Part shown: in pieces, positions 1-64,000 of the stretch | How positions within the stretch are numbered: the first letter of the stretch is position 1 | Layout of the letters: each line of letters opens with the position of its first letter | Assembly (NCBI RefSeq): GCF_000013605.1 | Contig: NC_007908.1 | Span: forward strand, 1,736,001 to 1,800,000 | DNA: 64,000 bases | DNA from: Rhodoferax ferrireducens T118 | GTDB lineage: Bacteria; Pseudomonadota; Gammaproteobacteria; Burkholderiales; Burkholderiaceae_C | Direction: 5' to 3' | The notes under the pieces: model-generated | What the model was told of the DNA's origin: nothing | The model's input: the letters and a program-made list of their open reading frames with translations, nothing else | Database searches by the model: none | Program-made: the position numbers and the translations under genes

Positions 1-252
1 GCCGGTCCCATCTTGGGTGACAACCTGATGGCCATACTGAACGGCATTTCATTGCAGTCGTATGTGCCCACGCGCCACTCCCTGTATTGGCTGGCTTGTG
101 GACCACGCTGTGCTGTGGCCTCCTGGGGCCGGTGGTCGGCTGAAGGACAATGGGTCTGGCGCTGGAAAGACTGGATCGATCGTCGATTCGTCCGGAAATT
201 TTCTGAAACCACACCCGGTGAGGCGACGCCGATGTTGGAGAACACACCATGA
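1..252 (+). CDS. C-terminal end of an FAD-dependent NADH dehydrogenase-like protein (cut by window edge)
   Basis: The reading frame is open from the first base and ends at TGA 250-252, so only the last 83 residues are visible. The stretch with VASWGR and VWRWKDWIDRRF closely matches residues about 352-378 of the flavoprotein half of the NDH-SelD fusion at 8260-10557, so it belongs to the same pyridine nucleotide-disulfide oxidoreductase (NDH-2-like) family but without a SelD part. Such proteins pass electrons from NAD(P)H to FAD and then to quinone or another acceptor. The stop overlaps the ATG of the next ORF (ATGA), which suggests it leads the operon containing nrtS and the ECF sigma factor. 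The operon promoter would lie outside the window. Confidence 0.8.
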   Translation, partial: AGPILGDNLMAILNGISLQSYVPTRHSLYWLACGPRCAVASWGRWSAEGQWVWRWKDWIDRRFVRKFSETTPGEATPMLENTP

Positions 253-386
253 CATGGTTCAAACAAGCCGGCAATTGGCTTGGAAACGCACAGCCTGTTT
301 CGGTCGAGGCAACGTCCCGGCATCTGCTGGCGAGCCTGCTGGCGAGCCTGCTGGCGACTGCAGTCTCACCCCATCGGAGCCATTGA
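249..386 (+). CDS. Small ORF (45 aa) coupled between flavoprotein and nrtS genes
   Basis: ATG 249 overlaps the upstream stop as ATGA, and its own TGA (384-386) overlaps the ATG of nrtS. It fills the gap exactly and could couple translation along the operon. The predicted peptide starts MTWFKQAGNWLG and contains a leucine/alanine-rich stretch (LLASLLASLLA) encoded by a 12-bp unit (GCGAGCCTGCTG) repeated in tandem at about 331-354. I do not recognise a family. It may be a short single-pass membrane peptide or only a translational bridge. The support is its position between two overlapping stop-start pairs, not homology. Confidence 0.45.
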   Translation: MTWFKQAGNWLGNAQPVSVEATSRHLLASLLASLLATAVSPHRSH

Positions 387-610
387 TGAGGTCGCTCTTC
401 CAATTCGCCTGCTCTGGCAAGATTGTCAAAAATTCGCTGCGGATCGCCGTGGTGGTGGGCAGCATTCTCAACCTTGTCAACCAGGGCAGTGCCATCCTGG
501 CGGGCACAGGCATTTCGTGGGTTCACGTGTCGTTGAATTACTTGGTGCCCTACTGCGTGGCAAGTTACAGCGCAGCCAGAAACGAAATGACGCCACGAGG
601 AAATCAATAA
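386..610 (+). CDS. nrtS: NrtS-family small membrane protein (putative nitrate/nitrite transporter)
   Basis: This 74-aa protein has two hydrophobic segments (about residues 18-40 and 46-64). It carries the core I associate with the NrtS family: VVVGSILNLVNQG in the first segment and LNYLVPYCVASYSA in the second. NrtS proteins are small two-helix membrane proteins reported to act in nitrate/nitrite transport in cyanobacteria and found in many proteobacteria. The start was chosen because ATG 386 overlaps the preceding stop (TGATG); longer versions of the frame would run antisense-like through the upstream genes. Its stop overlaps the sigma-factor start (TAATG), so it is in one operon with that regulator. 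The link between a putative anion transporter and an ECF factor is unexplained. Confidence 0.7.
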   Translation: MRSLFQFACSGKIVKNSLRIAVVVGSILNLVNQGSAILAGTGISWVHVSLNYLVPYCVASYSAARNEMTPRGNQ

Positions 611-1236
611 TGGACGCTTTGACAAACGAAGGCATGAAATCAGATGCGTCCGAAGCATCGATCTTGTCTGACACGGCATTTTTGAATGACTTGCGCCGTC
701 AGATGGTGAAGTTTGCGACGCTGCAGCTCTCCAATAGCCACGCTGCAGAGGATGCGGTGCAGGAGGCACTCATCGGAGCGTTGAAAAATGCCCAGTCTTT
801 CGCCGGGCGAGCCGCATTGAAAACCTGGGTATTTGCCATTTTGCGTAACAAGATTGCCGATGTCTTGCGGCAGAAAAAACGCATGGTCGAGGCCAGCAGT
901 TTGCTCCGGGAAGACGAAGAGGGTGAGGACTTCTCTGAATTGTTTGATAAAAAAGGCTTTTGGCAATCCGATGAAAAGCCAGCCTCATGGGGCAATCCGC
1001 AAGATTCCTTGCATCAGAACCAGTTCTGGAAAGTGTTCGAGATTTGTTTGGAGGGCTTGCCCGGCAACCAGGCCAGGGTGTTCATGATGAAAGAATTCGT
1101 CGAATTGGAGGCCAATGAAATTTGCACTGCCGTCGGAATCACCACCACCAACCTGAATGTGATGCTGCACCGCTCCCGCCTGCGTCTGCGCGAGTGTCTT
1201 GAAAACAATTGGTTTCTGAAGGGAGAACACGCATGA
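610..1236 (+). CDS. ECF-type sigma-70 family RNA polymerase sigma factor
   Basis: 208 aa. Sigma region 2 lies at about residues 27-92 (MVKFATLQLSN, AAEDAVQEALIGAL, ALKTWVFAILRNKIADVLR). An acidic linker follows (EDEEGEDF, about 101-109), then region 4 at about 140-200 with the helix-turn-helix ELEANEICTAVGITTTNLN and HRSRLRLRECL. It redirects RNA polymerase to dedicated promoters. Its start overlaps the nrtS stop and its stop overlaps the anti-sigma start, the usual arrangement for a sigma/anti-sigma pair. The pair ends about 60 bp from the convergent bufferin operon. Bufferin operons elsewhere are often controlled by ECF factors. I infer that it reads the TGTAAG-N16/17-CGACTA promoters at 4179, 5901, 11619 and 17047. 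Confidence 0.92.
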   Translation: MDALTNEGMKSDASEASILSDTAFLNDLRRQMVKFATLQLSNSHAAEDAVQEALIGALKNAQSFAGRAALKTWVFAILRNKIADVLRQKKRMVEASSLLREDEEGEDFSELFDKKGFWQSDEKPASWGNPQDSLHQNQFWKVFEICLEGLPGNQARVFMMKEFVELEANEICTAVGITTTNLNVMLHRSRLRLRECLENNWFLKGEHA

Positions 1237-1430
1237 TGAACTGTCAGCAGGCCACAATGCTGATCTCGGAATCGCAGGAGCGAGCCTTATCTTTGCCGGA
1301 AAAAATGAACTTGAAGCTGCACGTGATGATGTGCTCGGGTTGCAGGAACTTCAGCTTGCAAGTGCCGTTTCTCGGCAAGGCCATGCGTGCCTATGCCAGC
1401 GGGAAAGACGAGGAATCCAAGAAAAAATGA
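1233..1430 (+). CDS. Zinc-finger (zf-HC2) anti-sigma factor
   Basis: 65 aa with the zinc-binding anti-sigma pattern H30-x3-C34-x2-C37 (HVMMCSGC) typical of putative zf-HC2/ZAS-type anti-sigma factors. There is no membrane segment, so it would be a soluble cytoplasmic anti-sigma whose zinc site could sense metal or thiol stress and release the sigma factor. ATG 1233 overlaps the sigma-factor stop (ATGA); a second ATG follows at 1236. The C-terminus is lysine-rich. It is short even for this class and has no separate sensory domain, so the Cys/His site is the only visible sensor. Confidence 0.85.
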   Translation: MMNCQQATMLISESQERALSLPEKMNLKLHVMMCSGCRNFSLQVPFLGKAMRAYASGKDEESKKK

Positions 1431-1493
1431 ACCCTGGATTCAACCGGTCGATGCGATTGCCTGGGGGCTGACTCCAAACAACTGCTCGATGTG

Positions 1494-2021
1494 TTACTCG
1501 CAACGCCGGGCGATCCAGTGATCCAATGACAGCTTGCCAGGTCCGCGCACCATCAGGTACAGCAGCACGGCGGCCCAGGTGCCGTGGGTGGGGTAGGCAT
1601 CGGGATAGACAAACAACTGAATGGTCATTGTCATGCCCAGCAGCGCCAACGCCGACAGGCGGGTGGCCAAGCCGAGCAGGATCAGAACAGGGAAAAGGTG
1701 CTCTGCTGTCGCCGCCAGGGTGGCCGCAATTTCAGGCGGAACTAGCGGCAAATGGTATTCATCCCTGAAAAGGTCTACCACCGAGTCCGACAGGCGCGGC
1801 CAGCCCAGGGTGAACTCCCGATTGACGATGTCTACGGCAAAGCCCTGTATCTTGGTCTCGCCAGACTTCCAGAACACCGCGGCGATGGAGAAACGCGCCA
1901 CGAACGCCAGCAGTGTGTTGGGGATGTGGGTGCAGATGCTGATAAACCGGCGAATCAGGCCGGCGATCAGCCCGGCGTCGGCAGGCGCGGATGCGCTCAA
2001 TCTTTCAGTGCGTGTGTTCAT
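1494..2021 (-). CDS. bufD: DoxX-family membrane protein of the bufferin cluster
   Basis: About 175 aa with four hydrophobic segments and DoxX signatures (FWKSGETKIQG near residue 51; TAEHLFPVLILLGLATRLSAL; LLYLMVRGPGKLSLDHW at the C-terminus). The ATG at 2019-2021 lies inside the end of bufC, giving a 17-bp overlap and implying translational coupling. DoxX proteins are found as the fourth gene (BufD) of bufferin operons and are assumed to act in membrane redox chemistry or export. The gene ends about 60 bp from the convergent anti-sigma gene, with no obvious terminator between. Confidence 0.85.
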   Translation of the reverse strand: MNTRTERLSASAPADAGLIAGLIRRFISICTHIPNTLLAFVARFSIAAVFWKSGETKIQGFAVDIVNREFTLGWPRLSDSVVDLFRDEYHLPLVPPEIAATLAATAEHLFPVLILLGLATRLSALALLGMTMTIQLFVYPDAYPTHGTWAAVLLYLMVRGPGKLSLDHWIARRCE

Positions 2022-2790
2022 GGTGTTCGTCCGTGCTGGTGAGGTGGCTGATGAGCTGCAGGCGAAGCAACAGCGCCAGGGCGTGTGACAAATCAAACGC
2101 TGGGTCGGCGCGACTTGCAGCGCCTGCAGCGTCGAACAAGGTCAGGCCACTTTGCAAGCCGCTGATGAACTTACTGACTCCAACTGCAATTTCCAGGGTG
2201 TCCACGTCCAGAGAGTTTCTGAACACCAGAACGGTCTGGGCTTGTTCAGGGTCAACGGACGAAATGCACAGCACGCCCTGATGCGCCGCCCAAATCGAAA
2301 ATACCGAGAAAGCCGAATTGATGACCTGCACCGAGGGGTGCAACACCAGCCGCAAGGCCATAAGCTGTTCGGGCCTGGTCAGCGCGACTTGTAGCGTTTC
2401 GGGTTGGATGGGCGGCACATCGGCGGCGTGGTAAGCCCGCACGCGCGCCATTTCCAGACGTGCTATGTCGGCCAGATACGGCACGGACGTGGCAGGCGGG
2501 AAAGCTGCTAGAAAATCAGCAAAGTTGTTTCCGTAATACGCCATGACACGCGAGCGAGGTGGATTGGCCTGGGCAAATACCCGCGCCATGGCGCGGAAAA
2601 ACTCTTCGCCCACCAACTCCTGCACAACGGGGTAGGTGTCTGCCAACGCGTCAATTAGCGACACCATGACATTATTGCGGTACACCGCAAAACGCGTGGC
2701 CGGGTCAGAGCCGTTCCAAGTGGTGAGACCGCCTGGGCAGGGCAGCTCGGGGTTCAGCACGGCATTGGCAAACGCGGTCTGGCTGTTCAT
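2005..2790 (-). CDS. bufC: DUF2063-type partner protein of the bufferin-modifying enzyme
   Basis: 261 aa. The N-terminal half carries the DUF2063 domain ([53 protein letters not shown]), the DNA-binding-like module that in MNIO systems (HvfC, BufC) presents the precursor peptide to the MNIO enzyme. The remainder is the variable C-terminal region. Its ATG overlaps the bufB stop (ATGA) and its end overlaps bufD, so bufB-C-D are translationally coupled. Function is inferred from family and context: needed together with BufB to install the thiooxazole-type modification on cysteines of BufA1. Confidence 0.88.
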
Positions 2791-3749
2791 GCCGCCACCT
2801 CATGGGCCACGGTGCTCAGGTCTTGTATTTGTTGTGATGCATCCAAAACTCTGGCGGGCCGCTCATTGCGTTGACGCAGCTCCCACAACTGCCGGTCAGC
2901 CACACCGGCTTCGGCCAACAAAGCCGGCCAGACGGGCACGTCGTTGTCGCGCTCCAGCAAAGTCGCCACCGGGCCGGTCAGCCCCAGCGTGAAGGCATAC
3001 AGCTCCCACACCGCCTGCGCCACAGGCGCGCCATGGCTGTCAATCAGCAACAGGTCGCCGTTGTCGTCTTGCGCCTGGGCAAAACCGGCGAGGTGAATTT
3101 CGCCTACCTGAGCCAGCGGCATGGAACGGATGGTGGCCCGCGCGTCGCGCCCGTGGTTGACGCAGCTCACATGCACATTGTTCACGTCGAGTAGCAGGCC
3201 GCAACCCGTGCGGCGCACCACCTCGGTCAAAAACGTACCTTCGTCCCAAGTGGACGCTGAAAACTCGACATAAGTGGCCGGGTTTTCCAGCAACATGCGC
3301 CGTCCCAGGTGTGACTGCACCTGGTCAATGTGGTCACATACACGCTGCAAGGTAGCTGTGTTGTAGGGCACGGGCAACAAATCGTTCAAAAAGGCAGGAC
3401 CATGGGTAGACCAGGCCAGATGCTCCGAAAAAGATTGCGGCTGGTAGCGCGCCAGCAAGGCTGCCAGCGCATCCAGATGTTCAACATCCAGCGACGCATC
3501 GGCCCCGATGGACAAGCCCACGCCGTGAATGGAGAGCGCGTAGCGCTCGCGGATGCGGGTGAGGTAATGGTGAAACGGACCACCCGGGACCATGTAGTTT
3601 TCGGCATGGACTTCGAAGAAGCCGATGTTGGGCTGGGTGGCCAGAATTTCCTGATAATGCGCGGGCTTCAAGCCCACCCCGGCGCGTGTCGGCAGGGTGT
3701 CAGCGGCAGCACCCAGGGCTTGCGTTGGCGAATTGAATCGGTTTGGCAT
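2787..3749 (-). CDS. bufB: DUF692 multinuclear non-heme iron oxidative enzyme (MNIO) modifying bufferin
   Basis: 320 aa TIM-barrel protein of the DUF692/MNIO family. Conserved metal-ligand segments are visible in order: [60 protein letters not shown] and DSHGAPV. These supply the His, Glu, Asp and Asn ligands of the two- or three-iron centre. Related enzymes convert Cys residues of precursor peptides to oxazolone or thiooxazole groups that bind copper. I chose ATG 3749 because family similarity begins right after it (GVGLKPAHY); the frame upstream runs through bufA1 antisense. It lies 29 bp downstream of bufA1 in the same operon. Confidence 0.92.
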
Positions 3750-3778
3750 ACCCGGTGCTCCGCTGGTGTTGGAAAGAA

Positions 3779-4093
3779 TCAGGCCTTGACTTCCTTGAAC
3801 TCTTTCAACTGACCGAAGCCCGTGGGCGAAGTCTTGGACACGGTCTTTTCGCAAGTGCCTTTTGGCACCATCGACCAGGCGTTGCCCTGGTAGTCCACTT
3901 TGGAGGTGCCCGCGCAGGTGGTGCCCGCGCCTGCCTTGCAGTCGTTCTTGCCTTTCAGTGCCACGCCGAAGCACTTGTCGGTGTCAGCCGCTTGGGCTGC
4001 GATCGGTGTGGCGGCAATGGTCAAGGCTGCGCTCATGGCCAAAGCCAGGGCGGCAGCAGAGGCGTAGCGAGTGGTGGTGGTCTGGTTTTTCAT
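3779..4093 (-). CDS. bufA1: Bufferin precursor peptide (DUF2282, BufA1 type)
   Basis: 104 aa. Residues 1-36 form a Sec signal peptide (two-helix-like Ala/Leu stretch ending AAQAAD). The mature part has the DUF2282 pattern with four cysteines, C41, C52, C60 and C81 ([24 protein letters not shown]). In described bufferins such cysteines are modified by the MNIO enzyme and the product buffers copper in the periplasm. ATG 4093 is preceded by AAGGA at a good distance. It heads the bufA1-B-C-D operon, and an ECF-like promoter lies at 4179-4206. The metal specificity cannot be read from the sequence. Confidence 0.93.
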
Positions 4094-4178
4094 TTCAATG
4101 TCCTTAGTCGGGTTAACGGTGGTTGGCAAGTGGGTGACGGTCAGCACGGAACGCGCTGTGTGTGCCATGCTGCTTCTA

Positions 4179-4206
4179 TAGTCGCAACTGTCGGCGGTTT
4201 CTTACA
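4179..4206 (-). promoter_or_regulatory. ECF-type promoter of the bufferin operon
   Basis: Read on the minus strand: TGTAAG (4206-4201), 16-bp spacer, CGACTA (4184-4179), about 85 bp upstream of the bufA1 ATG. The same two hexamers with a 16- or 17-bp spacer recur upstream of arsS, senB and the TVP38-flavoprotein gene. The form (a -35 around GTAA and a -10 beginning CG) is typical of ECF promoters. Assignment to the ECF factor at 610 is inference. Confidence 0.75.
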
Positions 4207-4230
4207 CTGCGACCCATAGAAAAACTAAGA

Positions 4231-4280
4231 CGCTATAAATAATATAGCTTGTTATGCAATAAGGACGGGGGCCAGGGGCA
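4231..4280 (+). repeat. Copy of the dispersed ACGGGGGC repeat
   Basis: Contains an AT-rich arm (CTATAAATAATATAGC, itself an inverted repeat) followed about 20 bp later by GACGGGGGCCAGGGGC. This matches the layout of the other copies in the window. It lies between the bufferin promoter and the gor relic. Confidence 0.55.
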
Positions 4281-4379
4281 TAAAAAGCTTGCAACTTTTG
4301 GTGCATGGGTGAAGTCAAATGTTTCGCCTCGTGTCGGTTGGAGGTGCGGCAACGATGCCAGCGTTGGCCAGGTGATGGC

Positions 4380-4781
4380 GACTTATTTGGCCCGACCCGC
4401 ATCAGTGCTGAGCTGACCACGGTGCCCTCAGCCGTATTCAGCCAGCCGCCCATCGGTACCGTGGGGCTGACCGAAACGCAGGCGCTGGTGCAGTATGGCG
4501 AAATCGATATCTACAGCAGCCAGTTCCGCAGCATGCGCCACAGCCTGTCCGGGCGCGACGAGCGCACGCTGGTTAAACTGATTGTCGACACGGTCAGCCA
4601 GCGCGTGCTGGGGGCGCACATGGCGGGGGCCGACGCGCCCGAGATCATTCAGGGCCTGGCCATCGCGATCCGCATGGGTGCGACCAAAGCCGATCTGGAT
4701 GCCACGGTGGCGCTGCACCCCTCAGCGGCTGAAGAGTTTGTGACTTTGCGTGAAAAAATCACCCGACAACGATATGAATAA
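4380..4781 (+). pseudogene. gor: C-terminal remnant of glutathione-disulfide reductase
   Basis: The frame encodes only the dimerisation domain of a glutathione reductase-type flavoprotein (VPSAVFSQPPIGTVGLTE, SLSGRDERTLVKL, VLGAHMAGADAPEIIQGLA, DLDATVALHPSAAEEFVTL). The FAD and NADPH domains and the redox-active CxxxxC are absent, and no upstream frame in the preceding 200 bp supplies them. Just before 4380 the similarity may continue in another frame (QVMATYL), which suggests a frameshift at the break. The open frame extends upstream to 4305 without homology. Its stop overlaps the egtD start, so the fragment may still be read through as a leader. Confidence 0.85.
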
Positions 4782-5700
4782 CATCCTCACGTCCGATCAA
4801 TTGGAAATCATCAAAGGCTTGATGCAAGTCCCGGCAACGATTTCGCCCAAGTACTTTTACGACGCCAAGGGCTCTGCGCTGTTCGAGGACATTACCCGCC
4901 TGCAGGCGTATTACCCGACGCGTACCGAGCACGCCATCATGAGCATCCATGCGCCAGAGATCGCGCGCCGGGTCGGTGCAAGCTGCACCTTGATTGAACT
5001 GGGTGCAGGCAATTGCCAAAAAGCCAAAGCCTTGTGCGAGCTGATCAAGCCGGCGCATTTTGTTGCTGTCGACATATCTGAGGAGTTTTTGCATGACGCT
5101 GTAGCCAGGATGCGATTAACCTTCCCGGACATCGATATCCAGGCGCTTGCTGCTGATCTGACCGCGGACATCGGGTTGCCAGCCAGTCTGCCGGCGCAAC
5201 GCCGCCTGGTGTTCTACCCCGGTTCATCCATCGGCAATTTTGACCCACCGCAGGCGCAGGCCTTGCTGTCTCGTATACGTGACTTGATCGCAGACGATGG
5301 CGCGCTTCTGATTGGCGTTGATCTGGTTAAAGACGAAGCGGTGCTCAATGCCGCCTACGATGATGGTGAAGGTGTGACAGCAGCCTTCAACCTCAATGTG
5401 CTGGACCATGTCAACCGACTGATTGGCTCTGACTTTGATACGAACCAGTGGCAACACCGGGCATTTTTCAACGCAGATCGGTCCCGCATTGAGATGCATC
5501 TGGAGGCGAAGGCCAACCAGCTCATACACTGGCGCCACGGTGCACGCAGCTTTGCCCGTGGTGAGCGCATTCATACCGAAAACAGCTACAAATACCGGGT
5601 TGAGGATTTCGTCGAGCTTCTGGAACGTGCGGGATTGCCTCAAACGCAAGTCTGGACCGACGAGCACGCATGGTTTGCCGTTGTTCTTGCCCGTCCCTGA
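4774..5700 (+). CDS. egtD: L-histidine N-alpha-methyltransferase (hercynine synthase)
   Basis: 308 aa from ATG 4774 (an alternative GTG lies at 4750). EgtD/DUF2260-type SAM methyltransferase: PKYFYDAKGSALFEDI near the N-terminus, SAM loop ELGAGN (75-80), YPGSSIGNFDP (148-158), and near the C-terminus the E-x-S element in TENSYKYR that corresponds to the histidine-amino-binding residues of EgtD. It trimethylates histidine to hercynine, the shared precursor of ergothioneine and selenoneine. No EgtB/EgtE pair is present; the only EgtB-like enzyme in the window is the SenA-type protein at 15226-16422, so hercynine is probably made for selenoneine. The start overlaps the gor relic's stop and no good Shine-Dalgarno is visible. 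Confidence 0.92.
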   Translation: MNNILTSDQLEIIKGLMQVPATISPKYFYDAKGSALFEDITRLQAYYPTRTEHAIMSIHAPEIARRVGASCTLIELGAGNCQKAKALCELIKPAHFVAVDISEEFLHDAVARMRLTFPDIDIQALAADLTADIGLPASLPAQRRLVFYPGSSIGNFDPPQAQALLSRIRDLIADDGALLIGVDLVKDEAVLNAAYDDGEGVTAAFNLNVLDHVNRLIGSDFDTNQWQHRAFFNADRSRIEMHLEAKANQLIHWRHGARSFARGERIHTENSYKYRVEDFVELLERAGLPQTQVWTDEHAWFAVVLARP

Positions 5701-6090
5701 ACCGGGCCCCAGAACCCCGCGTCTTGCAGGGGAAGCGAAGCAAATCGACTCACGTTCAAGCTCTTGCGAGCACCCGGTCCAGAACCGGAAATTGGGGCAA
5801 GATCAATACCTATTTTTTTGGGGTCGCCCAAATTGCTGACTGGCGAGCAAGAACAGGTCGGACGGCGAGATGGATTTTTTTGTGAATTGGCTGCTGCGAT
5901 TGTAAGAAATGGCTGCTGCCAGCGACTAATGACAAAAGAGGCAAGGCGTTTGCAACTTGCAGGGCAAAACAGAATCAATGGATGGCGGCGCTTGCCCAAT
6001 GTGCGGGCACTTTGCCAATTTGACTTGAATAGGAAATTCACGAGCGGCTGGCATTTTTTCTGACCTGATTCTCAAGACCTACAAATCCTC
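5701..6090 (+). other. 390-bp intergenic region with ECF promoter and long arsS leader
   Basis: No supported gene. It holds the ECF-type promoter at 5901-5928 and then about 155 nt of untranslated leader before the arsS ATG. I see no convincing intrinsic terminator for egtD. Short frames here lack homology or codon coherence. Confidence 0.6.
5901..5928 (+). promoter_or_regulatory. ECF-type promoter upstream of arsS-arsM
   Basis: TGTAAG (5901-5906), 16-bp spacer, CGACTA (5923-5928). Both hexamers and the spacing are identical to the bufA1 promoter, and the A-A-A after the -35 is also shared. It points at arsS, whose ATG is at 6091. Confidence 0.72.
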
Positions 6091-7053
6091 ATGCACGACA
6101 CCCTCCCACTGTTGGAAAAAACCCGCTTTCCGGTCATTCGCCGCACGCACCTGGAAACCTTGCAGATCAACCTCGGCTACAAGTGCAACCAGAGCTGCGT
6201 GCATTGCCACGTCAACGCTGGCCCGAACCGTACCGAAATGATGGACGTGGCCACCATGGCGCTGATTCCGCAGGTGCTGGCCGCGCGCGAGATTGGCACA
6301 CTCGACCTGACCGGCGGTGCGCCCGAACTGCATGAGGGCTTCAGAGGCCTGGTGCGCGCGGCGCGGGCGCAAGGCGTGCGCGTGATTGACCGCTGCAATC
6401 TGACCGTTCTGTTTGAACCCGGGCAAGAAGGGCTGGCAGCGTTTCTGGCCGCGCAGCGGGTCGAGGTTGTTGCGTCCATGCCCTGCTATTCGGCGGCCAA
6501 CGTTGACAAGCAGCGCGGCGACGGCGTGTTTGACCTGAGCATTGCCGCCTTGCAGCAACTCAACGCCCTGGGTTACGGCCGCCAAGGTTCGGGCCTGGTT
6601 CTGAACCTGGTCTACAACCCGCAAGGCGCGTCGCTGCCACCCGAGCAGCAGAAGCTGCAGGCCGATTACAAACGTGAGCTGCTCCAGCACTTCAGCATCG
6701 TCTTTAACGAACTCTTTGCACTGACCAACATGCCAATCCAGCGCTTTGGCTCGACGCTGGTGTCCAAGGGCACGTTTGACGCCTACATGGATTTGCTCAG
6801 GAGCAGTTTTCAGGAACAGAACCTGCCCGGTGTGATGTGCCGCAGCACGGTTAGCGTGGACTGGCAGGGCTGGCTGTCTGATTGTGACTTCAATCAGCAG
6901 CTCGGCCTGCCACTCGGAACATCGGGACTCAAGCGCCACCTGCGCGATCTGCTGAAAACCGGCCTGGACGAACAGACCATCCGTGTGGCGGGTCACTGCT
7001 TTGGCTGCACCGCGGGCCAGGGCAGCAGTTGCGGCGGTGCACTGGAACATTGA
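6091..7053 (+). CDS. arsS: Radical SAM protein ArsS (arsenosugar biosynthesis; Cys form of the rSAM/selenodomain family)
   Basis: 320 aa. Radical SAM [4Fe-4S] motif C32-x3-C36-x2-C39 (YKCNQSCVHCHVNAGP) and LDLTGGAPEL as the glycine-rich SAM segment. The C-terminal Cys-rich region has C303, C306 and C314 (HCFGCTAGQGSSCGG). This is the layout of the ArsS family (radical SAM/Cys-rich, TIGR04167-like), where ArsS transfers the 5'-deoxyadenosyl group to dimethylarsinous acid on the way to arsenosugars. Some family members contain selenocysteine; here no in-frame UGA is needed. arsM follows 112 bp downstream and the ECF-type promoter lies 163 bp upstream. Confidence 0.9.
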   Translation: MHDTLPLLEKTRFPVIRRTHLETLQINLGYKCNQSCVHCHVNAGPNRTEMMDVATMALIPQVLAAREIGTLDLTGGAPELHEGFRGLVRAARAQGVRVIDRCNLTVLFEPGQEGLAAFLAAQRVEVVASMPCYSAANVDKQRGDGVFDLSIAALQQLNALGYGRQGSGLVLNLVYNPQGASLPPEQQKLQADYKRELLQHFSIVFNELFALTNMPIQRFGSTLVSKGTFDAYMDLLRSSFQEQNLPGVMCRSTVSVDWQGWLSDCDFNQQLGLPLGTSGLKRHLRDLLKTGLDEQTIRVAGHCFGCTAGQGSSCGGALEH

Positions 7054-7165
7054 GCGCGCCATGACGGTATCAAGCCCGATGGTGAAGAAAGACGCCAGCC
7101 CAATGAAAACACGCGTTGCTGGCCACCAATTTTGAATCACTCTATTATTTTTTTGAACAAATCTC

Positions 7166-8236
7166 ATGCCCATTCAAACCAGCACCCACAACCTCGTCCA
7201 GGACTACTATGGTCACCAGTTGCAAGGCACGGCAGACCTCAAAACCAGTGCCTGCTGCGACGCCAGCACCATGCCCGAGTGGCTCAAGCCGCTGCTCGCG
7301 CGTGTGCACCCCGAGGTGCTGTCGCGCTACTACGGCTGCGGCCTGGTGTGCCCGCCGCTGCTCGAGGGCTGCCGTGTGCTCGATCTGGGCTGCGGCTCGG
7401 GCCGCGACGTCTATGCGCTGGCACAACTGGTCGGCCCCGAGGGTGAAGTGGTCGGTGTGGACATGACCGACGAACAGCTGGCCGTGGCGCGCGCCCATCA
7501 GGCCCACCACACGGAGGTCTTTGGCTACAGCAACACAAGGTTTTTGCATGGCTACATCGAGCGGCTCGATGAGCTGGGTCTGGAGCCCGCCAGCTTCGAC
7601 GTGATCGTGTCCAACTGCGTTGTCAATCTTTCGCCCGACAAGGACGCGGTGCTGGCCGGTGTGCAGCGCCTGCTCAAACCGGGCGGCGAATTTTATTTCT
7701 CTGACGTGTATGCCGACCGCCGCGTGCCACCGGCCGTGCGCAACGACCCGGTGCTGTATGGCGAGTGCCTGGGTGGCGCGCTTTACTGGAACGACTTCAT
7801 TCAATTGGCCCAGCGCCACGGCTTTGCCGACCCGCGCCTGCTTGAAGACCGCCCGCTTGAGATTACCGACCCGAAGCTCGCCGCGCGCACCGGCAACCTG
7901 CGCTTCTTCTCGGCCACCTATCGCCTGTTCAAACTGGCCGCGCTGGAGTCTGCCTGCGAAGACTTCGGCCAGGCCGTCATCTACCAAGGCAGCATCCCCG
8001 AGCACCCGGGCCGCTTTGTGCTCGACAAACACCACGACATGCAAACCGGCAAGGTGTTTGCGGTCTGCGGCAACACTTGGCACATGCTGCAGGGCACCCG
8101 CTTTGCGCCGCACTTCAACTTCATCGGCAACTTCGACACCCACTACGGAATTTTTGACGGCTGTGGCGGCAATCTGCCGTTTGGGGCTCGCAGCGAAAGT
8201 AGCTCCGGCGTCTGCGGACTGGCGGCTTGCTGCTGA
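7166..8236 (+). CDS. arsM: Arsenite S-adenosylmethionine methyltransferase, ArsM-like
   Basis: 356 aa. SAM-binding loop LDLGCGSGR (72-80). Cysteines match the ArsM set: C30/C31, C58 (YYGCGLVCP), C151 in VSNCVVNL and C201 in GECLGGAL; the 50-residue spacing of the last two is the same as in algal ArsM. A C-terminal extension after about residue 260 ends in a Cys-rich tail (GLAACC). ArsM methylates As(III) to mono- and dimethyl arsenicals, and the dimethyl form is the ArsS substrate. It follows arsS in the same direction and is convergent with the NDH-SelD gene, 23 bp away. Confidence 0.9.
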   Translation: MPIQTSTHNLVQDYYGHQLQGTADLKTSACCDASTMPEWLKPLLARVHPEVLSRYYGCGLVCPPLLEGCRVLDLGCGSGRDVYALAQLVGPEGEVVGVDMTDEQLAVARAHQAHHTEVFGYSNTRFLHGYIERLDELGLEPASFDVIVSNCVVNLSPDKDAVLAGVQRLLKPGGEFYFSDVYADRRVPPAVRNDPVLYGECLGGALYWNDFIQLAQRHGFADPRLLEDRPLEITDPKLAARTGNLRFFSATYRLFKLAALESACEDFGQAVIYQGSIPEHPGRFVLDKHHDMQTGKVFAVCGNTWHMLQGTRFAPHFNFIGNFDTHYGIFDGCGGNLPFGARSESSSGVCGLAACC

Positions 8237-8259
8237 GTCGCACCCAGACTCCCAGCCAT

Positions 8260-10557
8260 TCACGCGCAGAGCGAAATCGGCTCCAGCGCTTCCCCTTGCG
8301 GCAAAACCCGGCCAATCGCCACCGTGTGGCTGTAGCCCAGTTCACGCAGCGCCGCAATGCAGGCCTGTGCCTTGTCGGCTGGCACGCTGGCCAGCAGGCC
8401 ACCGGCCGTTTGCGGGTCAAAAATCAGCGGGTAGCGGGGGTGATTGACCATCGCTTCCTGGTTGCGCAGGGCGCGGCGCAGGCGCACATTGGCGCTCTGC
8501 AAGGAGCTGACGATGCCCGCCGCCACGCATTCCTGTGCGCCGTCGAGCAAGGGCAAGGCCCCTAAATCAAGTTCCGCATCCACCCCCGAGGGGCGTGTCA
8601 TCTCTACCAGGTGGCCCAACAGTCCAAAGCCGGTCAGGTCGGTGCAGGCAGTCGCGCCAAATTCGCGCAGGCACTGGGCGCCCTTTTGGTTGGATACCAC
8701 CATGGACTGCAGGGCCGCGTCAATCCAGCGGCCCTTGGCGCTCAGGCGCGCGTGTGCTGCAAACAAGGTGCCGGTGCCAATCGGTTTGGTGAGAATCAGC
8801 ACATCGCCGGGGCACATGCCGTTCTTGCGCAAGATCTGCGCCGGGTCGTCATCGATCAAGCCATTGATGGCAAAGCCCAACGCCAGCTCCTTGCCTTCGC
8901 CGGTGTGGCCACCCACCAGGGCGCAGTTGGCCTCGTTCAACACTTCCAGCGCGCCCGTCATCATCTGGAACAACACGTCTTCGACCTTGCTCTCCAGGCC
9001 CGAGGGCACGGTGGCAATCGCAGTGGCCGATTGCGCCTGCGCGCCCATGGCCCAAATGTCGCCCAGTGCATGGTTGGCGGCGACCTTGCCAAAGAGGTAG
9101 GGGTCGTCAATGAAGGAGCGAAAGAAGTCCACCGAATGCACCATCGCTTTGCCGGCTGGCACCCGCACCACGGCGGCATCGTCCGGGTCGCTCAGGCCGA
9201 TGATCACGTCTTCGCGCTGCACCGGGTGCAATTGGCTCAAGGCGCGGGACAACACCGTGGCGCCCACCTTGGCGCCGCAGCCGCCGCAGCGCATGGCAAT
9301 GGCCGAGATGGCTTGCAGCGATTCTTCGGGCGTGAGCTGCACTGTCCCAGCTACACCAGCCGATGTCGGCTGCGCGCGGGTGCCATGAGTGTCCATGGGT
9401 GTCAGGTCCTGGAACTTGGCCATGAAGCGCCGGTCAATCCAGTCCTTCCAGCGCCAAACCCAGGCCCCGGCAAAACCGAGCCAGCCGCGTGACGCCACCG
9501 CGTACCGGTCGCCGGTGCTGATGAGCGCCAACCAACTGCGTTGCGGGTGGTAAGGTTTCAACGTGCCGCCCTGCACGCTCAAGCGCAGGTTCGCTGCCAG
9601 CGGTGGCCCCTGGCGCACCGCAAAAACGCCGGCTTTCTCCAGCGGGTGGTTCACCATGCTGGCAATGTCGCCGGCGGCAAAAACGGCGGGGTCGGTCACC
9701 GTCTGCAAGGTGTCGGTGACTTGAATGAAACCATCTGCGTCCAGCGCCAGGCCGGTGTCTCGCAGCCAGGCAGCGCCACCGGCGCGGGTCACCCAGACGA
9801 TCTCGTCGGTATCGATCACCTCGCCTGCCGCGGTTTGCAGCCGCCCCGGCGTCACCTGCGTGACGGCTGCATTGCGGTGCACCCGCACCTGACGCTCGGC
9901 CAGCACGGCGTCAAAACGCCTGCGCACGCCCAGGTTGTGGGTCGGCAAAATGTTGGCGTCGCTGCTGAACAGATGAAAGACCAGCTCATCGGGGTTGCGA
10001 CCCAGCGCGCGCAAGGCATGGCGCAAGCGCCACTGCATGGCCAGCAGCAGTTCCACGCCGCCGGCACCGGCCCCCACCACGGCCACGGTGGTGGTGCCGG
10101 GGTGGCGCTGCACACGTTCCAGCAGTGCCAGCCAGCGCTCGTTGAAGCGGGTGATGGGTTTGACCGCAATGGCGTTCTCAAGAGCGCCCGGCACGCCGTG
10201 GAGCTGGGGCGTGGAGCCGATGTTGATGGACAGAACGTCATACGGCACCGGCGGGCGGTTGCGGCACAGCACCTTGCGGTTGACGCGGTCCAGCCCGATC
10301 ACCTCGTCGCGGTACAGGCGCGCGCCGGCGAATACCGCCAGACGGCTCAGGTCAATGTGAACTTCGTCATAGTCATAGTGGCCCGCCACATAGCCGGGCA
10401 GCATGCCCGAGTAGGGCGTATGCATGTCGGTGCAGATGACCGTCAGGCGCACGCCGGGAACCGGCTGCATGCCAAAGCTTTTAAGCACGCCCACGTGGCT
10501 GTGGCCACCGCCGACCAGCACGATGTCTCTGAGGATGGGTTGTTCAGGTGCTTGCAT
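8260..10557 (-). CDS. selD: Fusion of FAD-dependent NADH dehydrogenase-like domain and selenophosphate synthetase (SelD; SenC role)
   Basis: 765 aa. Residues 1-380 are a pyridine nucleotide-disulfide oxidoreductase of NDH-2 type (VGGGHSHVGVLKSFGM at the start, VVGAGAGG at 159-166, VFAAGDIAS near 293). After a short linker, residues about 410-765 are SelD (selenide, water dikinase), with catalytic C424/C427 and K430 in RCGGCGAK and further SelD motifs GLSDPDDAAV, ANHALGDIWAMG, VGGHTGEGKEL, DLTGFGLLGHL and FDPQTAGGL. It makes selenophosphate from selenide and ATP; the flavoprotein half may supply reduced selenium. In sen clusters SelD (SenC) feeds SenB. senB lies 27 bp upstream in the same operon. 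No selA or selB is visible. Confidence 0.93.
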   Translation of the reverse strand: MQAPEQPILRDIVLVGGGHSHVGVLKSFGMQPVPGVRLTVICTDMHTPYSGMLPGYVAGHYDYDEVHIDLSRLAVFAGARLYRDEVIGLDRVNRKVLCRNRPPVPYDVLSINIGSTPQLHGVPGALENAIAVKPITRFNERWLALLERVQRHPGTTTVAVVGAGAGGVELLLAMQWRLRHALRALGRNPDELVFHLFSSDANILPTHNLGVRRRFDAVLAERQVRVHRNAAVTQVTPGRLQTAAGEVIDTDEIVWVTRAGGAAWLRDTGLALDADGFIQVTDTLQTVTDPAVFAAGDIASMVNHPLEKAGVFAVRQGPPLAANLRLSVQGGTLKPYHPQRSWLALISTGDRYAVASRGWLGFAGAWVWRWKDWIDRRFMAKFQDLTPMDTHGTRAQPTSAGVAGTVQLTPEESLQAISAIAMRCGGCGAKVGATVLSRALSQLHPVQREDVIIGLSDPDDAAVVRVPAGKAMVHSVDFFRSFIDDPYLFGKVAANHALGDIWAMGAQAQSATAIATVPSGLESKVEDVLFQMMTGALEVLNEANCALVGGHTGEGKELALGFAINGLIDDDPAQILRKNGMCPGDVLILTKPIGTGTLFAAHARLSAKGRWIDAALQSMVVSNQKGAQCLREFGATACTDLTGFGLLGHLVEMTRPSGVDAELDLGALPLLDGAQECVAAGIVSSLQSANVRLRRALRNQEAMVNHPRYPLIFDPQTAGGLLASVPADKAQACIAALRELGYSHTVAIGRVLPQGEALEPISLCA

Positions 10558-10584
10558 CGAGTCGCTTCACTTTGGATCGGGGGT

Positions 10585-11577
10585 TCAGGGTAGCAAGTCA
10601 CGCACCAGCGCATGCAGCGCGGCTTGTTCGGCGGCGGGTGCAAACAGGGGCGCACGCTGTGCACACTGGGCCTGCAACTGGTGATAGAAATTGTCGGCAT
10701 GTGGGTGGTTGCTGGCCTGGTCGCGGCGGCAGCGCAGCAGCAAATCGGCCAGCGCTTGCGCATCACCTGGCGCAAAATAGCCTGCATAGTCTGGCCCCAG
10801 CATGCCCACGTTGCCGGCAATGTGGGAGGCCAGCACGGGCGTGCCGCTGCGCACCGCTTCCATCACGACATGCGCGCCGCCCTCGATTCGGCTGGCATGG
10901 ATGAGTAGATGCGCGCGCTGAATGTGGCGCCGCGTGGCTTCATGGGGCAAGCCGCCCAGCCAGCGGTAGTGTGGGCATTGCTCGGCGCAGGCTTGGGCTT
11001 GCGCGCCCAGTTCTGCGTCCAGCGCCGCGCCAATGTGGTCGATGAAGATGTCGGGGTGGCCTTGCAGCAGACGCGCAGCGGCAAACAGGGTTTGCGGTGA
11101 TTTTTCATCGCGCAGATGCCCCACCATCACGGCGCGCACATGGTGCACTGTCTTGACGACCTTGTCCCGTGCGGGGGTGGACTGAAAAATCACCCGCGCC
11201 TTGTGCCGCAGCGCAGGAGGCAAGGCATCCGGCCCGCTTTCCTGCAGCAGCACCAGTTGCTGTGCATAGGCCAGGGAGGCTTGCGCGCGGGCATCGATTT
11301 GAATATCGCGGTACAAATCGGTGCCGGTGAGCACCACGGCAAGTCCTGGTGCATCCGCAACTGCACCTTGCGCGCGGGCCCAGGCAGCAATCGAATCCGC
11401 AGAGCGCCGCGCGTGCAGCGCCAGCATCACATCAAACGGCTCGCCATGCCAGGTCTGCGCAATGGTGGTCTGATACGCAGGGCTCAGCATGCGCGACCAG
11501 CGCCGCGCGGTTTGCCAGTTGCCATTGTTGGCATCGGCTAACGCGGGGCTGATGATGAGGACGCGGGCTTGGGTCAT
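10585..11577 (-). CDS. senB: Selenosugar synthase SenB (glycosyltransferase-like)
   Basis: 330 aa GT-B protein of the family once called TIGR04348 and now linked to SenB. N-terminal VLIISPALADANNGNWQTA, then HARRSADSIAAW, LTGTDLYRDI and LLQESGPDALP; C-terminal nucleotide-sugar-binding segment ASRIEGGAHVVMEAVRSGTP. SenB couples selenophosphate with a UDP-sugar to make a selenosugar that SenA attaches to hercynine. It is first in the senB-selD operon, is divergent from phnD with a 152-bp shared intergenic region, and has an ECF-like promoter 40-70 bp upstream. Confidence 0.88.
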   Translation of the reverse strand: MTQARVLIISPALADANNGNWQTARRWSRMLSPAYQTTIAQTWHGEPFDVMLALHARRSADSIAAWARAQGAVADAPGLAVVLTGTDLYRDIQIDARAQASLAYAQQLVLLQESGPDALPPALRHKARVIFQSTPARDKVVKTVHHVRAVMVGHLRDEKSPQTLFAAARLLQGHPDIFIDHIGAALDAELGAQAQACAEQCPHYRWLGGLPHEATRRHIQRAHLLIHASRIEGGAHVVMEAVRSGTPVLASHIAGNVGMLGPDYAGYFAPGDAQALADLLLRCRRDQASNHPHADNFYHQLQAQCAQRAPLFAPAAEQAALHALVRDLLP

Positions 11578-11618
11578 GGGGAAGTTTTGCAGCCGGCATC
11601 AAGCACGGCGGGTTAGCT

Positions 11619-11647
11619 TAGTCGTCTCCGAGTCAAAAAACCTTACA
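11619..11647 (-). promoter_or_regulatory. ECF-type promoter upstream of senB-selD
   Basis: Minus strand: TGTAAG (11647-11642), 17-bp spacer, CGACTA (11624-11619), about 40 bp before the senB ATG at 11577. Same hexamers as upstream of bufA1, arsS and the TVP38-flavoprotein gene; the spacer is one base longer than in the first two. Confidence 0.65.
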
Positions 11648-11729
11648 CCTCTTTTTCAAGCGGCACATGGTCTGCAGGCGTGGCCGGATTCGAGTCTAAT
11701 CGTTACTTCGTTTTCTCACTTTTCAGGCT

Positions 11730-12593
11730 ATGCACATGACTAAATTTTCTCCAAAACATATTTTTCTGGGATGTGCGCTGGTTCTCTTCGGATCGCTGGC
11801 GCAGGCCCAGGCCGTGTTCAAAGTGACCGCCATCCCCGATGAGTCGCCCACCGAGTTGGCGCGCAAGGCGGCCCCGCTGGTGAAATACCTCGAAAGAATC
11901 CTGGGCAGACCAGTCGAATTCACGCCGGTCACCGACTATGCGGCGTCGGTCGAGGCCCTGGTCAACAAGCAGGTGGACATGGCGTGGTACGGTGGCTTTA
12001 CCTTCGTGCAGGCCAATGTGCGCTCGGGTGGCAAAGTCGTCCCGCTGGTGCAGCGCGAAGAGGACGAAAAGTTCCGCTCGGTGTTCATCACGAGTGATCC
12101 CAGTATCAAAACCCTGGCGGATTTGAAAGGCAAGAGCGTGAGCTTTGGCTCGCAGTCCAGCACCTCCGGTCATTTGATGCCGCGCAGCTTTTTGTTGCAG
12201 GCCCATATTGACCCCGACAAAGACTTCAAGCGCGTTGCCTACTCCGGCGCGCACGATGCCACCATCGCCGCCGTGGCGGCGGGCAAGGTGGACGCCGGTG
12301 CCCTGAACATCTCGGTGTGGGAAAAGTTTGTTAAAGAGGGTAAGGTAGATGCCAGCAAGGTGAAGGTGTTTTACACCACCCCCGGCTACTTTGACTACAA
12401 CTGGACGGTGCATGCCGACATGCCGGTGGCGCTGCGCGACAAGCTGACTCAGGCCTTCCTGAGCCTGGACCGCAACACGGCCGAGGGCAAAGAAATTCTG
12501 GAGCTGCAGCGCGCCACCCGTTTCATTGCCACCAAGGCCGACAACTACAAGGGCATTGAACAGGCCGCCCGCAACGCGGGTTTGCTGAAGTAA
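11730..12593 (+). CDS. phnD: PhnD-family ABC transporter substrate-binding protein
   Basis: 287 aa. Signal peptide of about 28 residues ending AQAQA, then a phosphate/phosphite/phosphonate-type binding protein: IPDESPTELARKAAPLVKYLERIL, VDMAWYGGFTFVQA, SVSFGSQSSTSGHLMPRSFL, GAHDATIAAVAAGKVDAGALN. ATG 11730 or 11736 are both possible. Family members bind phosphonates, phosphite, phosphate or, in relatives such as AioX/ArrX, arsenic oxyanions. It heads phnD-phnC-phnE-phnE, placed between senB and senA, and no C-P lyase genes are nearby. The ligand is therefore open: a selenium or arsenic compound is plausible by context only. Confidence 0.9.
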   Translation: MHMTKFSPKHIFLGCALVLFGSLAQAQAVFKVTAIPDESPTELARKAAPLVKYLERILGRPVEFTPVTDYAASVEALVNKQVDMAWYGGFTFVQANVRSGGKVVPLVQREEDEKFRSVFITSDPSIKTLADLKGKSVSFGSQSSTSGHLMPRSFLLQAHIDPDKDFKRVAYSGAHDATIAAVAAGKVDAGALNISVWEKFVKEGKVDASKVKVFYTTPGYFDYNWTVHADMPVALRDKLTQAFLSLDRNTAEGKEILELQRATRFIATKADNYKGIEQAARNAGLLK

Positions 12594-12605
12594 AGTGCCG
12601 CACGC

Positions 12606-12640
12606 AATTGCTATGTATTTGATAGCTGTAGGTGCTTGTT
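12606..12640 (+). repeat. Partial copy of the dispersed repeat (TTGCTAT...ATAGCTG arm)
   Basis: ATTGCTATGTATTTGATAGC between phnD and phnC matches the AT-rich arm of the window's dispersed repeat, also seen at 54222 and 58332. The ACGGGGGCT part is missing or degraded here. Confidence 0.5.
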
Positions 12641-12668
12641 CCATGAGGTCTATTGCCCTATTTCGTTC

Positions 12669-13502
12669 ATGAAAATCAGCCTGAACGGCATCTCGGTACA
12701 GCACCCCTCGGCCAAGCCGGGTGCCGTGCCGGCGCTGCGCGAGCAGAACCTGACCGTGCGCGCCGGAGAGCAGCTGGCCATCATCGGCCCGTCAGGTGCG
12801 GGCAAGACCACGCTGCTGCATTTGTTGGCGTGTGCGCTCAAGCCGTCCGCAGGTTCCATGCTGTTGAACGACCAGGACCCGTGGCAGCTGTCGCGCGGCG
12901 CGCTACAAAAGTTGCGCGGTGCCTTGTTTCTTGCGCCCCAGGTTCCGCCGCTGCCACCGCGCCAACGCGTGGTCACCGCCGTGCTGGCGGGACGCCTGCC
13001 GAACGAGAGCCTGTGGGCCAGCTTGCGCAGCCTGTTTTACCCAACGGACATCGCGCTGGCGGAACGAGCCCTGGCCGGGTTTGATGTCGGTGACAAGCTG
13101 TTTGACCGCGTGGACCGGCTCTCGGGTGGCGAGCGCCAGCGGGTGGGCCTGGCGCGGGCGCTGGTGTCCCAGGCCAGCCTCATCCTGGTGGATGAACCCT
13201 TGTCGGCGCTGGACCCGACACGCTCTCAACACGCCATTGAAACTTTGACCCGCGCTGCACAAGAGCGCGGTGCCACGCTGGTGGCCACACTGCACCACGT
13301 CGAGATGGCACTGGCCCATTTCCCGCGCATCGTGGGCTTGCGCGACGGCCAGGTGGCCTTTGATTTGCCTGCCGCCGAGGTCACCCCGGAGCTGTTGCAG
13401 GCACTGTATGCGCAGCACCTGCATGAATTGACCGGCCTGGCAAACCTTGAGGCAGATGATCTACCCACCGACCCGGCGCCGGTGGTGATGCACTGCCGCT
13501 GA
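12669..13502 (+). CDS. phnC: PhnC-type ABC transporter ATP-binding protein
   Basis: 277 aa ABC ATPase: Walker A GPSGAGKT (40-47), signature LSGGERQR, Walker B LILVDEP, and a His switch in TLHHVEMAL. The start at ATG 12669 was chosen because MKISLNGISV begins the usual beta-strand; an in-frame ATG 33 bp upstream would add an untypical leader. It lies 75 bp downstream of phnD (a repeat fragment in between) and 15 bp before the first permease. It energises the PhnD/PhnE importer at the inner membrane. Confidence 0.93.
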   Translation: MKISLNGISVQHPSAKPGAVPALREQNLTVRAGEQLAIIGPSGAGKTTLLHLLACALKPSAGSMLLNDQDPWQLSRGALQKLRGALFLAPQVPPLPPRQRVVTAVLAGRLPNESLWASLRSLFYPTDIALAERALAGFDVGDKLFDRVDRLSGGERQRVGLARALVSQASLILVDEPLSALDPTRSQHAIETLTRAAQERGATLVATLHHVEMALAHFPRIVGLRDGQVAFDLPAAEVTPELLQALYAQHLHELTGLANLEADDLPTDPAPVVMHCR

Positions 13503-13517
13503 GACCCACACCGCGCC

Positions 13518-14372
13518 ATGCCCAACGCTTCGCCCACTCCGGCCTTGATGCCAAACCGCCCCGCCTTGCGTGACCCGGCTTGGGCCGCGCGCGTCTTCTG
13601 GGCGCTGGCTGGTTTGGCCTTGCTCTGGCCAGCTGTGGTGCTGACCGAATTCAAGCCCTGGGTGCTGCTGGAGCCGGGCGCCTTGAAGCCAGCGCTGAAT
13701 TTTGTCGGCGCTTTCTTCCCGCCGCGCACCGACGCCGAGTTTTTGGGGCTGCTGGCGCGTGAAACCTGGCGCACCGTGGCCATGGCCACAGCGGGCCTGA
13801 CGCTGGCGCTGCTGCTGGCGATCCCTTTGTCGCTGCTGTCGGTGCGGGTGCTGTCGCTATCAAGCCTGACCGGTCGCATGGCGATGGTACCCAGCGTGCT
13901 GCGCCAAGGGGTGCGCTGGCTGCTGCTGGTGCTGCGCAGCGTGCCCGAGTTGGTGTGGGCGCTGGTGTTTGTGCGGGTGGTCGGCCTGGGGCCCACCTCG
14001 GGCGTGCTGGCCATTGCGCTCACCTACAGCGGCATGCTGGGCAAGGTGTACGCCGATATCATGGAGAGCGGCGACGCCCACGCCACCACTAATCTGATGC
14101 GCAATGGTTCGGGTCGGCTGCAAGCCTTCTTCTATGGCCTGCTGCCGCAAAACGCGGGTGAGCTGACCAGCTACACCGTGTACCGGTGGGAGTGCGCCAT
14201 ACGCTCCAGCGCGGTGTTGGGTTTTGTCGGGGCCGGTGGGTTGGGGCAGCTCATGGACTCCTCCATGAAGATGTTCAACGGGTCTGAAGTGGCCAGCATT
14301 TTGCTGATTTTCATGGCGTTGGTGTGGCTGGCAGACCGCATGAGTGCGATGCTGCGCAAGGGTTTGGCATGA
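13518..14372 (+). CDS. phnE: PhnE-type ABC transporter permease, first copy
   Basis: 284 aa with about six membrane segments. Permease coupling motif around NGSGRLQAFFYGLLPQNAGELTSY, followed by YRWECAIRSSAVLGFVGAGGLGQ, the EAA-like loop characteristic of PhnE. It starts 15 bp after phnC. Together with the second PhnE it forms a heterodimeric channel. Confidence 0.92.
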   Translation: MPNASPTPALMPNRPALRDPAWAARVFWALAGLALLWPAVVLTEFKPWVLLEPGALKPALNFVGAFFPPRTDAEFLGLLARETWRTVAMATAGLTLALLLAIPLSLLSVRVLSLSSLTGRMAMVPSVLRQGVRWLLLVLRSVPELVWALVFVRVVGLGPTSGVLAIALTYSGMLGKVYADIMESGDAHATTNLMRNGSGRLQAFFYGLLPQNAGELTSYTVYRWECAIRSSAVLGFVGAGGLGQLMDSSMKMFNGSEVASILLIFMALVWLADRMSAMLRKGLA

Positions 14373-14382
14373 GGAAGAATGC

Positions 14383-15207
14383 ATGAACCCCAGCGCCGCC
14401 AACGACACCTACAAATTGCCGCCCAAGCTGTTTGATGCACGCTGCAAGGCATGCTGGTTGATGCTGGGTGTGCTGATACTGGTGGTGGCCAGTTTTGCAA
14501 CTCTCAATCTGCAATGGGCGCAGTTCTGGTCGTGGAACGCGGCGCAAAGAATGGGCCGTTTTTTGGGCGAGTTGCTGCATCCGCAGACCAGCACGGTGTT
14601 TGTCACCAAGGTGCTGCTGGCCGCCCTGGAAACGCTGGCGATGTCGGCCTTGGGCACGCTGCTGGCGGTGCTGTTGGGTCTGGCCTTGGCGCTGCCCGCC
14701 GCAAGAACCCATGCACAAGACCCGGCGCGCTGGCGCGGGACCACACGCTTGCTGCTCAATGCCTTGCGCAGCACACCTGAACTGGTGTGGGCGGCTCTGC
14801 TCCTGATTGCGGCCGGCTTGGGGCCGTTTGCCGGCACGCTGGCCTTGGGCCTGCACACTTCGGGCGTGTTAGGGCGCTTGTTTGCCGAAGCAATAGAAAA
14901 CGCCGCGCCGGGGCCAAGCTTTGCGCTGCGGTTGCGCGGTGTCGGTGAAGCCCGCGTGTTCCTTTACGCCACCTTGCCGCAAGTGTTACCGCAGTTGATG
15001 AGCTACACCCTTTACCGCTGGGAGAACAACATCCGCGCTGCCGCCGTGCTTGGCGTGGTGGGCGCTGGCGGCCTGGGGCAGATGCTGGCCTTTCACATGG
15101 GCCTGTTCCAGATGGGCGAGACCAGCACCGTCTTGCTGGCCATGCTGGCGCTGGTGGCGCTGGTCGATGCGCTGAGTTATGCGGTTCGCAGCGCGCTGTC
15201 GCGGTGA
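14383..15207 (+). CDS. phnE: PhnE-type ABC transporter permease, second copy
   Basis: 274 aa paralogue of the preceding permease with the same C-terminal signature (LPQVLPQLMSYTLYRWENN, AAVLGVVGAGGLGQML). ATG 14383 has GAGGAAG just upstream, so the in-frame codons inside the upstream gene are not needed. Two PhnE genes in tandem are common in PhnCDE operons. The gene is convergent with senA, 18 bp away, with no clear terminator between them. Confidence 0.92.
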   Translation: MNPSAANDTYKLPPKLFDARCKACWLMLGVLILVVASFATLNLQWAQFWSWNAAQRMGRFLGELLHPQTSTVFVTKVLLAALETLAMSALGTLLAVLLGLALALPAARTHAQDPARWRGTTRLLLNALRSTPELVWAALLLIAAGLGPFAGTLALGLHTSGVLGRLFAEAIENAAPGPSFALRLRGVGEARVFLYATLPQVLPQLMSYTLYRWENNIRAAAVLGVVGAGGLGQMLAFHMGLFQMGETSTVLLAMLALVALVDALSYAVRSALSR

Positions 15208-15225
15208 GGGGCGCGCAAAGCCTTG

Positions 15226-16422
15226 TTAAAGTGCCACCGTGCGAAAACCGGCAAACACCTCGGTGCGATGAGGCTGGAAGAAATTGCGGTAGCGCGGGTT
15301 GTGCATGCGGGCGTGGCTGGCAAATGCGCCGCCACGCATCTCGCGGTGATTGCCAAACCAGGGCTGCGAGTAAGCATGGTAAGGGCCGGGCTCAAAGCCG
15401 GGGTAGGGCGCGAAGGCGCTTGAGGTCCACTCCCACACGCTGTGGCCCCAGTGAAACCCCGGCTGCGTTGTTGCCGCGTATTCCCACTCGCTCGCGGTCG
15501 GTAAACGCCGACCGGCCCACAGGCAATAGGCTTGGGCTTCAAAGGCGTTCAGATGCATGGCGGGTGCTGTGTTGACCAGTGGCAGCCAGTGGTCAAACCA
15601 GCGCATTTGCCAATCACCGTGGGGGCCGCGTCGCCAATGCTGCGGGTGCGCGCAAGCCGACTGCGCTCGCCACACGCCAGCGTCGGCGGGCCAGTATTTT
15701 GCGCTGTCATAGCCCCCGGCCTCGACGAAGCGGGCAAACTCGCCGGCGGACATGGGCGTGCTGTCGATCTCGAAGTCGCCCAGTCGAACGTTCATGGCGG
15801 GGCGTTCATTGTCGAAGGCGAAGCCCGGTTCCGTGTTGCGGTAGCCAATGCAGACCTCGGCCCCCGGCACGGCCAGCGGCCTGCTGACGGGCAATTGCGG
15901 CATTGCCACCCCGTCGGGCGCGGGATAAGCCAAGGCCGAGCGCATCCAGCAAAAGGCTTCGCCGTGCATATCCTCGTGGAACAGGGCCAGGAGATGAAAA
16001 TACAGCGGGTCCTGCGCGTCATGGGTGCACGCAGTAGCGCCAGGCGGCAGCGCTGCGATACAGGCTTCCAACTGATTCGACAGCATGGACGCCAGCGCCG
16101 CACGAGAGGGCATGGCTTGACCCCAGCGCTGGGCGTGTGCCAGTCGCGCGGAATCAAACAATGCATCTGGTCCGGCAAAGCGGGGGGCGTGCGCGGCGTG
16201 AACCAGCCCTTGCTCATCGCGCTGATGCGGGCCCCGCAAGATCCAGAACTCGGCAAACCAGGCAATGTGTGCCAACTCCCAAGCCACCGGATTGACCCCC
16301 AGTTGCGGGGGCGGGCTCCATTGCGCGGGGCTCAAGTCGTTCACCAGCGACAACGTGCGTTGACGGCTCTCACGCAGGGCCGCGGCCAGTTCTGCACCAC
16401 AGAGTTGGCGCGCGTCAGACAT
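15226..16422 (-). CDS. senA: EgtB-family enzyme, SenA-type selenoneine synthase
   Basis: 398 aa from ATG 16422, which has GGAG 7 nt upstream. A further ATG at 16461 overlaps the stop of the merR relic but lacks a Shine-Dalgarno. N-terminal DinB-like domain with iron ligands (ELAHIAWFAEF and the H-x3-H of FHEDMHGEAF), then an FGE-sulfatase domain (GYRNTEPGFAFDNERPAMN, YCLWAGRRLPTASEWEYAA, VWEWTSSAF, RGGAFASHARM, RNFFQPHRTEVFAGFRTV). EgtB-type enzymes join a thiol to hercynine; the SenA branch uses a selenosugar instead. SenA rather than EgtB is inferred from senB and selD nearby and egtD in the same region. Confidence 0.85.
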   Translation of the reverse strand: MSDARQLCGAELAAALRESRQRTLSLVNDLSPAQWSPPPQLGVNPVAWELAHIAWFAEFWILRGPHQRDEQGLVHAAHAPRFAGPDALFDSARLAHAQRWGQAMPSRAALASMLSNQLEACIAALPPGATACTHDAQDPLYFHLLALFHEDMHGEAFCWMRSALAYPAPDGVAMPQLPVSRPLAVPGAEVCIGYRNTEPGFAFDNERPAMNVRLGDFEIDSTPMSAGEFARFVEAGGYDSAKYWPADAGVWRAQSACAHPQHWRRGPHGDWQMRWFDHWLPLVNTAPAMHLNAFEAQAYCLWAGRRLPTASEWEYAATTQPGFHWGHSVWEWTSSAFAPYPGFEPGPYHAYSQPWFGNHREMRGGAFASHARMHNPRYRNFFQPHRTEVFAGFRTVAL

Positions 16423-16457
16423 AAAGTTGCTCCGGTAAGGTGCAGGGTTTGGCTGTT

Positions 16458-16790
16458 TCATGGTTCTATGGGATCAGGCTGCGTTTGGCGTACGCCAATG
16501 AGTTTGTGTTCTGCCAGCGTGCGCGCCTCAACACAGTGCGTACCGTCGTACAGTCGCAGCAACCCGGCAATTTCGTCCAGACTGAAGCCCAGTTGCTGTG
16601 CCGACTTGACGAACCGGACCCGTGCCACGTCCGAATCTCCATGACGGCGAATGTTCCCCAATGGTTTGTCGGGTTCCGAGAGCGGGCCCGTGCGCTGGTA
16701 GAAACTGATGGTCTCCACATTGACCCCGGCGGCTGGGGCAAAAGCACCAATGGCGAGACTATTTCTGAAGCCTTCGAATCCATTTTGCAT
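16458..16790 (-). pseudogene. merR: Truncated MerR mercury-resistance regulator
   Basis: 110 residues closely follow Tn21/Tn501-type MerR from the start ([64 protein letters not shown]) and then break into an unrelated tail. The long dimerisation helix and the last two mercury-binding cysteines are missing, so only the DNA-binding domain and the first Cys (in GTHC) remain. It cannot be a normal mercury sensor. Its stop overlaps an upstream in-frame ATG of senA, so remaining transcription could run into senA. Confidence 0.88.
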
Positions 16791-16797
16791 ACAGTGC

Positions 16798-16834
16798 TTG
16801 ACTCCGTACTTGACCACAAACTTATCTTACGCTG
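16798..16834 (+). promoter_or_regulatory. Degenerate mer operator-promoter
   Basis: TTGACTCCGTAC at 16798 matches the left half of the classical mer operator/-35, and TTACGCT near 16828 matches its -10 end. The right half of the dyad is degraded, so MerR-type control is unlikely. It sits between the merR and merC relics, as in intact mer operons. Confidence 0.65.
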
Positions 16835-16869
16835 TCTGCCACCACACACTGATCAACCGGAGACACGCT

Positions 16870-17003
16870 ATGACACTGATAATCCGCATCGCCGACAAAG
16901 CCGGTACCTTTGGCAGCATCGTCCCGGCCCTTGGCCTGGGCTTCTTGCAGGATTACATGGACTTGTCCAGCAGCCGCCTGATGCCGCTGTTTGCCGCGCC
17001 TGC
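16870..17003 (+). pseudogene. merC: MerC remnant (mercury uptake membrane protein)
   Basis: The frame reads MTLIIRIADKAGTFGS and then LGLGFLQDYMDLSSSRLMPLFAA. These match the N-terminus and the second membrane segment of MerC, with the intervening segment that carries the Cys-Cys mercury site deleted. Homology stops near 17003 although the frame runs to 17094. With the merR and operator relics it marks a decayed mer operon. Confidence 0.75.
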
Positions 17004-17046
17004 CAGGCATTGCATCCGTCCTGCTGACCATGTGCTTGATTCGCAG

Positions 17047-17075
17047 TGTAAGAACCAGACGTTCATTGGCGACTA
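17047..17075 (+). promoter_or_regulatory. ECF-type promoter upstream of the TVP38-flavoprotein operon
   Basis: TGTAAG (17047-17052), 17-bp spacer, CGACTA (17070-17075), ending 57 bp before the ATG at 17133. Same hexamers as upstream of bufA1, arsS and senB. Confidence 0.65.
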
Positions 17076-17132
17076 TGCTTGCACAGGGCGATAGTTGTTG
17101 CCTCACCGAAGTCGAACGAAGAAGGGCAACCC

Positions 17133-19283
17133 ATGAAAAAACTATTAATTCTTAGCGCTGCTGCCTTGTTGGTATTCGGTTTCTTTGCACTGGATTTGAA
17201 CCGCTACCTGACACTCGATGGCATGAAAGCCAGTCTGGGTCAATTTGAGTCGCAACGTGCCGCGTCACCCGTTGTGGTTGGGCTGGTCTTCTTTTCAGTC
17301 TACGTGGTGGTCACAGCGATGTCACTGCCGGGTGCTGCGATATTGACCCTTGCTGCCGGTGCTTTGTTTGGCTTGTCCATGGGCACGTTGATTGTGTCGT
17401 TTGCGTCAAGCATCGGCGCTACCCTGGCTTTTCTGGCATCACGCTACGTGTTGCGCGATGCCATCCAGCGCCGTTTTGGTGATCGGCTCAAAGTCATCAA
17501 CGAAGGCATGGCCAAAGATGGCGCGCTGTATCTGTTCACGCTGCGTCTGGTGCCCCTATTTCCGTTCTTCCTGGTCAATTTGCTCATGGGCCTGACACCG
17601 GTTCGTACACTGAGCTACTACTGGGTCAGCCAGGTGGGCATGCTGGCTGGCACCCTGGTTTATGTGAATGCCGGCACCCAACTGGCCCAAATCAACAGCT
17701 TGGTCGGTATTGTGTCGCCCGGCCTCTTGCTTTCCTTTGCACTACTGGGCGTATTCCCCATGCTGGCCAAGATGTTTATGCGTTTGCTGCAAGGTCGCCG
17801 CGTGTATGCCAAATGGCAACGCCCCAAAAAATTTGACCGCAACTTGGTGGTCATTGGTGGCGGCGCGGCAGGTTTGGTTACTTCCTATATTGCGGCAGCC
17901 GTCAAGGCCAAGGTGACCTTGGTTGAAGCCCACAGGATGGGGGGTGACTGCCTCAACTACGGCTGTGTACCCAGCAAGGCCCTGATCAAGTCAGCCCGCA
18001 TCGCCAATCAAATGCGCCATGCCGAAAGTTATGGCCTGAGTGCAGCAGAACCACAGTTCAGTTTTCGCAAAGTGATGGCCAGAGTGCATGAAGTGATACG
18101 CACGGTGGAGCCACACGACAGCGTGGCGCGCTACACCGAACTCGGAGTGGAAGTGCTGGAGGGTTATGCACGCATCGTCGACCCCTGGACAGTGGAAATC
18201 AAGCTCAACAACGGCGGCATGCAGCGCCTGACGACCCGCAGCATCGTCATTGCAGCCGGGGCCAGCCCGTTTGTGCCACCGCTGCCCGGTCTGGCTGATG
18301 TGGGTTATGTCACCAGTGACACGCTGTGGGACGAATTTGCCAAGCTGGACGCGGCCCCAAAGCGACTGGTGGTGCTGGGCGGTGGCCCCATTGGCTGCGA
18401 GTTGGCGCAGAGTTTTGCCCGTTTGGGCTCCAAGGTGACTCAAATCGAGATGGCTCCGCGCATCATGATCCGCGAAGACCTGGAAGTCTCCGATCTGGCC
18501 CGTGACTCATTGAGGCGCGATGGCATTGACGTTTTGACAGGTCACAAAGCCCTGCGATGCGAGCGGGAGGGGACTCGCAAATTCATCGTGGCTGAGCATC
18601 AGGGCAAAGAGATACGCATCGAATTTGATGCCTTGCTGTGCGCGGTCGGGCGCGTGGCCCGTTTGCAGGGCTATGGCCTGGAAGAGCTGGGGATTCCCAC
18701 CCAACGCACCGTGGCGGTTAACGATTACCTGGAGACCCTGTACCCGAACATCTATGCGGCCGGCGATGTGGCCGGGCCTTATCAATTTACCCACACGGCT
18801 GGCCACATGGCGTGGTACGCCGCTGTCAACGCGCTGTTCGGCGACTTCAAGAGATTCAAGGTGGATTACTCAGTGGTGCCCTGGGCGACTTTCATCCAAC
18901 CCGAGGTGGCTCGGGTTGGACTCAACGAGCAAGATGCCAAGGAGAAAGGCATTGCTCATGAAGTTACCAAATACGGCCTGGATGACCTGGACCGCGCCAT
19001 TGCCGACGGCACGGCGTACGGTTTTGTGAAAGTGCTCACCGTCCCCGGCAAAGACCGCATTCTGGGTGTGACCATCGTTGGTGAGCACGCCGGGGATTTG
19101 CTGGCCGAATTCGTGCTGGCCACGAAGCATGGTTTGGGTTTGAACAAGATTCTGGGCACCATTCACACCTACCCGACGCTGGCAGAGGCAAATAAGTACG
19201 TTGCCGGTGAATGGAAGCGTGCGCACGCGCCTCAAAAAGTGCTGGCCCTGTTGGCACGCTTTCATGCCTGGAAGCGAGGCTAA
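17133..19283 (+). CDS. Fusion of TVP38/TMEM64 membrane domain and mercuric reductase-like flavoprotein
   Basis: 716 aa. Residues 1-230 form a TVP38/TMEM64 (SNARE-associated, DedA-like) membrane domain (SLPGAAILTLAAGALFG, RLVPLFPFFLVNLLMG). Residues about 235-716 are a class I pyridine nucleotide-disulfide oxidoreductase: VIGGGAAG, redox pair in GGDCLNYGCVPSKAL, second dinucleotide site VLGGGPIGCELAQ, and C-terminal dimer domain. The C-terminus lacks the vicinal Cys pair that binds mercury in true MerA, so mercury reduction is doubtful. ATG 17133 follows GAAGGG. An ECF-like promoter lies just upstream. The fusion is typical of the neighbourhood of ArsS-type radical SAM genes; substrate unknown. 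Confidence 0.88.
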   Translation: MKKLLILSAAALLVFGFFALDLNRYLTLDGMKASLGQFESQRAASPVVVGLVFFSVYVVVTAMSLPGAAILTLAAGALFGLSMGTLIVSFASSIGATLAFLASRYVLRDAIQRRFGDRLKVINEGMAKDGALYLFTLRLVPLFPFFLVNLLMGLTPVRTLSYYWVSQVGMLAGTLVYVNAGTQLAQINSLVGIVSPGLLLSFALLGVFPMLAKMFMRLLQGRRVYAKWQRPKKFDRNLVVIGGGAAGLVTSYIAAAVKAKVTLVEAHRMGGDCLNYGCVPSKALIKSARIANQMRHAESYGLSAAEPQFSFRKVMARVHEVIRTVEPHDSVARYTELGVEVLEGYARIVDPWTVEIKLNNGGMQRLTTRSIVIAAGASPFVPPLPGLADVGYVTSDTLWDEFAKLDAAPKRLVVLGGGPIGCELAQSFARLGSKVTQIEMAPRIMIREDLEVSDLARDSLRRDGIDVLTGHKALRCEREGTRKFIVAEHQGKEIRIEFDALLCAVGRVARLQGYGLEELGIPTQRTVAVNDYLETLYPNIYAAGDVAGPYQFTHTAGHMAWYAAVNALFGDFKRFKVDYSVVPWATFIQPEVARVGLNEQDAKEKGIAHEVTKYGLDDLDRAIADGTAYGFVKVLTVPGKDRILGVTIVGEHAGDLLAEFVLATKHGLGLNKILGTIHTYPTLAEANKYVAGEWKRAHAPQKVLALLARFHAWKRG

Positions 19284-19288
19284 TCAAG

Positions 19289-19678
19289 ATGCTTGGCAGA
19301 ACTTGCCTTGCGCTGTGCGTGCTCGCTGGTTTGGCGGGCCTGGCGCGGGCAGAAGGGCTCGGCAGTTCCCATTGGGACGAGCTGCTCAAAAAACATGTGC
19401 AGGTGCTGCACGCCGGACAGGCCAGCGAGGTGGATTACGCTGGATTCATGGCGGACCGAACCCCACTCCAAACCTATCTGGCCAGCATATCGAAGGTGAG
19501 CCGAGCTGAATTTGACCGCTGGAGCAACCCGACGCAATTGGCACTTTACAGTGTGCCTTTGGGGCTGAATGTTGACACTTCCAGTAAACTGCCAGCTCGC
19601 AGACTTGGCATCGAGTTTCTGGACTATGACTGGCGACTGAACGCAGCCGGTCGATCAGACAGGAGCGGCAAATCGTGA
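19289..19678 (+). pseudogene. DUF547 protein with large internal deletion
   Basis: The 129-residue product has a signal peptide (LAGLARA) and the DUF547 N-terminal part (HWDELLKKHVQVL, SEVDYAGFMADR, VSRAEFDRWSNPTQLAL). It then jumps directly to the C-terminal end (RLGIEFLDYDWRLN). The central catalytic-like core of the family (INAYNA, NCASIGCP and following), about 130 residues, is missing, although the frame stays open across the junction. Either a degenerate gene or a reduced form. It starts 5 bp after the TVP38 fusion and its stop overlaps the next start, so it is in that operon. Confidence 0.75.
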
Positions 19679-20349
19679 CACTGTCCATCATCGTTCCTGT
19701 TCTCAATGAAGCGCAGGTCCTTCCAGCGTTGCTGGAACGCTTGCTGCCATTGAGCCGCCATGGCTGTGAAGTGCTGTTTGTCGATGGTGGCAGTGTTGAC
19801 GGATCGGTCGCGATGATCGAGTGCGCTGGCTTTAAGGTCGTTCACGCGCCATCCGGACGTGCAAGGCAAATGAATGCCGGCGCAGCATGTGCAATCGGTG
19901 GGGTTTTGCTGTTTCTCCACGCTGACACCCAATTGCCACAAGGCGCTTTTGACTGTGTCAATCAGTCGCTCGCCAGTGGTTTGCACAGTTGGGGAAGATT
20001 TGATGTTTACATCACGGGCCATCACTGGATGCTGCGTGTCGTGGGTCACATGATGAATCTGCGCTCGCGCTGGACCGGCATTGCCACGGGTGACCAGGCG
20101 ATGTTCGTGTCCCGCACTGTCTTCGATGCCGTGGGTGGGTTTCCGGACCAGCCCTTGATGGAAGACATTGAACTCTCCAAACGCTTGCGCTGCCTGTCTC
20201 GCCCGGCCTGTATCACACGCTGCGTGACCACCTCGGGGCGGCGCTGGGAAACGCGTGGTGTTTGGCACACCATTTTCCTGATGTGGCGTTTGCGCTGGGA
20301 CTACTGGCGCGGGGTGCCCGTTGGCCTTCTGGCGCGTGCCTACGGATGA
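19675..20349 (+). CDS. Glycosyltransferase, rSAM/selenodomain-associated transferase 2 (TIGR04283 type)
   Basis: 224 aa GT-A family 2 enzyme starting at GTG 19675, overlapping the upstream stop. Motifs: LSIIVPVLNEAQVLPALL, FVDGGSVDGS, GRARQMNAGA, LLFLHADTQLP (the DxD-like metal site), GDQAMFVSR and LMEDIELSKRLR. This family is repeatedly found next to ArsS-type radical SAM genes and is a candidate for sugar transfer in arsenosugar synthesis; the donor and acceptor are not known from sequence. Its stop overlaps the next gene (ATGA). Confidence 0.88.
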   Translation: MTLSIIVPVLNEAQVLPALLERLLPLSRHGCEVLFVDGGSVDGSVAMIECAGFKVVHAPSGRARQMNAGAACAIGGVLLFLHADTQLPQGAFDCVNQSLASGLHSWGRFDVYITGHHWMLRVVGHMMNLRSRWTGIATGDQAMFVSRTVFDAVGGFPDQPLMEDIELSKRLRCLSRPACITRCVTTSGRRWETRGVWHTIFLMWRLRWDYWRGVPVGLLARAYG

Positions 20350-21005
20350 AACCGGTACGCATTGTCATCTTTGCCAAAGCGCCGCTGGCGGGTTTGGCCA
20401 AGACCCGGCTGATCCCGGCCCTGGGGCAACACGGCGCAGCCGAACTGGCGCAGCGTTTGCTCGCACAAACCCTGCATGAAGCCCTGATTTCCCAGGTGGG
20501 GCCAGTGGAATTGTGTGTCACACCATCAGCAGTCCAAGCCGTCTGGGAGACGTTGGCAATATCCAGGACCGTACACAGGACTGACCAGGGCGACGGCGAT
20601 TTGGGTGAGCGTATGGCACGCGCGGCAAAGCGTGTGCTTGACGCGGGTGAATCTATTTTTTTGATAGGTACCGATTGCCCGCAATTGGACGCGGCCCAAC
20701 TGCGGCAAGCCGCCCGTGCTCTGCAATTCGCAGATGCCACATTGGTTCCTGCCTTTGATGGCGGCTATGTGCTGCTCGGATTGAACCGGTTTGATACACG
20801 TGTTTTCTCCGGCATTGCCTGGAGCACCAGCAGCGTCGCGACTGATACCATGAGTCGAATGAAACAGCTTGATTGGCGTGTGGAAATTCTCCCTATGCTG
20901 CATGATATTGACGAGCCGTCCGACTTGAAATGGTTGCCGAAAACGTGGCTCACCTCTGCCAGCTCTGCCTCGCAATGGCCTTGGCATGAGGGCTCAGCAT
21001 CGTGA
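20346..21005 (+). CDS. Nucleotidyl/glycosyltransferase-like, rSAM/selenodomain-associated transferase 1 (TIGR04282 type)
   Basis: 219 aa, CofC/MobA-like fold: IVIFAKAPLAGLAKTRL at the N-terminus, GDLGERM, IGTDCPQLDAAQL (metal-binding Asp) and LVPAFDGGYVLLGL, ending with DIDEPSDLKWL. The start at ATG 20346 overlaps the preceding stop. Partner of the transferase-2 gene beside ArsS systems. The family resembles enzymes that activate small acids or sugars with a nucleotide. It is the last gene of the 17133-21005 operon; an EamA relic follows. Confidence 0.88.
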   Translation: MKPVRIVIFAKAPLAGLAKTRLIPALGQHGAAELAQRLLAQTLHEALISQVGPVELCVTPSAVQAVWETLAISRTVHRTDQGDGDLGERMARAAKRVLDAGESIFLIGTDCPQLDAAQLRQAARALQFADATLVPAFDGGYVLLGLNRFDTRVFSGIAWSTSSVATDTMSRMKQLDWRVEILPMLHDIDEPSDLKWLPKTWLTSASSASQWPWHEGSAS

Positions 21006-21011
21006 GAGTGC

Positions 21012-21291
21012 CCAGTTTCTTGCGCACCAACAGCTCGATGGCTTGGACGCGCTCTATGCCGTGCTGTCAGGCGCTGTCACTTCCGGCGTGGGCTACGCCG
21101 TCTGGTACCTCGTTTTGCCGAAACTCACGAGGACGCGCGCGGCAGCGGTTTAACTGAGTGTGCCGGTGCGGGCCTCACTGGCCGGTGCTTTGTTTGTCCA
21201 CGAGCCCATTACCTTGAGTCTGCTGCTGACTTCAATCGCTGTACTGGGCGGTATTGCCATTGTGGTGTACAGCAGGCCCAGCGCAATTTAG
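21012..21291 (+). pseudogene. C-terminal remnant of an EamA/DMT-family transporter
   Basis: One frame reads ALYAVLSGAVTSGVGYAVWY, then a TAA at 21150-21152, then LSVPVRASLAGALFVHEPIT and LTSIAVLGGIAIVVYSRPSA to TAG 21291. This is the last three helices of an EamA permease, interrupted by a stop exactly where the family reads V-Q-L-S-V-P. The N-terminal helices are absent. It explains the 330-bp stretch between the transferase gene and yicC. Confidence 0.8.
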
Positions 21292-21337
21292 TGCTTTGCG
21301 GGCAAGCCCGCCCCGCCTGGAGAGACGCCAGGACGCC

Positions 21338-22255
21338 TTACTCTATGTTTTGCACCTGCTCACGCATTTGCTCGATCAACACTTTCATGTCCACCGAAAT
21401 ATGGGTCAACTCCAGCGCGGCCGATTTGGAGCCCAGCGTGTTGGCTTCGCGGTGCAACTCCTGAATCAGGAAGTCGAGTCGTTTGCCCAGTTCGCCACCT
21501 TTTTTGATCAGGCGTTCAATTTCATCAAGGTGCGACTGGATGCGGGTGACTTCTTCGGCCACGTCAATGCGGATGGCAAAAGCGGTGGCTTCGGTCAGGG
21601 CCCGGTCCCGCGCAGCTTCCGGTAGCGTGCTGCCGTCGGTCAGGGCCATGGCCTCCTGCCAGCGATCCAGAAAGCGTTGGCGCTGCTGCGCCACCAATTG
21701 CGGCACCAGTGGCACGGCAAGTGCTGCCAGCGCGCGGATCTGGCCAAGGCGATCGAGCAACATGGTGGCGAGTCGCGCGCCCTCGCGCTGGCGGGCACTG
21801 AGCATTTCTTCCAGCGCCTGGCGGGCCAGTGTCAGAATGGTTTCGCTCCAGTCACAGTTGGCACCGAGCTCGCCGGCGGCCAATCGGATGACGTCCGCCA
21901 CGCTCAAGGGTGCGGCGTCCGGTAGCCAGGCTTTGACGTTATCTTGCACCGCGTTGAGACGCTGCAGCAGCCGTGGCGTGGGATCCACCACGCTACTCTG
22001 GACGTTGCTTTCAATGGCGGCGCGTACTTCGACCTTGCCGCGCTTGAGCCGGCTGACAAGCAGTTCGCGTAGCACCGGTTCATACTGCCGGAGCTCTTCG
22101 GGCAACTTGAACGACAGGTCCAGAAAACGGCTGTTGACGGAACGGATTTCCAGTCCGAGATGATTGGGCGGCGCGCTTTTGGACTCGGCCTCGGAACTGG
22201 GGCGGTCGCTGCTGTGCTGGGCACTGGCATAACCAGTCATGCTGTAAACTGACAT
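21338..22255 (-). CDS. yicC: YicC family endoribonuclease
   Basis: About 305 aa. N-terminal MTGYASA and EIRSVNSRFLDLSFKLP typical of YicC; C-terminal domain with RIDVAEEVTRIQSHL, GKRLDFLIQELHREANTLGSKS and MKVLIEQMREQVQNIE. YicC proteins are endoribonucleases implicated in turnover of small RNAs and mRNAs. The start at ATG 22255 was taken; an ATG 15 bp further in (MTGYA) is also possible. It is divergent from the kinase gene, 74 bp away. Confidence 0.92.
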   Translation of the reverse strand: MSVYSMTGYASAQHSSDRPSSEAESKSAPPNHLGLEIRSVNSRFLDLSFKLPEELRQYEPVLRELLVSRLKRGKVEVRAAIESNVQSSVVDPTPRLLQRLNAVQDNVKAWLPDAAPLSVADVIRLAAGELGANCDWSETILTLARQALEEMLSARQREGARLATMLLDRLGQIRALAALAVPLVPQLVAQQRQRFLDRWQEAMALTDGSTLPEAARDRALTEATAFAIRIDVAEEVTRIQSHLDEIERLIKKGGELGKRLDFLIQELHREANTLGSKSAALELTHISVDMKVLIEQMREQVQNIE

Positions 22256-22329
22256 CTTGACTCTTTGATCAATGAAAGTGCAAGAATAACCCGGTTCCTG
22301 CCAGCCCCGTCGGAGTTCGCTCAATAAAT

Positions 22330-23337
22330 ATGTCAAAGGTCAGACCCGCACCCTTAGCGCCCAATACCCTGATCGGTGGTTACCGCGTTGTCCGCAAAGT
22401 TGCGGCGGGCGGTTTTGGCGTGGTCTATCTGGCCGAAGATAGCGAGGGTCAGCAAGTCGCGATCAAGGAGTACCTGCCGTCGGCGCTGGCGACCCGCGTG
22501 GCGGGCGAATTGCTGCCGCAGGTGCAGCCGGAAAGGTTGTCCTTGTACCGCCTTGGCCTCAAGAGTTTCTTTGAAGAAGGCCGCTCGCTGGCGCAGATAT
22601 CACATCCCTCCGTGGTGAGCGTGCTGAATTTTTTCAGGGAGAACGAAACCGTTTACATGGTGATGAATTACCTGGAGGGCGCGTCGCTGCAGGATTTCAT
22701 CGTCACGGCGCGAGACCTCAAGCAGGCCAAAGTGTTCCGGGAGTCGACCATTCGGTCCCTGTTTGACGAAATTCTGCGTGGTTTGCGCATTGTTCATCAG
22801 CACAAGATGCTGCACCTGGACATCAAGCCGGCCAATGTGTTTATCACGGATGACAATAAGTCCGTGCTGATTGATTTTGGTGCGGCGCGTGAAGTGTTGA
22901 GCAAAGAGGGTAATTTCGTCCGCCCCATGTACACCCCCGGCTTTGCCGCCCCTGAGATGTACCGGCGCGATGCCGCCATGGGGCCTTGGACCGACATTTA
23001 CGCCATTGGTGCCTGTATTTATGCCTGCATGCTGGGTTACCCACCCAATGAGGCGCCGCAACGTCTTGAAAAAGACCGCATTGCCATGGCGCTCACGCGT
23101 ATGCGCGGTGTTTACTCTGACAACCTGATTGAGATCGTGGAGTGGTGCATGTCGCTCGATCCGCTGTCGCGGCCGCAGTCGGTGTTTGCTCTGCAGAAAG
23201 AGCTGAGCCGCGCGGGTGAGCGTCGCTATACCAGGCTCAGTGTGACTGAAAAAGTTCGACTTCAATTCGACACCATGGTGTCAGACACGAAAAAGAGCGT
23301 CCAGAAAGCGACCCGTTTTGGCGCGAAAATCAAATGA
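22330..23337 (+). CDS. Serine/threonine protein kinase (Hanks type, non-RD)
   Basis: 335 aa cytoplasmic kinase: glycine loop VAAGGFGVVYLAED, ATP-binding Lys in VAIKEYLP, catalytic loop HLDIKPANV, DFGAA metal loop and FAAPEMY. The catalytic loop has HLD in place of HRD, so it is a non-RD kinase and may not need activation-loop phosphorylation. There is no membrane anchor or PASTA domain. Its stop overlaps the start of the PP2C phosphatase, forming a kinase/phosphatase pair. Confidence 0.92.
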   Translation: MSKVRPAPLAPNTLIGGYRVVRKVAAGGFGVVYLAEDSEGQQVAIKEYLPSALATRVAGELLPQVQPERLSLYRLGLKSFFEEGRSLAQISHPSVVSVLNFFRENETVYMVMNYLEGASLQDFIVTARDLKQAKVFRESTIRSLFDEILRGLRIVHQHKMLHLDIKPANVFITDDNKSVLIDFGAAREVLSKEGNFVRPMYTPGFAAPEMYRRDAAMGPWTDIYAIGACIYACMLGYPPNEAPQRLEKDRIAMALTRMRGVYSDNLIEIVEWCMSLDPLSRPQSVFALQKELSRAGERRYTRLSVTEKVRLQFDTMVSDTKKSVQKATRFGAKIK

Positions 23338-24251
23338 AATTTTCCATTTTTCAGATCAGCCGCAAAGGCTCGCGGGAAAAAAACGAAGATCGCATGGGCT
23401 ATTGCTACACGCGCGAATCGGGCATTTTTTTTCTTGCTGACGGTATGGGGGGCCACCCGCAAGGGGAGGTCGCGGCGCAGCTGGCTTTGCAGACCATCGC
23501 GGCCATGTACCAGAAAGAGGCGCAGCCGAAAATCGTTGATATTGCTGCGTTCCTGACCTCTGCGGTGTTGACGGCGCACCGCCAGATTTTGCAGCATGCC
23601 ATTCAAAACGGCATGCTCGATACGCCGCGCACCACGGCGGTGGTGGCATTGGTGCAGGATGGGGCCGTGAGTTGGATTCATTGTGGTGACTCCCGGCTCT
23701 ATCTGGTGCGCCAGGGCCAACTGTTGGTGCGAACCCGCGATCACTCGTTTCTCGAGCAGCAACGGGCCACTGCAGCAGGTAAAAAACCGGCGGAGCGCAT
23801 CAACCGCAATGTCCTGTTTACCTGCCTGGGTTCCCCAACCAAGCCGGTGTTCGACATTGCCGGACCCGTTGGACTGCAGCAGGGCGACAAGCTGATGTTG
23901 TGCTCGGACGGCTTGTGGGACCGGCTCAGCGAGGCCGACATTGTTGACTGTCTGGCGCATAAACCAGTCAGTGAAGCAGTCCCGCAGCTGGTGGAAAGCG
24001 CACTGCGCACGGCCGGCGATAGAAGCGACAACGTGACGTGTATCGCGCTTGAGTGGGAAATGCCCGATGGGTTTGAATCAACCCGGGGCAGTATTTCAAC
24101 TGACACGCTCAGTGATGGATTTTTTGCCTCAACGTTTCAGGCCGACACGCTGGACGCGGCGCTGGAAGACCTGGACGATGCCGCCATTGAGCGCTCCATC
24201 GCTGAAATTAACGAAGCCATTCGCCGCTCGGCGCTTAAAAAGAGCGCCTAG
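23334..24251 (+). CDS. PP2C-family Ser/Thr protein phosphatase
   Basis: 305 aa. PPM-family motifs: SRKGSREKNEDRMG, LADGMGGHPQGE (metal-binding Asp-Gly), WIHCGDSRLYLVR, LMLCSDGLWDRLS and DRSDNVTCIAL. An acidic extension follows residue about 245. It removes phosphates placed by the adjacent kinase or related kinases. ATG 23334 overlaps the kinase stop. Confidence 0.93.
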   Translation: MKFSIFQISRKGSREKNEDRMGYCYTRESGIFFLADGMGGHPQGEVAAQLALQTIAAMYQKEAQPKIVDIAAFLTSAVLTAHRQILQHAIQNGMLDTPRTTAVVALVQDGAVSWIHCGDSRLYLVRQGQLLVRTRDHSFLEQQRATAAGKKPAERINRNVLFTCLGSPTKPVFDIAGPVGLQQGDKLMLCSDGLWDRLSEADIVDCLAHKPVSEAVPQLVESALRTAGDRSDNVTCIALEWEMPDGFESTRGSISTDTLSDGFFASTFQADTLDAALEDLDDAAIERSIAEINEAIRRSALKKSA

Positions 24252-24266
24252 GCTCACCATTTCACT

Positions 24267-24998
24267 ATGCATCAATTTTTGCGAGTCGGCGCACGCGCCG
24301 CCAACCAGCTGCGAGCGGTCAAAATTCAGCGCGGCTACACCATGCACGCCGAAGGTTCGGTGTTGATCGAGTTCGGCAACACCAAAGTGTTGTGTACGGC
24401 CTCGGTGGAAGAAAAAGTGCCGGCTCACAAAAAAGGCAGCGGCCAGGGCTGGGTGACAGCGGAATATGGCATGCTGCCGCGTGCCACCCACAGCCGCAAC
24501 GAGCGCGAGGCGGCGCGTGGCAAGCAGAGCGGGCGCACGCAGGAAATTCAGCGTCTCATCGGTCGCGCTCTGCGGTCGGTGTTTGACCTGAGCCTGCTCG
24601 GTGAGCGCACGATTCACCTCGACTGCGATGTGTTGCAGGCCGATGGCGGTACCCGCACGGCGGCCATCACCGGTGCGTTTGTGGCGGCGCAGGACGCCGT
24701 CACCCAGTTGCTCATGCAGGGCAAGCTGCAGTTGTCGCCGATTCGCGACCATGTGGCCGCCATCTCTGTTGGCATCGTCGACGGCACGCCCTTGCTTGAT
24801 CTGGAATACACCGAGGATTCAGCCTGTGACACGGACATGAACGTGGTGATGACGGGGGCCGGTCAATTTGTGGAAGTGCAGGGCACGGCCGAGGGCGCGG
24901 CATTTTCGCGCCGGGAGATGGATGCCTTGCTGGCGCTGGCCGAACAAGGCATCAGCGATCTGGTTGCATTGCAAAAAATTTCACTACTAAATAAATAG
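24267..24998 (+). CDS. rph: Ribonuclease PH
   Basis: 243 aa. Phosphorolytic 3'-5' exoribonuclease that trims tRNA 3' ends. Typical motifs: [72 protein letters not shown] and [19 protein letters not shown]. Length is normal. A copy of the ACGGGGGCT repeat overlaps its 3' end. Confidence 0.97.
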
Positions 24999-25030
24999 CA
25001 AACTATTAATATTTCACGGGGGCTACAGCC
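24981..25030 (+). repeat. Copy of the dispersed ACGGGGGCT repeat
   Basis: AT-rich arm (ACTACTAAATAAATAGC, AACTATTAATA) followed by CACGGGGGCTACAGCC. It spans the rph stop and almost the whole gap to rdgB. Confidence 0.7.
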
Positions 25031-25037
25031 CTATTTA

Positions 25038-25637
25038 ATGAAAATTGTTTTAGCATCCAACAACCGCGGCAAATTGGCCGAGCTGCGCGCCATGTTGGCT
25101 CCGCTCGGGTTTGAGTTGATCACCCAAGGCGAGCTCGGTATTCCCGAGGCGCCTGAGCCGTATCACACCTTTGTCGAAAACGCGCTGGCCAAGGCGCGTC
25201 ATGCCAGCGCGCACAGCGGCTTGCCCGCGCTGGCCGACGATGCCGGCCTGTGTGTTGATGCCTTTGGGGGTTTGCCGGGGGTGCAAACGGCCTTCTACGC
25301 CACCCGGTTTGGCTATGAAAAAGGCGACGACAACAACGTGCGCGCCCTGCTGGAACAAATGCGCGATGTCGACAACCGGCGTGCCGCGCTGGTGAGCACG
25401 CTGGTGGCGGTGCGCTCGGAGCAGGACCCGGAACCCTTGATTGCCGTTGGCCGCGTGGTGGGCGAGATTGCCCGCGCGCCGGTGGGCAGCCATGGTTTTG
25501 GTTTTGATCCGGTGATGTTGATCCCCGAGTTCGGCCAGACCTTTGCCCAATTGCCGGTCGAGGTCAAGAACGCCAACAGCCACCGGGGCCGGGCCGCCCG
25601 CGCCATGCTGGCGCTGATGCGCGAGCGCTGGCTGTAA
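25038..25637 (+). CDS. rdgB: XTP/dITP diphosphatase (HAM1 family)
   Basis: 199 aa. Hydrolyses non-canonical purine nucleotides (XTP, dITP) to keep them out of DNA and RNA. Motifs: VLASNNRGKLAELRAML, FVENALAKARHAS, LADDAGLCVDAFGGLPGV, GSHGFGFDPVMLIPEFGQTFAQL and the C-terminal SHRGRAARAM. Follows rph, with hemW 17 bp downstream. Confidence 0.96.
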   Translation: MKIVLASNNRGKLAELRAMLAPLGFELITQGELGIPEAPEPYHTFVENALAKARHASAHSGLPALADDAGLCVDAFGGLPGVQTAFYATRFGYEKGDDNNVRALLEQMRDVDNRRAALVSTLVAVRSEQDPEPLIAVGRVVGEIARAPVGSHGFGFDPVMLIPEFGQTFAQLPVEVKNANSHRGRAARAMLALMRERWL

Positions 25638-25654
25638 GGCATGGCGGACTGCGC

Positions 25655-26887
25655 ATGATTCCGGTTGTTTCCGCCACTGAGTCAACTTCGGCGCCGCATG
25701 ACATGGGGCACTACTTGCGCCCCGGCACCTTACAGTTGGCCGCCTTGCCGCCGCTGTCGCTTTATGTGCATCTGCCCTGGTGTTTGAAGAAATGCCCTTA
25801 TTGCGACTTCAACTCGCACGAGATGCGCGCCGCCGAGCTGCCCGAGCAGCGTTACCTGGCGGCCTTGATGGCCGACCTGGAAGCCGCCTTGCCTTTGACT
25901 TGGGGCCGCACGGTGCACAGCATTTTTATCGGTGGCGGCACGCCCAGCCTGTTTTCACCCGAGGCCATCGACCATCTGCTGAGCGGCATCCGGGCGCGGC
26001 TGCGACTGGAGGCGGGTTGCGAAATCACGCTGGAGGCCAATCCGGGCAGCTTTGAGAAAGATCGCTTTCGGGCCTTTCGCGGCGCCGGCGTGACCCGCTT
26101 GTCGGTTGGGGTGCAGAGCTTTAACGACTCATTCTTGAAGACCCTGGGGCGGGTGCATGACAGCGCGCAAGCGCTCGCCGCGGTGGAAGAAGCGGCGCAG
26201 GCGTTTGACACTTTCAACCTGGACCTCATGTACGCGCTGCCTGGGCAGACGCTGGCTGACGTCAAGCAAGACATGGCGCGCGCGCTGACCTTTTCGCCGC
26301 CGCATATTTCGATTTATCAGCTCACCATCGAGCCCAACACCTTCTTTGCCAAGTATCCGCCGCCGCTGCCTGAAGACGATACAGCCTACGACATGCTGGA
26401 CCTCATCACCGACATGACCGGCTCAGCAGGCCTGCAGCGCTACGAAGTGTCGGCCTATGCCGCTCCCGGCCACCGCTGCTTTCACAACCTCAATTACTGG
26501 CAGTTTGGCGACTACCTCGGCCTCGGAGCCGGCGCGCACAGCAAGCTCAGTTTTGCGCACCGGGTGGTGCGCCAAGTGCGGTTTCGCGAGCCCGGGCGCT
26601 ACATGGAACAAGCCTTGGCGGGCCATTGTCTGGCGCAGGACGAAGAGGTCAGCCGGGCCGATTTGCCGTTTGAGTTCATGTTGAATGCCTTGCGTTTGAA
26701 AGACGGCTTCGCCCTGCAACTGTTCTCAGAGCGCACGGGTCTCGCAATTACCACCATTCAAGCGGCGCTGGAGCAGGCTCAGGCGCAGGGTTTGATCGTG
26801 CGCGACCTGGCCCGCGTCACGCCCACTGTGCGCGGTTTTGATTTTTTGAGTGACTTGCAGTCGCTGTTTCTTCCCAAGCGCCGTTGA
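25655..26887 (+). CDS. hemW: Heme chaperone HemW (radical SAM)
   Basis: 410 aa. Radical SAM cluster C-x3-C-x2-C in HLPWCLKKCPYCDFNSH, glycine-rich SAM site FIGGGTPSLFSPE, then ETL-type motifs (ITLEANPGSFEKDR, RLSVGVQSFNDSFLKTLGR, DLMYALPGQTLADV) and the HemW C-terminal domain (FEFMLNALRLKDGF). It was formerly called HemN-like; this branch lacks coproporphyrinogen oxidase activity and transfers heme to respiratory enzymes. Confidence 0.94.
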   Translation: MIPVVSATESTSAPHDMGHYLRPGTLQLAALPPLSLYVHLPWCLKKCPYCDFNSHEMRAAELPEQRYLAALMADLEAALPLTWGRTVHSIFIGGGTPSLFSPEAIDHLLSGIRARLRLEAGCEITLEANPGSFEKDRFRAFRGAGVTRLSVGVQSFNDSFLKTLGRVHDSAQALAAVEEAAQAFDTFNLDLMYALPGQTLADVKQDMARALTFSPPHISIYQLTIEPNTFFAKYPPPLPEDDTAYDMLDLITDMTGSAGLQRYEVSAYAAPGHRCFHNLNYWQFGDYLGLGAGAHSKLSFAHRVVRQVRFREPGRYMEQALAGHCLAQDEEVSRADLPFEFMLNALRLKDGFALQLFSERTGLAITTIQAALEQAQAQGLIVRDLARVTPTVRGFDFLSDLQSLFLPKRR

Positions 26888-26932
26888 CCCCTGGCAGGCT
26901 ATAGTCGGCCCGAACAAAACAAGGGGCAGACC

Positions 26933-27613
26933 ATGTTCTCAATCTATGGTGTGGCGGGGCAATTGTTTCGTGGTTCCATGGAACAACTGCGCCAGGTGGG
27001 CGGTGTTGGTGCCATCGCGCGTTCCAACGCCATTCAGGCCGTGGGACGTGACGGGAGCGACCCGGCCGCTGAAGCCGCCTATGCCGCTCTGGCGCAGCAA
27101 GCGGCCCCGAGCGACGAGGCCCATCGCAGCGCCCTGGCGGCCTATGCCGAGAGTCAAAAAGGGGTGACTCAGCCGCGCCATCCCCTGAAGCTGGTCGATG
27201 CCTTGATGAGCCGGGCCGTGATCACCCTGCTTGATACCGCCACGGTGCAGGACGCCTGGCAGACGTTGGCCCGGCAGGGTGTGGGCCAGGCCCCGGTGCT
27301 GAATGCGGCCGGTACCCTGGTGGGACTGTTGTCGCGTGCTGATTTGCTGCGGCCTGAGCGCCTGCCCACACCCGACAGTCATGCCCTGGTGTGGCGCGCA
27401 CTGCTGGCGCAAAGTGTGCTGGACATCATGTGGACCCCAGTGCCCAGCGTGGCCCCGGACACTGATATTCGCCGGGTGGCGCGCGTGTTGCTCGATGCCG
27501 GCCTGCCGGGCTTGCCGGTGGTGGATGAGCAGGGTCTGGTCATCGGCTTTGTGTCGCGCTCGGATATTTTGCGGGCGGTGGTGACGGATCCGCCACTTGA
27601 CCTGTGGGGCTGA
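26933..27613 (+). CDS. CBS-domain protein
   Basis: 226 aa. After an uncharacterised N-terminal 85 residues come two CBS motifs (ALMSRAVITLLDTATVQDAW ... LVGLLSRADLL, and VLDIMWTPVPSVAPDTDIRR ... VIGFVSRSDILRAVV). CBS pairs bind adenosine nucleotides and regulate attached or partner proteins; no effector domain is recognisable. The last 74 bp overlap the convergent DUF1850 gene. Confidence 0.85.
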   Translation: MFSIYGVAGQLFRGSMEQLRQVGGVGAIARSNAIQAVGRDGSDPAAEAAYAALAQQAAPSDEAHRSALAAYAESQKGVTQPRHPLKLVDALMSRAVITLLDTATVQDAWQTLARQGVGQAPVLNAAGTLVGLLSRADLLRPERLPTPDSHALVWRALLAQSVLDIMWTPVPSVAPDTDIRRVARVLLDAGLPGLPVVDEQGLVIGFVSRSDILRAVVTDPPLDLWG

Positions 27614-28016
27614 GTCCCGGGTCTGGTGGACCGGGGCGGCAGGCCGAGACTTCAATCAACGCAAAATCGGGCAGACCGGGGAGTAGGGTGGTGAGCGGCT
27701 TGCAACCCCCATTGCTACAGATTTCGTAGCCGGCGGTGTAAGGGGAGTGGGTGAGCCTCAACCGTTCGAGTGGTGGCAGGATCGGTTTGTAGTGCCAGAC
27801 GCCGTTTTTGAATTTTGCGTCGGCAGGCGGCTCCATGCCGGCACCGCTGCCCCGGATGCGCGCTTCTTCGAGAACCAGGCGGCTATCCTGGATGCGGTAA
27901 TCCTCCTCCCAGCGGATTTTTTCGATCGAATGCGTCCATGCCAGCGTGAAGGCCGACAGTGGCAGGGTCGCGGCGATCACCCCGGCGGCCAGGCAGAGGC
28001 CGCTCATCTCATGCAA
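27540..28016 (-). CDS. DUF1850 protein associated with TAXI-type TRAP transporter
   Basis: About 158 aa with an N-terminal hydrophobic segment and the DUF1850 core (FTLAWTHSIEKIRWEEDYRI, LEEARIRGSGAGME, LRLTHSPYTAGYEIC). DUF1850 genes commonly accompany TAXI-TRAP permeases. ATG 28016 overlaps the permease stop by 8 bp; an in-frame ATG at 28007 is also possible. The 3' end overlaps the convergent CBS gene. The role in transport is not known. Confidence 0.8.
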   Translation of the reverse strand: MHEMSGLCLAAGVIAATLPLSAFTLAWTHSIEKIRWEEDYRIQDSRLVLEEARIRGSGAGMEPPADAKFKNGVWHYKPILPPLERLRLTHSPYTAGYEICSNGGCKPLTTLLPGLPDFALIEVSACRPGPPDPGLSPTGQVADPSPPPAKYPSATQSR

Positions 28017-30111
28017 CTGCTAATTGGGGTGCCTTGCGATTCCTGAACCACTGCCAAATGATAAATACGGCTGCCATGGCGAAGCCGATTTCGTCGGTGA
28101 AGGGGATGGCGGCCACCAGCAGGGCGGCGGCGACGAAGGCAAAAACGCGCCAGAGCAATCCGACGGGCTGCCACAGGTAGCCGATGGTCATCACGGCCCA
28201 CAGGCTGATGGCGAGCACCGCCTTGAAAGCGACGTAGGCCACGGTGAGAGCGGTCCATTGCCCCTGCAGCATCAGCGCCGGGTCGTAGACCGCCATGAAG
28301 GGCACGACGAAACCGGCGATGGCGATCTGGGTGGCCTTGTAGCCGATCCTCATCGGCGAGGCCTTGGCGATCGAGGCAGCGGCGAAGGCGGCCAGCGCCA
28401 CCGGCGGCGTCAGATCGGCCATGATGCCGAAATAGAACACGAACATGTGCGAGACGATCAGCGGCACGCCGAGCTTGAGCAGGGCCGGGGCGGCAATGGA
28501 GCTGGTGATGATGTAATTGGGAATGGTCGGGATGCCCATGCCCAGGATCAGACAGACGATCATGGTCAGGAACAGCGAGGCGAACAGGCTCTTCTGCCCG
28601 ATGGTCAGGATGTAGCCGGCGAAGCTGGAGGCCGCCCCGGTCAGAGTCAAGACGCCGATGATGACGCCGACGACGGCGCAGGCGATACCCACCGGCAGCG
28701 CCTGCTTGGCGCCGTCGACCAGGCTCATCTTCATGGTGTGCAGGGTCTTCTTGCCGCCTTGGACGAACAGGTTGCCGACCGCGAGCGCGGCGATCACCGC
28801 CATTACTGGCTGTATGCCCCATTTGGCGAATGAGGCGGCTGCCAGGCCCATCGCGAACCAGAACACGACGCGGAATGCCGTTTGTGAAATGCGCGCGGCG
28901 ATGGCGCTGCCCAGAATCAGGATGGCCGTCAGGGCCAGGCCCATCATGCCCGCGAACATCGGCGTGAAGCCTTCGAACAGCATCACCACCAGTGCCGCCA
29001 GCGGCAGGATCAGGTACCAGTTGTCCTTGATGGCGCGCCAGGGATTCGGGCACTGGTCCTTGGGGATGCCGAGCAGCTTCAGGCGGCCGGCCTCCAGGTG
29101 CACCATGACGAAGGCCGTGAAGTAATAGAGGAAGGCCGGGATCACCGCAGCCTTGACGATGTCGGCGTAGGGCACGTTGAGCGTTTCGGCCATGATGAAG
29201 GCGACCGCGCCCATCACCGGCGGCATGATCTGGCCGCCCATCGAGGAGGTGGCCTCGACGGCGCCGGCGAAGACGGACGAATAGCCGAAGCGCTTCATCA
29301 GCGGGATGGTGAACTGGCCGATGGTGAGCACGTTGGCGACGCCCGAGCCCGAGATCATGCCCATGAAGCCGGAGGAGATCACCGCCACCTTGGCCGGTCC
29401 GCCCTGGGCATGGCCGACGAAGCCCAGCGCCACGCTATTGAAGAGCCTGATCATGCCGGCGTGTTCAAGGAAGGAACCGAACAGGATGAACAGGAAAATA
29501 TAGGTGGCCGACACCAGCGTCGGGATGCCATAGATGCCTTCGGTGCCGAAGCCAAGCTGGTCCACAAGTTGCGCCAGGGTATAGCCCCGATGGGCCAGAT
29601 CGCCCGGCAGGTATTGGCCAAACAGGCCATAGAGCAGGAACAGGCCGCAAACGATGGGCAGTGCGATGCCGAGGATGCGCCGGGCGGCCTCGAATACCAG
29701 TAGAACCACAATGGCGCCGACGACGAGATCGGTCATGGTCGGATCGCCCGAGCGCTGGATCAGGTCAGCCTCGAAAATCCAGTGGTAGAAGGCGAGGCCG
29801 AAACCGGTCAGCGCCAGAATCCAGTCGTACCAGGGGATGCGGGTCTGCGGCTTGGCGCGCTGCAGGGCAGGATAGAGCAGGAAAGCGATCAGGAGCAGGA
29901 AGCCGACGTGGAACGCGCGGGTGATGAGGCTGGACAACGGTGAGAACCCGGCCACCATCAACTGGTAAGCGGAAAAAGCGATGGCGGCAAAGACCACGGT
30001 CTTCAACGCCCACCCGCCGAGATTGCGGGTATGACCGTGCTCCTGGAATTCATCGGTTGGTGCAGGATGGTCGAACAGGCCCTGCGGCGTGTCATTTGCG
30101 GCGTTAGTCAT
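28009..30111 (-). CDS. TRAP transporter fused permease (DctQM-type, TAXI family)
   Basis: 700 aa with many membrane helices. The N-terminal small (4TM) and C-terminal large (12TM) permease domains are fused, the form paired with TAXI binding proteins. Signatures include GMIRLFNSVALGFVGHAQGGPAKVAV-type DctM segments such as GFMGMISGSGVANVLT, MKRFGYSSVFAGAVEATSS, LGMGIPTIPNYI and FGIMADLTPPVALAAFAA. It uses an ion gradient to import an organic acid delivered by the TAXI protein encoded upstream. Confidence 0.93.
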   Translation of the reverse strand: MTNAANDTPQGLFDHPAPTDEFQEHGHTRNLGGWALKTVVFAAIAFSAYQLMVAGFSPLSSLITRAFHVGFLLLIAFLLYPALQRAKPQTRIPWYDWILALTGFGLAFYHWIFEADLIQRSGDPTMTDLVVGAIVVLLVFEAARRILGIALPIVCGLFLLYGLFGQYLPGDLAHRGYTLAQLVDQLGFGTEGIYGIPTLVSATYIFLFILFGSFLEHAGMIRLFNSVALGFVGHAQGGPAKVAVISSGFMGMISGSGVANVLTIGQFTIPLMKRFGYSSVFAGAVEATSSMGGQIMPPVMGAVAFIMAETLNVPYADIVKAAVIPAFLYYFTAFVMVHLEAGRLKLLGIPKDQCPNPWRAIKDNWYLILPLAALVVMLFEGFTPMFAGMMGLALTAILILGSAIAARISQTAFRVVFWFAMGLAAASFAKWGIQPVMAVIAALAVGNLFVQGGKKTLHTMKMSLVDGAKQALPVGIACAVVGVIIGVLTLTGAASSFAGYILTIGQKSLFASLFLTMIVCLILGMGIPTIPNYIITSSIAAPALLKLGVPLIVSHMFVFYFGIMADLTPPVALAAFAAASIAKASPMRIGYKATQIAIAGFVVPFMAVYDPALMLQGQWTALTVAYVAFKAVLAISLWAVMTIGYLWQPVGLLWRVFAFVAAALLVAAIPFTDEIGFAMAAVFIIWQWFRNRKAPQLAVA

Positions 30112-30191
30112 GGCGATCCAGAATAAAGTTTAAAGTGCTGGAGACAGAGTTGGCTCGCGATGCGCAGCTGCGGACTGTCCCACAAGATATT

Positions 30192-30226
30192 AAAAAAAGC
30201 CGCTGTGGCGTTTGACCAGCGCGGCT
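30192..30226 (-). terminator. Intrinsic terminator after the TAXI binding-protein gene
   Basis: On the minus strand a GC-rich stem (AGCCGCGCTGG with CCACAGCGGCT) is followed by seven T residues. It lies 24 bp downstream of the TAXI gene stop and ahead of the permease gene, so it probably reduces permease expression relative to the binding protein. Confidence 0.8.
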
Positions 30227-30249
30227 CGAATACGATCACGGCCAATCGC

Positions 30250-31209
30250 TTACTTGATCAGGCCGACTTCGCGGTAATATTTCTCGGCACCGGGGTGCAG
30301 CGCAAGAGGCATATGCATGGGGCCTTCCTCGCGCCTGATGGCTTTTGCCGCGGTATGGGCAGCGACCATCTGATCGAGGTTTTCGTACATGGCCTTGGTC
30401 ATCTTGTAGACCGTGTCAGTCGGCACGCTCTCATGGGTAACGATGAAATTCTCGATCGCCACGGTGGTCACGCTCGCGGTCTGTCCTTCGTAGGTATTGG
30501 CCGGAATGGTGCCGGCAATGTAGGCGGGGTCGTTGATCTTGGTCACCACGTCGGCGGGAATCGGCACGACGATCATCTTCACCGAGGTCGCCAGGTCACG
30601 CAAGGCTGAGACGCCAAGGCCCGCCGAGATCAGTGTCGCGTCTATCTGGCGATTTTTCATCAGTTCGACTGATTCGCCGAACGGCAGGTATTCGACCTTG
30701 CCCAAGTCTTTATAGCTTAGCCCGGCGCCCTTGAGGATGGCACGTGCATTGATTTCGGTGCCAGACTTCGGCGCGCCGACGGCGACGCGTTTGCCCTTCA
30801 GGTCGGCCAGGGTCTTGATGCCCGAGTCGGCGCTGGCGACGATCTGGATGTAGTTGGAGTAGATACCGGCGACACCACGCAGTTTTTTCAGTGGCACCTT
30901 GAAACCAGCTTCCTCGTTGCCTTTCCAGGCGTCGGAGAGGGCATCGCCAAGGGTAAAAGCGATTTCGCCGCGGCCTGCCTGGAGCAGGTTGAGGTTTTCG
31001 GCGGACGCCTTGGTGGCCTGTACTGAAGACTTTGCGCCTGGAATGGCCTTGCCGTAAATCTGTGACAGGGAGACGCCGAGCGGGTAGTACACCCCGCTGG
31101 TGCCGCCGGTCAGCACGGTGATGAATTGTGCTTGCTGCGCCAAAGCAGAACTGCTGGCGATGGCGGCACCAAGCCCCAGGGCAAGACCGAGTTTTCGGAT
31201 AAAACGCAT
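30250..31209 (-). CDS. TAXI-family TRAP transporter solute-binding protein
   Basis: 319 aa. Signal peptide of about 25 residues (ASSSALAQQ), then the TAXI core (FITVLTGGTSGVYYPLGVSLSQIYG, AENLNLLQAGRGEIAFTLGDAL, GIYSNYIQIVASADSGIKTLADLKGKRVAVGAPKSGTEINA). It delivers a small carboxylate-type ligand to the fused TRAP permease downstream. The ligand cannot be read from the sequence; the aldolase/RraA/SDR genes upstream may use it. Confidence 0.94.
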   Translation of the reverse strand: MRFIRKLGLALGLGAAIASSSALAQQAQFITVLTGGTSGVYYPLGVSLSQIYGKAIPGAKSSVQATKASAENLNLLQAGRGEIAFTLGDALSDAWKGNEEAGFKVPLKKLRGVAGIYSNYIQIVASADSGIKTLADLKGKRVAVGAPKSGTEINARAILKGAGLSYKDLGKVEYLPFGESVELMKNRQIDATLISAGLGVSALRDLATSVKMIVVPIPADVVTKINDPAYIAGTIPANTYEGQTASVTTVAIENFIVTHESVPTDTVYKMTKAMYENLDQMVAAHTAAKAIRREEGPMHMPLALHPGAEKYYREVGLIK

Positions 31210-31390
31210 GGAACTGTCTCCTTGTGATCAGGGTAAAAGATTTTTGTCAGGCTGCCTTACAGAATACAACAAATAAACGTTGAATAATCAGCCGGGGGCA
31301 AGCAATGCTTAGGGGTTTTCCCGTGCCTGTGTGCCCTGCCGGACGTGTGAAATGCCAGCGAGGATTCCGTCGGAACGAGAATGTTTGAAC

Positions 31391-32326
31391 TTATTGAAGT
31401 TCCTGCAGGCGTCTGGTTTGCCGTTCAGTCAAACGGGCGACGTCGGCCATGTCGGAGTTTGACAGCCGTAACCCGGGTTTTCGCAGCGTCGCGCAGGCAA
31501 TGACACCGCGTTGGGCCATGATGTGTTTTCTCACCGCCAAGCCGATGCCGGCTTGTTGTTCATAGCGGGCCAGCGGCAGATAGGCATCGAAAATATCGTG
31601 CGCCTTTTCGATCTCACCCGCCGCATGCGCCGTGATGACATCGACCATCATCTCGGGATAGGCAAAGCCGGTCATGGCGCCGTCGGCGCCGCGCGTCAAT
31701 TCCTCCGGCAAGAACAGTCCGCCGCCGTTGCCGGTCAGGATAGCCACACGCCTTGCATCGCCCCGATCACTTGCAGCGCGAATCGCCGACAACTTGGCCA
31801 GGCCAGGACAATCTTCATGCTTGAGCATCACACAGGTGGATGAATTTTTGACGATGCGCAAAATAACGCCGGTTGACATCTGCACGCCAGTGGAGACTGG
31901 ATGATCCTGCAGAACCCAGGGCACATCACTGCCAAGCGTCTCGTTGACCATGTCAAAGTAGGCCACGATTTGATCATCGGTGCGTACTGAAGCAGGGGGC
32001 GCGATCATGACGCCCGAGGCCCCCAGCGCCATCACGCTCTGCGTCAATTCACGCATCGGCGCAAAACCTGCGGATGATGCGCCCACCACGACCGGGACAC
32101 GCCCATTCACACGCTGCAGCACCTGTTTGGTGAATAATTTTGATTCTTCAGCAGTTAACTTGGTTGCTTCTCCGAGAATGCCCAGGATGGTCAGGCCCGA
32201 TGCGCCCTTTGCCAGATAAAAATCGACCATCCGATCCGTGCTTGCCAAGTCAAGCGCACCGTTCTCGGTAAACGGGGTGATGGCAATCAAATAGGCGCCC
32301 TTGGCGCTTGCAGACAATTTATTCAT
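31391..32326 (-). CDS. Dihydrodipicolinate synthase-family aldolase/lyase
   Basis: 311 aa DapA-like TIM barrel. LIAITPFTENGALDLASTDRMVDFYLAKGASGLTILGILGEATKLTAEE is the start region (glycine-rich loop), and VMLKHEDCPGLAKL contains the Schiff-base Lys. Family members cleave or condense pyruvate-derived keto acids. Its ATG overlaps the upstream RraA-like gene (4 bp), so the two act together. Not the biosynthetic DapA by context; the substrate is unknown. Confidence 0.85.
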   Translation of the reverse strand: MNKLSASAKGAYLIAITPFTENGALDLASTDRMVDFYLAKGASGLTILGILGEATKLTAEESKLFTKQVLQRVNGRVPVVVGASSAGFAPMRELTQSVMALGASGVMIAPPASVRTDDQIVAYFDMVNETLGSDVPWVLQDHPVSTGVQMSTGVILRIVKNSSTCVMLKHEDCPGLAKLSAIRAASDRGDARRVAILTGNGGGLFLPEELTRGADGAMTGFAYPEMMVDVITAHAAGEIEKAHDIFDAYLPLARYEQQAGIGLAVRKHIMAQRGVIACATLRKPGLRLSNSDMADVARLTERQTRRLQELQ

Positions 32327-33042
32327 GCTTTCTCTTTTGACGCTTCATAGCGGACTTTGGTAGCGGCGTTCGGTGGGTAAAGTCCCGGCAAGGCGGCACC
32401 CTTTTCGACCTCGTTCATGATCCAAGCTTCCAGGCGTTCTTGCTCGACAGCCAAGGCCACAACCTCTTCCAGCAGCGCCGCCGGAATGAGCACCGCGCCA
32501 TCTGAATCAACGACGATGACATCGTTGGGAAAAACGGCGACGCCACCGCAGGCAATTGGTTCCTGCCAACTCACGAACGTCAGGGCAGCAACCGACGGCG
32601 GCGCCGCCGTGCCGGCGCACCAGACCGGAAATCCGCTGGCGAGCACACCCGCCAAGTCGCGCACCACGCCGTCGGTGACAAGACCTGCAACGCCGCGTTT
32701 GCTCATCCGTGTACACAGGATGTCACCGAAAATGCCGGCATCCGTCACGCCCATGGCATCGACCACGGCAATACAGCCTGCGGGCATGGCTTCGATGGCC
32801 GCCCGTGTCGAGATAGGTGAAGACCAGGATTCCGGCGTGGCCAGATCTTCGCGTGCCGGGACGAAGCGCAAGGTGAAGGCCCGTCCAACGCGACGCGGCT
32901 GATCGCTTTTGATCGGCATGGTGCCTTTGAGCCAGACATGACGAAGCCCCTTTTTCAAGAGCACCGTCGTCAGGGTGGCCGTTGTGACATTGGACAGCGT
33001 GCGGATGAGGTCCGCGTCCAGGGGGAGTGTTTCTGTGGTCAT
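32323..33042 (-). CDS. RraA/HMG aldolase-family protein
   Basis: 239 aa. RraA-like fold with SNVTTATLTTVLLKKGLRH, GRAFTLRFVPAREDL, IAVVDAMGVTDAGIFGDILCTRMSKRGVAGLVTDGVVRD and VIVVDSDGAVLIPAAL. The GD-x-D/R-type metal-binding residues of 4-hydroxy-4-methyl-2-oxoglutarate aldolases appear in the middle segment. More likely a class II pyruvate aldolase or oxaloacetate decarboxylase than an RNase E regulator, given the neighbouring DapA-like and SDR genes. Confidence 0.82.
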   Translation of the reverse strand: MTTETLPLDADLIRTLSNVTTATLTTVLLKKGLRHVWLKGTMPIKSDQPRRVGRAFTLRFVPAREDLATPESWSSPISTRAAIEAMPAGCIAVVDAMGVTDAGIFGDILCTRMSKRGVAGLVTDGVVRDLAGVLASGFPVWCAGTAAPPSVAALTFVSWQEPIACGGVAVFPNDVIVVDSDGAVLIPAALLEEVVALAVEQERLEAWIMNEVEKGAALPGLYPPNAATKVRYEASKEKA

Positions 33043-33067
33043 GGGTCGCCTTCTTTGACAGTGTGTA

Positions 33068-33853
33068 TCAGATGCTGGAAATCAATCCGCCATCCACGCG
33101 CAACGTAGATCCCGTCATATAAGACGACCGCGTGCTGGCCAGGAAGGTAACGACATCGGCATATTCTTCCGGGTTGCCGTAGCGGCCCATGGGGATGGCG
33201 CTGGTGCTTTCTGCACAGACTTGCGACACGGCGCGTCCTTCTCTTTTCGCTTTCGCTTCATCGAGAAACTTGATGCGCTCGGTGGCAATTCTGCCGGGCA
33301 AGATAATGTTGCACGTAATGCCGTCCTGCGCCACCTCCCGTGCCAGTGTCTTGGACCAGCCGACCAGGGACAAACGCAGCGCATTGGAGATTGCCAGATT
33401 CGGGATGGGGGTCACCACGCCGGAAGAGGTGCTGGTGATGATCCGTCCCCACTTCTTGGCGCGCATGCCCGGCAGCACACGATCCGTGATGGCCAGCACC
33501 GACAACACCATGCTCTGAAAACTGCGCGTCCACAGGGCCGCGTCTTGGCCAAACGCCGTGGTGGGCGGTGGGCCGCCCGTATTGTTGATCAGTACATCCA
33601 CGCTGCCAAATCGGCTTTCAATTTCCAGCATGCGCGCATCCACCACCGACAGGTCGCCAATATCCCACAGCAGGGGCAGTGCGGTGCCGCCCGCTTTTTG
33701 CACCGATTCAACGGTGCGCATGAGCGCCTCTTCATTGATATCGGCGACCGCAATGTTGGCCCCTTCGCGTGCCAATGAACTGGCAATGGCGCACCCCAAT
33801 CCGCCACCTGCGCCAAGCACCAGTGCAGTCTTGCCTGCTAATCCCATATCCAT
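33068..33853 (-). CDS. Short-chain dehydrogenase/reductase
   Basis: 261 aa SDR: NAD(P)-binding [21 protein letters not shown], catalytic Ser region [30 protein letters not shown] (the usual Tyr position reads Ile-Ser-Asn, so the canonical YxxxK is altered) and C-terminal [15 protein letters not shown]. The altered catalytic Tyr is found in some SDR subfamilies related to 3-oxoacyl-ACP reductase-like enzymes. ATG 33853 was chosen by homology. First gene of the operon with RraA and aldolase genes, divergent from LysR. Confidence 0.85.
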
Positions 33854-33953
33854 AAACAGTCTCCATGTTGATTGCATTGGCGAAGGACGCCTCAATGGTG
33901 GAATTTTTTCAATCCAAAAATGCTAGCGCGAGTGTGGGGTTTTCAGAAAGATA

Positions 33954-33969
33954 GATAAAGACCGTTATC
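33954..33969. promoter_or_regulatory. Inverted repeat in SDR/LysR divergent region
   Basis: GATAA-N6-TTATC, flanked by a weaker outer pair (GAAAG / CTTTC), 30 bp before the LysR ATG. The position between the LysR gene and its divergent neighbour fits a LysR binding site. Confidence 0.5.
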
Positions 33970-33998
33970 ATCCTTTCAGGAAGCAGTTTTTCTACGTT

Positions 33999-34874
33999 AT
34001 GGACACCTTATTTCTTGAAACTTTGATCGCGGTTGTTCACAGTGGCACGCTGGTCGACGCCGCGCGTCAAATGAATGTGACGCCGGGGGCCGTGGCGCAA
34101 CGCTTGCAGACGCTGGAGGCCGAGATGGGAACCAAGCTTGTCATGCGAGCCGGACGCACGGTGCGCCCGACCGAAGCCGGTGCAAAACTGGCCTTGCGGG
34201 CCCGAAGTGTTCTAAGAGATTTCAACGACCTGCGCTTTGTGGTCGACCACGACATTCTTTCTGGTGAACTCAGGATTGGCGCCATCGCAACCGCGCTCAC
34301 CGGGATGGTTCCGCACATGCTGGGGGGACTGGTCAAATTACATTCAAAAATTGAAGTTTTCATCGAACCCGGTTCCTCGGAACGTCTGTATCGACGCGTT
34401 CACAACGGCGATCTGGATGCCGCCATCATTGTCAAACCGGGGTTTCCCATTCCGAAAGTGCTGGACTGGATCAATCTGAGAAAAGAACCATTGATCGTCA
34501 TCGCCTCGACTACAACCACGCAAGACGACCCCCATGCTCTTTTAATGAGTCACCCCTTTATCAGTTACGACAAAAATCAATGGGGCGGTCACCTTGCGGA
34601 ACGCTACTTGCAGCAGGCAGGCCTGGCCCCGAAAGTCCGGTTTGAACTGGATGCGCTTGACGCGATCGCCGTCATGGTGGATCAAAATTTAGGCGTGTCT
34701 TTGATCCCGGACTGGGCGCCACCTTGGCCGCAAGGTCTTTCGCTAAAAAAAATCTCCCTTTCACGACCCCACCAAAACCGGGAGGTCGGCCTGATCTGGA
34801 ACAAAGGGTCTTCTCGCATTCGGCTGGTCGATGCTTTTCAAAAAGAGGCCATGCGTTTCGCACAACCTGGGTAG
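33999..34874 (+). CDS. LysR-family transcriptional regulator
   Basis: 291 aa. N-terminal winged HTH (FLETLIAVVHSGTLVDAARQMNVTPGAVAQRLQTLE) and the C-terminal periplasmic-binding-like effector domain (LRIGAIATALTGMVPHML, HPFISYDKNQWGGHLAERYL, DQNLGVSLIPDW). It is divergent from the SDR-RraA-aldolase operon, with 145 bp between, and so probably controls it in response to a pathway metabolite. Confidence 0.93.
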   Translation: MDTLFLETLIAVVHSGTLVDAARQMNVTPGAVAQRLQTLEAEMGTKLVMRAGRTVRPTEAGAKLALRARSVLRDFNDLRFVVDHDILSGELRIGAIATALTGMVPHMLGGLVKLHSKIEVFIEPGSSERLYRRVHNGDLDAAIIVKPGFPIPKVLDWINLRKEPLIVIASTTTTQDDPHALLMSHPFISYDKNQWGGHLAERYLQQAGLAPKVRFELDALDAIAVMVDQNLGVSLIPDWAPPWPQGLSLKKISLSRPHQNREVGLIWNKGSSRIRLVDAFQKEAMRFAQPG

Positions 34875-34965
34875 AACGCCGTGTGCAATTGGATTCACGC
34901 TGAACCGGTCTAACTGGCTCAGTGTTGAGTGGGCAGGCGCCACCACCACCCGGGCGCTCAGGCGT

Positions 34966-36066
34966 TCAGGCGTTCAGGCTTTGTGCGACATGATCGGCGA
35001 TGGCCAGCGCGGCGGTGAGTCCGGGCGATTCGATGCCAAACAGATTGACCAGGCCCGGGATGCCATGCCGGGTGTGATCGTCAATCCGGAAATCTGCGGC
35101 CGGTGCGCCCTGCGCCGCCAGTTTGGGTCGGATGCCAACATAGTCGGGCTGCAAAGTGCCCGCGTCCACACCCGGCCAGTAACGGCGGATCTGGTTTTCA
35201 AAGGTGGCTAGTCGGTCCGCGTCCACGGCGTAGTCAATTCTTGATGCCCATTGCACATCCGGACCAAAGCGTGGTCGTCCGCCCAAGTCCAGCGTGAGAT
35301 GGATGCCCAGGCCACCGGCTTCAGGCATCGGATAGATCAGATGCGAAAAATGGGCCCGTCCGCTGAAAGAAAAATAGTTGCCTTTGGCATAGAACAAAGG
35401 GGGAATGCTGGCCGCGGGCAGGCCGACCAGGCGCGCGGCCACCTGCTGCGCCTGCAGGCCGGCGCAATTGATGACGCGGTGGGCCAGCAGGGGCTCAATG
35501 GCGCCCTGGACGCGCAGGGCGATGCCCTCAAACGTGATCTCGCCAGCCTCAACGGCCGACTGAAAGGCAAACACGGCACCGGCCTGCTCGGCGTCGGCTT
35601 GTAGCTGCAGCATGAGGGCATGGCTGTCAATGATGCCGGTGCTGGGCGACAGCAGCGCTGCCACACAAAAAATATCGGGCTCCATGGCTTTGACCTGCGC
35701 GGCCGTCAAGCTCTGCAGATCAAACACCCCATTGGCATGGGCCTTTTCCCGCAAGGCTTGCAGCGCGCTTAACTGCCCGGCATCGGTCGCCACAATGAGT
35801 TTGCCGCAGCGCCGATAGGGAATGGCGCGGCTTTCGCAATAGGCGTAAAGCGACTGCCTGCCCCGCACGCACAGGCTTGCCTTCAAGGAGTTTGTCGGGT
35901 AGTAAATACCGGCATGAATCACCTCGCTGTTGCGGGAACTGGTGCCGGTGCCGATGCTGTGGGCAGCCTCCAGCACCATCACCTCGCGCCCGTCCTGCGC
36001 CAAGCGGCGCGCCACCGCCAAGCCCACCACGCCGGCACCGATCACGACACAGTCAACGCGTTCCAT
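34966..36066 (-). CDS. lhgO: FAD-dependent oxidoreductase, L-2-hydroxyglutarate oxidase-like
   Basis: 366 aa DAO-family flavoprotein: VDCVVIGAGVVGLAVARRLA dinucleotide site, TGTSSRNSEVIHAGIYYP, CGKLIVATD, MLQLQADAEQAGAVF, LINCAGLQA-like segment INCAGLQAQQVA and LVNLFGIESPGLTAALAIADHV. Similar to LhgO/L2HGDH, which oxidises L-2-hydroxyglutarate; a different 2-hydroxy or amino acid is possible. The start overlaps the end of the FadR regulator by 14 bp, so the two are co-transcribed. The 3' end contains a short tandem CAGGCGTT repeat. Confidence 0.82.
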   Translation of the reverse strand: MERVDCVVIGAGVVGLAVARRLAQDGREVMVLEAAHSIGTGTSSRNSEVIHAGIYYPTNSLKASLCVRGRQSLYAYCESRAIPYRRCGKLIVATDAGQLSALQALREKAHANGVFDLQSLTAAQVKAMEPDIFCVAALLSPSTGIIDSHALMLQLQADAEQAGAVFAFQSAVEAGEITFEGIALRVQGAIEPLLAHRVINCAGLQAQQVAARLVGLPAASIPPLFYAKGNYFSFSGRAHFSHLIYPMPEAGGLGIHLTLDLGGRPRFGPDVQWASRIDYAVDADRLATFENQIRRYWPGVDAGTLQPDYVGIRPKLAAQGAPAADFRIDDHTRHGIPGLVNLFGIESPGLTAALAIADHVAQSLNA

Positions 36067-36823
36067 GCGCCGCGTCCGCAAGCGGATAAATGGTGGATAC
36101 CGAATAGTTGAACGATAGCGTCAATCCAAGCCGCTTCGCGGCGGCCAGCAGGTGCGCGCGCGCAGCTTCGCGCGCTGCGTTCGGATCAGCGGCGACGATG
36201 GCCGCCAGAATCAAGCGGTGCTCCTGTTGCGCGGGTGATGGCCCGACCGCGCGCTGCGCCGAGTTTTCCCACGCCAGGCGCCGGGTTTCGAGCAACTGGT
36301 GCGCCAGAAAGTCCACAAAGCCCGAGAAATACGGGTTGCAGGTGGCAATTGCGATGGCCCGATGAAAGGCGAGGTCTGCCACACCGGCAGCCGCAAAGTC
36401 GTTCGCACTGTGATCCATGTCATCCAGCGCGCAGCGCATGGCCAGCAAATCGTTCGGGGTGCGCCGCAGCGCCGCGAGTTCGGCCGCTGCACATTCGGCC
36501 CAATAACGCAACTCAAAGACGTGCTGAAAATTGATATCTCGCCCACCGCCCGCCTGGCTGCTGTCCGCCAGCCGGTAGGCGTTGCCCACCGGGTTGTCTG
36601 ACACATAGGCCCCCGATCCCTTGCGCGTCACCAGAATCTGATCGACCTTGAGCCGGGCAATGGCTTCCCGGATGACCGGGCGGCTGACCTTGAAGTTGTC
36701 GGCCAGCGTTTGCTCGGCCGGCAGCCGCATGTTGGCAGGATAGACCCCTGACTGAATTTCGGTCTGCAGTTTGTGCACGACGCGCTCCACAAGAGAAGAC
36801 GGTCGCTCTAGCGGATCAATCAT
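36053..36823 (-). CDS. GntR/FadR-family transcriptional regulator
   Basis: 256 aa. GntR winged HTH (LVERVVHKLQTEIQSGVYP, LPAEQTLADNFKVSRPVIREAIARL) followed by an FCD effector domain (ELRYWAECAAAELAAL, DLAFHRAIAIATCNPYF, EHRLILAAI). FadR-type FCD regulators respond to carboxylic acids. It is encoded just upstream of the LhgO-like gene and probably regulates it. Confidence 0.92.
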   Translation of the reverse strand: MIDPLERPSSLVERVVHKLQTEIQSGVYPANMRLPAEQTLADNFKVSRPVIREAIARLKVDQILVTRKGSGAYVSDNPVGNAYRLADSSQAGGGRDINFQHVFELRYWAECAAAELAALRRTPNDLLAMRCALDDMDHSANDFAAAGVADLAFHRAIAIATCNPYFSGFVDFLAHQLLETRRLAWENSAQRAVGPSPAQQEHRLILAAIVAADPNAAREAARAHLLAAAKRLGLTLSFNYSVSTIYPLADAAHGTR

Positions 36824-36908
36824 CAGGGCTCCAATCTATCTGTAAGGCTGCATGACAAATTATAGCCAGATGGATTTTGCCCAGCGTTATTTCGAGTGTT
36901 GGAACGGG

Positions 36909-37241
36909 CTAGAAGGGGTAACGCTCACGCATGCTGCGGGCGTTGAGCAGCACACCTGCCATCAGCGTGAACAAGGCGACGGAAGCCAGAATAATGGCGG
37001 CAGCCGTCCAGGGCCGGTCGATTTGCTGCCGAAACTGGACCAGTTGAACGGCTGTGCCCAGCCAGCTCGCGGTTGCGCAATAGGCCGCGAGTTGCAACAA
37101 GAAAAGGCTCCAGCGGCTTTTGTAAAAAAACAGCAGGGGTGTTGCCAAACACAGGCCAAGCACAAGGAAGTTGCCCATCCTGAAAAAATGAGCCCCCATG
37201 AGGGAGGCGGCGATGACATAGAGGCTGATGCGCAGGGTCAT
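36909..37241 (-). CDS. Small integral membrane protein of unknown function
   Basis: 110 aa with four predicted hydrophobic segments (ISLYVIAASLMGAHFF, FLVLGLCLATPLLFF, LFLLQLAAYCATASWL, AIILASVALFTLMAGVL) and a basic C-terminus (RSMRERYPF). Charges and hydrophobic periodicity fit a real membrane protein; I do not recognise a named family. It stands alone between the FadR gene and the AcuI-like gene. Confidence 0.65.
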   Translation of the reverse strand: MTLRISLYVIAASLMGAHFFRMGNFLVLGLCLATPLLFFYKSRWSLFLLQLAAYCATASWLGTAVQLVQFRQQIDRPWTAAAIILASVALFTLMAGVLLNARSMRERYPF

Positions 37242-37304
37242 TTGTAATCAATCCGGAATAAGCGATATTTGGCGGGATCTTGGGCTTTGCAGCCTGGGTT
37301 CCTG

Positions 37305-38288
<984 letters not shown>

Positions 38289-38402
38289 GTTATTTCCCCG
38301 GCTGTAAAAAATGAAACATTCGCTTGTAGTTTATGGCACGAACGCGCAAGCGCAAGAGCAGCGGCGCCCGATAATCGCAACTCAAATATCCGGAGAAGCC
38401 AA

Positions 38403-38576
38403 ATGAGACGAGTTGTCGATGCAGTGGGAAAAGTCGTGGTTGTCATCACCGTTCTGATGTGCTCCGGGTGTGCCGTCGTGGCCGTTGCTGATGCGGTGGT
38501 GACGGTGGCTGCAACCGTCGTGACGACCGGTGTCAAGGCGACTGGCGCGGTGATTGGCGCCGTGATCCCGGATTAG
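38403..38576 (+). CDS. Small putative lipoprotein (57 aa)
   Basis: ATG 38403 has GGAGAAG just upstream. The peptide starts MRRVVDAVGKVVVVITVL and then has a possible lipobox (MCSGC), after which it is rich in Val, Ala, Thr and Gly (VTVAATVVTTGVKATGAVIG). It resembles small glycine-zipper-like or NF-type secreted peptides but I cannot name a family. A stable hairpin follows 37 bp downstream. Confidence 0.6.
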   Translation: MRRVVDAVGKVVVVITVLMCSGCAVVAVADAVVTVAATVVTTGVKATGAVIGAVIPD

Positions 38577-38612
38577 AAGGCCTGGACCACTTGACCCTCT
38601 TGTATGACGGGC

Positions 38613-38640
38613 ACACGGCACAGCTCAAGCCGTGCCGTGT
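38613..38640 (+). terminator. Hairpin downstream of the small lipoprotein gene
   Basis: Perfect 9-bp stem ACACGGCAC/GTGCCGTGT with a 10-nt loop. The following sequence is only weakly T-rich (TCCATTTGTC), so terminator function is uncertain. Confidence 0.4.
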
Positions 38641-38685
38641 TCCATTTGTCTGCTCTCAATGCCGATTTGGACCGGTGCCCAGCCT

Positions 38686-39810
38686 TTAAGCAAACACCCC
38701 TGCCGTGTCCTGCATCCGCTCTGACACCTCACCCAGATGGTGCAGGCTGTCGCCAAACGTCATTTCCAGTTGGGTCAGTTTCTTGAAGTAATGGCTCACG
38801 ATGTATTCGTCGGTGACGCCAATGCCGCCGTGCAGTTGCACCGCCTGCTGGCCAACAAAACGCATGGAGTTGCCCAATTGGTACTTGGCACGCGCCATCG
38901 CGGCACGGCGCTCGGGCGCGGGGGCGTTGAGTTTGAGCGCGGCATAAAAACTCATGGACCGTGCCAGCTCGAGCTGCATTTTCATGTCGGCGGCGCGGTG
39001 CCGCAGCGCCTGGAAGCTGGCGATGGCCACGCCAAATTGCTTGCGCGTGTTCATGTACTCGGCGGTGATCGCCAGGGTCTTGTCCATCACGCCGACTGCT
39101 TCGGCACAGGCGCTAGCAATGCCGATGTCCACCGCGTGCTCCAGCGCGCTCAAGCCATCGAGGGTGATCAGCGTGGCGGGGGCATTTTGCAGCGTCACTT
39201 CGGCCGCCCGGCTGCCGTCCTGGGTGCCGTAGCCTTGGGTGCTGACCCCGCTGGCGCTGCGCTCGACCAGAAACAAGGCCAACTGGCCGTTGAGCAAGGC
39301 AGGCACCATGAAGGCGTCGGCTTGATCACCTGCTGGAACTATACTTTTAGTAGCTGTCAGCGTATAAGCAACGGGGGCTGGAGCCGCTTTTGCCTCACAG
39401 CTATCGAGGCGGTAGCGAGCGGCGCGCTCCTGGTACGCCAGCACCACCAGCGCTTCGCCGCTGGCTATTTTTGGCAGCCAGGCGGATTTGACGGCCTGCG
39501 GTGCGTAGCCGCTGAGCACGCCGCCCGCGATCAGGCTCTGGTTGAGAGGTTCCAGCACGATGCCGCGCCCGAGCTCTTCCATCACCACCATGCCCTCGAC
39601 CGGGCCCATGCCCATGCCGTCATACTGCTCCGGGATGTACAGGCCGCACAGGCCCAGCTCGGCTATTTCACGGAATGCGTCGCGTGAAAAGCCACCGGCC
39701 TTGACGGTGGCCCGGCGGCGCTCAAAGCTGTAGCCCTTGTCAACCCATTTGCGCACGGCGTCGCGTAATTGTTCCTGGTCGTCTGTGAAATCGAAATCCA
39801 TGTTGGTCAC
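38686..39810 (-). CDS. Acyl-CoA dehydrogenase (pimeloyl-CoA dehydrogenase small-subunit type)
   Basis: 374 aa; an ATG three codons in is equally possible. N-terminal FDFTDDQEQLRDAVRKWVDKG, ELGLCGLYIPEQYDGMGMG, VVMEELGRGIVLEP; C-terminal FAD domain ITAEYMNTRKQFGVAIASFQALRHRAADM and QAVQLHGGIGVTDEYIVSHYFKKLTQ. It oxidises an acyl-CoA and passes electrons to ETF, probably as a heteromer with the product of the upstream gene. A copy of the dispersed repeat is built into the middle (about residues 142-158). Confidence 0.9.
   Translation of the reverse strand: MTNMDFDFTDDQEQLRDAVRKWVDKGYSFERRRATVKAGGFSRDAFREIAELGLCGLYIPEQYDGMGMGPVEGMVVMEELGRGIVLEPLNQSLIAGGVLSGYAPQAVKSAWLPKIASGEALVVLAYQERAARYRLDSCEAKAAPAPVAYTLTATKSIVPAGDQADAFMVPALLNGQLALFLVERSASGVSTQGYGTQDGSRAAEVTLQNAPATLITLDGLSALEHAVDIGIASACAEAVGVMDKTLAITAEYMNTRKQFGVAIASFQALRHRAADMKMQLELARSMSFYAALKLNAPAPERRAAMARAKYQLGNSMRFVGQQAVQLHGGIGVTDEYIVSHYFKKLTQLEMTFGDSLHHLGEVSERMQDTAGVFA
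39337..39385 (+). repeat. Dispersed ACGGGGGCT repeat inside an acyl-CoA dehydrogenase gene
   Basis: ACTATACTTTTAGTAGCTG followed after 17 bp by ACGGGGGCTGGAGCC. The element lies within the coding region on the opposite strand; the gene frame runs through it (TLTATKSIV region). Confidence 0.7.
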
Positions 39811-39836
39811 CTGTCTTGTTTTGGAGTTCTGCAGCT

Positions 39837-41018
39837 TCAGCCGAGGACGGTCTGGGCCACGATCGTGCGCTGCACTTCATTGCTGCCGCCATAAATGGTG
39901 GTCTTGCGCAGGTTGAAGTAGGAGGAGGCCAGCGGCGCGCACCACGCGGCCGCACCGGGATAGTCGCCTTGCCAGCCGGCTTCCATCGCCTCCTGGATCA
40001 GGGGCAGTGCATAGGGGCCAGCGGCGAGCATCATCAGCTCGCTGTAGCGCTGCTGAATCTCGCTGCCGCGTATCTTCAAGAGGCCTGCAATGTCGAGCGA
40101 GTTCTTGCCCGACTTCTCTGCCGCCAGCACGCGCAGCACCAGCATCTCGAGCGCCACCACGTCCACTTCAAGCTTGGCGATTTCGTCGCGAAAGCGCACG
40201 TCGTTGTAGACGCCTTCGGCCCTGGCAACGCGTTTGAGGCGCTCCAGCTCGCGCTTGGTGCGGTTCACGTCGGCGATGTTGGTGCGCTCATGCGAGAGCA
40301 GGTGTTTCGCGTAGGTCCAGCCCTTGTTCTCTTCACCGATCAGGTTCTCCACCGGCACTTCGACGTTGTCGAAAAAGACCTCATTGACTTCCGCCTCGCC
40401 GTCGAGCAGCACCACCGGGCGCACGGTGACGCCGGGGGACTTCATGTCGATCAGCAGGAAGCTGATGCCGGTTTGCGGCTTGCCTTCATTGCCGGTGCGC
40501 ACCAGGCAGAAAATCCATTCGCCGTACTGGCCCAGCGTGGTCCAGGCCTTCTGGCCGTTGACGATGTATTTGTTGCCCTGACGCTCGGCTTTGGTCTTGA
40601 CCGATGCCAGGTCGGAGCCCGCGCCGGGCTCGCTGTAGCCCTGGCTCCACCATACCTCGCCACTGGCAATGCCGGGCAAAAAGCGCTGCTGCTGCTCCGG
40701 CGTGCCAAACGCCATGATGACTGGCGCCACCATCACCGGGCCAAACGGCAGCACGCGCGGCGCACCGGCCAGGGCACATTCTTCTTCAAACAAGTGTTTC
40801 TGGATCGAATTCCAGCCGGGGCCGCCAAAGGACTTGGGCCAAGCGTGGCCGAGCCAGCCCTTTTTGCCCAGAATCTTGCCCCAACGTTGCAGGTCATCAC
40901 GACTCAAGCGCAGGGCGTTGTGCACCTTGTGTGAAATGTCAGTGGGCAGGTTTGCGCGCACCCAGGTGCGTATGTCTTCACGAAACTGCTGCTCTTCAGG
41001 GGTAAAGGCCAAATCCAT
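39837..41018 (-). CDS. Acyl-CoA dehydrogenase (pimeloyl-CoA dehydrogenase large-subunit type)
   Basis: 393 aa. MDLAFTPEEQQFREDIRTWV, GWLGHAWPKSFGGPGW, WWSQGYSEPGAGSDLASVKTKAERQG, GQKAWTTLGQYGEWIFCLVRT, NLIGEENKGWTYAKHLLSHERTNIA and C-terminal KTTIYGGSNEVQRTIVA. Full-length FAD-dependent dehydrogenase, 26 bp upstream of the smaller partner. Such pairs act on dicarboxylic or long-chain acyl-CoA. An imperfect 50-bp tandem repeat and a 12-bp palindrome lie upstream. Confidence 0.92.
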   Translation of the reverse strand: MDLAFTPEEQQFREDIRTWVRANLPTDISHKVHNALRLSRDDLQRWGKILGKKGWLGHAWPKSFGGPGWNSIQKHLFEEECALAGAPRVLPFGPVMVAPVIMAFGTPEQQQRFLPGIASGEVWWSQGYSEPGAGSDLASVKTKAERQGNKYIVNGQKAWTTLGQYGEWIFCLVRTGNEGKPQTGISFLLIDMKSPGVTVRPVVLLDGEAEVNEVFFDNVEVPVENLIGEENKGWTYAKHLLSHERTNIADVNRTKRELERLKRVARAEGVYNDVRFRDEIAKLEVDVVALEMLVLRVLAAEKSGKNSLDIAGLLKIRGSEIQQRYSELMMLAAGPYALPLIQEAMEAGWQGDYPGAAAWCAPLASSYFNLRKTTIYGGSNEVQRTIVAQTVLG

Positions 41019-41043
41019 AGGGGAGTCTCCAAATAAGCCGTAT

Positions 41044-41142
41044 TTTTAGTTCCGACATAACTTGAGTACAAATTAGTCTTCACTGAAACTGCGTTTTAGT
41101 TCCGAATCACTTGAGTACCAAGTTAATCCTCACTGAAGGTGG
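41044..41142. repeat. Two-copy imperfect 50-bp tandem repeat upstream of acyl-CoA dehydrogenase
   Basis: Copy 1 (41044-41093) and copy 2 (41094-41142) share TTTTAGTTCCGA, ACTTGAGTAC and CACTGAA blocks in order. A third partial start (TTTTTAG) follows copy 2. Located 26-124 bp upstream of the dehydrogenase ATG. Confidence 0.75.
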
Positions 41143-41148
41143 TTTTTA

Positions 41149-41160
41149 GCACGATCGTGC
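41149..41160. promoter_or_regulatory. Perfect 12-bp palindrome GCACGATCGTGC
   Basis: Lies at the far end of the tandem repeat, about 130 bp upstream of the acyl-CoA dehydrogenase operon and 270 bp upstream of the Crp/Fnr gene. It could be an operator; no regulator is identified. The 41019-41429 stretch holds nothing else I can support. Confidence 0.45.
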
Positions 41161-41429
41161 GATTAATGCTGTCGAGGTGGAGACACATCGAGTTCAGCAG
41201 CCAGTTTTCTCAAATTTTCGTCGCTATCGACCATCTGTTCTGAGCAACGCCTGCACTTGCCTGTTTGCTGGAATCTTGAGAATACGCAAGGCTCGCAAGG
41301 ACGGGCTTGAGCACAGTGGGCATTTCCCGCGATCCTGTCCCTGCGCGACGTCAACACACAGAGGGCGCGATTCGGATATTTTGTCTGCATGATGTGCATG
41401 CCGCTGCATTGAACATTGGGAGACCGCAT

Positions 41430-42221
41430 TTGGATGCCGCGATCAACCGCAATCAAAACCACCTGCTGGCTGCCTTGCCGGCGGTCGAGTTCGGGCGCAT
41501 TGCGCCGGAACTGGAGTTGGTTGCGATGTTGCAGGGCGAAGTTCTTTATGAATCCGGGCAAGCCCTGCAGTATGTCTATTTCCCGACAAGCGCCATCGTG
41601 TCCCTGAACTGCGTGACCGAGAGCGGCGCAACGTCCGATATCGCTTGGGTGGGCTGTGAGGGCGTTATTGGCACTGCGCTTGTCATGGGCTGCCATGCCA
41701 CCCCGACAGCGGCCGTCGTCTGTGTCGGCGGCTATGGCTACCGACTGAAGGAACAAATGCTGATGCAGGAACTCCGTCGCACCGGCGGGCGCCGTGCCGG
41801 GGTGATGCAGCACTTGTTGCTGCGCTACACCCAGGCGCTGATGACGCAGCTATCCCAAACGGCGGTCTGCAATCGGCATCATTCGGTGGAGCAGCAACTG
41901 TGTCGCTGGCTGCTGTCAACGCTCGACCGTTTGCCCTCCAATGAATTGACCATGACGCACGAACATATCGCCTGCATGCTCGGTGTGCGCCGTGAAGGCA
42001 TCACCGAAGCCGCCGGGCATTTGCAGCAAGCGGGTCTCATTCGTTATTACCGCGGCCATATCACCGTGCTTGACCGCGCGGGCTTGGAGACCCACGTGTG
42101 TGAATGCTACGCGGTGGTCAAAAAGGAGCATCAGCGTTTGCTGCACGACGTAGGCGAGCGAGCGGAACTTTTTCCCAGTCAGTCGCCGCAAATTTTTCAC
42201 CTGGCGTCAGACTTTGCCTAG
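41430..42221 (+). CDS. Crp/Fnr-family transcriptional regulator
   Basis: 263 aa from TTG 41430, which has GGGAG 7 nt upstream; family similarity begins at [17 protein letters not shown]. The frame extends further upstream without homology and without a suitable ATG. Cyclic-nucleotide-binding-like domain ([24 protein letters not shown]), then the HTH ([31 protein letters not shown]). There is no N-terminal FNR Cys cluster. It belongs to the subgroup with the conserved [35 protein letters not shown] segment. Effector unknown. Confidence 0.85.
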
Positions 42222-42925
42222 ACCTGTTCAGGAGGAGAAACGCCCAACTCGGCGCACAGCTTTTGCACCGTTTCACGCAAGTTGGCCAGTTCCGATTCGA
42301 GTCGTTCCAGGCGTTCGGCGGTGTTGCCGGGCAGGCCTTCAGACGAGCGGCCAAGCCCGGTTTGCGTCGCATCCACCGGGCCGCACAGCAGGTGGGCCCA
42401 GCGTTGCTCCCGAGTGCCGGGTCCACGCGCCAGTTTGACCACCAGCGGCCCCCCTTTTTCAGCGGAGCGGTCCTGCAACTCTTCCAGAAAGCCCTCGACC
42501 GAGGAAATGTCGGCAAATTTGTACCAGCGTTCGGTGTTCAGGCGCAGCTCACCCGCCGTTTGAGGGCCGCGCAGCATCAACAGTCCCAGCAGCACCGCGG
42601 CCTGTTCGTAGACCCCGATGCCGCGTTGAAAATTGTGTTCAAAGCGTGTGGTGCGCGAGCCACTGCTTTCGCGCACCAGATGGGCTTCTTTCAGCGTGTT
42701 CAGGGCAGCGGCCACGTCGGCTTCGGTCAATTCCATCAGCGGCTCGCGGCTGGACTTCTGGTTGCAGCCCAGCAGCAGCGTGTTGAGCGTGAGCGGGTAG
42801 CTGTCAGGCACGGTGCGGGCTTTTTCCATCAGGGTGCCGAGCACACGCGCCTCGATCGGGGTCAGGACAGGCGAGGGCGTTGAGGGGGCGAGGGGGGTGA
42901 TCAAGGGGGAAGGGGTCAAGGTCAT
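42218..42925 (-). CDS. yceH: YceH-family (DUF480) protein
   Basis: 235 aa. DUF480 repeats with winged-helix-like units: [42 protein letters not shown] begins the conserved core, and [23 protein letters not shown] the second unit. A coiled-coil-like C-terminus follows ([20 protein letters not shown]). The start at ATG 42925 is 13 bp from the divergent purN start; the frame upstream of it runs antisense through purN. The function is uncharacterised. Its end overlaps the Crp/Fnr gene end by 4 bp. Confidence 0.88.
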
Positions 42926-42938
42926 AATTCGGGCCGAT

Positions 42939-43532
42939 ATGAAAAACATCGTTATTTTGATCTCAGGCAGCGGCTCCAACATGGCCGCCATCGTAAAGAC
43001 AGCGCAGCGTGAGGGTTGGCAGGACAAGTTTGGGGCCCGGGTGGCGGCCGTTATCAGCAACAAGGCATCGGCCGCGGGACTGGTTTTTGCGCGTGAACAC
43101 GGTATTGCCACCGAGGTGCTGGAGCACAAAGCGTTTGCTTCGCGTGAGGCGTTTGACGCGGCATTGGTCCAGATCATTGACCACTTTGACGCGCCGGAGC
43201 AGCCTGCGCTGGTGGTGCTGGCGGGCTTTATGCGCATTCTCACGCCCGCATTTGTGGGCCGCTATACCGGGCGCTTGCTCAACATCCACCCGTCGCTGCT
43301 GCCGGCTTTTCCGGGTTTGCACACCTATCAGCGCGCGCTGGATGCGGGCTGCAAGGTAGTCGGGGCCACGGTGCATCAGGTCACCGCGGAACTCGATCAC
43401 GGCCCGATCCTGGCGCAAGCCGCGGTGCCGGTGTTGCCGGGTGATACGGCAGACAGGCTGGCGGGCCGTGTGCTCACGCAGGAGCATCTCATTTATCCGC
43501 GAGCGATTGCAGATTTGCTACAAAAAATATAG
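42939..43532 (+). CDS. purN: Phosphoribosylglycinamide formyltransferase
   Basis: 197 aa. GAR transformylase using 10-formyl-THF in purine synthesis: [32 protein letters not shown], catalytic [16 protein letters not shown], and [15 protein letters not shown] with the catalytic Asp. ATG 42939 is divergent from yceH. The stop codon lies inside a copy of the dispersed repeat. Confidence 0.96.
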
Positions 43533-43566
43533 CTATATATGTATATTTAACGGGGGCTGCAGCCAA
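43521..43566 (+). repeat. Dispersed ACGGGGGCT repeat overlapping the purN stop
   Basis: AATATAGCTATATATGTATA followed by TTAACGGGGGCTGCAGCC. The TAG of purN (43530-43532) is within the AT-rich arm. Confidence 0.7.
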
Positions 43567-43637
43567 ATTTGTCATAAATTTGTTGCTCGGGTCGCCGTGC
43601 GGACGACGCTTTTGTTCACCGAGGCCTGGCGCAAGAA

Positions 43638-43674
43638 CGCCGCAGTGTAGAACCACACTGCGGCGCTGGTTTTT
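43638..43674. terminator. Hairpin between purN and tRNA-Ile, probably a terminator
   Basis: Perfect 11-bp stem CGCCGCAGTGT/ACACTGCGGCG with a 6-nt loop (43638-43665) followed on the plus strand by CTGG and five T residues. It serves convergent purN and tRNA-Ile transcription; the minus-strand T run is weak. Confidence 0.65.
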
Positions 43675-44006
43675 GGTGGGCCTCCCGTGAGTCGAACACG
43701 GCACCAACGGATTATGCTTACCAACTACGACTTTCGTCGCCCCTTTCGGGTTTGTGGTCTGGACTGTCTCTTGTCTTTACGACCTGCCCGTACAGTCTCT
43801 ACACGTTCTCTCCCAAAGAAGAGCTTCGCTCGGGATTGCCACGGTAATTGTTCACCAGAGGTTTCCCCGACTTTGAGCAGTTCTACCAAGGGGCAGAGTT
43901 AACTTGCGCCCAGGCAACCCAATCTGTTTATTCCACTCTCAGTGACTGAGGCTGAGGAAAAAACCACTTTAAGTCCGCTGCTCTAACCAACATGAGCTAG
44001 AGGCCC
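43674..44006 (-). tRNA. tRNA-Ile (anticodon CAU) split by a group I intron
   Basis: Minus strand. 5' exon 44006-43972 (35 nt), intron 43971-43717, 3' exon 43716-43674 (43 nt, CCA encoded). The joined exons give 78 nt with a perfect acceptor stem (GGGCCTC/GAGGCCC), D stem GCTC/GAGC, anticodon stem GCGGA/TCCGT with loop CTCATAA, and T stem CCGTG/CACGG with TTCGACT. A CAU anticodon with these identity bases fits the minor tRNA-Ile whose C34 is changed to lysidine to read AUA. The D loop has one base more than usual. The gene lies 20 bp downstream of hrcA on the same strand. Confidence 0.9.
43717..43971 (-). ncRNA. Self-splicing group I intron (255 nt) in tRNA-Ile
   Basis: It interrupts the tRNA between U33 and C34. 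The 5' exon ends in U and the intron ends in G, as group I splicing requires. P1 can form from exon GGACU and an internal guide GGUUU, giving a U-G pair at the splice site. Core elements appear in order: P (TCGGGGAAACC), Q (GCAATCCCGAGCGAAG), R (GTGTAGAGACTGTACGGG), S (GAGACAGTCCAGAC). P7 pairs GACTGT with ACAGTC perfectly. Near the 3' end are two GAAA-capped hairpins (CCCGAAAGGG; CGACGAAAGTCG) fitting P9. No ORF for a homing endonuclease is present. Confidence 0.9.
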
Positions 44007-44026
44007 GAAGCGCAGATTGTAAAGGC

Positions 44027-45031
44027 CTACTTGTGGTAGCTCAGGGCGTTGCTGACCAATTTCGACGTAATGTCCACAATCTGGATCATGCGGTCGTAGG
44101 CCATGCGCGTAGGGCCGATGACGCCCAGGGTGCCGACGACCTGGCCGTCCACTTCGTACGGTGCGCTGACGATGGACAGATCCTCGAAGGGGACCACCTG
44201 GCTTTCGCCGCCGATGAAGATGCGCACCCCCTCGGCCTGACCGGCAATATCGAGCAAGCGCATGAGCTGCGCTTTTTGTTCAAACAGATCAAATGCGCGG
44301 CGCAGGTGGCCCATGTCATTGGAAAAATCAGTCACTGCCAGCAGGTTTCGCTCGCCCGAAATAACCACTTCGTCCTGCGTTTCCGACATGGCCTCGGAAC
44401 TGACCGCCACGGCCGCCTGCATCAGGCTGGCAATTTCCGAGCGAAGTGATTCCACCTCGTTTTTCAATCGCTCACGAACCTGCTCTATGGCCAGCCCGAC
44501 GTAATGGCTGTTCAGGTAGTTGGCGGCTTCAATCAATTGCGCCTGAGAATAGTCCGTCTCGGTAAAAATCACCCGGTTTTGCACGTCACCCTCGGGCGAG
44601 ACGATGATGACCAGCAGGCGCCGCTCGGACAAGCGCAAGAATTCAATGTGGCGAAACACGGAGGAGCGGCGCGGCGCGATGACCACGCCGACAAACTGGG
44701 ACAGGCTCGACAGCAGGTTGGCGGCGTTGGAAATCACTTTTTGCGGCTGATCGGGCGCCAGGACGTGGGCTGCGAACTGCTCTTGCCGCACCGTCAGCAT
44801 GGTGTCGACAAACAGGCGGTAGCCGCGCGCCGTCGGAATACGTCCGGCCGAGGTGTGCGGACTGACAATCAGGCCCAAATCTTCCAGATCAGACATCACG
44901 TTGCGGATGGTGGCCGGTGACAGTTCCAGCCCCGAGGCTTTCGAGAGCGTGCGCGAACCCACTGGTTGCCCATCGGCGATATAGCGCTCAACCAGCGCTT
45001 TCAATAACAACTTGGCACGGTCATCGAGCAT
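44027..45031 (-). CDS. hrcA: Heat-inducible transcription repressor HrcA
   Basis: 334 aa. N-terminal winged helix ([47 protein letters not shown]) and HrcA core ([59 protein letters not shown]). It represses heat-shock operons at CIRCE elements; no CIRCE site is visible in this window. Only 28 bp separate it from divergent nadK. Confidence 0.97.
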
Positions 45032-45059
45032 GGGGGCATTTTAGTGATGTAATTTGCCA

Positions 45060-45956
45060 ATGAAATCAAAATTCCGGCACGTGGCGCTGATAGGCAAATA
45101 CCAGACGGTGGCATCGGGCGCATCAGGCGCGTCCTCACGTCGGGTGCTGGAAGACATTGCCCATTTTTTGGGTGCGCAGGGTTGCGAGGTGGTTTTTGAG
45201 CATGACACCGCGCACAACATGGGCATTTCCGGCTACCCGGTACTGGATGTCGACGCCATCGGCGCGAAATGTGATCTTGGCTTGGTGGTGGGCGGCGACG
45301 GCACCATGCTCGGCATTGGCCGCCAACTCGCCAAGTTTGGCGTGCCCCTGATTGGTATCAACCAGGGGCGGCTGGGGTTCATCACCGACATCCCGCTGGA
45401 CGGTTATGCGTCCGCGCTGGCGCCGATGCTGCGCGGTGAGTTTGAAGAAGATCATCGCAGCCTGATGCACGCCAGGGTGATGCGTGACGGGCGCTGTGTT
45501 TATGACGCGCTGGCGATGAACGATGTGGTGGTGAACCGGGCGGCTACCTCCGGGATGGTGGAGTTGCGGGTTGAAGTCGATGGCCACTTTGTGGCGAATC
45601 AGCGCGCCGACGGCCTGATCATTGCCACACCGACCGGCTCCACCGCGTATTCGCTGTCAGCCGGCGGGCCGCTGCTGCACCCTTCGATTCCGGGCTGGGT
45701 GTTGGTGCCCATTGCACCACATACCTTGTCAAATAGGCCCATAGTCCTCGCCAACATTACAGAGATTGCTATCGAAATAATATCAGGACGGGATGCCAGC
45801 GCCAGTTTTGACACGCAATCGCTGGCCTCGCTGCTGCGAGGGGACCGCATCGTGGTGACACGCTCCGAACACAATGTGCGCTTTTTGCACCCCAGAGGCT
45901 GGTCCTACTTTGACACCCTGCGCCAAAAATTACACTGGAATGAAGGAGTGGCCTGA
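45060..45956 (+). CDS. nadK: NAD kinase
   Basis: 298 aa from ATG 45060; a TTG two codons upstream is possible. Motifs: [16 protein letters not shown] (GGDG), [19 protein letters not shown]-like [11 protein letters not shown] and [30 protein letters not shown]. It phosphorylates NAD to NADP. A stretch near residue 238 (about 45766-45790) resembles the AT-rich arm of the dispersed repeat. recN starts 2 bp after the stop. Confidence 0.96.
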
Positions 45957-45958
45957 CT

Positions 45959-47635
45959 GTGAGCCTCAAACGTATTGTCTTGCGTGATTTTGTGATTGTG
46001 CGCGAGCTCGACCTCGATCTGGCTGACGGTTTCACCGTTCTCACCGGTGAAACCGGTGCCGGCAAGTCGATCCTGATTGACGCGCTGCAGTTGGTCACCG
46101 GCGGCCGGGCCGATGTCGGGGTGATCCGCGAGGGCTCAAGTCGCACCGATGTCAGCGCCGAGTTCGACGCGACGGCTGACCTGGCGCTTTGGCTTGAAAC
46201 TGCGGGCTTTGAGCTCGGTGACAGCCTCTTGTTGCGACGCACCGTGGACGCCCAGGGCAAAAGCCGCGCCTGGATCAACGGCAGCCCGGCCACGGCCACC
46301 CAGTTGCGGGCGGTGGGAGAGCAACTGCTCGATATTCATGGGCAGCACGCCTGGCAAAGTTTGACCCGTCCGGAGGCTGTACGGGGCTTGCTGGACGCTT
46401 ACGCCCAGGTTTCATCTGCCGCCCTGGCAACTCTGTGGCAACAGTGGCGTCAAGCGCAGAGCGATCTGGCGCAAGCCCATGGCGCGCAAGAGTCGTTAGA
46501 GCGTGAACGCGAGCGACTGGCGTGGCAAATTGGTGAAGTCGAAAAGCTGGCGCCGCAGCCGCACGAGTGGCTTGAGCTCAACACAGAACACGGCCGACTG
46601 TCCCATGCGCAAGCCCTATTGGATGCTGCCCAAGGCGCCTTGCAGACGCTGGGTTCTGACGATGACGGCGGCGCTCTGGTGGCGCTGCATGACGCCTGCC
46701 AGTTGCTTCAACAACAGGAGCACCTTGAGCCCTATTTTAAAGGGCTGACGGAGGTTTTGACCTCAAGTCTGGCGCAGGTGGAAGACACGGTTCATTGCCT
46801 GCGGGGCTACCTGCGCAAGACCGAGCTTGACCCCCAGCGCCTGGGCGAACTCGATGAGCGCATGGCCTTGTGGCTGTCCTTGGCCAGACGCTACCGCAGA
46901 GACCCGGCGGAGTTGCCTGATTTGCTGCTGTCCTGGAAACAGGAACTGCAAAAGCTCGATGCTGCCGGCGATTTGGCCGGGCTGGAAGCCGCATGCGCGG
47001 CGGCTCTGGGCGCCTATATGCAGCAGGCCCGGCAGCTCTCCAAGGCGCGCACCAAAGCCGCACCGCGGCTGGCAGCAGCCATCACCCAGGCCATGCAGGG
47101 GCTGGGTATGCAAGGGGGCCGGTTCGAAGTGGCACTGCAAGCCTCTGCTCAGCCGACGCAAAGTGGCCTGGAAGAGGTCAGCTTTCTGGTGGCCGGGCAT
47201 GCGGGCAGTACGCCCCGGCCGGTCAACAAAGTGGCTTCTGGCGGTGAGCTGTCCCGTATGGCGCTGGCGATCGCGGTCACGACCAGCCGGCTTGGCACCG
47301 CACAGACGCTTATTTTTGACGAGGTGGATGCCGGCGTGGGTGGCGCTGTGGCCGAGACCGTCGGTCGCCTCATGCAGCAATTGGGTGTTGACCGGCAGGT
47401 GCTGGCGGTGACCCATCTGCCTCAGGTCGCTGCCTGTGCGGACCACCATTGGGTGGTGGCCAAACAATTGCTGGGCAAGTCGACGGTGAGTTCAGTCCTT
47501 GCTGTGCAGGGCGAACAACGGGTGGCGGAAGTGGCGCGCATGTTGGGTGGCGAGCGCCTCTCAGGCACGACACTGGCGCACGCCAGGGAAATGCTGCAAA
47601 CAGGGGAATCATTCGATGAAGTCCGAGGCCGATAA
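45959..47635 (+). CDS. recN: DNA repair protein RecN
   Basis: 558 aa SMC-like ATPase starting at GTG 45959. Walker [20 protein letters not shown], central coiled coil (about residues 160-380), signature segment [16 protein letters not shown] and Walker [13 protein letters not shown]. Acts in double-strand break repair. Its last 20 bp overlap rapZ. Confidence 0.96.
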
Positions 47636-48521
47636 TTTGCAGATTGTCCTGATCACCGGCATGTCGGGCTCCGGCAAGTCGGTGGCACTGCACGCGCTGG
47701 AGGACGCTGGTTTTTTTTGTGTCGATAACTTGCCGCCCGAACTTTTTCTGCCATTCGTTGCGTTGCAGAAGATGCATCAAACCAAACGGGTCGCCATTGC
47801 GATGGACGTTCGCACGGCTTCGTCGCTGCCCTTGGTACCCGAGCAGCTTGCGACCCTGCAGGCGCAGGGTGTCATGGTCAAGTCCCTGTTTCTGGATGCC
47901 ACAACCGGAACGCTGGTACGACGTTATTCGGAAACCCGGCGCAAACACCCGCTGTCACAGGCAGCCTCCGAGCACTCGCCGCTCGACCAGCGGCGCGCAC
48001 TGGTGGACGCTATTGAGCTCGAGCGTGAGCTGCTGGCTGATCTGCGGGAAAATGCTCACGTCATCGACACCAGCATCATCAGGCCGTCGAAGTTGCAGGG
48101 CTACGTCAAGTCACTGATCTCCACGGCCAGTGAGCAATTGACACTGGTGTTCGAGTCTTTCGCCTTCAAGCGTGGTATTCCGGGTGATGCCGACTATGTG
48201 TTCGATGTGCGCATGTTGCCGAACCCGCACTATGAGCCCGAGTTGCGCCAGCTGACCGGGCGGGACCTGCCAGTGGCTGACTTTTTGAAGGAGCAGGCAG
48301 ACGTCGCGCTCATGCTGGAGCACATTCAGAAGTTTTTGAACCAATGGCTTGGCGCACTGGCGCGGGACCACCGAAGCTACGTCACGGTAGCCATTGGCTG
48401 CACCGGTGGCCAGCATCGTTCGGTCTACCTCGTAGAAAAATTGGCGGAGCTGTTTGGCGACCAGTGGATGACGCTGAAGCGGCACCGGGAACTTGAAGCC
48501 AGCCCGTTAACCCTGGAGTAG
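47616..48521 (+). CDS. rapZ: RNase adapter RapZ / nucleotide-binding protein
   Basis: 301 aa. P-loop [29 protein letters not shown], then [22 protein letters not shown], and the C-terminal domain [22 protein letters not shown] motif with [18 protein letters not shown]. Family members bind nucleotides and, in enterobacteria, direct RNase E to GlmZ. ATG 47616 was chosen because the conserved N-terminus starts there. Its 3' end overlaps convergent mutY by 15 bp within a repeat fragment. Confidence 0.94.
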
Positions 48522-49562
48522 CAATTTTTTAACGGGGGCCGGCAGGCCCAAGCGCGGCCACTCATCTGCGCTCATCCACCGCCCCTGCGACGACGCCAGG
48601 GCAGAGCCTGGCATTTGTACCTGAACCGGATGCAGATACAGGTCCTTGTGGGTCAAGACATGGACAAAAGAAGGCGTGTCATGCAAGGCGGTGCGATAAC
48701 GCGCGGGAACCGCCGCCTCCAGGGCCTCGCGCTGGTCGAACCATGGCAAGCAGTAAAGCCCCGCCCAGACCCCTGGGGTCGGCCGCTGGCTCAGCCACAC
48801 GGAGTTATCTTCGCCTTGAGCCCATAGCAGCCAGATCGCCTGTGAACTTCGCTTGAGTTTGCGCGTCTTCATCGGGTAGGACTCGGGCCGACCCAGACCC
48901 CGTGCCACACAAGACCGGGCTAGCGGGCAGACTGCGCAGTCTGGCTTTTTGGCGGTACAAACCGTGGCACCCAAGTCCATCAATCCCTGCGTGTAGCGCG
49001 GCATGGCATGCGTCAGATCGCGTAGCGGCAACATTCGCGACGCTTCATCCCAAAGTCGTCGTTCGTTGGCCACTGACGCCAGGTCGCTGTCAAAGCCCAG
49101 CACGCGCGTGAGCACGCGCTTGACGTTGCCATCCAGAATGGCCACCCGTTCACCAAAGCACAAGGATGCAATGGCTGCGGCCGTCGAGCGACCAATACCC
49201 GGCAGGGTTTGAAGCAGCTGGGCTGTTGGGGGGAAAAGGCCACCATGCAATCTCATGACCGCCCCGGCGCACAAATGGAGGTTGCGGGCGCGGGTGTAAT
49301 AGCCCAGGCCGCTCCATAAACCCAAGACGTCATCAAGCGCTGCTGCGGCCAGCGATTCAACGCTCGGGAATCGCTCCAGAAAGCGGGGAAAATAATCCAG
49401 CACGGTCGCCACCTGCGTCTGTTGCAGCATGATTTCAGACAACCAGACCCGGTACGGATCGCGGGTGTTCTGCCATGGCAAATCATGGCGGCCATGGGTC
49501 TTTTGCCAGCGCACCACCTGAGTGGCGAAATCCGTTACCACGCTTTCATTCAAGCTTGTCAA
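48507..49562 (-). CDS. mutY: A/G-specific adenine glycosylase
   Basis: 351 aa. HhH-GPD glycosylase that removes A opposite 8-oxo[27 protein letters not shown] (catalytic Glu), [29 protein letters not shown], iron-sulfur loop C-x6-C-x2-C-x5-C ([17 protein letters not shown]), and a C-terminal NUDIX-like MutT domain for 8-oxoG recognition. The start overlaps the upstream GTPase stop (ATGA). Confidence 0.96.
48518..48550 (+). repeat. Short copy of the dispersed repeat at the rapZ/mutY junction
   Basis: GTAGCAATTTTTTAACGGGGGCCGGCAGG. It supplies the rapZ stop and encodes the last codons of mutY on the other strand. Confidence 0.55.
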
Positions 49563-51538
49563 ACCAGCTCAATGACATCACTTGCATCAGCGACATCAGT
49601 CACTGCGCACCGAGCCGGGTCGGTCGCCGTCACCAGATAGCCGGTTAGCTCTGACAGTTTGGCGTTGAGTTGATTCAAGTTGTTTTTTTGCGCCTGAATT
49701 TCATCAATGCGCTCACCGAGTCCACCGGAGGCTTGTTGAATTCGATCAATGGCTTCCAGTCGCCGATTGAAGTTGCGCCGCCGCTCGCGTAACTGAACAT
49801 CGAGTTGGGCCGCGGCCGCTTTGCTCCACAACTCAAGGTCTCCCAACGCCGTTTCATGGATGGTGCGCAGACGGTTGGACAGGGCACGCACCAGTCGATC
49901 TGCAAATTCAGGCTGCGCCAGCCTGAACGTGTTGCCAAGACTCAAGTACTGGAGATGGCTGCGTTCCACCAGATCAAGATCGTGCAGATAACCGTCCAAA
50001 GCAGGTTCGGTTGGCGCCTGCAACGAAAACCCATATTCGCCGTTCAATTGTCGAAACGTTGCTGCCAGCATGACCTGGATTTCGGCGCTGATGGATTGCA
50101 CTTGCTGCAGGTTGTTGCGCAGCCGCTCAAAGGTGTCGCCATAGGCGCGTTTGACGCCCAGCTTGATGCCCTTTTGCTGCAATACCTGGGTGAGCTGGGC
50201 CATTTCTTTCTTCAGTGCTGTCGGCCCCAGAAGACTGAATACCTCACGCAGCAGTTTCAGGTGGACCGAACGTACCGCATGAATCTTCGCGCCGCCCAGA
50301 TCAAACTCGGTTTGCTCCTGCGAAATGCGGGACCGCATGTTTTTGATCACGGCTGAGTTTTTGCCCTGCAGACCCTCAAGCTCCATCAGTTGCTCTGTCA
50401 GGTCACGTCTGCGCATGTGAATAACGCGGCCTGTTTCGGCCTGTAAATCTGAAATGCCGCCGAAGATGGCTGAGCCCAACATCTTCTGCCGTTGTCCCAT
50501 GATGCCCCGGCTGAGCGCATCTTCAAGCGTGGATAGACAGCTCAGTTCCAGCAAAGCCGAATCGTCTGTCACCTTGGCCACCAAGCCCTTTTGCGCGGAT
50601 ACCGGGATCACCTGCTGCCTGGGGATGCCCAATATTTCGGCGGTTGAAGCCTGCTGGCGCTCAATCTGCGCCTGCACCTGAGCGGGTGAACTCAGGGCGT
50701 CCCACAAAGTGTCTATCTTGTTGAGAACCACCAGCCGTGAACTTGCATCAACCGAATCATCCACCAGGTGCTCACGCCAGATGGCAAGGTCCGACTTGGT
50801 GACGCCAGTGTCTGCGCCCAGAATAAAAACGACGGCATGGGCCTGTGGAATCAGGCTGACCGTCAGTTCAGGTTCGGCGCCGATGGCGTTAAGGCCTGGC
50901 GTGTCCAGAATCACCAAGCCCTGTTTCAATAAAGGATGCGCAATATTGATCAAGGCATGCCGCCATTTGGGGACTTCCACCAGGCCTTGCGCATTGACCG
51001 TCGGATTGTCTTCCGGCGTCTCGGTCTGCCAAAAACCAAGCGCCGTGGCTTCGGTCTGCGTCACATGACGGGTCTCCGCCACCTTCTCCAGGGCCTCCGC
51101 AAGCTGCTTTGGATCATGCACGTTCAAATCAATGCGCGTCCATTTCTCGGGCACCATGCGCCATTCCATCAAGGCTTGCGGTTGCAGGCGTGTCTCAATC
51201 GGCAGCAGACGCAGACAAGGTGGAACGTCCGCGTCATAACTCATCTCGGTCGGGCACATCGTGGTTCGCCCGGCGCTGGCGGGCATGATGCGCCGGCCGT
51301 AGCCGGCAAAAAAAATGGCGTTGATCAACTCGGATTTGCCGCGCGAAAACTCGCCCACAAACGCGACCATGACTTTGTCGACGCGCACCTGGGTTTCCAG
51401 GCGGCGCAAGCGCTCTTCTACGGCCGCGTCGAGCAGTTCGTGGTCGTTCAGCCACTCGGCCAATAGCTTCAGGCGCAGGGCAAACTCACGCCGCCAGGTG
51501 CCGTGCAAATCAAATTGTTCGTTGAATGAAGTTGCCAA
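49559..51538 (-). CDS. Dynamin-family GTPase
   Basis: About 659 aa. GTPase domain: G1 GEFSRGKSELINAIFF, G2 region MPASAGRTTMCPTEM, G3 LDTPGLNAIG, G4 LNKID; followed by long helical segments, including a coiled coil near the C-terminus (RIDEIQAQKNNLNQLNAKLSEL). Bacterial dynamin-like proteins remodel membranes or respond to envelope stress. No ATG fits; TTG 51538 follows GGAGG closely, and TTG 51553 is an alternative. Coupled to mutY by a 4-bp overlap. Confidence 0.88.
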   Translation of the reverse strand: MATSFNEQFDLHGTWRREFALRLKLLAEWLNDHELLDAAVEERLRRLETQVRVDKVMVAFVGEFSRGKSELINAIFFAGYGRRIMPASAGRTTMCPTEMSYDADVPPCLRLLPIETRLQPQALMEWRMVPEKWTRIDLNVHDPKQLAEALEKVAETRHVTQTEATALGFWQTETPEDNPTVNAQGLVEVPKWRHALINIAHPLLKQGLVILDTPGLNAIGAEPELTVSLIPQAHAVVFILGADTGVTKSDLAIWREHLVDDSVDASSRLVVLNKIDTLWDALSSPAQVQAQIERQQASTAEILGIPRQQVIPVSAQKGLVAKVTDDSALLELSCLSTLEDALSRGIMGQRQKMLGSAIFGGISDLQAETGRVIHMRRRDLTEQLMELEGLQGKNSAVIKNMRSRISQEQTEFDLGGAKIHAVRSVHLKLLREVFSLLGPTALKKEMAQLTQVLQQKGIKLGVKRAYGDTFERLRNNLQQVQSISAEIQVMLAATFRQLNGEYGFSLQAPTEPALDGYLHDLDLVERSHLQYLSLGNTFRLAQPEFADRLVRALSNRLRTIHETALGDLELWSKAAAAQLDVQLRERRRNFNRRLEAIDRIQQASGGLGERIDEIQAQKNNLNQLNAKLSELTGYLVTATDPARCAVTDVADASDVIELV

Positions 51539-51587
51539 ATTGCCTCCGCGCAATGTTTCAATATAGCACCGAGCGGCGCTTCAACGC

Positions 51588-52403
51588 CTAGGCTTTCTGG
51601 CAATGAGGGCAGTAGAACGTCGACCGCTGACCTTGTCGGAGGGATTTGATGGGCGTTGCGCAGACCCGGCAGGGCTGACCTTGCCGGGCATAAACCATGG
51701 CTTCCAGCTGAAAATGCCCGTTCTCGCCTTTTGCGCTGGAAAAGTCCCGCAGCGTGCTGCCGCCCGTTGCCACCGCGCGCGCCAGCACATCCCGGATCGC
51801 TGCGTGCAGTCTGGCGCTGCGCGGCCGACTGAGTCGGGCAGCGCTCAAGGTTGGTCGAATGCCGGCCATAAACAGTGCTTCTGACGCGTAAATATTGCCC
51901 ACGCCCACCACCGTGTCACCCGCCAGCAATACCTGCTTGATCGCCGCTCTGCGGCGCTTCAATTCATCATGAAAGCGGTCGACATCAAAATCATCAGACA
52001 AAGGCTCCATGCCCAGTTTGCCCAAAAGTTTGTGGGCTTCGGGTGCGTCTTCACCTTTTGCGTAAACCACCGCCCCAAACCGGCGGGGGTCAGTGAGTCG
52101 CAGCGTGCCAAGGGTGGTTGTCATCTCAAAATGGTCATGGGCGCCAGCGGGTGGCAATTGCCTGGCAAAACTCAAGCTGCCGGACATGCCCAAGTGAACC
52201 AGCAGCAAGCCTTGATCAAGATCAATCAACAAGTACTTGCCACGTCTGCGCACTGCCTGCACGGATCGCCCCGCCAACTGGGTGGGAGAACATCCCAACG
52301 GCCAGCGCAACGGTTTACCGATGCGCACAGAAATGACTCTTGCGCCTGCTATTTCGAAGGCAAAACTCAACCGTGTGACTTCAACCTCAGGCAATTCGGG
52401 CAT
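51588..52403 (-). CDS. mutM: Formamidopyrimidine-DNA glycosylase
   Basis: 271 aa. Starts MPELPEVEV, giving the catalytic Pro and Glu after Met removal. H2TH region with [19 protein letters not shown], and a C-terminal zinc finger C-x2-C-x16-C-x2-C ([10 protein letters not shown]... FYCPHCQ). It removes oxidised purines (8-oxoG, Fapy). Lies near mutY, its partner in the GO system. Confidence 0.97.
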
Positions 52404-52441
52404 GGCAAAGAAATTTGGGTGGCATGGATTATTATCATCTT

Positions 52442-54187
52442 ATGATGCCTTTTCACCGTTTCCGTCGTTTCCCCGTGCTGCTTGCCCTCGTTTGCGCGTT
52501 GAGCGCGAGTGCACAAACACAGTCTGGAAAAGCGGCTGAGCCCACGACTTCAGCGCTCAGCAGCGAGCTTTTTTATCAATTGTTGTTGGGGGAGCTCAAT
52601 GCCCGCGGCGGCGAACCCGGCGCCGCTTACTCGCTGATCCTTGATGCGGCGCGAAAAACGAATGATCCAAGACTCTACCAACGTGCTGTTGACATCGCCT
52701 TGCAGGCCCGCTCGGGCGACTCGGCGTTGCTGGCCGCGCGTGCCTGGAAACAAGCGCAGCCCGCCTCCCGTGAGGCCAATCGCTACGTCCTGCAAATATT
52801 GATTGGTCTGAACCGTATTGGCGAGACACTGGAGCCGCTCAAGAGCGAGGTTGCAACAAGCGATGCCAAAGAGCGGGTCAGCACCATCTTGGGTCTTGCA
52901 CGCTATTTTGCCCGCGCGGCCGATAAGAAACTGGCCGCCAGCACGGTTGAGCAGGCGCTGACCAGTCACTTGAACGCGCCAGGGACCGGCGCTGCTGCCT
53001 GGAGCGTTATCGGACGCATGCGTCTTGATGCCGATGACGCCAGCGGCGCATTGAGCGCGGCGCGCAAGGCCCAGGCGCTGGATGCCAAATCAGAGCATCC
53101 CGTCTTGCTGGCCTTGGCCATGATGGGTGCCAAAGTGCCGCAAGCTGAAGCCCTTGTGACTAAATATCTCGAAGGTAAACCGCGGCCCGAGGTGCGAATG
53201 GTGTATGTGCGCGTCTTGCTGGACGCGCAGCGCTATGCTGAGGCGACAACGCAGCTGCAACTCGTGACTTCTGAAAAACCTGACTATGCAGAGGCCTGGC
53301 TGATACGAGGTGTACTCGAATTACAGGAGGGCCATCCCGCTGTGGCCGAACGCTCGCTGCAGCAATTTGTGGATCGGACACTGGCCCAGCGCGACGACAC
53401 ACCGCGCCCGCAAGCGCTGCGTGGTTTGACTCAGGCTTATCTTTCCCTGGCCCAAATTGCCGAGCAAAGGAAGGATTTTGTTCAAGCCGATGTGTGGCTA
53501 CAACGCATTGACAGTCAAGAAGACCGGCTCAACGCCCAACTGCGCCGGGCCGCTCTCCTGGCGCGGCAAGGCAAGCTGGAAGACGCGCGCCAACTGATTC
53601 GCAGCCAACCCGAGGTGTCTCCTGCAGACGGTCGGCTAAAAATAAGTGCCGAAGCACAACTGCTGCGTGACAGCAAGCAGTACCCGGCCGCCTACGAACT
53701 TCTGGCCCAGGCTGTTTCGACCAATCCTGGGGATTTTGACCTCACTTATGACCTGGCCATGGTGGCCGAAAAACTGGGCAAGCTCGATGAGATGGAACAG
53801 CTGCTGCGCAGCGTCATCGCGGGCAAACCCGACGATCCCCATGCCTATAACGCATTAGGCTACTCACTGGCAGATCGAAGCATTCGCTTGGCCGAGGCCA
53901 AACAGCTCGTTTTGAAGGCGCTGGACTATGCGCCAGGTGACCCCTTCATTAGCGACAGTCTGGGCTGGGTTGAATTCCGCAGTGGCAATCTGGCCGAGGC
54001 TCAACGCATTCTGGAGACCGCATTCAAAGCCCGCCCGGATGCAGAAATTGCAGCTCATTTGGGTGAGGTCTTGTGGAACCTGGGTCAGCGCGATCAGGCG
54101 CTGAGCACCTGGAAGCAGGGCTTGGAAATCAACGCCGAAAATGAAACCCTGCTTGAAACACTGAAACGCCTGCGCGTGACCTTGTGA
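52442..54187 (+). CDS. Tetratricopeptide-repeat protein, secreted
   Basis: 581 aa. Signal peptide (LLALVCALSASAQ), then many TPR helices (for example ARKAQALDAKSEHPVLLALAMM, YAEAWLIRGVLELQEG, PHAYNALGYSLADRSIRLAEA). Two adjacent ATGs (52442, 52445) are possible starts. It is the usual upstream neighbour of lolB and ispE in Burkholderiales. TPR proteins scaffold complexes; the partner is not known. Its stop overlaps the lolB start. Confidence 0.88.
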   Translation: MMPFHRFRRFPVLLALVCALSASAQTQSGKAAEPTTSALSSELFYQLLLGELNARGGEPGAAYSLILDAARKTNDPRLYQRAVDIALQARSGDSALLAARAWKQAQPASREANRYVLQILIGLNRIGETLEPLKSEVATSDAKERVSTILGLARYFARAADKKLAASTVEQALTSHLNAPGTGAAAWSVIGRMRLDADDASGALSAARKAQALDAKSEHPVLLALAMMGAKVPQAEALVTKYLEGKPRPEVRMVYVRVLLDAQRYAEATTQLQLVTSEKPDYAEAWLIRGVLELQEGHPAVAERSLQQFVDRTLAQRDDTPRPQALRGLTQAYLSLAQIAEQRKDFVQADVWLQRIDSQEDRLNAQLRRAALLARQGKLEDARQLIRSQPEVSPADGRLKISAEAQLLRDSKQYPAAYELLAQAVSTNPGDFDLTYDLAMVAEKLGKLDEMEQLLRSVIAGKPDDPHAYNALGYSLADRSIRLAEAKQLVLKALDYAPGDPFISDSLGWVEFRSGNLAEAQRILETAFKARPDAEIAAHLGEVLWNLGQRDQALSTWKQGLEINAENETLLETLKRLRVTL

Positions 54188-54696
54188 TGCGGCGCGGCAT
54201 AACTGGTTTTGCGGCTGTTTTTTTTGCTATTGTATTTATAGCTGGTTGTGCAGTCCCGACGAGGGTCAGCACCACAAATCAGTCTGAGCGTTCAATTTGG
54301 CGCGGGCGGCTGGCGGTTCGGGTCGAGTCCGATCAGGCACAGTCTCAGCCCCAGGCCTTTGCTGCCGGGTTTGAGCTGACTGGCAACGCCCAGGCCGGTG
54401 AGTTGACGCTGTACACGCCTGTGGGCACGACCGCCGCGGCGCTCTCCTGGTCGGCCCAAACGGCCCTTATGCGCACCAATGGCGACATTCGCTCTTTTGC
54501 ATCGCTGGACGCCTTGATCCAGCAGGCAGTCGGCGCCGAGATACCCGTGGCGGCGCTCTTTGCCTGGCTGGCGGGAGACAACATGAGTGTGGCGGGCTGG
54601 AGTGCCGACTTGTCGCAACTGGCCAATGGCCGGGTCACCGCCCGGCGCACAGAGCCCGCGCCCGTGACGGAACTGCGTCTGGTGCTTGAAAAGTGA
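54187..54696 (+). CDS. lolB: Outer-membrane lipoprotein receptor LolB
   Basis: 169 aa lipoprotein. Signal peptide with lipobox FIAGC (Cys about residue 22), then the LolB core (RSIWRGRLAVRVESD, AGFELTGNAQAGELTLYTPVG, IPVAALFAWLAGD). It accepts lipoproteins from LolA and inserts them in the outer membrane. ATG 54187 overlaps the TPR stop. The segment coding for the signal peptide coincides with a fragment of the dispersed repeat. Confidence 0.92.
   Translation: MRRGITGFAAVFFAIVFIAGCAVPTRVSTTNQSERSIWRGRLAVRVESDQAQSQPQAFAAGFELTGNAQAGELTLYTPVGTTAAALSWSAQTALMRTNGDIRSFASLDALIQQAVGAEIPVAALFAWLAGDNMSVAGWSADLSQLANGRVTARRTEPAPVTELRLVLEK
54222..54250 (+). repeat. Repeat arm inside the lolB signal-peptide codons
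   Basis: TTTGCTATTGTATTTATAGC followed by TGGTTGTG matches the TTGCTAT-N-ATAGCTG arm of the dispersed element. It encodes the hydrophobic core and the lipobox region. Confidence 0.5.
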
Positions 54697-55556
54697 AGTC
54701 ACTCTACGATATTTGCGCCCCGGCCAAGCTCAACCTGTTTTTGCACATCACAGGCAGGAGAAGCGATGGCTATCATTTGCTGCAGTCGGTCTTCATGCTG
54801 ATTGATTGGTGCGACACACTGCATTTTGACCTGCGTGTCGATGGACAAATCAGCCGCGAGGATCTTGCGACGCCCTTGCCGTTTGACGACCTTGTTGTCC
54901 GCGCTGCGCGGGCTCTGAAGGCTGCCAGCGGCAGTCCATTGGGCGTTCATGTCGGGATCGAAAAATGCATTCCCGCGCAAGCGGGCATGGGCGGTGGATC
55001 TTCCGATGCGGCGTCGACCCTGTTGGCATTGAACCATCTGTGGCGGCTCAACTTTTCACTCGAAAAGCTAATCAGCATCGGGCTGCAACTGGGTGCCGAT
55101 GTCCCGTTTTTTCTGGGTGGTCACAACGCCTGGGTTGAAGGAATCGGTGAGAAAATGGACCCTGTTGTCCTGCCCTCAGGTCGCTTTTTGGTGGTCAAGC
55201 CCGTAGAGGGGCTCGAAACAAGATTAATTTTCTCGGATCCGGCTCTCAAAAGGGACAGTGAAACAGCTATAATTTCAGGCTTCGCTGCAAATGCATTCGG
55301 TTTTGGTCGTAACGACCTGCAGAGTGTTGCCCAAAGACTTTGTCCCGGCGTGACCCAAGCCCTTGAGTGGCTTGCATCGCGTGGACTCAGTGGTCGGATG
55401 ACAGGCTCTGGAAGCGCGGTGTTTGCACAAACGTTGCAAGATGTTGATCTGAGAGGCGCTCCAAGCGGGTTTCAGGTCAGGTTGTGTAAGAGTTTGGATG
55501 TTCATCCCTTGGTGGGTTGGGCAGTCAGCGACAGGTTGTCGGTTGGGAGCGCTTAG
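54693..55556 (+). CDS. ispE: 4-diphosphocytidyl-2-C-methyl-D-erythritol kinase
   Basis: 287 aa GHMP kinase of the MEP isoprenoid pathway. Begins at GTG 54693 overlapping the lolB stop (MKSLYDICAPAKLNLFLHITGRR), ATP loop IPAQAGMGGGSSDAAS, GADVPFFLGGHNAWVEGIGE and GRMTGSGSAVFA. tRNA-Gln follows 14 bp after the stop. Confidence 0.95.
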   Translation: MKSLYDICAPAKLNLFLHITGRRSDGYHLLQSVFMLIDWCDTLHFDLRVDGQISREDLATPLPFDDLVVRAARALKAASGSPLGVHVGIEKCIPAQAGMGGGSSDAASTLLALNHLWRLNFSLEKLISIGLQLGADVPFFLGGHNAWVEGIGEKMDPVVLPSGRFLVVKPVEGLETRLIFSDPALKRDSETAIISGFAANAFGFGRNDLQSVAQRLCPGVTQALEWLASRGLSGRMTGSGSAVFAQTLQDVDLRGAPSGFQVRLCKSLDVHPLVGWAVSDRLSVGSA

Positions 55557-55570
55557 CTGCCAACCCGTGT

Positions 55571-55647
55571 AGGGGAGTCGCCAAGTTGGTTAAGGCACTG
55601 GATTTTGATTCCAGCATGCGAAGGTTCGAATCCTTCTTCCCCTGCCA
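55571..55647 (+). tRNA. tRNA-Gln (anticodon UUG)
   Basis: 77 nt with encoded CCA. Acceptor AGGGGAG/TTCCCCT, D stem GCC/GGC, anticodon stem CTGGA/TCCAG with loop TTTTGAT (anticodon TTG), T stem GAAGG/CCTTC with TTCGAAT. Lies between ispE and prs, a common position in Burkholderiales. Confidence 0.97.
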
Positions 55648-55715
55648 AATATTTTGTTGTATGGTCCGGCCGCCGGACGTACTGACGCAAACGCTACTCA
55701 ATCGCTGGAATACTC

Positions 55716-56693
55716 ATGCAGGCTCCCCACACCCCTGATTTCATGGTTTTTACCGGCAATGCCAATCCGGCTATGGCAGAGGACATTGCCAGCTACCTCA
55801 ATATTTCACTGGGAGCGGCGACGGTTGGCAGATTTTCGGACGGCGAAGTCACCGTCGAAATCAATCAAAACGTGCGGGCACGGGATGTTTTTGTGGTGCA
55901 GTCCACTTGCGCGCCGACCAACGATAACCTGATGGAATTGCTCATCATGGTGGACGCACTCAAGCGCGCGTCGGCAGAACGCATCAGTGCCGTGATCCCC
56001 TATTTCGGTTATGCGCGGCAAGACCGTCGCCCACGCTCCAGCCGTGTCCCGATTACGGCCAAGGTCGTCGCCAACATGCTGCAGACCGTTGGTGTGGCCC
56101 GTGTTCTGACCATGGATTTGCATGCGGACCAGATTCAGGGTTTTTTTGATATTCCAGTCGACAATATTTTTGCGTCCCCCGTTCTGCTGGGCGATCTGCG
56201 TCAGAAAAATTACGAAGACCTGATTGTGGTGTCGCCCGATGTGGGGGGTGTGGTGCGCGCGCGTGCCCTGGCCAAGCAGCTCAATTGCGACCTCGCCATC
56301 ATCGACAAACGTCGTCCCCGAGCCAATGTGAGCGAAGTGATGCACGTGATTGGAGAAATTGATGGCCGCAACTGCGTCATCATGGATGACATGATCGACA
56401 CTGCTGGTACCTTGGTCAAGGCGGCTGAGGTTTTGAAAGAGCGCGGCGCAAAAAAGGTCTATGCCTACTGCACGCACCCTATTTTTTCGGGGCCCGCCAT
56501 AGAGCGCATCACCAATGGCGATGCGCTTGATGAAGTGGTGGTCACGAACACCATCCCTTTGAGCCAGACGGCATCCGCCTGCGGCAAAATTAGGCAACTG
56601 AGTGTCGCGCCGCTGATCGCCGAGACGATCCAGCGTATTGCCAAAGGCGATTCAGTCATGAGTTTGTTCTCGGATCAGGAAAACCTCTTTTGA
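55716..56693 (+). CDS. prs: Ribose-phosphate pyrophosphokinase
   Basis: 325 aa. Makes PRPP from ribose 5-phosphate and ATP. Motifs: [42 protein letters not shown] segment, [19 protein letters not shown], and PRPP loop [16 protein letters not shown]. Full length for the class. Confidence 0.97.
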
Positions 56694-56837
56694 GGTTTCT
56701 GCAGAGCTTCATGAGAGGTTTTGCAGAGTCTTTCTGATTTGGGCAAAAGTGGGCTCACGCACAAAACATGATGTGTATTGAGCTTTTTTAAATCGGAGTC
56801 ACACTGGTCGCGGTGGACTCCTCCTGGAGTAAAAACT

Positions 56838-57509
56838 ATGAAATTCGTCGCTTTTGAGCGCGCCAAGCAGGGCACGGGTGCGAGCCGCCGTCTCCGCATC
56901 ACCGGTCGCACACCGGGTATTGTTTATGGTGGTGGCGCTGAGCCACAACAGATCGAGATCGATCACAATGCCCTCTGGCATGCCTTGAAAAAAGAGGCAT
57001 TCCACGCCGCCGTTCTGGATATGGAGCTGGACGGAAAAGACAATAAGGTTTTGCTGCGTGACGTGCAAATGCACCCGTTCAAGCAGCTCATCCTGCACGT
57101 TGACTTCCAGCGCGTCGATGCCAGTACCCGACTGCACATGAAAGTGCCGTTGCACTACAGCGGCGATGAAAACTCGCCCGCCGTCAAGACCGAAGGCTGC
57201 ATTGCCAATCACGTGATCACCGAAATCGAAGTGTTGTGCCTGCCGACTGATCTGCCTGAATTCATCGCCGTGGATTTGAGTGGCCTGAAAAAAGGTGCCT
57301 CTCTGCATTTGGCCGATGTCGCACTGCCCAAGGGCGTGACCGCCGTGACACGCGGCAACAAAAACCCGGTTCTGGTATCGGTGGTGGTTATTGGTGCCGC
57401 AGAGGCGCCGGTTGCCGAAGCTGGCGCGGCACCAGTTGCTGCTGCTGCACCCGCAGCAGCTGGCAAGGCGGCGCCTGCAGCCAAAGCACCAGCAGCCAAG
57501 AAGAAGTAA
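56838..57509 (+). CDS. rplY: 50S ribosomal protein L25 (general stress protein Ctc form)
   Basis: 223 aa. N-terminal 5S rRNA-binding L25 domain ([37 protein letters not shown]), then the TL5/Ctc C-terminal domain ([23 protein letters not shown]) and an Ala/Pro/Lys-rich tail. ATG 56838 has a GGAG Shine-Dalgarno. A strong terminator follows at 57596. Confidence 0.96.
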
Positions 57510-57595
57510 CGCTTGAAGTGTTGGCGCAGCGCGCCCTGCCACGCAGGTCGCGCTGTGTTACATCAATGGCAATGACTAACTGCCAACTTCCCCTT

Positions 57596-57627
57596 AATGG
57601 CCCACTCGTGGGCCATTTTGTTTTTTT
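57596..57627 (+). terminator. Intrinsic terminator between rplY and pth
   Basis: Inverted repeat AATGGCCCA/TGGGCCATT (57596-57617) followed by a T-rich run TTGTTTTTTT. It ends the prs-rplY transcript 24 bp before the pth ATG. Confidence 0.85.
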
Positions 57628-57650
57628 GCGCTTACCCTGATAATTTGGAC

Positions 57651-58274
57651 ATGATCAAACTCTTTGTTGGTCTTGGCAACCCCGGCCCCGAATACGAATT
57701 CACCCGTCACAACGCGGGCTTTTGGTGGCTGGACGCGGTCGCCCGCGAGCTCAAAGCAAGTCTGGCGATGGACAAAACTTACCATGGCCTGGTAACGCGA
57801 GTCACCGTCAACGGGCAAGCGGTCTGGCTGCTCAAACCGCAAACCTTCATGAACCTGAGCGGTAAATCGGTCGCAGCACTGGCCCGTTTCTTCAAGATTG
57901 AGCCACAGGAAATACTGGTGGCACACGACGAACTGGATATCGTGCCCGGCGAGGCCAAGCTCAAGCTTGGAGGCAGCCATGCCGGCCACAACGGTTTGCG
58001 TGACATTCACGCTCAACTGGGTACCGACGACTATTGGCGCCTGCGCTTGGGTGTCGGGCATCCGGGTGTCAAGTCGGAAGTCATCAACTGGGTGTTGAAG
58101 AAACCATCGCTGGATCACCGACTGGCGATGGATCAGTGCATCGCCCGCGCCATCACAGCCCTGCCGCACCTGTTGGCCGGTGACATGGACAAAGCCACGC
58201 TGCTGATACACACCAGCAAGCCGCCCAGACCGAAGCCGCCCAGACCTGAAAATACACTGCCTGCAGTGCCGTAA
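57651..58274 (+). CDS. pth: Peptidyl-tRNA hydrolase
   Basis: 207 aa. Releases peptides from peptidyl-tRNA. Motifs: [21 protein letters not shown] (catalytic His), [45 protein letters not shown] and [13 protein letters not shown] 57651 was chosen by homology. The C-terminal tail is Lys/Pro-rich with a repeated PPRPKPP unit. Confidence 0.96.
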
Positions 58275-58314
58275 ATCCAGACACGCTTTTATCCCATCCA
58301 ACCGGAGCTGCACC

Positions 58315-58767
58315 ATGCCAGGTCACACGTTAATTGCTATGTTTATAGCAGCATCTTGCGCTTTATCGACGGGGGCTAACGCTCAAAAAGTCTATAAGTG
58401 TGGCAATGTCTACAGCCAGACGCCCTGTCCCGGTGGGGACCTTATCGATCCGGCGGACCCGCGCACTTCGGCCCAGAAAGATCAGACCGATCTGGCCATT
58501 GGTCGTGATGCTCGTCTTGCTGACGCGATGGAGAAGGCCCGGCTGGCGCAAGAGAAAAAAGACCTGGCTGCGAACACGCCGACGAAAAAGTCGCTGGAAA
58601 AGCCAGCAAGCGCCAAGACCCCAAAAAAGCTCAGTACCCAGCAGGCGAAAGTAAAGAAAAAGAAAGAAAAAGAGTCTGACTATTTTGTCGCGCAGCTTCC
58701 GGGCGACAAAAAGAAAAAATCGACGCTCAAAAAGAGCACGCCGGAAAAGGACGTGAACAAGATCTGA
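58315..58767 (+). CDS. Secreted lysine-rich protein with DUF4124-like N-terminus
   Basis: 150 aa. Signal peptide (residues 1-24, ending ANAQ), then KVYKCGNVYSQTPCPGG, which resembles a DUF4124 Cys pair. A long charged, lysine-rich helical region follows (AKVKKKKEKESD, KKKKSTLKKSTPEK). No enzymatic motif. Much of the signal peptide is encoded by a copy of the dispersed repeat. Function unknown. Confidence 0.75.
   Translation: MPGHTLIAMFIAASCALSTGANAQKVYKCGNVYSQTPCPGGDLIDPADPRTSAQKDQTDLAIGRDARLADAMEKARLAQEKKDLAANTPTKKSLEKPASAKTPKKLSTQQAKVKKKKEKESDYFVAQLPGDKKKKSTLKKSTPEKDVNKI
58332..58382 (+). repeat. Dispersed ACGGGGGCT repeat inside the 58315 gene
   Basis: AATTGCTATGTTTATAGCAG followed by GACGGGGGCTAACGC. 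It lies in frame inside the signal-peptide coding region (LIAMFIAASCALSTGAN). Confidence 0.7.
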
Positions 58768-58791
58768 CGCCGGCCGCGTCGATGGCGTCGC

Positions 58792-59082
<291 letters not shown>

Positions 59083-59239
59083 TCAAAGGTATTCGGATTA
59101 ACTAACATGGTTCTAATTATCGATGCTGCCACACCAGGCGGCCTCAAGTCCCTACTGGCATCAGGCCCACAATCGAACAACCGGATAGGGTCAGTGTGCG
59201 GCACTCGCCGGCCACCGCGGCTTGCGGTGAGCGGCCGTC

Positions 59240-61909
59240 TCACGACGCTGCGAGAGTGGGGCGCTTGTGCCGCAGCCAGAGCTTCTCGATCTCGACTGCG
59301 ATGAAGACCACAGCGGACGCCGCGAGACATAACATCAGCTCCACCGGACTCAGGGCCTGTGTCTTGAAAATCGGGTTCAGCACCGGCACGTAAATCGTGG
59401 CCATTTGCAGCACGAAAGTCAGCAGCACAGCGCCCAGCAGCGGCCGGTTCGAGCCCAGGCCGAGGCGCCACAGTGACTCGGTCTCCGAGCGGATCGCCAG
59501 CACATGCGCCATTTGCCCCAGCGTCAACACGGTAAACACCATGGTCTGCCAGTGCGCATGGCCGGTGGACATCGCCCAGGCTTGCACCAGCAGACATAAA
59601 CCACCAAGCAGCAAACCAACCCACAAAATGTGCTGCCACAGCCCGTTGACGAACAGGCTCTCCTGCGGCGCGCGCGGCGGGCGCTGCATGATGCCGCGTT
59701 CCGCCGGCTCGGCCGCCAGCGCCAGGCCCGGCAGGCCGTCGGTCACCAGGTTGACCCAGAGGATGTGAATGGGCAGCAGCGGGATGGGCAAGCCCAGCAT
59801 CGGGGCCAGAAAGATGGTCCAGATTTCGCCCGAATTGCCGGTCATGGCATAGCGGACAAATTTCCGGATGTTGTCGTAAATGCGCCTGCCTTCCCGCACG
59901 GCGGCAACGATGGTGGCAAAGTTGTCGTCCAGCAGGACCAGACTCGCCGCCTCGCGCGCCACATCGGTGCCGCCACGGCCCATGGCCACGCCGATATCGG
60001 CCCGCTTGAGGGCCGGTGCGTCGTTCACGCCGTCGCCCGTCATGGCGACGAACTCGCCGCGCGCCTGCAAGGCTTCGACAATGCGAATCTTCTGCGCCGG
60101 ATCGACCCGTGCGTAGACCCGCACGGAAGCCACGCGCTCGCGCAAAGCCGCTTCATCGATGGAAGCCAACTCAAGGCCGGTCAGCACCTCAGCGGAGCCA
60201 TCCACGACGATGCCCAGACGCCGCGCAATCGCCAGCGCCGTGGCCGGGTGGTCGCCGGTGATCATCACCGGCGTGATGCCTGCCGTTTGGCAGTCGTGCA
60301 CGGCGAGCGCCGCCTCCGGGCGCGGCGGATCGATCAAACCCACCAGCCCGATCAGGCTCAGGCCGGACTCCAGCGACTCGACTTCTCCGGGCGCGGGCAG
60401 CATCGCATGTGCGCGACAGGCCAGCGCCAGCACGCGCAAGCCCCGGGCCGCCATGGCCTCGGCGGCCGCCAGCATGGCCTCTTGCTGCAGCGGCACCGCA
60501 CCCTCCACACGCCATTGCGCGCTGCACAGGGGAATCACCGATTCGGGCGCACCCTTGGTGTAGGCCAACAAGCCGGTCTCCGATCGATGCACGGTGCTCA
60601 TGCGCTTGCGCTCCGAGTCGAACGGCAGTTCCTGTACCCGTTCAAACTGGCGCTCCAACTCGGCTTTGTCGAGCCCGGCCTCCAGCGCCACTTGCGTGAG
60701 CGCGGTTTCGGTCGGGTCGCCCTGCCACCGCCCTTCGCGGTTGCGGCTGGCGTCGTTGCACAAGGCTGCCGCACGCAACAGCTCCAGATGGAGCGGCCCG
60801 GCAGGCTCGCGACCCGGGGCGCCGCTTCCCGGCACCCACTCCTGCCCATCGGCCAGCAGCAGTTCTGCGTGCATGTGGTTCTGCGTCAGGGTGCCGGTCT
60901 TGTCTGAGCAGATGAAGGTGACCGAACCCAGCGTCTCGACCGAGGGCAAACGGCGGATCAGGGCATTGAGCGACACCATGCGACGCGCGCCCAGCGCCAG
61001 CAACACCGTCACCACCGCAGGCAAGGCCTCGGGAATGGCGGCCACGGCCAGGCTCACGGCGGTCAGGATCATCAGCATCGGATCTTCGCCGCGCATCACC
61101 CCGACCAGAAAAATCACCCCGCAGATGGCGATGACCGCCAGCGCCAGCCGTTTGCCGAAAGCCGCCAGGCGCAGCTGCAGCGGCGTGCTGCGGTCGGTGT
61201 CGCGGTCCAGCAACCTGGCCACCTTGCCCAGTTCGGTTGCCATGCCGGTGGCGACCACCAGACCGCGTCCGCGGCCGTAGGTGGCCGTGGTGCCCTTGAA
61301 GGCCATGTTGAGACGGTCGCCCAGCGGATGGGCGACACCATTCAATGTGGAGGTGTGTTTTGCCACCGTGACCGACTCGCCGGTCAGCGCCGATTCATCC
61401 ACCTTGAGTTGGGCAATCTCGATCAAGCGCAGATCCGCCGGCACCTGGTTGCCAGCCTCCAGCAACACAATATCACCGGGCACCAATTCACTGGCCGGGA
61501 CCACCTGGGCCTGCCCACTGCGCAAGACGGTGGCCTGGGTGGCGGCCAGTTGCTGGAGCGCCGCCATGGCTTTGTCAGCTCGCCACGCCTGCACAAATCC
61601 GATGGCGGCATTGAGCAGCACGATCACCAGAATCGCCAGCGTATCAACCAGATCGCCGATGACGCCCGAGATCACGGCGGCGCCGATCAGTACCAGCACC
61701 ATGAAATCCTTGAATTGGTCAATAAACTGGCCCCAAAGACTGCGTCCCGGCCGCCCCTGGATTTCATTCGGGCCGTGCTGTTGCGCACGGCGGCTGGCCT
61801 CGTCCTCATGCAGGCCATGCGCCGGGTCCACCCCGTGATGGCGGGCTAACTCCTGGGCATCATGCAGGTGCCAGTTATCCTTGGTAACCGGAGGTGCTTC
61901 CTGCGCCAT
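59240..61909 (-). CDS. Cation-transporting P-type ATPase (Ca2+-ATPase/PacL-like, type II)
   Basis: 889 aa. Cation ATPase N-terminal domain (HGVDPAHGLHEDEASRRAQQHGPNEI), actuator motif ALTGESV, M4 motif IPEALPAVV, phosphorylation site CSDKTGTLTQNHM, hinge MTGDGVNDAPALKRADIG, and M5-M6 segment VNLVTDGLPGLALA. Type II pump for Ca2+ or another divalent cation. The universal stress gene lies 28 bp upstream on the same strand, so they may be co-expressed. Confidence 0.94.
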   Translation of the reverse strand: MAQEAPPVTKDNWHLHDAQELARHHGVDPAHGLHEDEASRRAQQHGPNEIQGRPGRSLWGQFIDQFKDFMVLVLIGAAVISGVIGDLVDTLAILVIVLLNAAIGFVQAWRADKAMAALQQLAATQATVLRSGQAQVVPASELVPGDIVLLEAGNQVPADLRLIEIAQLKVDESALTGESVTVAKHTSTLNGVAHPLGDRLNMAFKGTTATYGRGRGLVVATGMATELGKVARLLDRDTDRSTPLQLRLAAFGKRLALAVIAICGVIFLVGVMRGEDPMLMILTAVSLAVAAIPEALPAVVTVLLALGARRMVSLNALIRRLPSVETLGSVTFICSDKTGTLTQNHMHAELLLADGQEWVPGSGAPGREPAGPLHLELLRAAALCNDASRNREGRWQGDPTETALTQVALEAGLDKAELERQFERVQELPFDSERKRMSTVHRSETGLLAYTKGAPESVIPLCSAQWRVEGAVPLQQEAMLAAAEAMAARGLRVLALACRAHAMLPAPGEVESLESGLSLIGLVGLIDPPRPEAALAVHDCQTAGITPVMITGDHPATALAIARRLGIVVDGSAEVLTGLELASIDEAALRERVASVRVYARVDPAQKIRIVEALQARGEFVAMTGDGVNDAPALKRADIGVAMGRGGTDVAREAASLVLLDDNFATIVAAVREGRRIYDNIRKFVRYAMTGNSGEIWTIFLAPMLGLPIPLLPIHILWVNLVTDGLPGLALAAEPAERGIMQRPPRAPQESLFVNGLWQHILWVGLLLGGLCLLVQAWAMSTGHAHWQTMVFTVLTLGQMAHVLAIRSETESLWRLGLGSNRPLLGAVLLTFVLQMATIYVPVLNPIFKTQALSPVELMLCLAASAVVFIAVEIEKLWLRHKRPTLAAS

Positions 61910-61937
61910 CGCGACTTCAATGCGGGCTCAACCCCTG

Positions 61938-62408
61938 TCATTGAACCTCATCAAGGTCAGCCTCATCAACATCCGGTGCTTGCGCCGCCTTGATAATCAT
62001 GACCGGCACATTCGCGGCGTGCAGCACTTCATTGGATACCGATCCCAGCAAGGCACTGCGCAAGGGACTCATGCCGCTGGCACCCATCACCACCAGATCG
62101 CATCCAAAACGCTCCAGAATATCAATCAGGGTATGGGCTGGATCACCTGAGGCCACTTCAGACTCGTAGGGAATGTTGGCCTCCTGCAGTAGCGCCTCGG
62201 CCGCCGCCAGCGTATGAGCGCCAGCCGCGGCGCTGACCTCTTCAATCACTTGTGGATCGTGCGCCACCATCAACTCATACAAAGTGGCAGATTCCTGAAC
62301 ATTGGCCAACACCATGCTGCTCTCCAGGCCGTCTTGCGCCATGCGAATGGCAAAGCGAACAGCGTCCAACGCGACAGTGGAGCCATCCACGGGCAATAAT
62401 ATTTTCAT
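61938..62408 (-). CDS. Universal stress protein (UspA family)
   Basis: 156 aa. KILLPVDGSTVALDAVRFAI at the N-terminus and ATP-binding motif VVMGASGMSPLRSALLGSVSNEVL (G-x2-G-x9-G-S). ATG 62408 has a good Shine-Dalgarno (CCGGAGAAA). It is upstream of the P-type ATPase gene. Confidence 0.93.
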   Translation of the reverse strand: MKILLPVDGSTVALDAVRFAIRMAQDGLESSMVLANVQESATLYELMVAHDPQVIEEVSAAAGAHTLAAAEALLQEANIPYESEVASGDPAHTLIDILERFGCDLVVMGASGMSPLRSALLGSVSNEVLHAANVPVMIIKAAQAPDVDEADLDEVQ

Positions 62409-62535
62409 TTTTTTCTCCGGTTTGAGTTCGGGTTCTTGAAGATTGAGATTGAAATGGTCCAAGCGTGGAAAGCGCGCTTGAACCCTGCTGCCACAGGGGG
62501 TCAATATACGCCAGTCATGGCCAACGGCACTGACC

Positions 62536-63075
<540 letters not shown>

Positions 63076-63120
63076 TCAATGGGCCTTGGGGCTTGGCTGA
63101 TGAACATTATGCAGCGCCGC

Positions 63121-63783
63121 TCAAGCGTCTGACCCGATGCGCTTGAGCAGATGGGCGTGAACAGCACCGGCTTTGAGGTGCCGGTGCACTTGCAGCCCGG
63201 CGCTCTCAAGCTGCGCGTCTGTCCATGGAATCGGGGCCTCCAAGTACACAAAACCACCTGCTGCCACGGCGCGGCCTGCTGCTTGCAGCGCCGCCTCAAA
63301 CAGCACGGAGTCAAAGGGTGGATCCAGAAACACGGCGTCCATGCTGGCTGGGTCCAGGTGTTTGAGGGCCGCCAGGCCATCACCTCGCACGATCTGCGTC
63401 GTGCTGGCTTGCAGTTGGATCTGAACGCGCTTGAGCTGGGCCACCAGGGCGGTGTCCTGCTCCACCAGCAACACTTCTTTGGCACCACGGGACGCGGCCT
63501 CAAAGCCGAGTGCACCGGTACCGGCAAAGGCATCGATACAGCGCCAACCGGTCAGGTCCTGGCCCAGCCAGTTGAACAGGGTCTCGCGCACGCGGTCGGG
63601 TGTCGGGCGCAGGCCCGGATGTTCGACCACGGCGAGCTTGGTGCGTTTCCAGAGACCACCGATGATGCGCACCTCATGTGTCTGCGGGCTGCGGGGCCGG
63701 ATGGGCTGTGCCGGTTTCTGTGGCGCTGCGGATTTGTCTTGTTTCATCAGGGAGCTTGAGTAAGGAGGAAATTCTTGCGCCAT
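63121..63783 (-). CDS. rsmD: 16S rRNA (guanine(966)-N(2))-methyltransferase RsmD
   Basis: 220 aa from ATG 63783; ATG 63747 (MKQDKSAAP) is also possible, and neither has a clear Shine-Dalgarno. Motifs: VRIIGGLWKRTKLAVVEHPGLRPTPDRVRETLFNWL, IDAFAGTGALGFEAASRGA and DAVFLDPPFDS, the catalytic DPPF. Acts on G966 in helix 31 of 16S rRNA. Confidence 0.94.
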   Translation of the reverse strand: MAQEFPPYSSSLMKQDKSAAPQKPAQPIRPRSPQTHEVRIIGGLWKRTKLAVVEHPGLRPTPDRVRETLFNWLGQDLTGWRCIDAFAGTGALGFEAASRGAKEVLLVEQDTALVAQLKRVQIQLQASTTQIVRGDGLAALKHLDPASMDAVFLDPPFDSVLFEAALQAAGRAVAAGGFVYLEAPIPWTDAQLESAGLQVHRHLKAGAVHAHLLKRIGSDA

Positions 63784-63796
63784 GGTAGCGCGTCCA

Positions 63797-64000
63797 TTAG
63801 CTGTCTATGTCACTTGATTCGTGATTTGATGCCCGCAAGTTGCCAATTTTGGCATCCGCTGCCGCCGTTGTCCCGCCCGAACGGCTTGGCACGATCGAGG
63901 CTGATTTGTGCGAAATTTGGCTCGTTTTGGAGCCGTACTCGTGTGAAAACACCCAGGTGAACTCAGCCCCGAGCAGAAAAATCTGCGCCGAAAAATAGAC
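63797..64000 (-). CDS. C-terminal end of a YihY/BrkB-family membrane protein (cut by window edge)
   Basis: 67 codons are visible before TAA 63797-63799. The start of the visible part (VYFSAQIFLLGAEFTWVFSHEYGS) matches the last membrane helix of YihY/virulence factor BrkB-family proteins. The hydrophilic tail that follows is variable. The gene begins outside the window. Confidence 0.72.
   Translation of the reverse strand, partial: VYFSAQIFLLGAEFTWVFSHEYGSKTSQISHKSASIVPSRSGGTTAAADAKIGNLRASNHESSDIDS

Follow-up and report, generated by a model that had tools for sequence, protein, structure and literature searches.

The bacterium studied here belongs to the same broad bacterial group as Cupriavidus metallidurans. 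In the latter, the ECF sigma factor RpoQ and its anti-sigma are encoded near a copper- and gold-linked gig/bufferin operon, and RpoQ is described in relation to copper and thiol homeostasis (PMC13192273). In Neisseria meningitidis, the sigma-E (NMB2144) regulon as given in PMC2893595 comprises msrAB and the autoregulated sigma operon, which also contains a DoxX-type gene and hypothetical genes. Its promoter, GTMAGBWTT / 12-13 nt / CGTCTAAH, corresponds to (T)GTAAG-N16/17-CGTCTA (PMC2893595), and about ten further genes come from later work cited in PMC7907618. RpoE2/HrsE of Haemophilus influenzae is described as hypochlorite-induced and little autoregulated, controlling msrAB and a DoxX-containing cluster (PMC7907618). 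Within ECF16, SigF of Caulobacter crescentus controls DUF2282/DUF692/DUF2063/DoxX genes and MsrP (YedY), and BcrS of Brucella controls an MsrP/MsrQ system, the context being metal or hypochlorite stress (PMC3511200, PMC8315932). The published inducers vary among these relatives and include oxidants, hypochlorite and metals.

Promoter-like sites and genes of the locus

We analysed a 64-kb stretch of DNA (the window) within its 4.97-Mb genome. Gene identities were checked by profile HMMs (Pfam and NCBIfam/TIGRFAM models), giving the following features in window positions.

610..1236, plus strand: ECF sigma factor, 208 aa (NF009196/TIGR02943 family)
1233..1430, plus strand: zinc-finger anti-sigma, 65 aa (NF052368; C4, H30, C34, C37, H-x3-C-x2-C)
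1494..2075, minus strand: DoxX membrane protein of the bufferin operon (PF07681)
2005..2790, minus strand: BufC-type DUF2063 protein (PF09836)
2787..3743, minus strand: BufB-type MNIO enzyme (PF05114)
3779..4093, minus strand: BufA1 precursor, DUF2282 (PF10048; NCBIfam BufA2 model below cut-off)
4179..4206, minus strand: predicted ECF promoter of the bufferin operon, TGTAAG-N16-CGACTA (motif match)
5901..5928, plus strand: predicted ECF promoter of arsS, TGTAAG-N16-CGACTA (motif match)
6091..7053, plus strand: ArsS, arsenosugar radical SAM protein (TIGR04167)
7166..8236, plus strand: ArsM-like methyltransferase (best model NF008823, below its cut-off)
8260..10557, minus strand: pyridine nucleotide-disulfide oxidoreductase/SelD fusion, putatively in the SenC role (TIGR03169, TIGR00476)
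10585..11577, minus strand: SenB selenosugar synthase (TIGR04348)
11619..11647, minus strand: predicted ECF promoter of senB-selD, TGTAAG-N17-CGACTA (clear core in only two further loci)
11730..12593, plus strand: putative selenate ABC transporter binding protein, divergent from senB (TIGR04553)
15226..16461, minus strand: SenA selenoneine synthase (NF041186)
17047..17075, plus strand: predicted ECF promoter of the TVP38-flavoprotein gene and genes after it, TGTAAG-N17-CGACTA (motif match)
17133..19283, plus strand: TVP38-type (VTT) membrane domain fused to a pyridine nucleotide-disulfide oxidoreductase (PF09335, PF07992)
19675..20349, plus strand: TIGR04283 arsenosugar-associated glycosyltransferase (TIGR04283)
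20262..21005, plus strand: TIGR04282 arsenosugar-associated glycosyltransferase (TIGR04282)

By Pfam, the bufferin-1 cluster has its complete gene set (DUF2282 precursor, MNIO, DUF2063 partner and DoxX). ArsS and both glycosyltransferases of the arsenosugar set score above their cut-offs, and the ArsM-like protein below. For the selenoneine pathway, genes of SenA, SenB and SelD/SenC are present. Other names used in this work, partly given by sequence inspection, are presumptive: a TlpA-like protein, an MTA phosphorylase, an NrtS-like small frame, a methionine-rich lipoprotein, a MerC-like remnant, a bufferin-like peptide (L163) and a second thioredoxin-like gene (L011).

The original prediction had reported four copies of TGTAAG-N16/17-CGACTA in the window, and their coordinates, strands and spacers are all exact. 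Its estimate of 0.015 chance hits in 64 kb is correct for uniform bases, and none of 100 dinucleotide-preserving shuffles contained any match. We scanned the genome for the exact motif, for GTAA-N17/18-CGACTA and for the looser TGTAAG-N16/17-CGAC. The exact motif occurs five times in 4.97 Mb, all inside 18.6 kb, where local composition predicts about 0.59 for the whole genome (P = 4e-4 for five anywhere) and 0.0022 for such a stretch (Poisson P about 4e-16, the stretch having been picked post hoc). For GTAA-N17/18-CGACTA, the whole-genome scan found six sites, every one in the interval from C2:1734475 to 1753075 and none outside this cluster. All six are clustered before genes. Five of them score 12 of 12 and one scores 11, whereas the best other site in the surrounding 78 kb reaches 10.

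Two of the six sites locate just left of the window start. The fifth exact motif precedes a gene, 1.5 kb outside the left edge of the window, that encodes a Cys-rich secreted peptide. The one-base variant TGTAAT-N17-CGACTA (11/12) stands ahead of a gene run whose last members are the ECF sigma and its anti-sigma. The regulon likely has two members more than the four first proposed. From the end of the -10 element to the start codon there are 85 bp for bufA1 (ATG 4093), 162 bp for arsS, 41 bp for senB, 57 bp for TVP38, 79 bp for the Cys-rich peptide and 31 bp for the first gene of the sigma run; the arsS distance exceeds that in most relatives. The looser pattern adds three genome sites outside the cluster. 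One of them, at C2:878232 (11/12), could be a further regulon member, as it lies 306 bp ahead of an open frame that runs on the same strand and has no Pfam family; the other two, in or beside opposite-strand frames, look unconvincing.

The neighbouring sigma factor and the motif in relatives

The window sigma scores above the NF009196 and TIGR02943 cut-offs and is the only match in its genome at E<=1e-25 (10 of 13 candidates scored). Its gene is linked to DoxX and bufferin-type genes. Since the variant site stands before the gene run that ends in the sigma, this run is likely autoregulated, judging from the sequence. In G208, G225, G254, Pseudogulbenkiania subflava (L163) and L170, too, the sigma gene or the run containing it is preceded by sites of 10/12 to 12/12. 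Of 29 relatives, 2 have a site of at least 10/12 in the 400 bp immediately before the sigma gene, so that signs of autoregulation are confined to a minority.

The -10 element varies with the sigma lineage. In the sigma tree, all six rows from loci with CGTC fall into a single clade (none of 500 shuffles scored as low), and the base change in this clade is one evolutionary event; 18 of the 51 rows, without a usable site, were left unlabelled, and three rows sit on very long branches. L170 and L174 each carry two 12/12 CGTCTA promoters. Sites inside relatives' sigma genes, exact in L027 and L028 and accompanied by many near-matches, were attributed to conserved region-4 codons, as an artefact of coding, and left out of the clade comparison.

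Family searches covered samples of 150 or 299 genomes of a larger family, and we scanned 30 of 43 arsS loci, 30 of 150 sigma loci, 30 of 90 TVP38 loci and 90 of 113 senB loci. The motif lies upstream of arsS in 16 of 29 family relatives and upstream of TVP38 in 14 of 29. Counting dyads without a preset motif ranked forms of the motif first in both upstream sets, against lenient shuffles: unrelated GC-rich dyads upstream of senB reached 6/29 versus 3 in shuffles. A wider set comprised the best 80 of at least 591 arsS loci, all of them in other genomes. Here the motif stands upstream of arsS at 38 loci and is missing at 42, while the background elsewhere in the same 80 loci is 0.0129 per 200 bp. 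Four of the 19 sigma relatives among these wider loci are only 24-30% identical. Across the 29 family loci, the arsS motif is present in 14/22 with a sigma and 2/7 without, a split tallied by hand and not significant (P 0.12); because the relatives are not independent, P values serve as guides only. The same motif precedes bufA1-type genes of relatives, and elsewhere in the family exact motifs precede MsrP, MsrB, DUF1223, thioredoxin, DUF2282 and TVP38 genes.

In the contigs carrying such islands, the real motif gave 35 hits, including one intragenic sigma-gene site in each of five contigs, against a mean of 5.4 for 150 permuted motifs (sd 5.6, maximum 49). Since some of the permuted words are common, the control is clean only to a moderate degree. 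That at least one permuted motif beats the real one (49 versus 35), and that conserved codons inside sigma genes also yield TGTAAG..CGACCA, would suit repeated words arisen by chance or duplication and lacking promoter function. We strongly disfavour this explanation and give it a minimal probability: the six genome sites all cluster before genes, the arsS and TVP38 sites are conserved across species, and the flanks are unrelated, with ungapped identity of at most 47%, so the sites did not arise by duplication of a single segment.

A real motif might instead answer to another ECF sigma encoded in this genome, for instance an ECF16/SigF-type factor (GTAACC-N16-CGAA), the neighbouring sigma being coincidental. 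TGTAACC..CGAATA-like sites do occur at some relatives' arsS promoters, and two genomes that share a senB site, G205 and G110, have no sigma hit at 1e-25. ECF16 promoters as published, GTAACC-N16-CGAA and TGTAAC-N17-CGAA, however differ from those of the window (PMC3511200, PMC8315932). The window sites read TGTAAG/CGACTA rather than TGTAAC/CGAA, and none has the form TGTAAC-N17-CGAA. Moreover, one site precedes the very run that holds the sigma, and the -10 base tracks the local sigma clade. We regard a different sigma as quite improbable. The assignment of the motif to the neighbouring ECF sigma is supported: the motif precedes the sigma run, nearly equals the published promoter of a sigma with an anti-sigma of matching layout, and varies with the sigma lineage. 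Very probably, the six sites are promoters of this sigma, which would work like Neisseria sigma-E and Haemophilus RpoE2.

The selenium arm and the Cys-rich peptide

A broadly conserved senB promoter was not found: clear sites occur at 3 of 90 senB loci, in two genera, and at none of the 61 senA-divergent loci. SenA's own start has no site of at least 10/12 in the 78 kb examined beyond those listed. Among six relatives of the peptide locus, one has the site again, at 10/12. These counts are what would be expected if the functional regulon were confined to the genes for bufferin, the sigma and arsenosugars, and if the sites at senB and at the Cys-rich peptide (the latter in 2/7 loci, one of them 10/12) were accidental or passengers of a crowded island. 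We consider this restricted regulon unlikely, though less so than a different sigma. In the whole genome five sites reach 12/12, the senB and peptide sites being two of them, and a senB site recurs at a distance of 31-40 bp in another genus. Besides, senB and TVP38 lie within 30 kb of each other in 21 of the 59 genomes having both, and one relative (G063) carries a 10/12 site before egtD. At promoter level, the selenium arm is weak.

The proposal of a local regulon fared unevenly. Its bufferin and arsenosugar parts are upheld, with the motif found well beyond this genome, whereas the selenoneine promoter is shared with one other genus only.

The proposed regulon and its known counterparts

In our best reading, the locus is a thiol/oxidant-sensing ECF regulon of bufferin and arsenosugar genes into which selenoneine genes have been recruited here. 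The sites, genes and their conservation are read directly from the sequence, and the operon structure, transcription, signal and chemistry are inferred. With its cysteines and histidine arranged as published, the cytoplasmic zinc anti-sigma would bind the sigma; by analogy with relatives, it is expected to be opened by oxidants or thiol-binding metals, which would free the sigma. The freed sigma would then start six transcription units within 18.6 kb: the gene run including the sigma itself; the gene of the Cys-rich secreted peptide together with DUF6969, thioredoxin and DsbD-type genes; the bufferin operon; arsS-arsM; senB-selD; and the TVP38-flavoprotein gene with the arsenosugar glycosyltransferases.

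More tentatively, and short of an even chance, many beta- and some gammaproteobacteria may place their arsenosugar genes under a thiol-switch ECF sigma, not an arsenic repressor, with the same sigma driving bufferin and methionine-sulfoxide repair genes. If so, arsenosugar, and here also selenoneine, would be a stress-induced protective product of an envelope/thiol response and not simply detoxification waste. Sharing a sigma with bufferins, and in relatives with methionine-sulfoxide repair, would give the arsenosugar and selenoneine genes a testable stress context. The 18.6-kb cluster is self-contained, with six mappable promoters. Named strains carry parts of the system, which makes the idea directly testable: Pseudogulbenkiania subflava DSM 22618 has the sigma and 12/12 sites, and Caldimonas manganoxidans ATCC BAA-369 has the sigma and 10/12 sites.

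Compared with SigF of Caulobacter crescentus, which is described with a six-helix membrane anti-sigma (PMC3511200, PMC8315932), the window anti-sigma is of another type. A small zinc anti-sigma is shared with Haemophilus RpoE2/HrsE, for which the account in PMC7907618 mentions no arsenosugar or selenoneine genes. The Neisseria sigma-E promoter (CGTCTA) is one -10 base apart from that of the window (CGACTA), and its anti-sigma MseR (NMB2145) has the same C4/H30/C34/C37 layout (PMC2893595). The one-base difference and the common layout point to a switch of a known kind. Among the Neisseria sigma-E targets described in PMC2893595 and PMC7907618 there is no arsS, senB or TVP38. The small regulon of Neisseria and Haemophilus would extend to many environmental bacteria: the switch is of a known kind, and its predicted targets are new.

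Motif sites in and beside the window

Pattern matching confirmed the positions and strands of the four TGTAAG-N16/17-CGACTA sites named in the original prediction, a putative ECF promoter preceding bufA1 (bufferin), arsS, senB-selD and the TVP38-flavoprotein gene. The window spans C2:1736001-1800000 (C2, contig NC_007908.1). A scan of the whole genome (4.97 Mb, two contigs) gave five exact matches, every one within C2:1734475-1753075, against ~0.59 expected genome-wide. GTAA-N17/18-CGACTA has six matches in the genome, all in the same stretch, versus 47 for a control word, the pattern read backward. Over the 78 kb examined, these six cluster sites match 12, 12, 12, 12, 12 and 11 of the 12 fixed bases, and the runner-up matches 10. 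The form ending in CGAC (TGTAAG-N16/17-CGAC) is found eight times, five inside the cluster and three elsewhere. Outside the cluster, an 11/12 site at C2:878232, whose downstream frame has no Pfam family, could mark a further regulon member.

Two of the cluster sites lie left of the window, in the stretch retrieved as L006:

C2:1734475-1734503, minus strand: fifth exact site, 79 bp before the gene of a Cys-rich KCG-repeat peptide
End at C2:1734611, plus strand: sixth site, TGTAAT-N17-CGACTA, 31 bp before a same-strand run of open frames
L006 12643-13098, L006 13107-14252, a small frame to window position 610, sigma, anti-sigma: the run of frames

Because the sixth site precedes a run containing the sigma and anti-sigma genes, which would form one transcript, autoregulation of the sigma factor is likely. 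Sites directly upstream of sigma genes are sparse among relatives. The KCG-repeat peptide (L006 12138-12395) is 85 aa long, Cys-rich and signal-peptide-like, and family searches assigned it to no known family. Downstream of its gene lie DUF6969, thioredoxin-like and DsbD-type genes. Across 299 family genomes, such Cys-rich, signal-peptide-like KCG-repeat proteins stand directly before DUF6969 in six of the seven that bear DUF6969 (L006, L317-L320, L322). These proteins may be periplasmic metal-binding peptides of a new class. In the family genome G041, DUF6969 is itself immediately preceded by a 10/12 site.

Targets in relatives

In 16 of 29 family relatives, arsS has an upstream site that scores 10/12 or better, one of the 16 being nearer a TGTAACC/CGAATA type. 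Among the best 80 of at least 591 arsS loci in other genomes, 38 carry such an upstream site when either CGACTA or CGTCTA is accepted as the -10; the background elsewhere in these loci is 0.0129 per 200 bp. We also counted all 5+5 dyads with no motif given. The top dyad in the same best 80 arsS upstreams is GTAAG-N16/17-CGACT (nine sequences versus 3-4 in shuffles), and that in TVP38 upstreams is GTAAG-N15/16-GCGAC (7/29 versus 3); the shuffles are lenient, because unrelated GC-rich dyads reach 6/29 at senB. TVP38 has an upstream site in 14/29 relatives. Of the 39 family genomes with arsS, 38 also have TVP38, and in 23 the two genes are no more than 30 kb apart. In the window, a MerR-type gene and the TVP38 promoter are separated by a short open frame (16871-17093) with an apparent similarity to the beginning of a MerC-type transporter.

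Relatives of the sigma factor flank 19 of those best 80 arsS loci, four of them at only 24-30% identity. The closest, at 73% identity, come from a Hydrogenophilales MAG (L153) and Pseudogulbenkiania subflava DSM 22618 (L163). A 21-kb span of L163 holds 12/12 sites before a flavoprotein gene upstream of sigma and before a glycosyltransferase gene, and 11/12 sites before arsM and before a peptide that we take to be bufferin-like; its scanned arsS upstream has no site.

The 90 senB loci were sorted by neighbour, counting sites that match 9/12 or better. Where a selenate-binding gene is divergent, 4/8 have a site, the window among them; with divergent senA, 0/61; after egtD, 1/8; after TVP38, 0/2; in other arrangements, 0/11. 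Among these loci, a clear GTAAGG..CGAC core at senB is confined to the window and two genomes of one other genus, G205 and G110. A search of G205 and G110, each in hundreds of contigs, for the sigma factor at 1e-25 gave no match. senB and TVP38 lie within 30 kb in 21 of the 59 genomes holding both (chance ~0.8, for an assumed 4.3-Mb genome). Single contigs of G050, G123 and G063 each carry senA, senB, SelD-like, egtD, selenate-binding, TVP38, arsS, bufferin and sigma genes; in G063, egtD is preceded by a 10/12 site. The gene neighbourhood around senB is conserved, and the promoter there looks like a local gain.

A box, TTCGAGTCTAA, is conserved upstream of the selenate-binding protein gene (window ~11690-11702, L035, L037, L038), possibly as the site of another regulator. 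Beside egtD, window 4305-4781 holds a C-terminal fragment of a glutathione-disulfide reductase gene; in L176, a 10/12 site stands 25 bp ahead of a full glutathione reductase gene, followed by egtD and a senA-like gene.

Of 150 family genomes, 21 (host included) contain exact sites; outside the host these lie at 24 places.

Genes behind the 24 outside sites
DUF2282/BufA1: 3, and 1 behind a presumed TlpA-like gene
TVP38: 2
Thioredoxin-like: 2, the second (L011) presumably so
MsrP: 2
MsrB: 1
DUF1223: 3

These targets together account for 14/24. Catalase-like and cytochrome b genes also follow exact sites, and the remaining places are single cases or lack a clear assignment. In L027 and L028, two of the 24, the site falls within a sigma gene and is read as a coding artefact. 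Behind another exact site, L007 1536-1763 is a small Met- and Lys-rich frame that we take to be a methionine-rich lipoprotein. It recalls the methionine-rich scavenger peptides described for ECF16 regulons (PMC8315932).

Concerted change of sigma factor and promoter

Many sigma genes (L102-L120, G050, G063 and others) contain TGTAAG-N16-CGACCA a short way ahead of the anti-sigma gene, formed by conserved codons of region 4. We read these sites as a coding artefact and set them aside; an internal promoter is the less favoured reading.

With these artefacts removed, the sigma tree was labelled by the majority -10 of each locus, giving six CGTC and 27 CGAC proteins, and 18 with no usable site. 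The six CGTC sigmas form one clade (support 100/99) that requires one change, and 0/500 shuffles were as low. Within it, both the sigma run and arsS of L170 are preceded by 12/12 CGTCTA sites, and L174, whose sigma gene lies beyond the retrieved stretch, has them before bufA1 and TVP38. Promoters shifting together with their sigma factor are the pattern that a true sigma-promoter pair should leave in sequence. The change is a single event, strong in kind, not in number.

Proposed mechanism and known systems

The sequence itself shows where the sites lie, that they are almost confined to the cluster, which genes follow them, how far they are conserved across genomes and which residues the anti-sigma carries. 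We propose that the sigma factor encoded within the cluster would read the motif sites. The anti-sigma factor may sense thiol damage or thiol-binding metals, and the regulon products may act as one protective response. Our literature search, with most subscription papers outside its reach, found no report of sigma-factor control of arsenosugar/ArsS genes or of selenoneine genes, and apparently nothing on one sigma joining bufferin, arsenic and selenium genes; an earlier description elsewhere of sigma control over arsenosugar or selenoneine genes is possible.

The sigma protein scores above the cut-offs of the profile HMMs NF009196 and TIGR02943, and the anti-sigma above that of NF052368. The anti-sigma residues C4, H30, C34 and C37 occupy the positions reported for Neisseria MseR (PMC2893595). 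Signals reported for relatives are hypochlorite, peroxide, chromium/cadmium, copper and gold, but neither peroxide, diamide nor singlet oxygen is reported to elicit a response from the meningococcal system (PMC2893595). ECF sigma factors stand beside bufferin genes in Caulobacter (SigF; PMC3511200) and Cupriavidus (RpoQ; PMC13192273), and near bufferin-1 clusters in general (PMC12452194). The Neisseria sigma-E promoter, GTMAGBWTT, 12-13 nt, CGTCTAAH, has the same arrangement as the window motif and differs by one base (PMC2893595). Since the MseR layout, the sigma-E promoter and the ECF-bufferin neighbours are already published, both the switch and bufferin genes as its target belong to a known kind.
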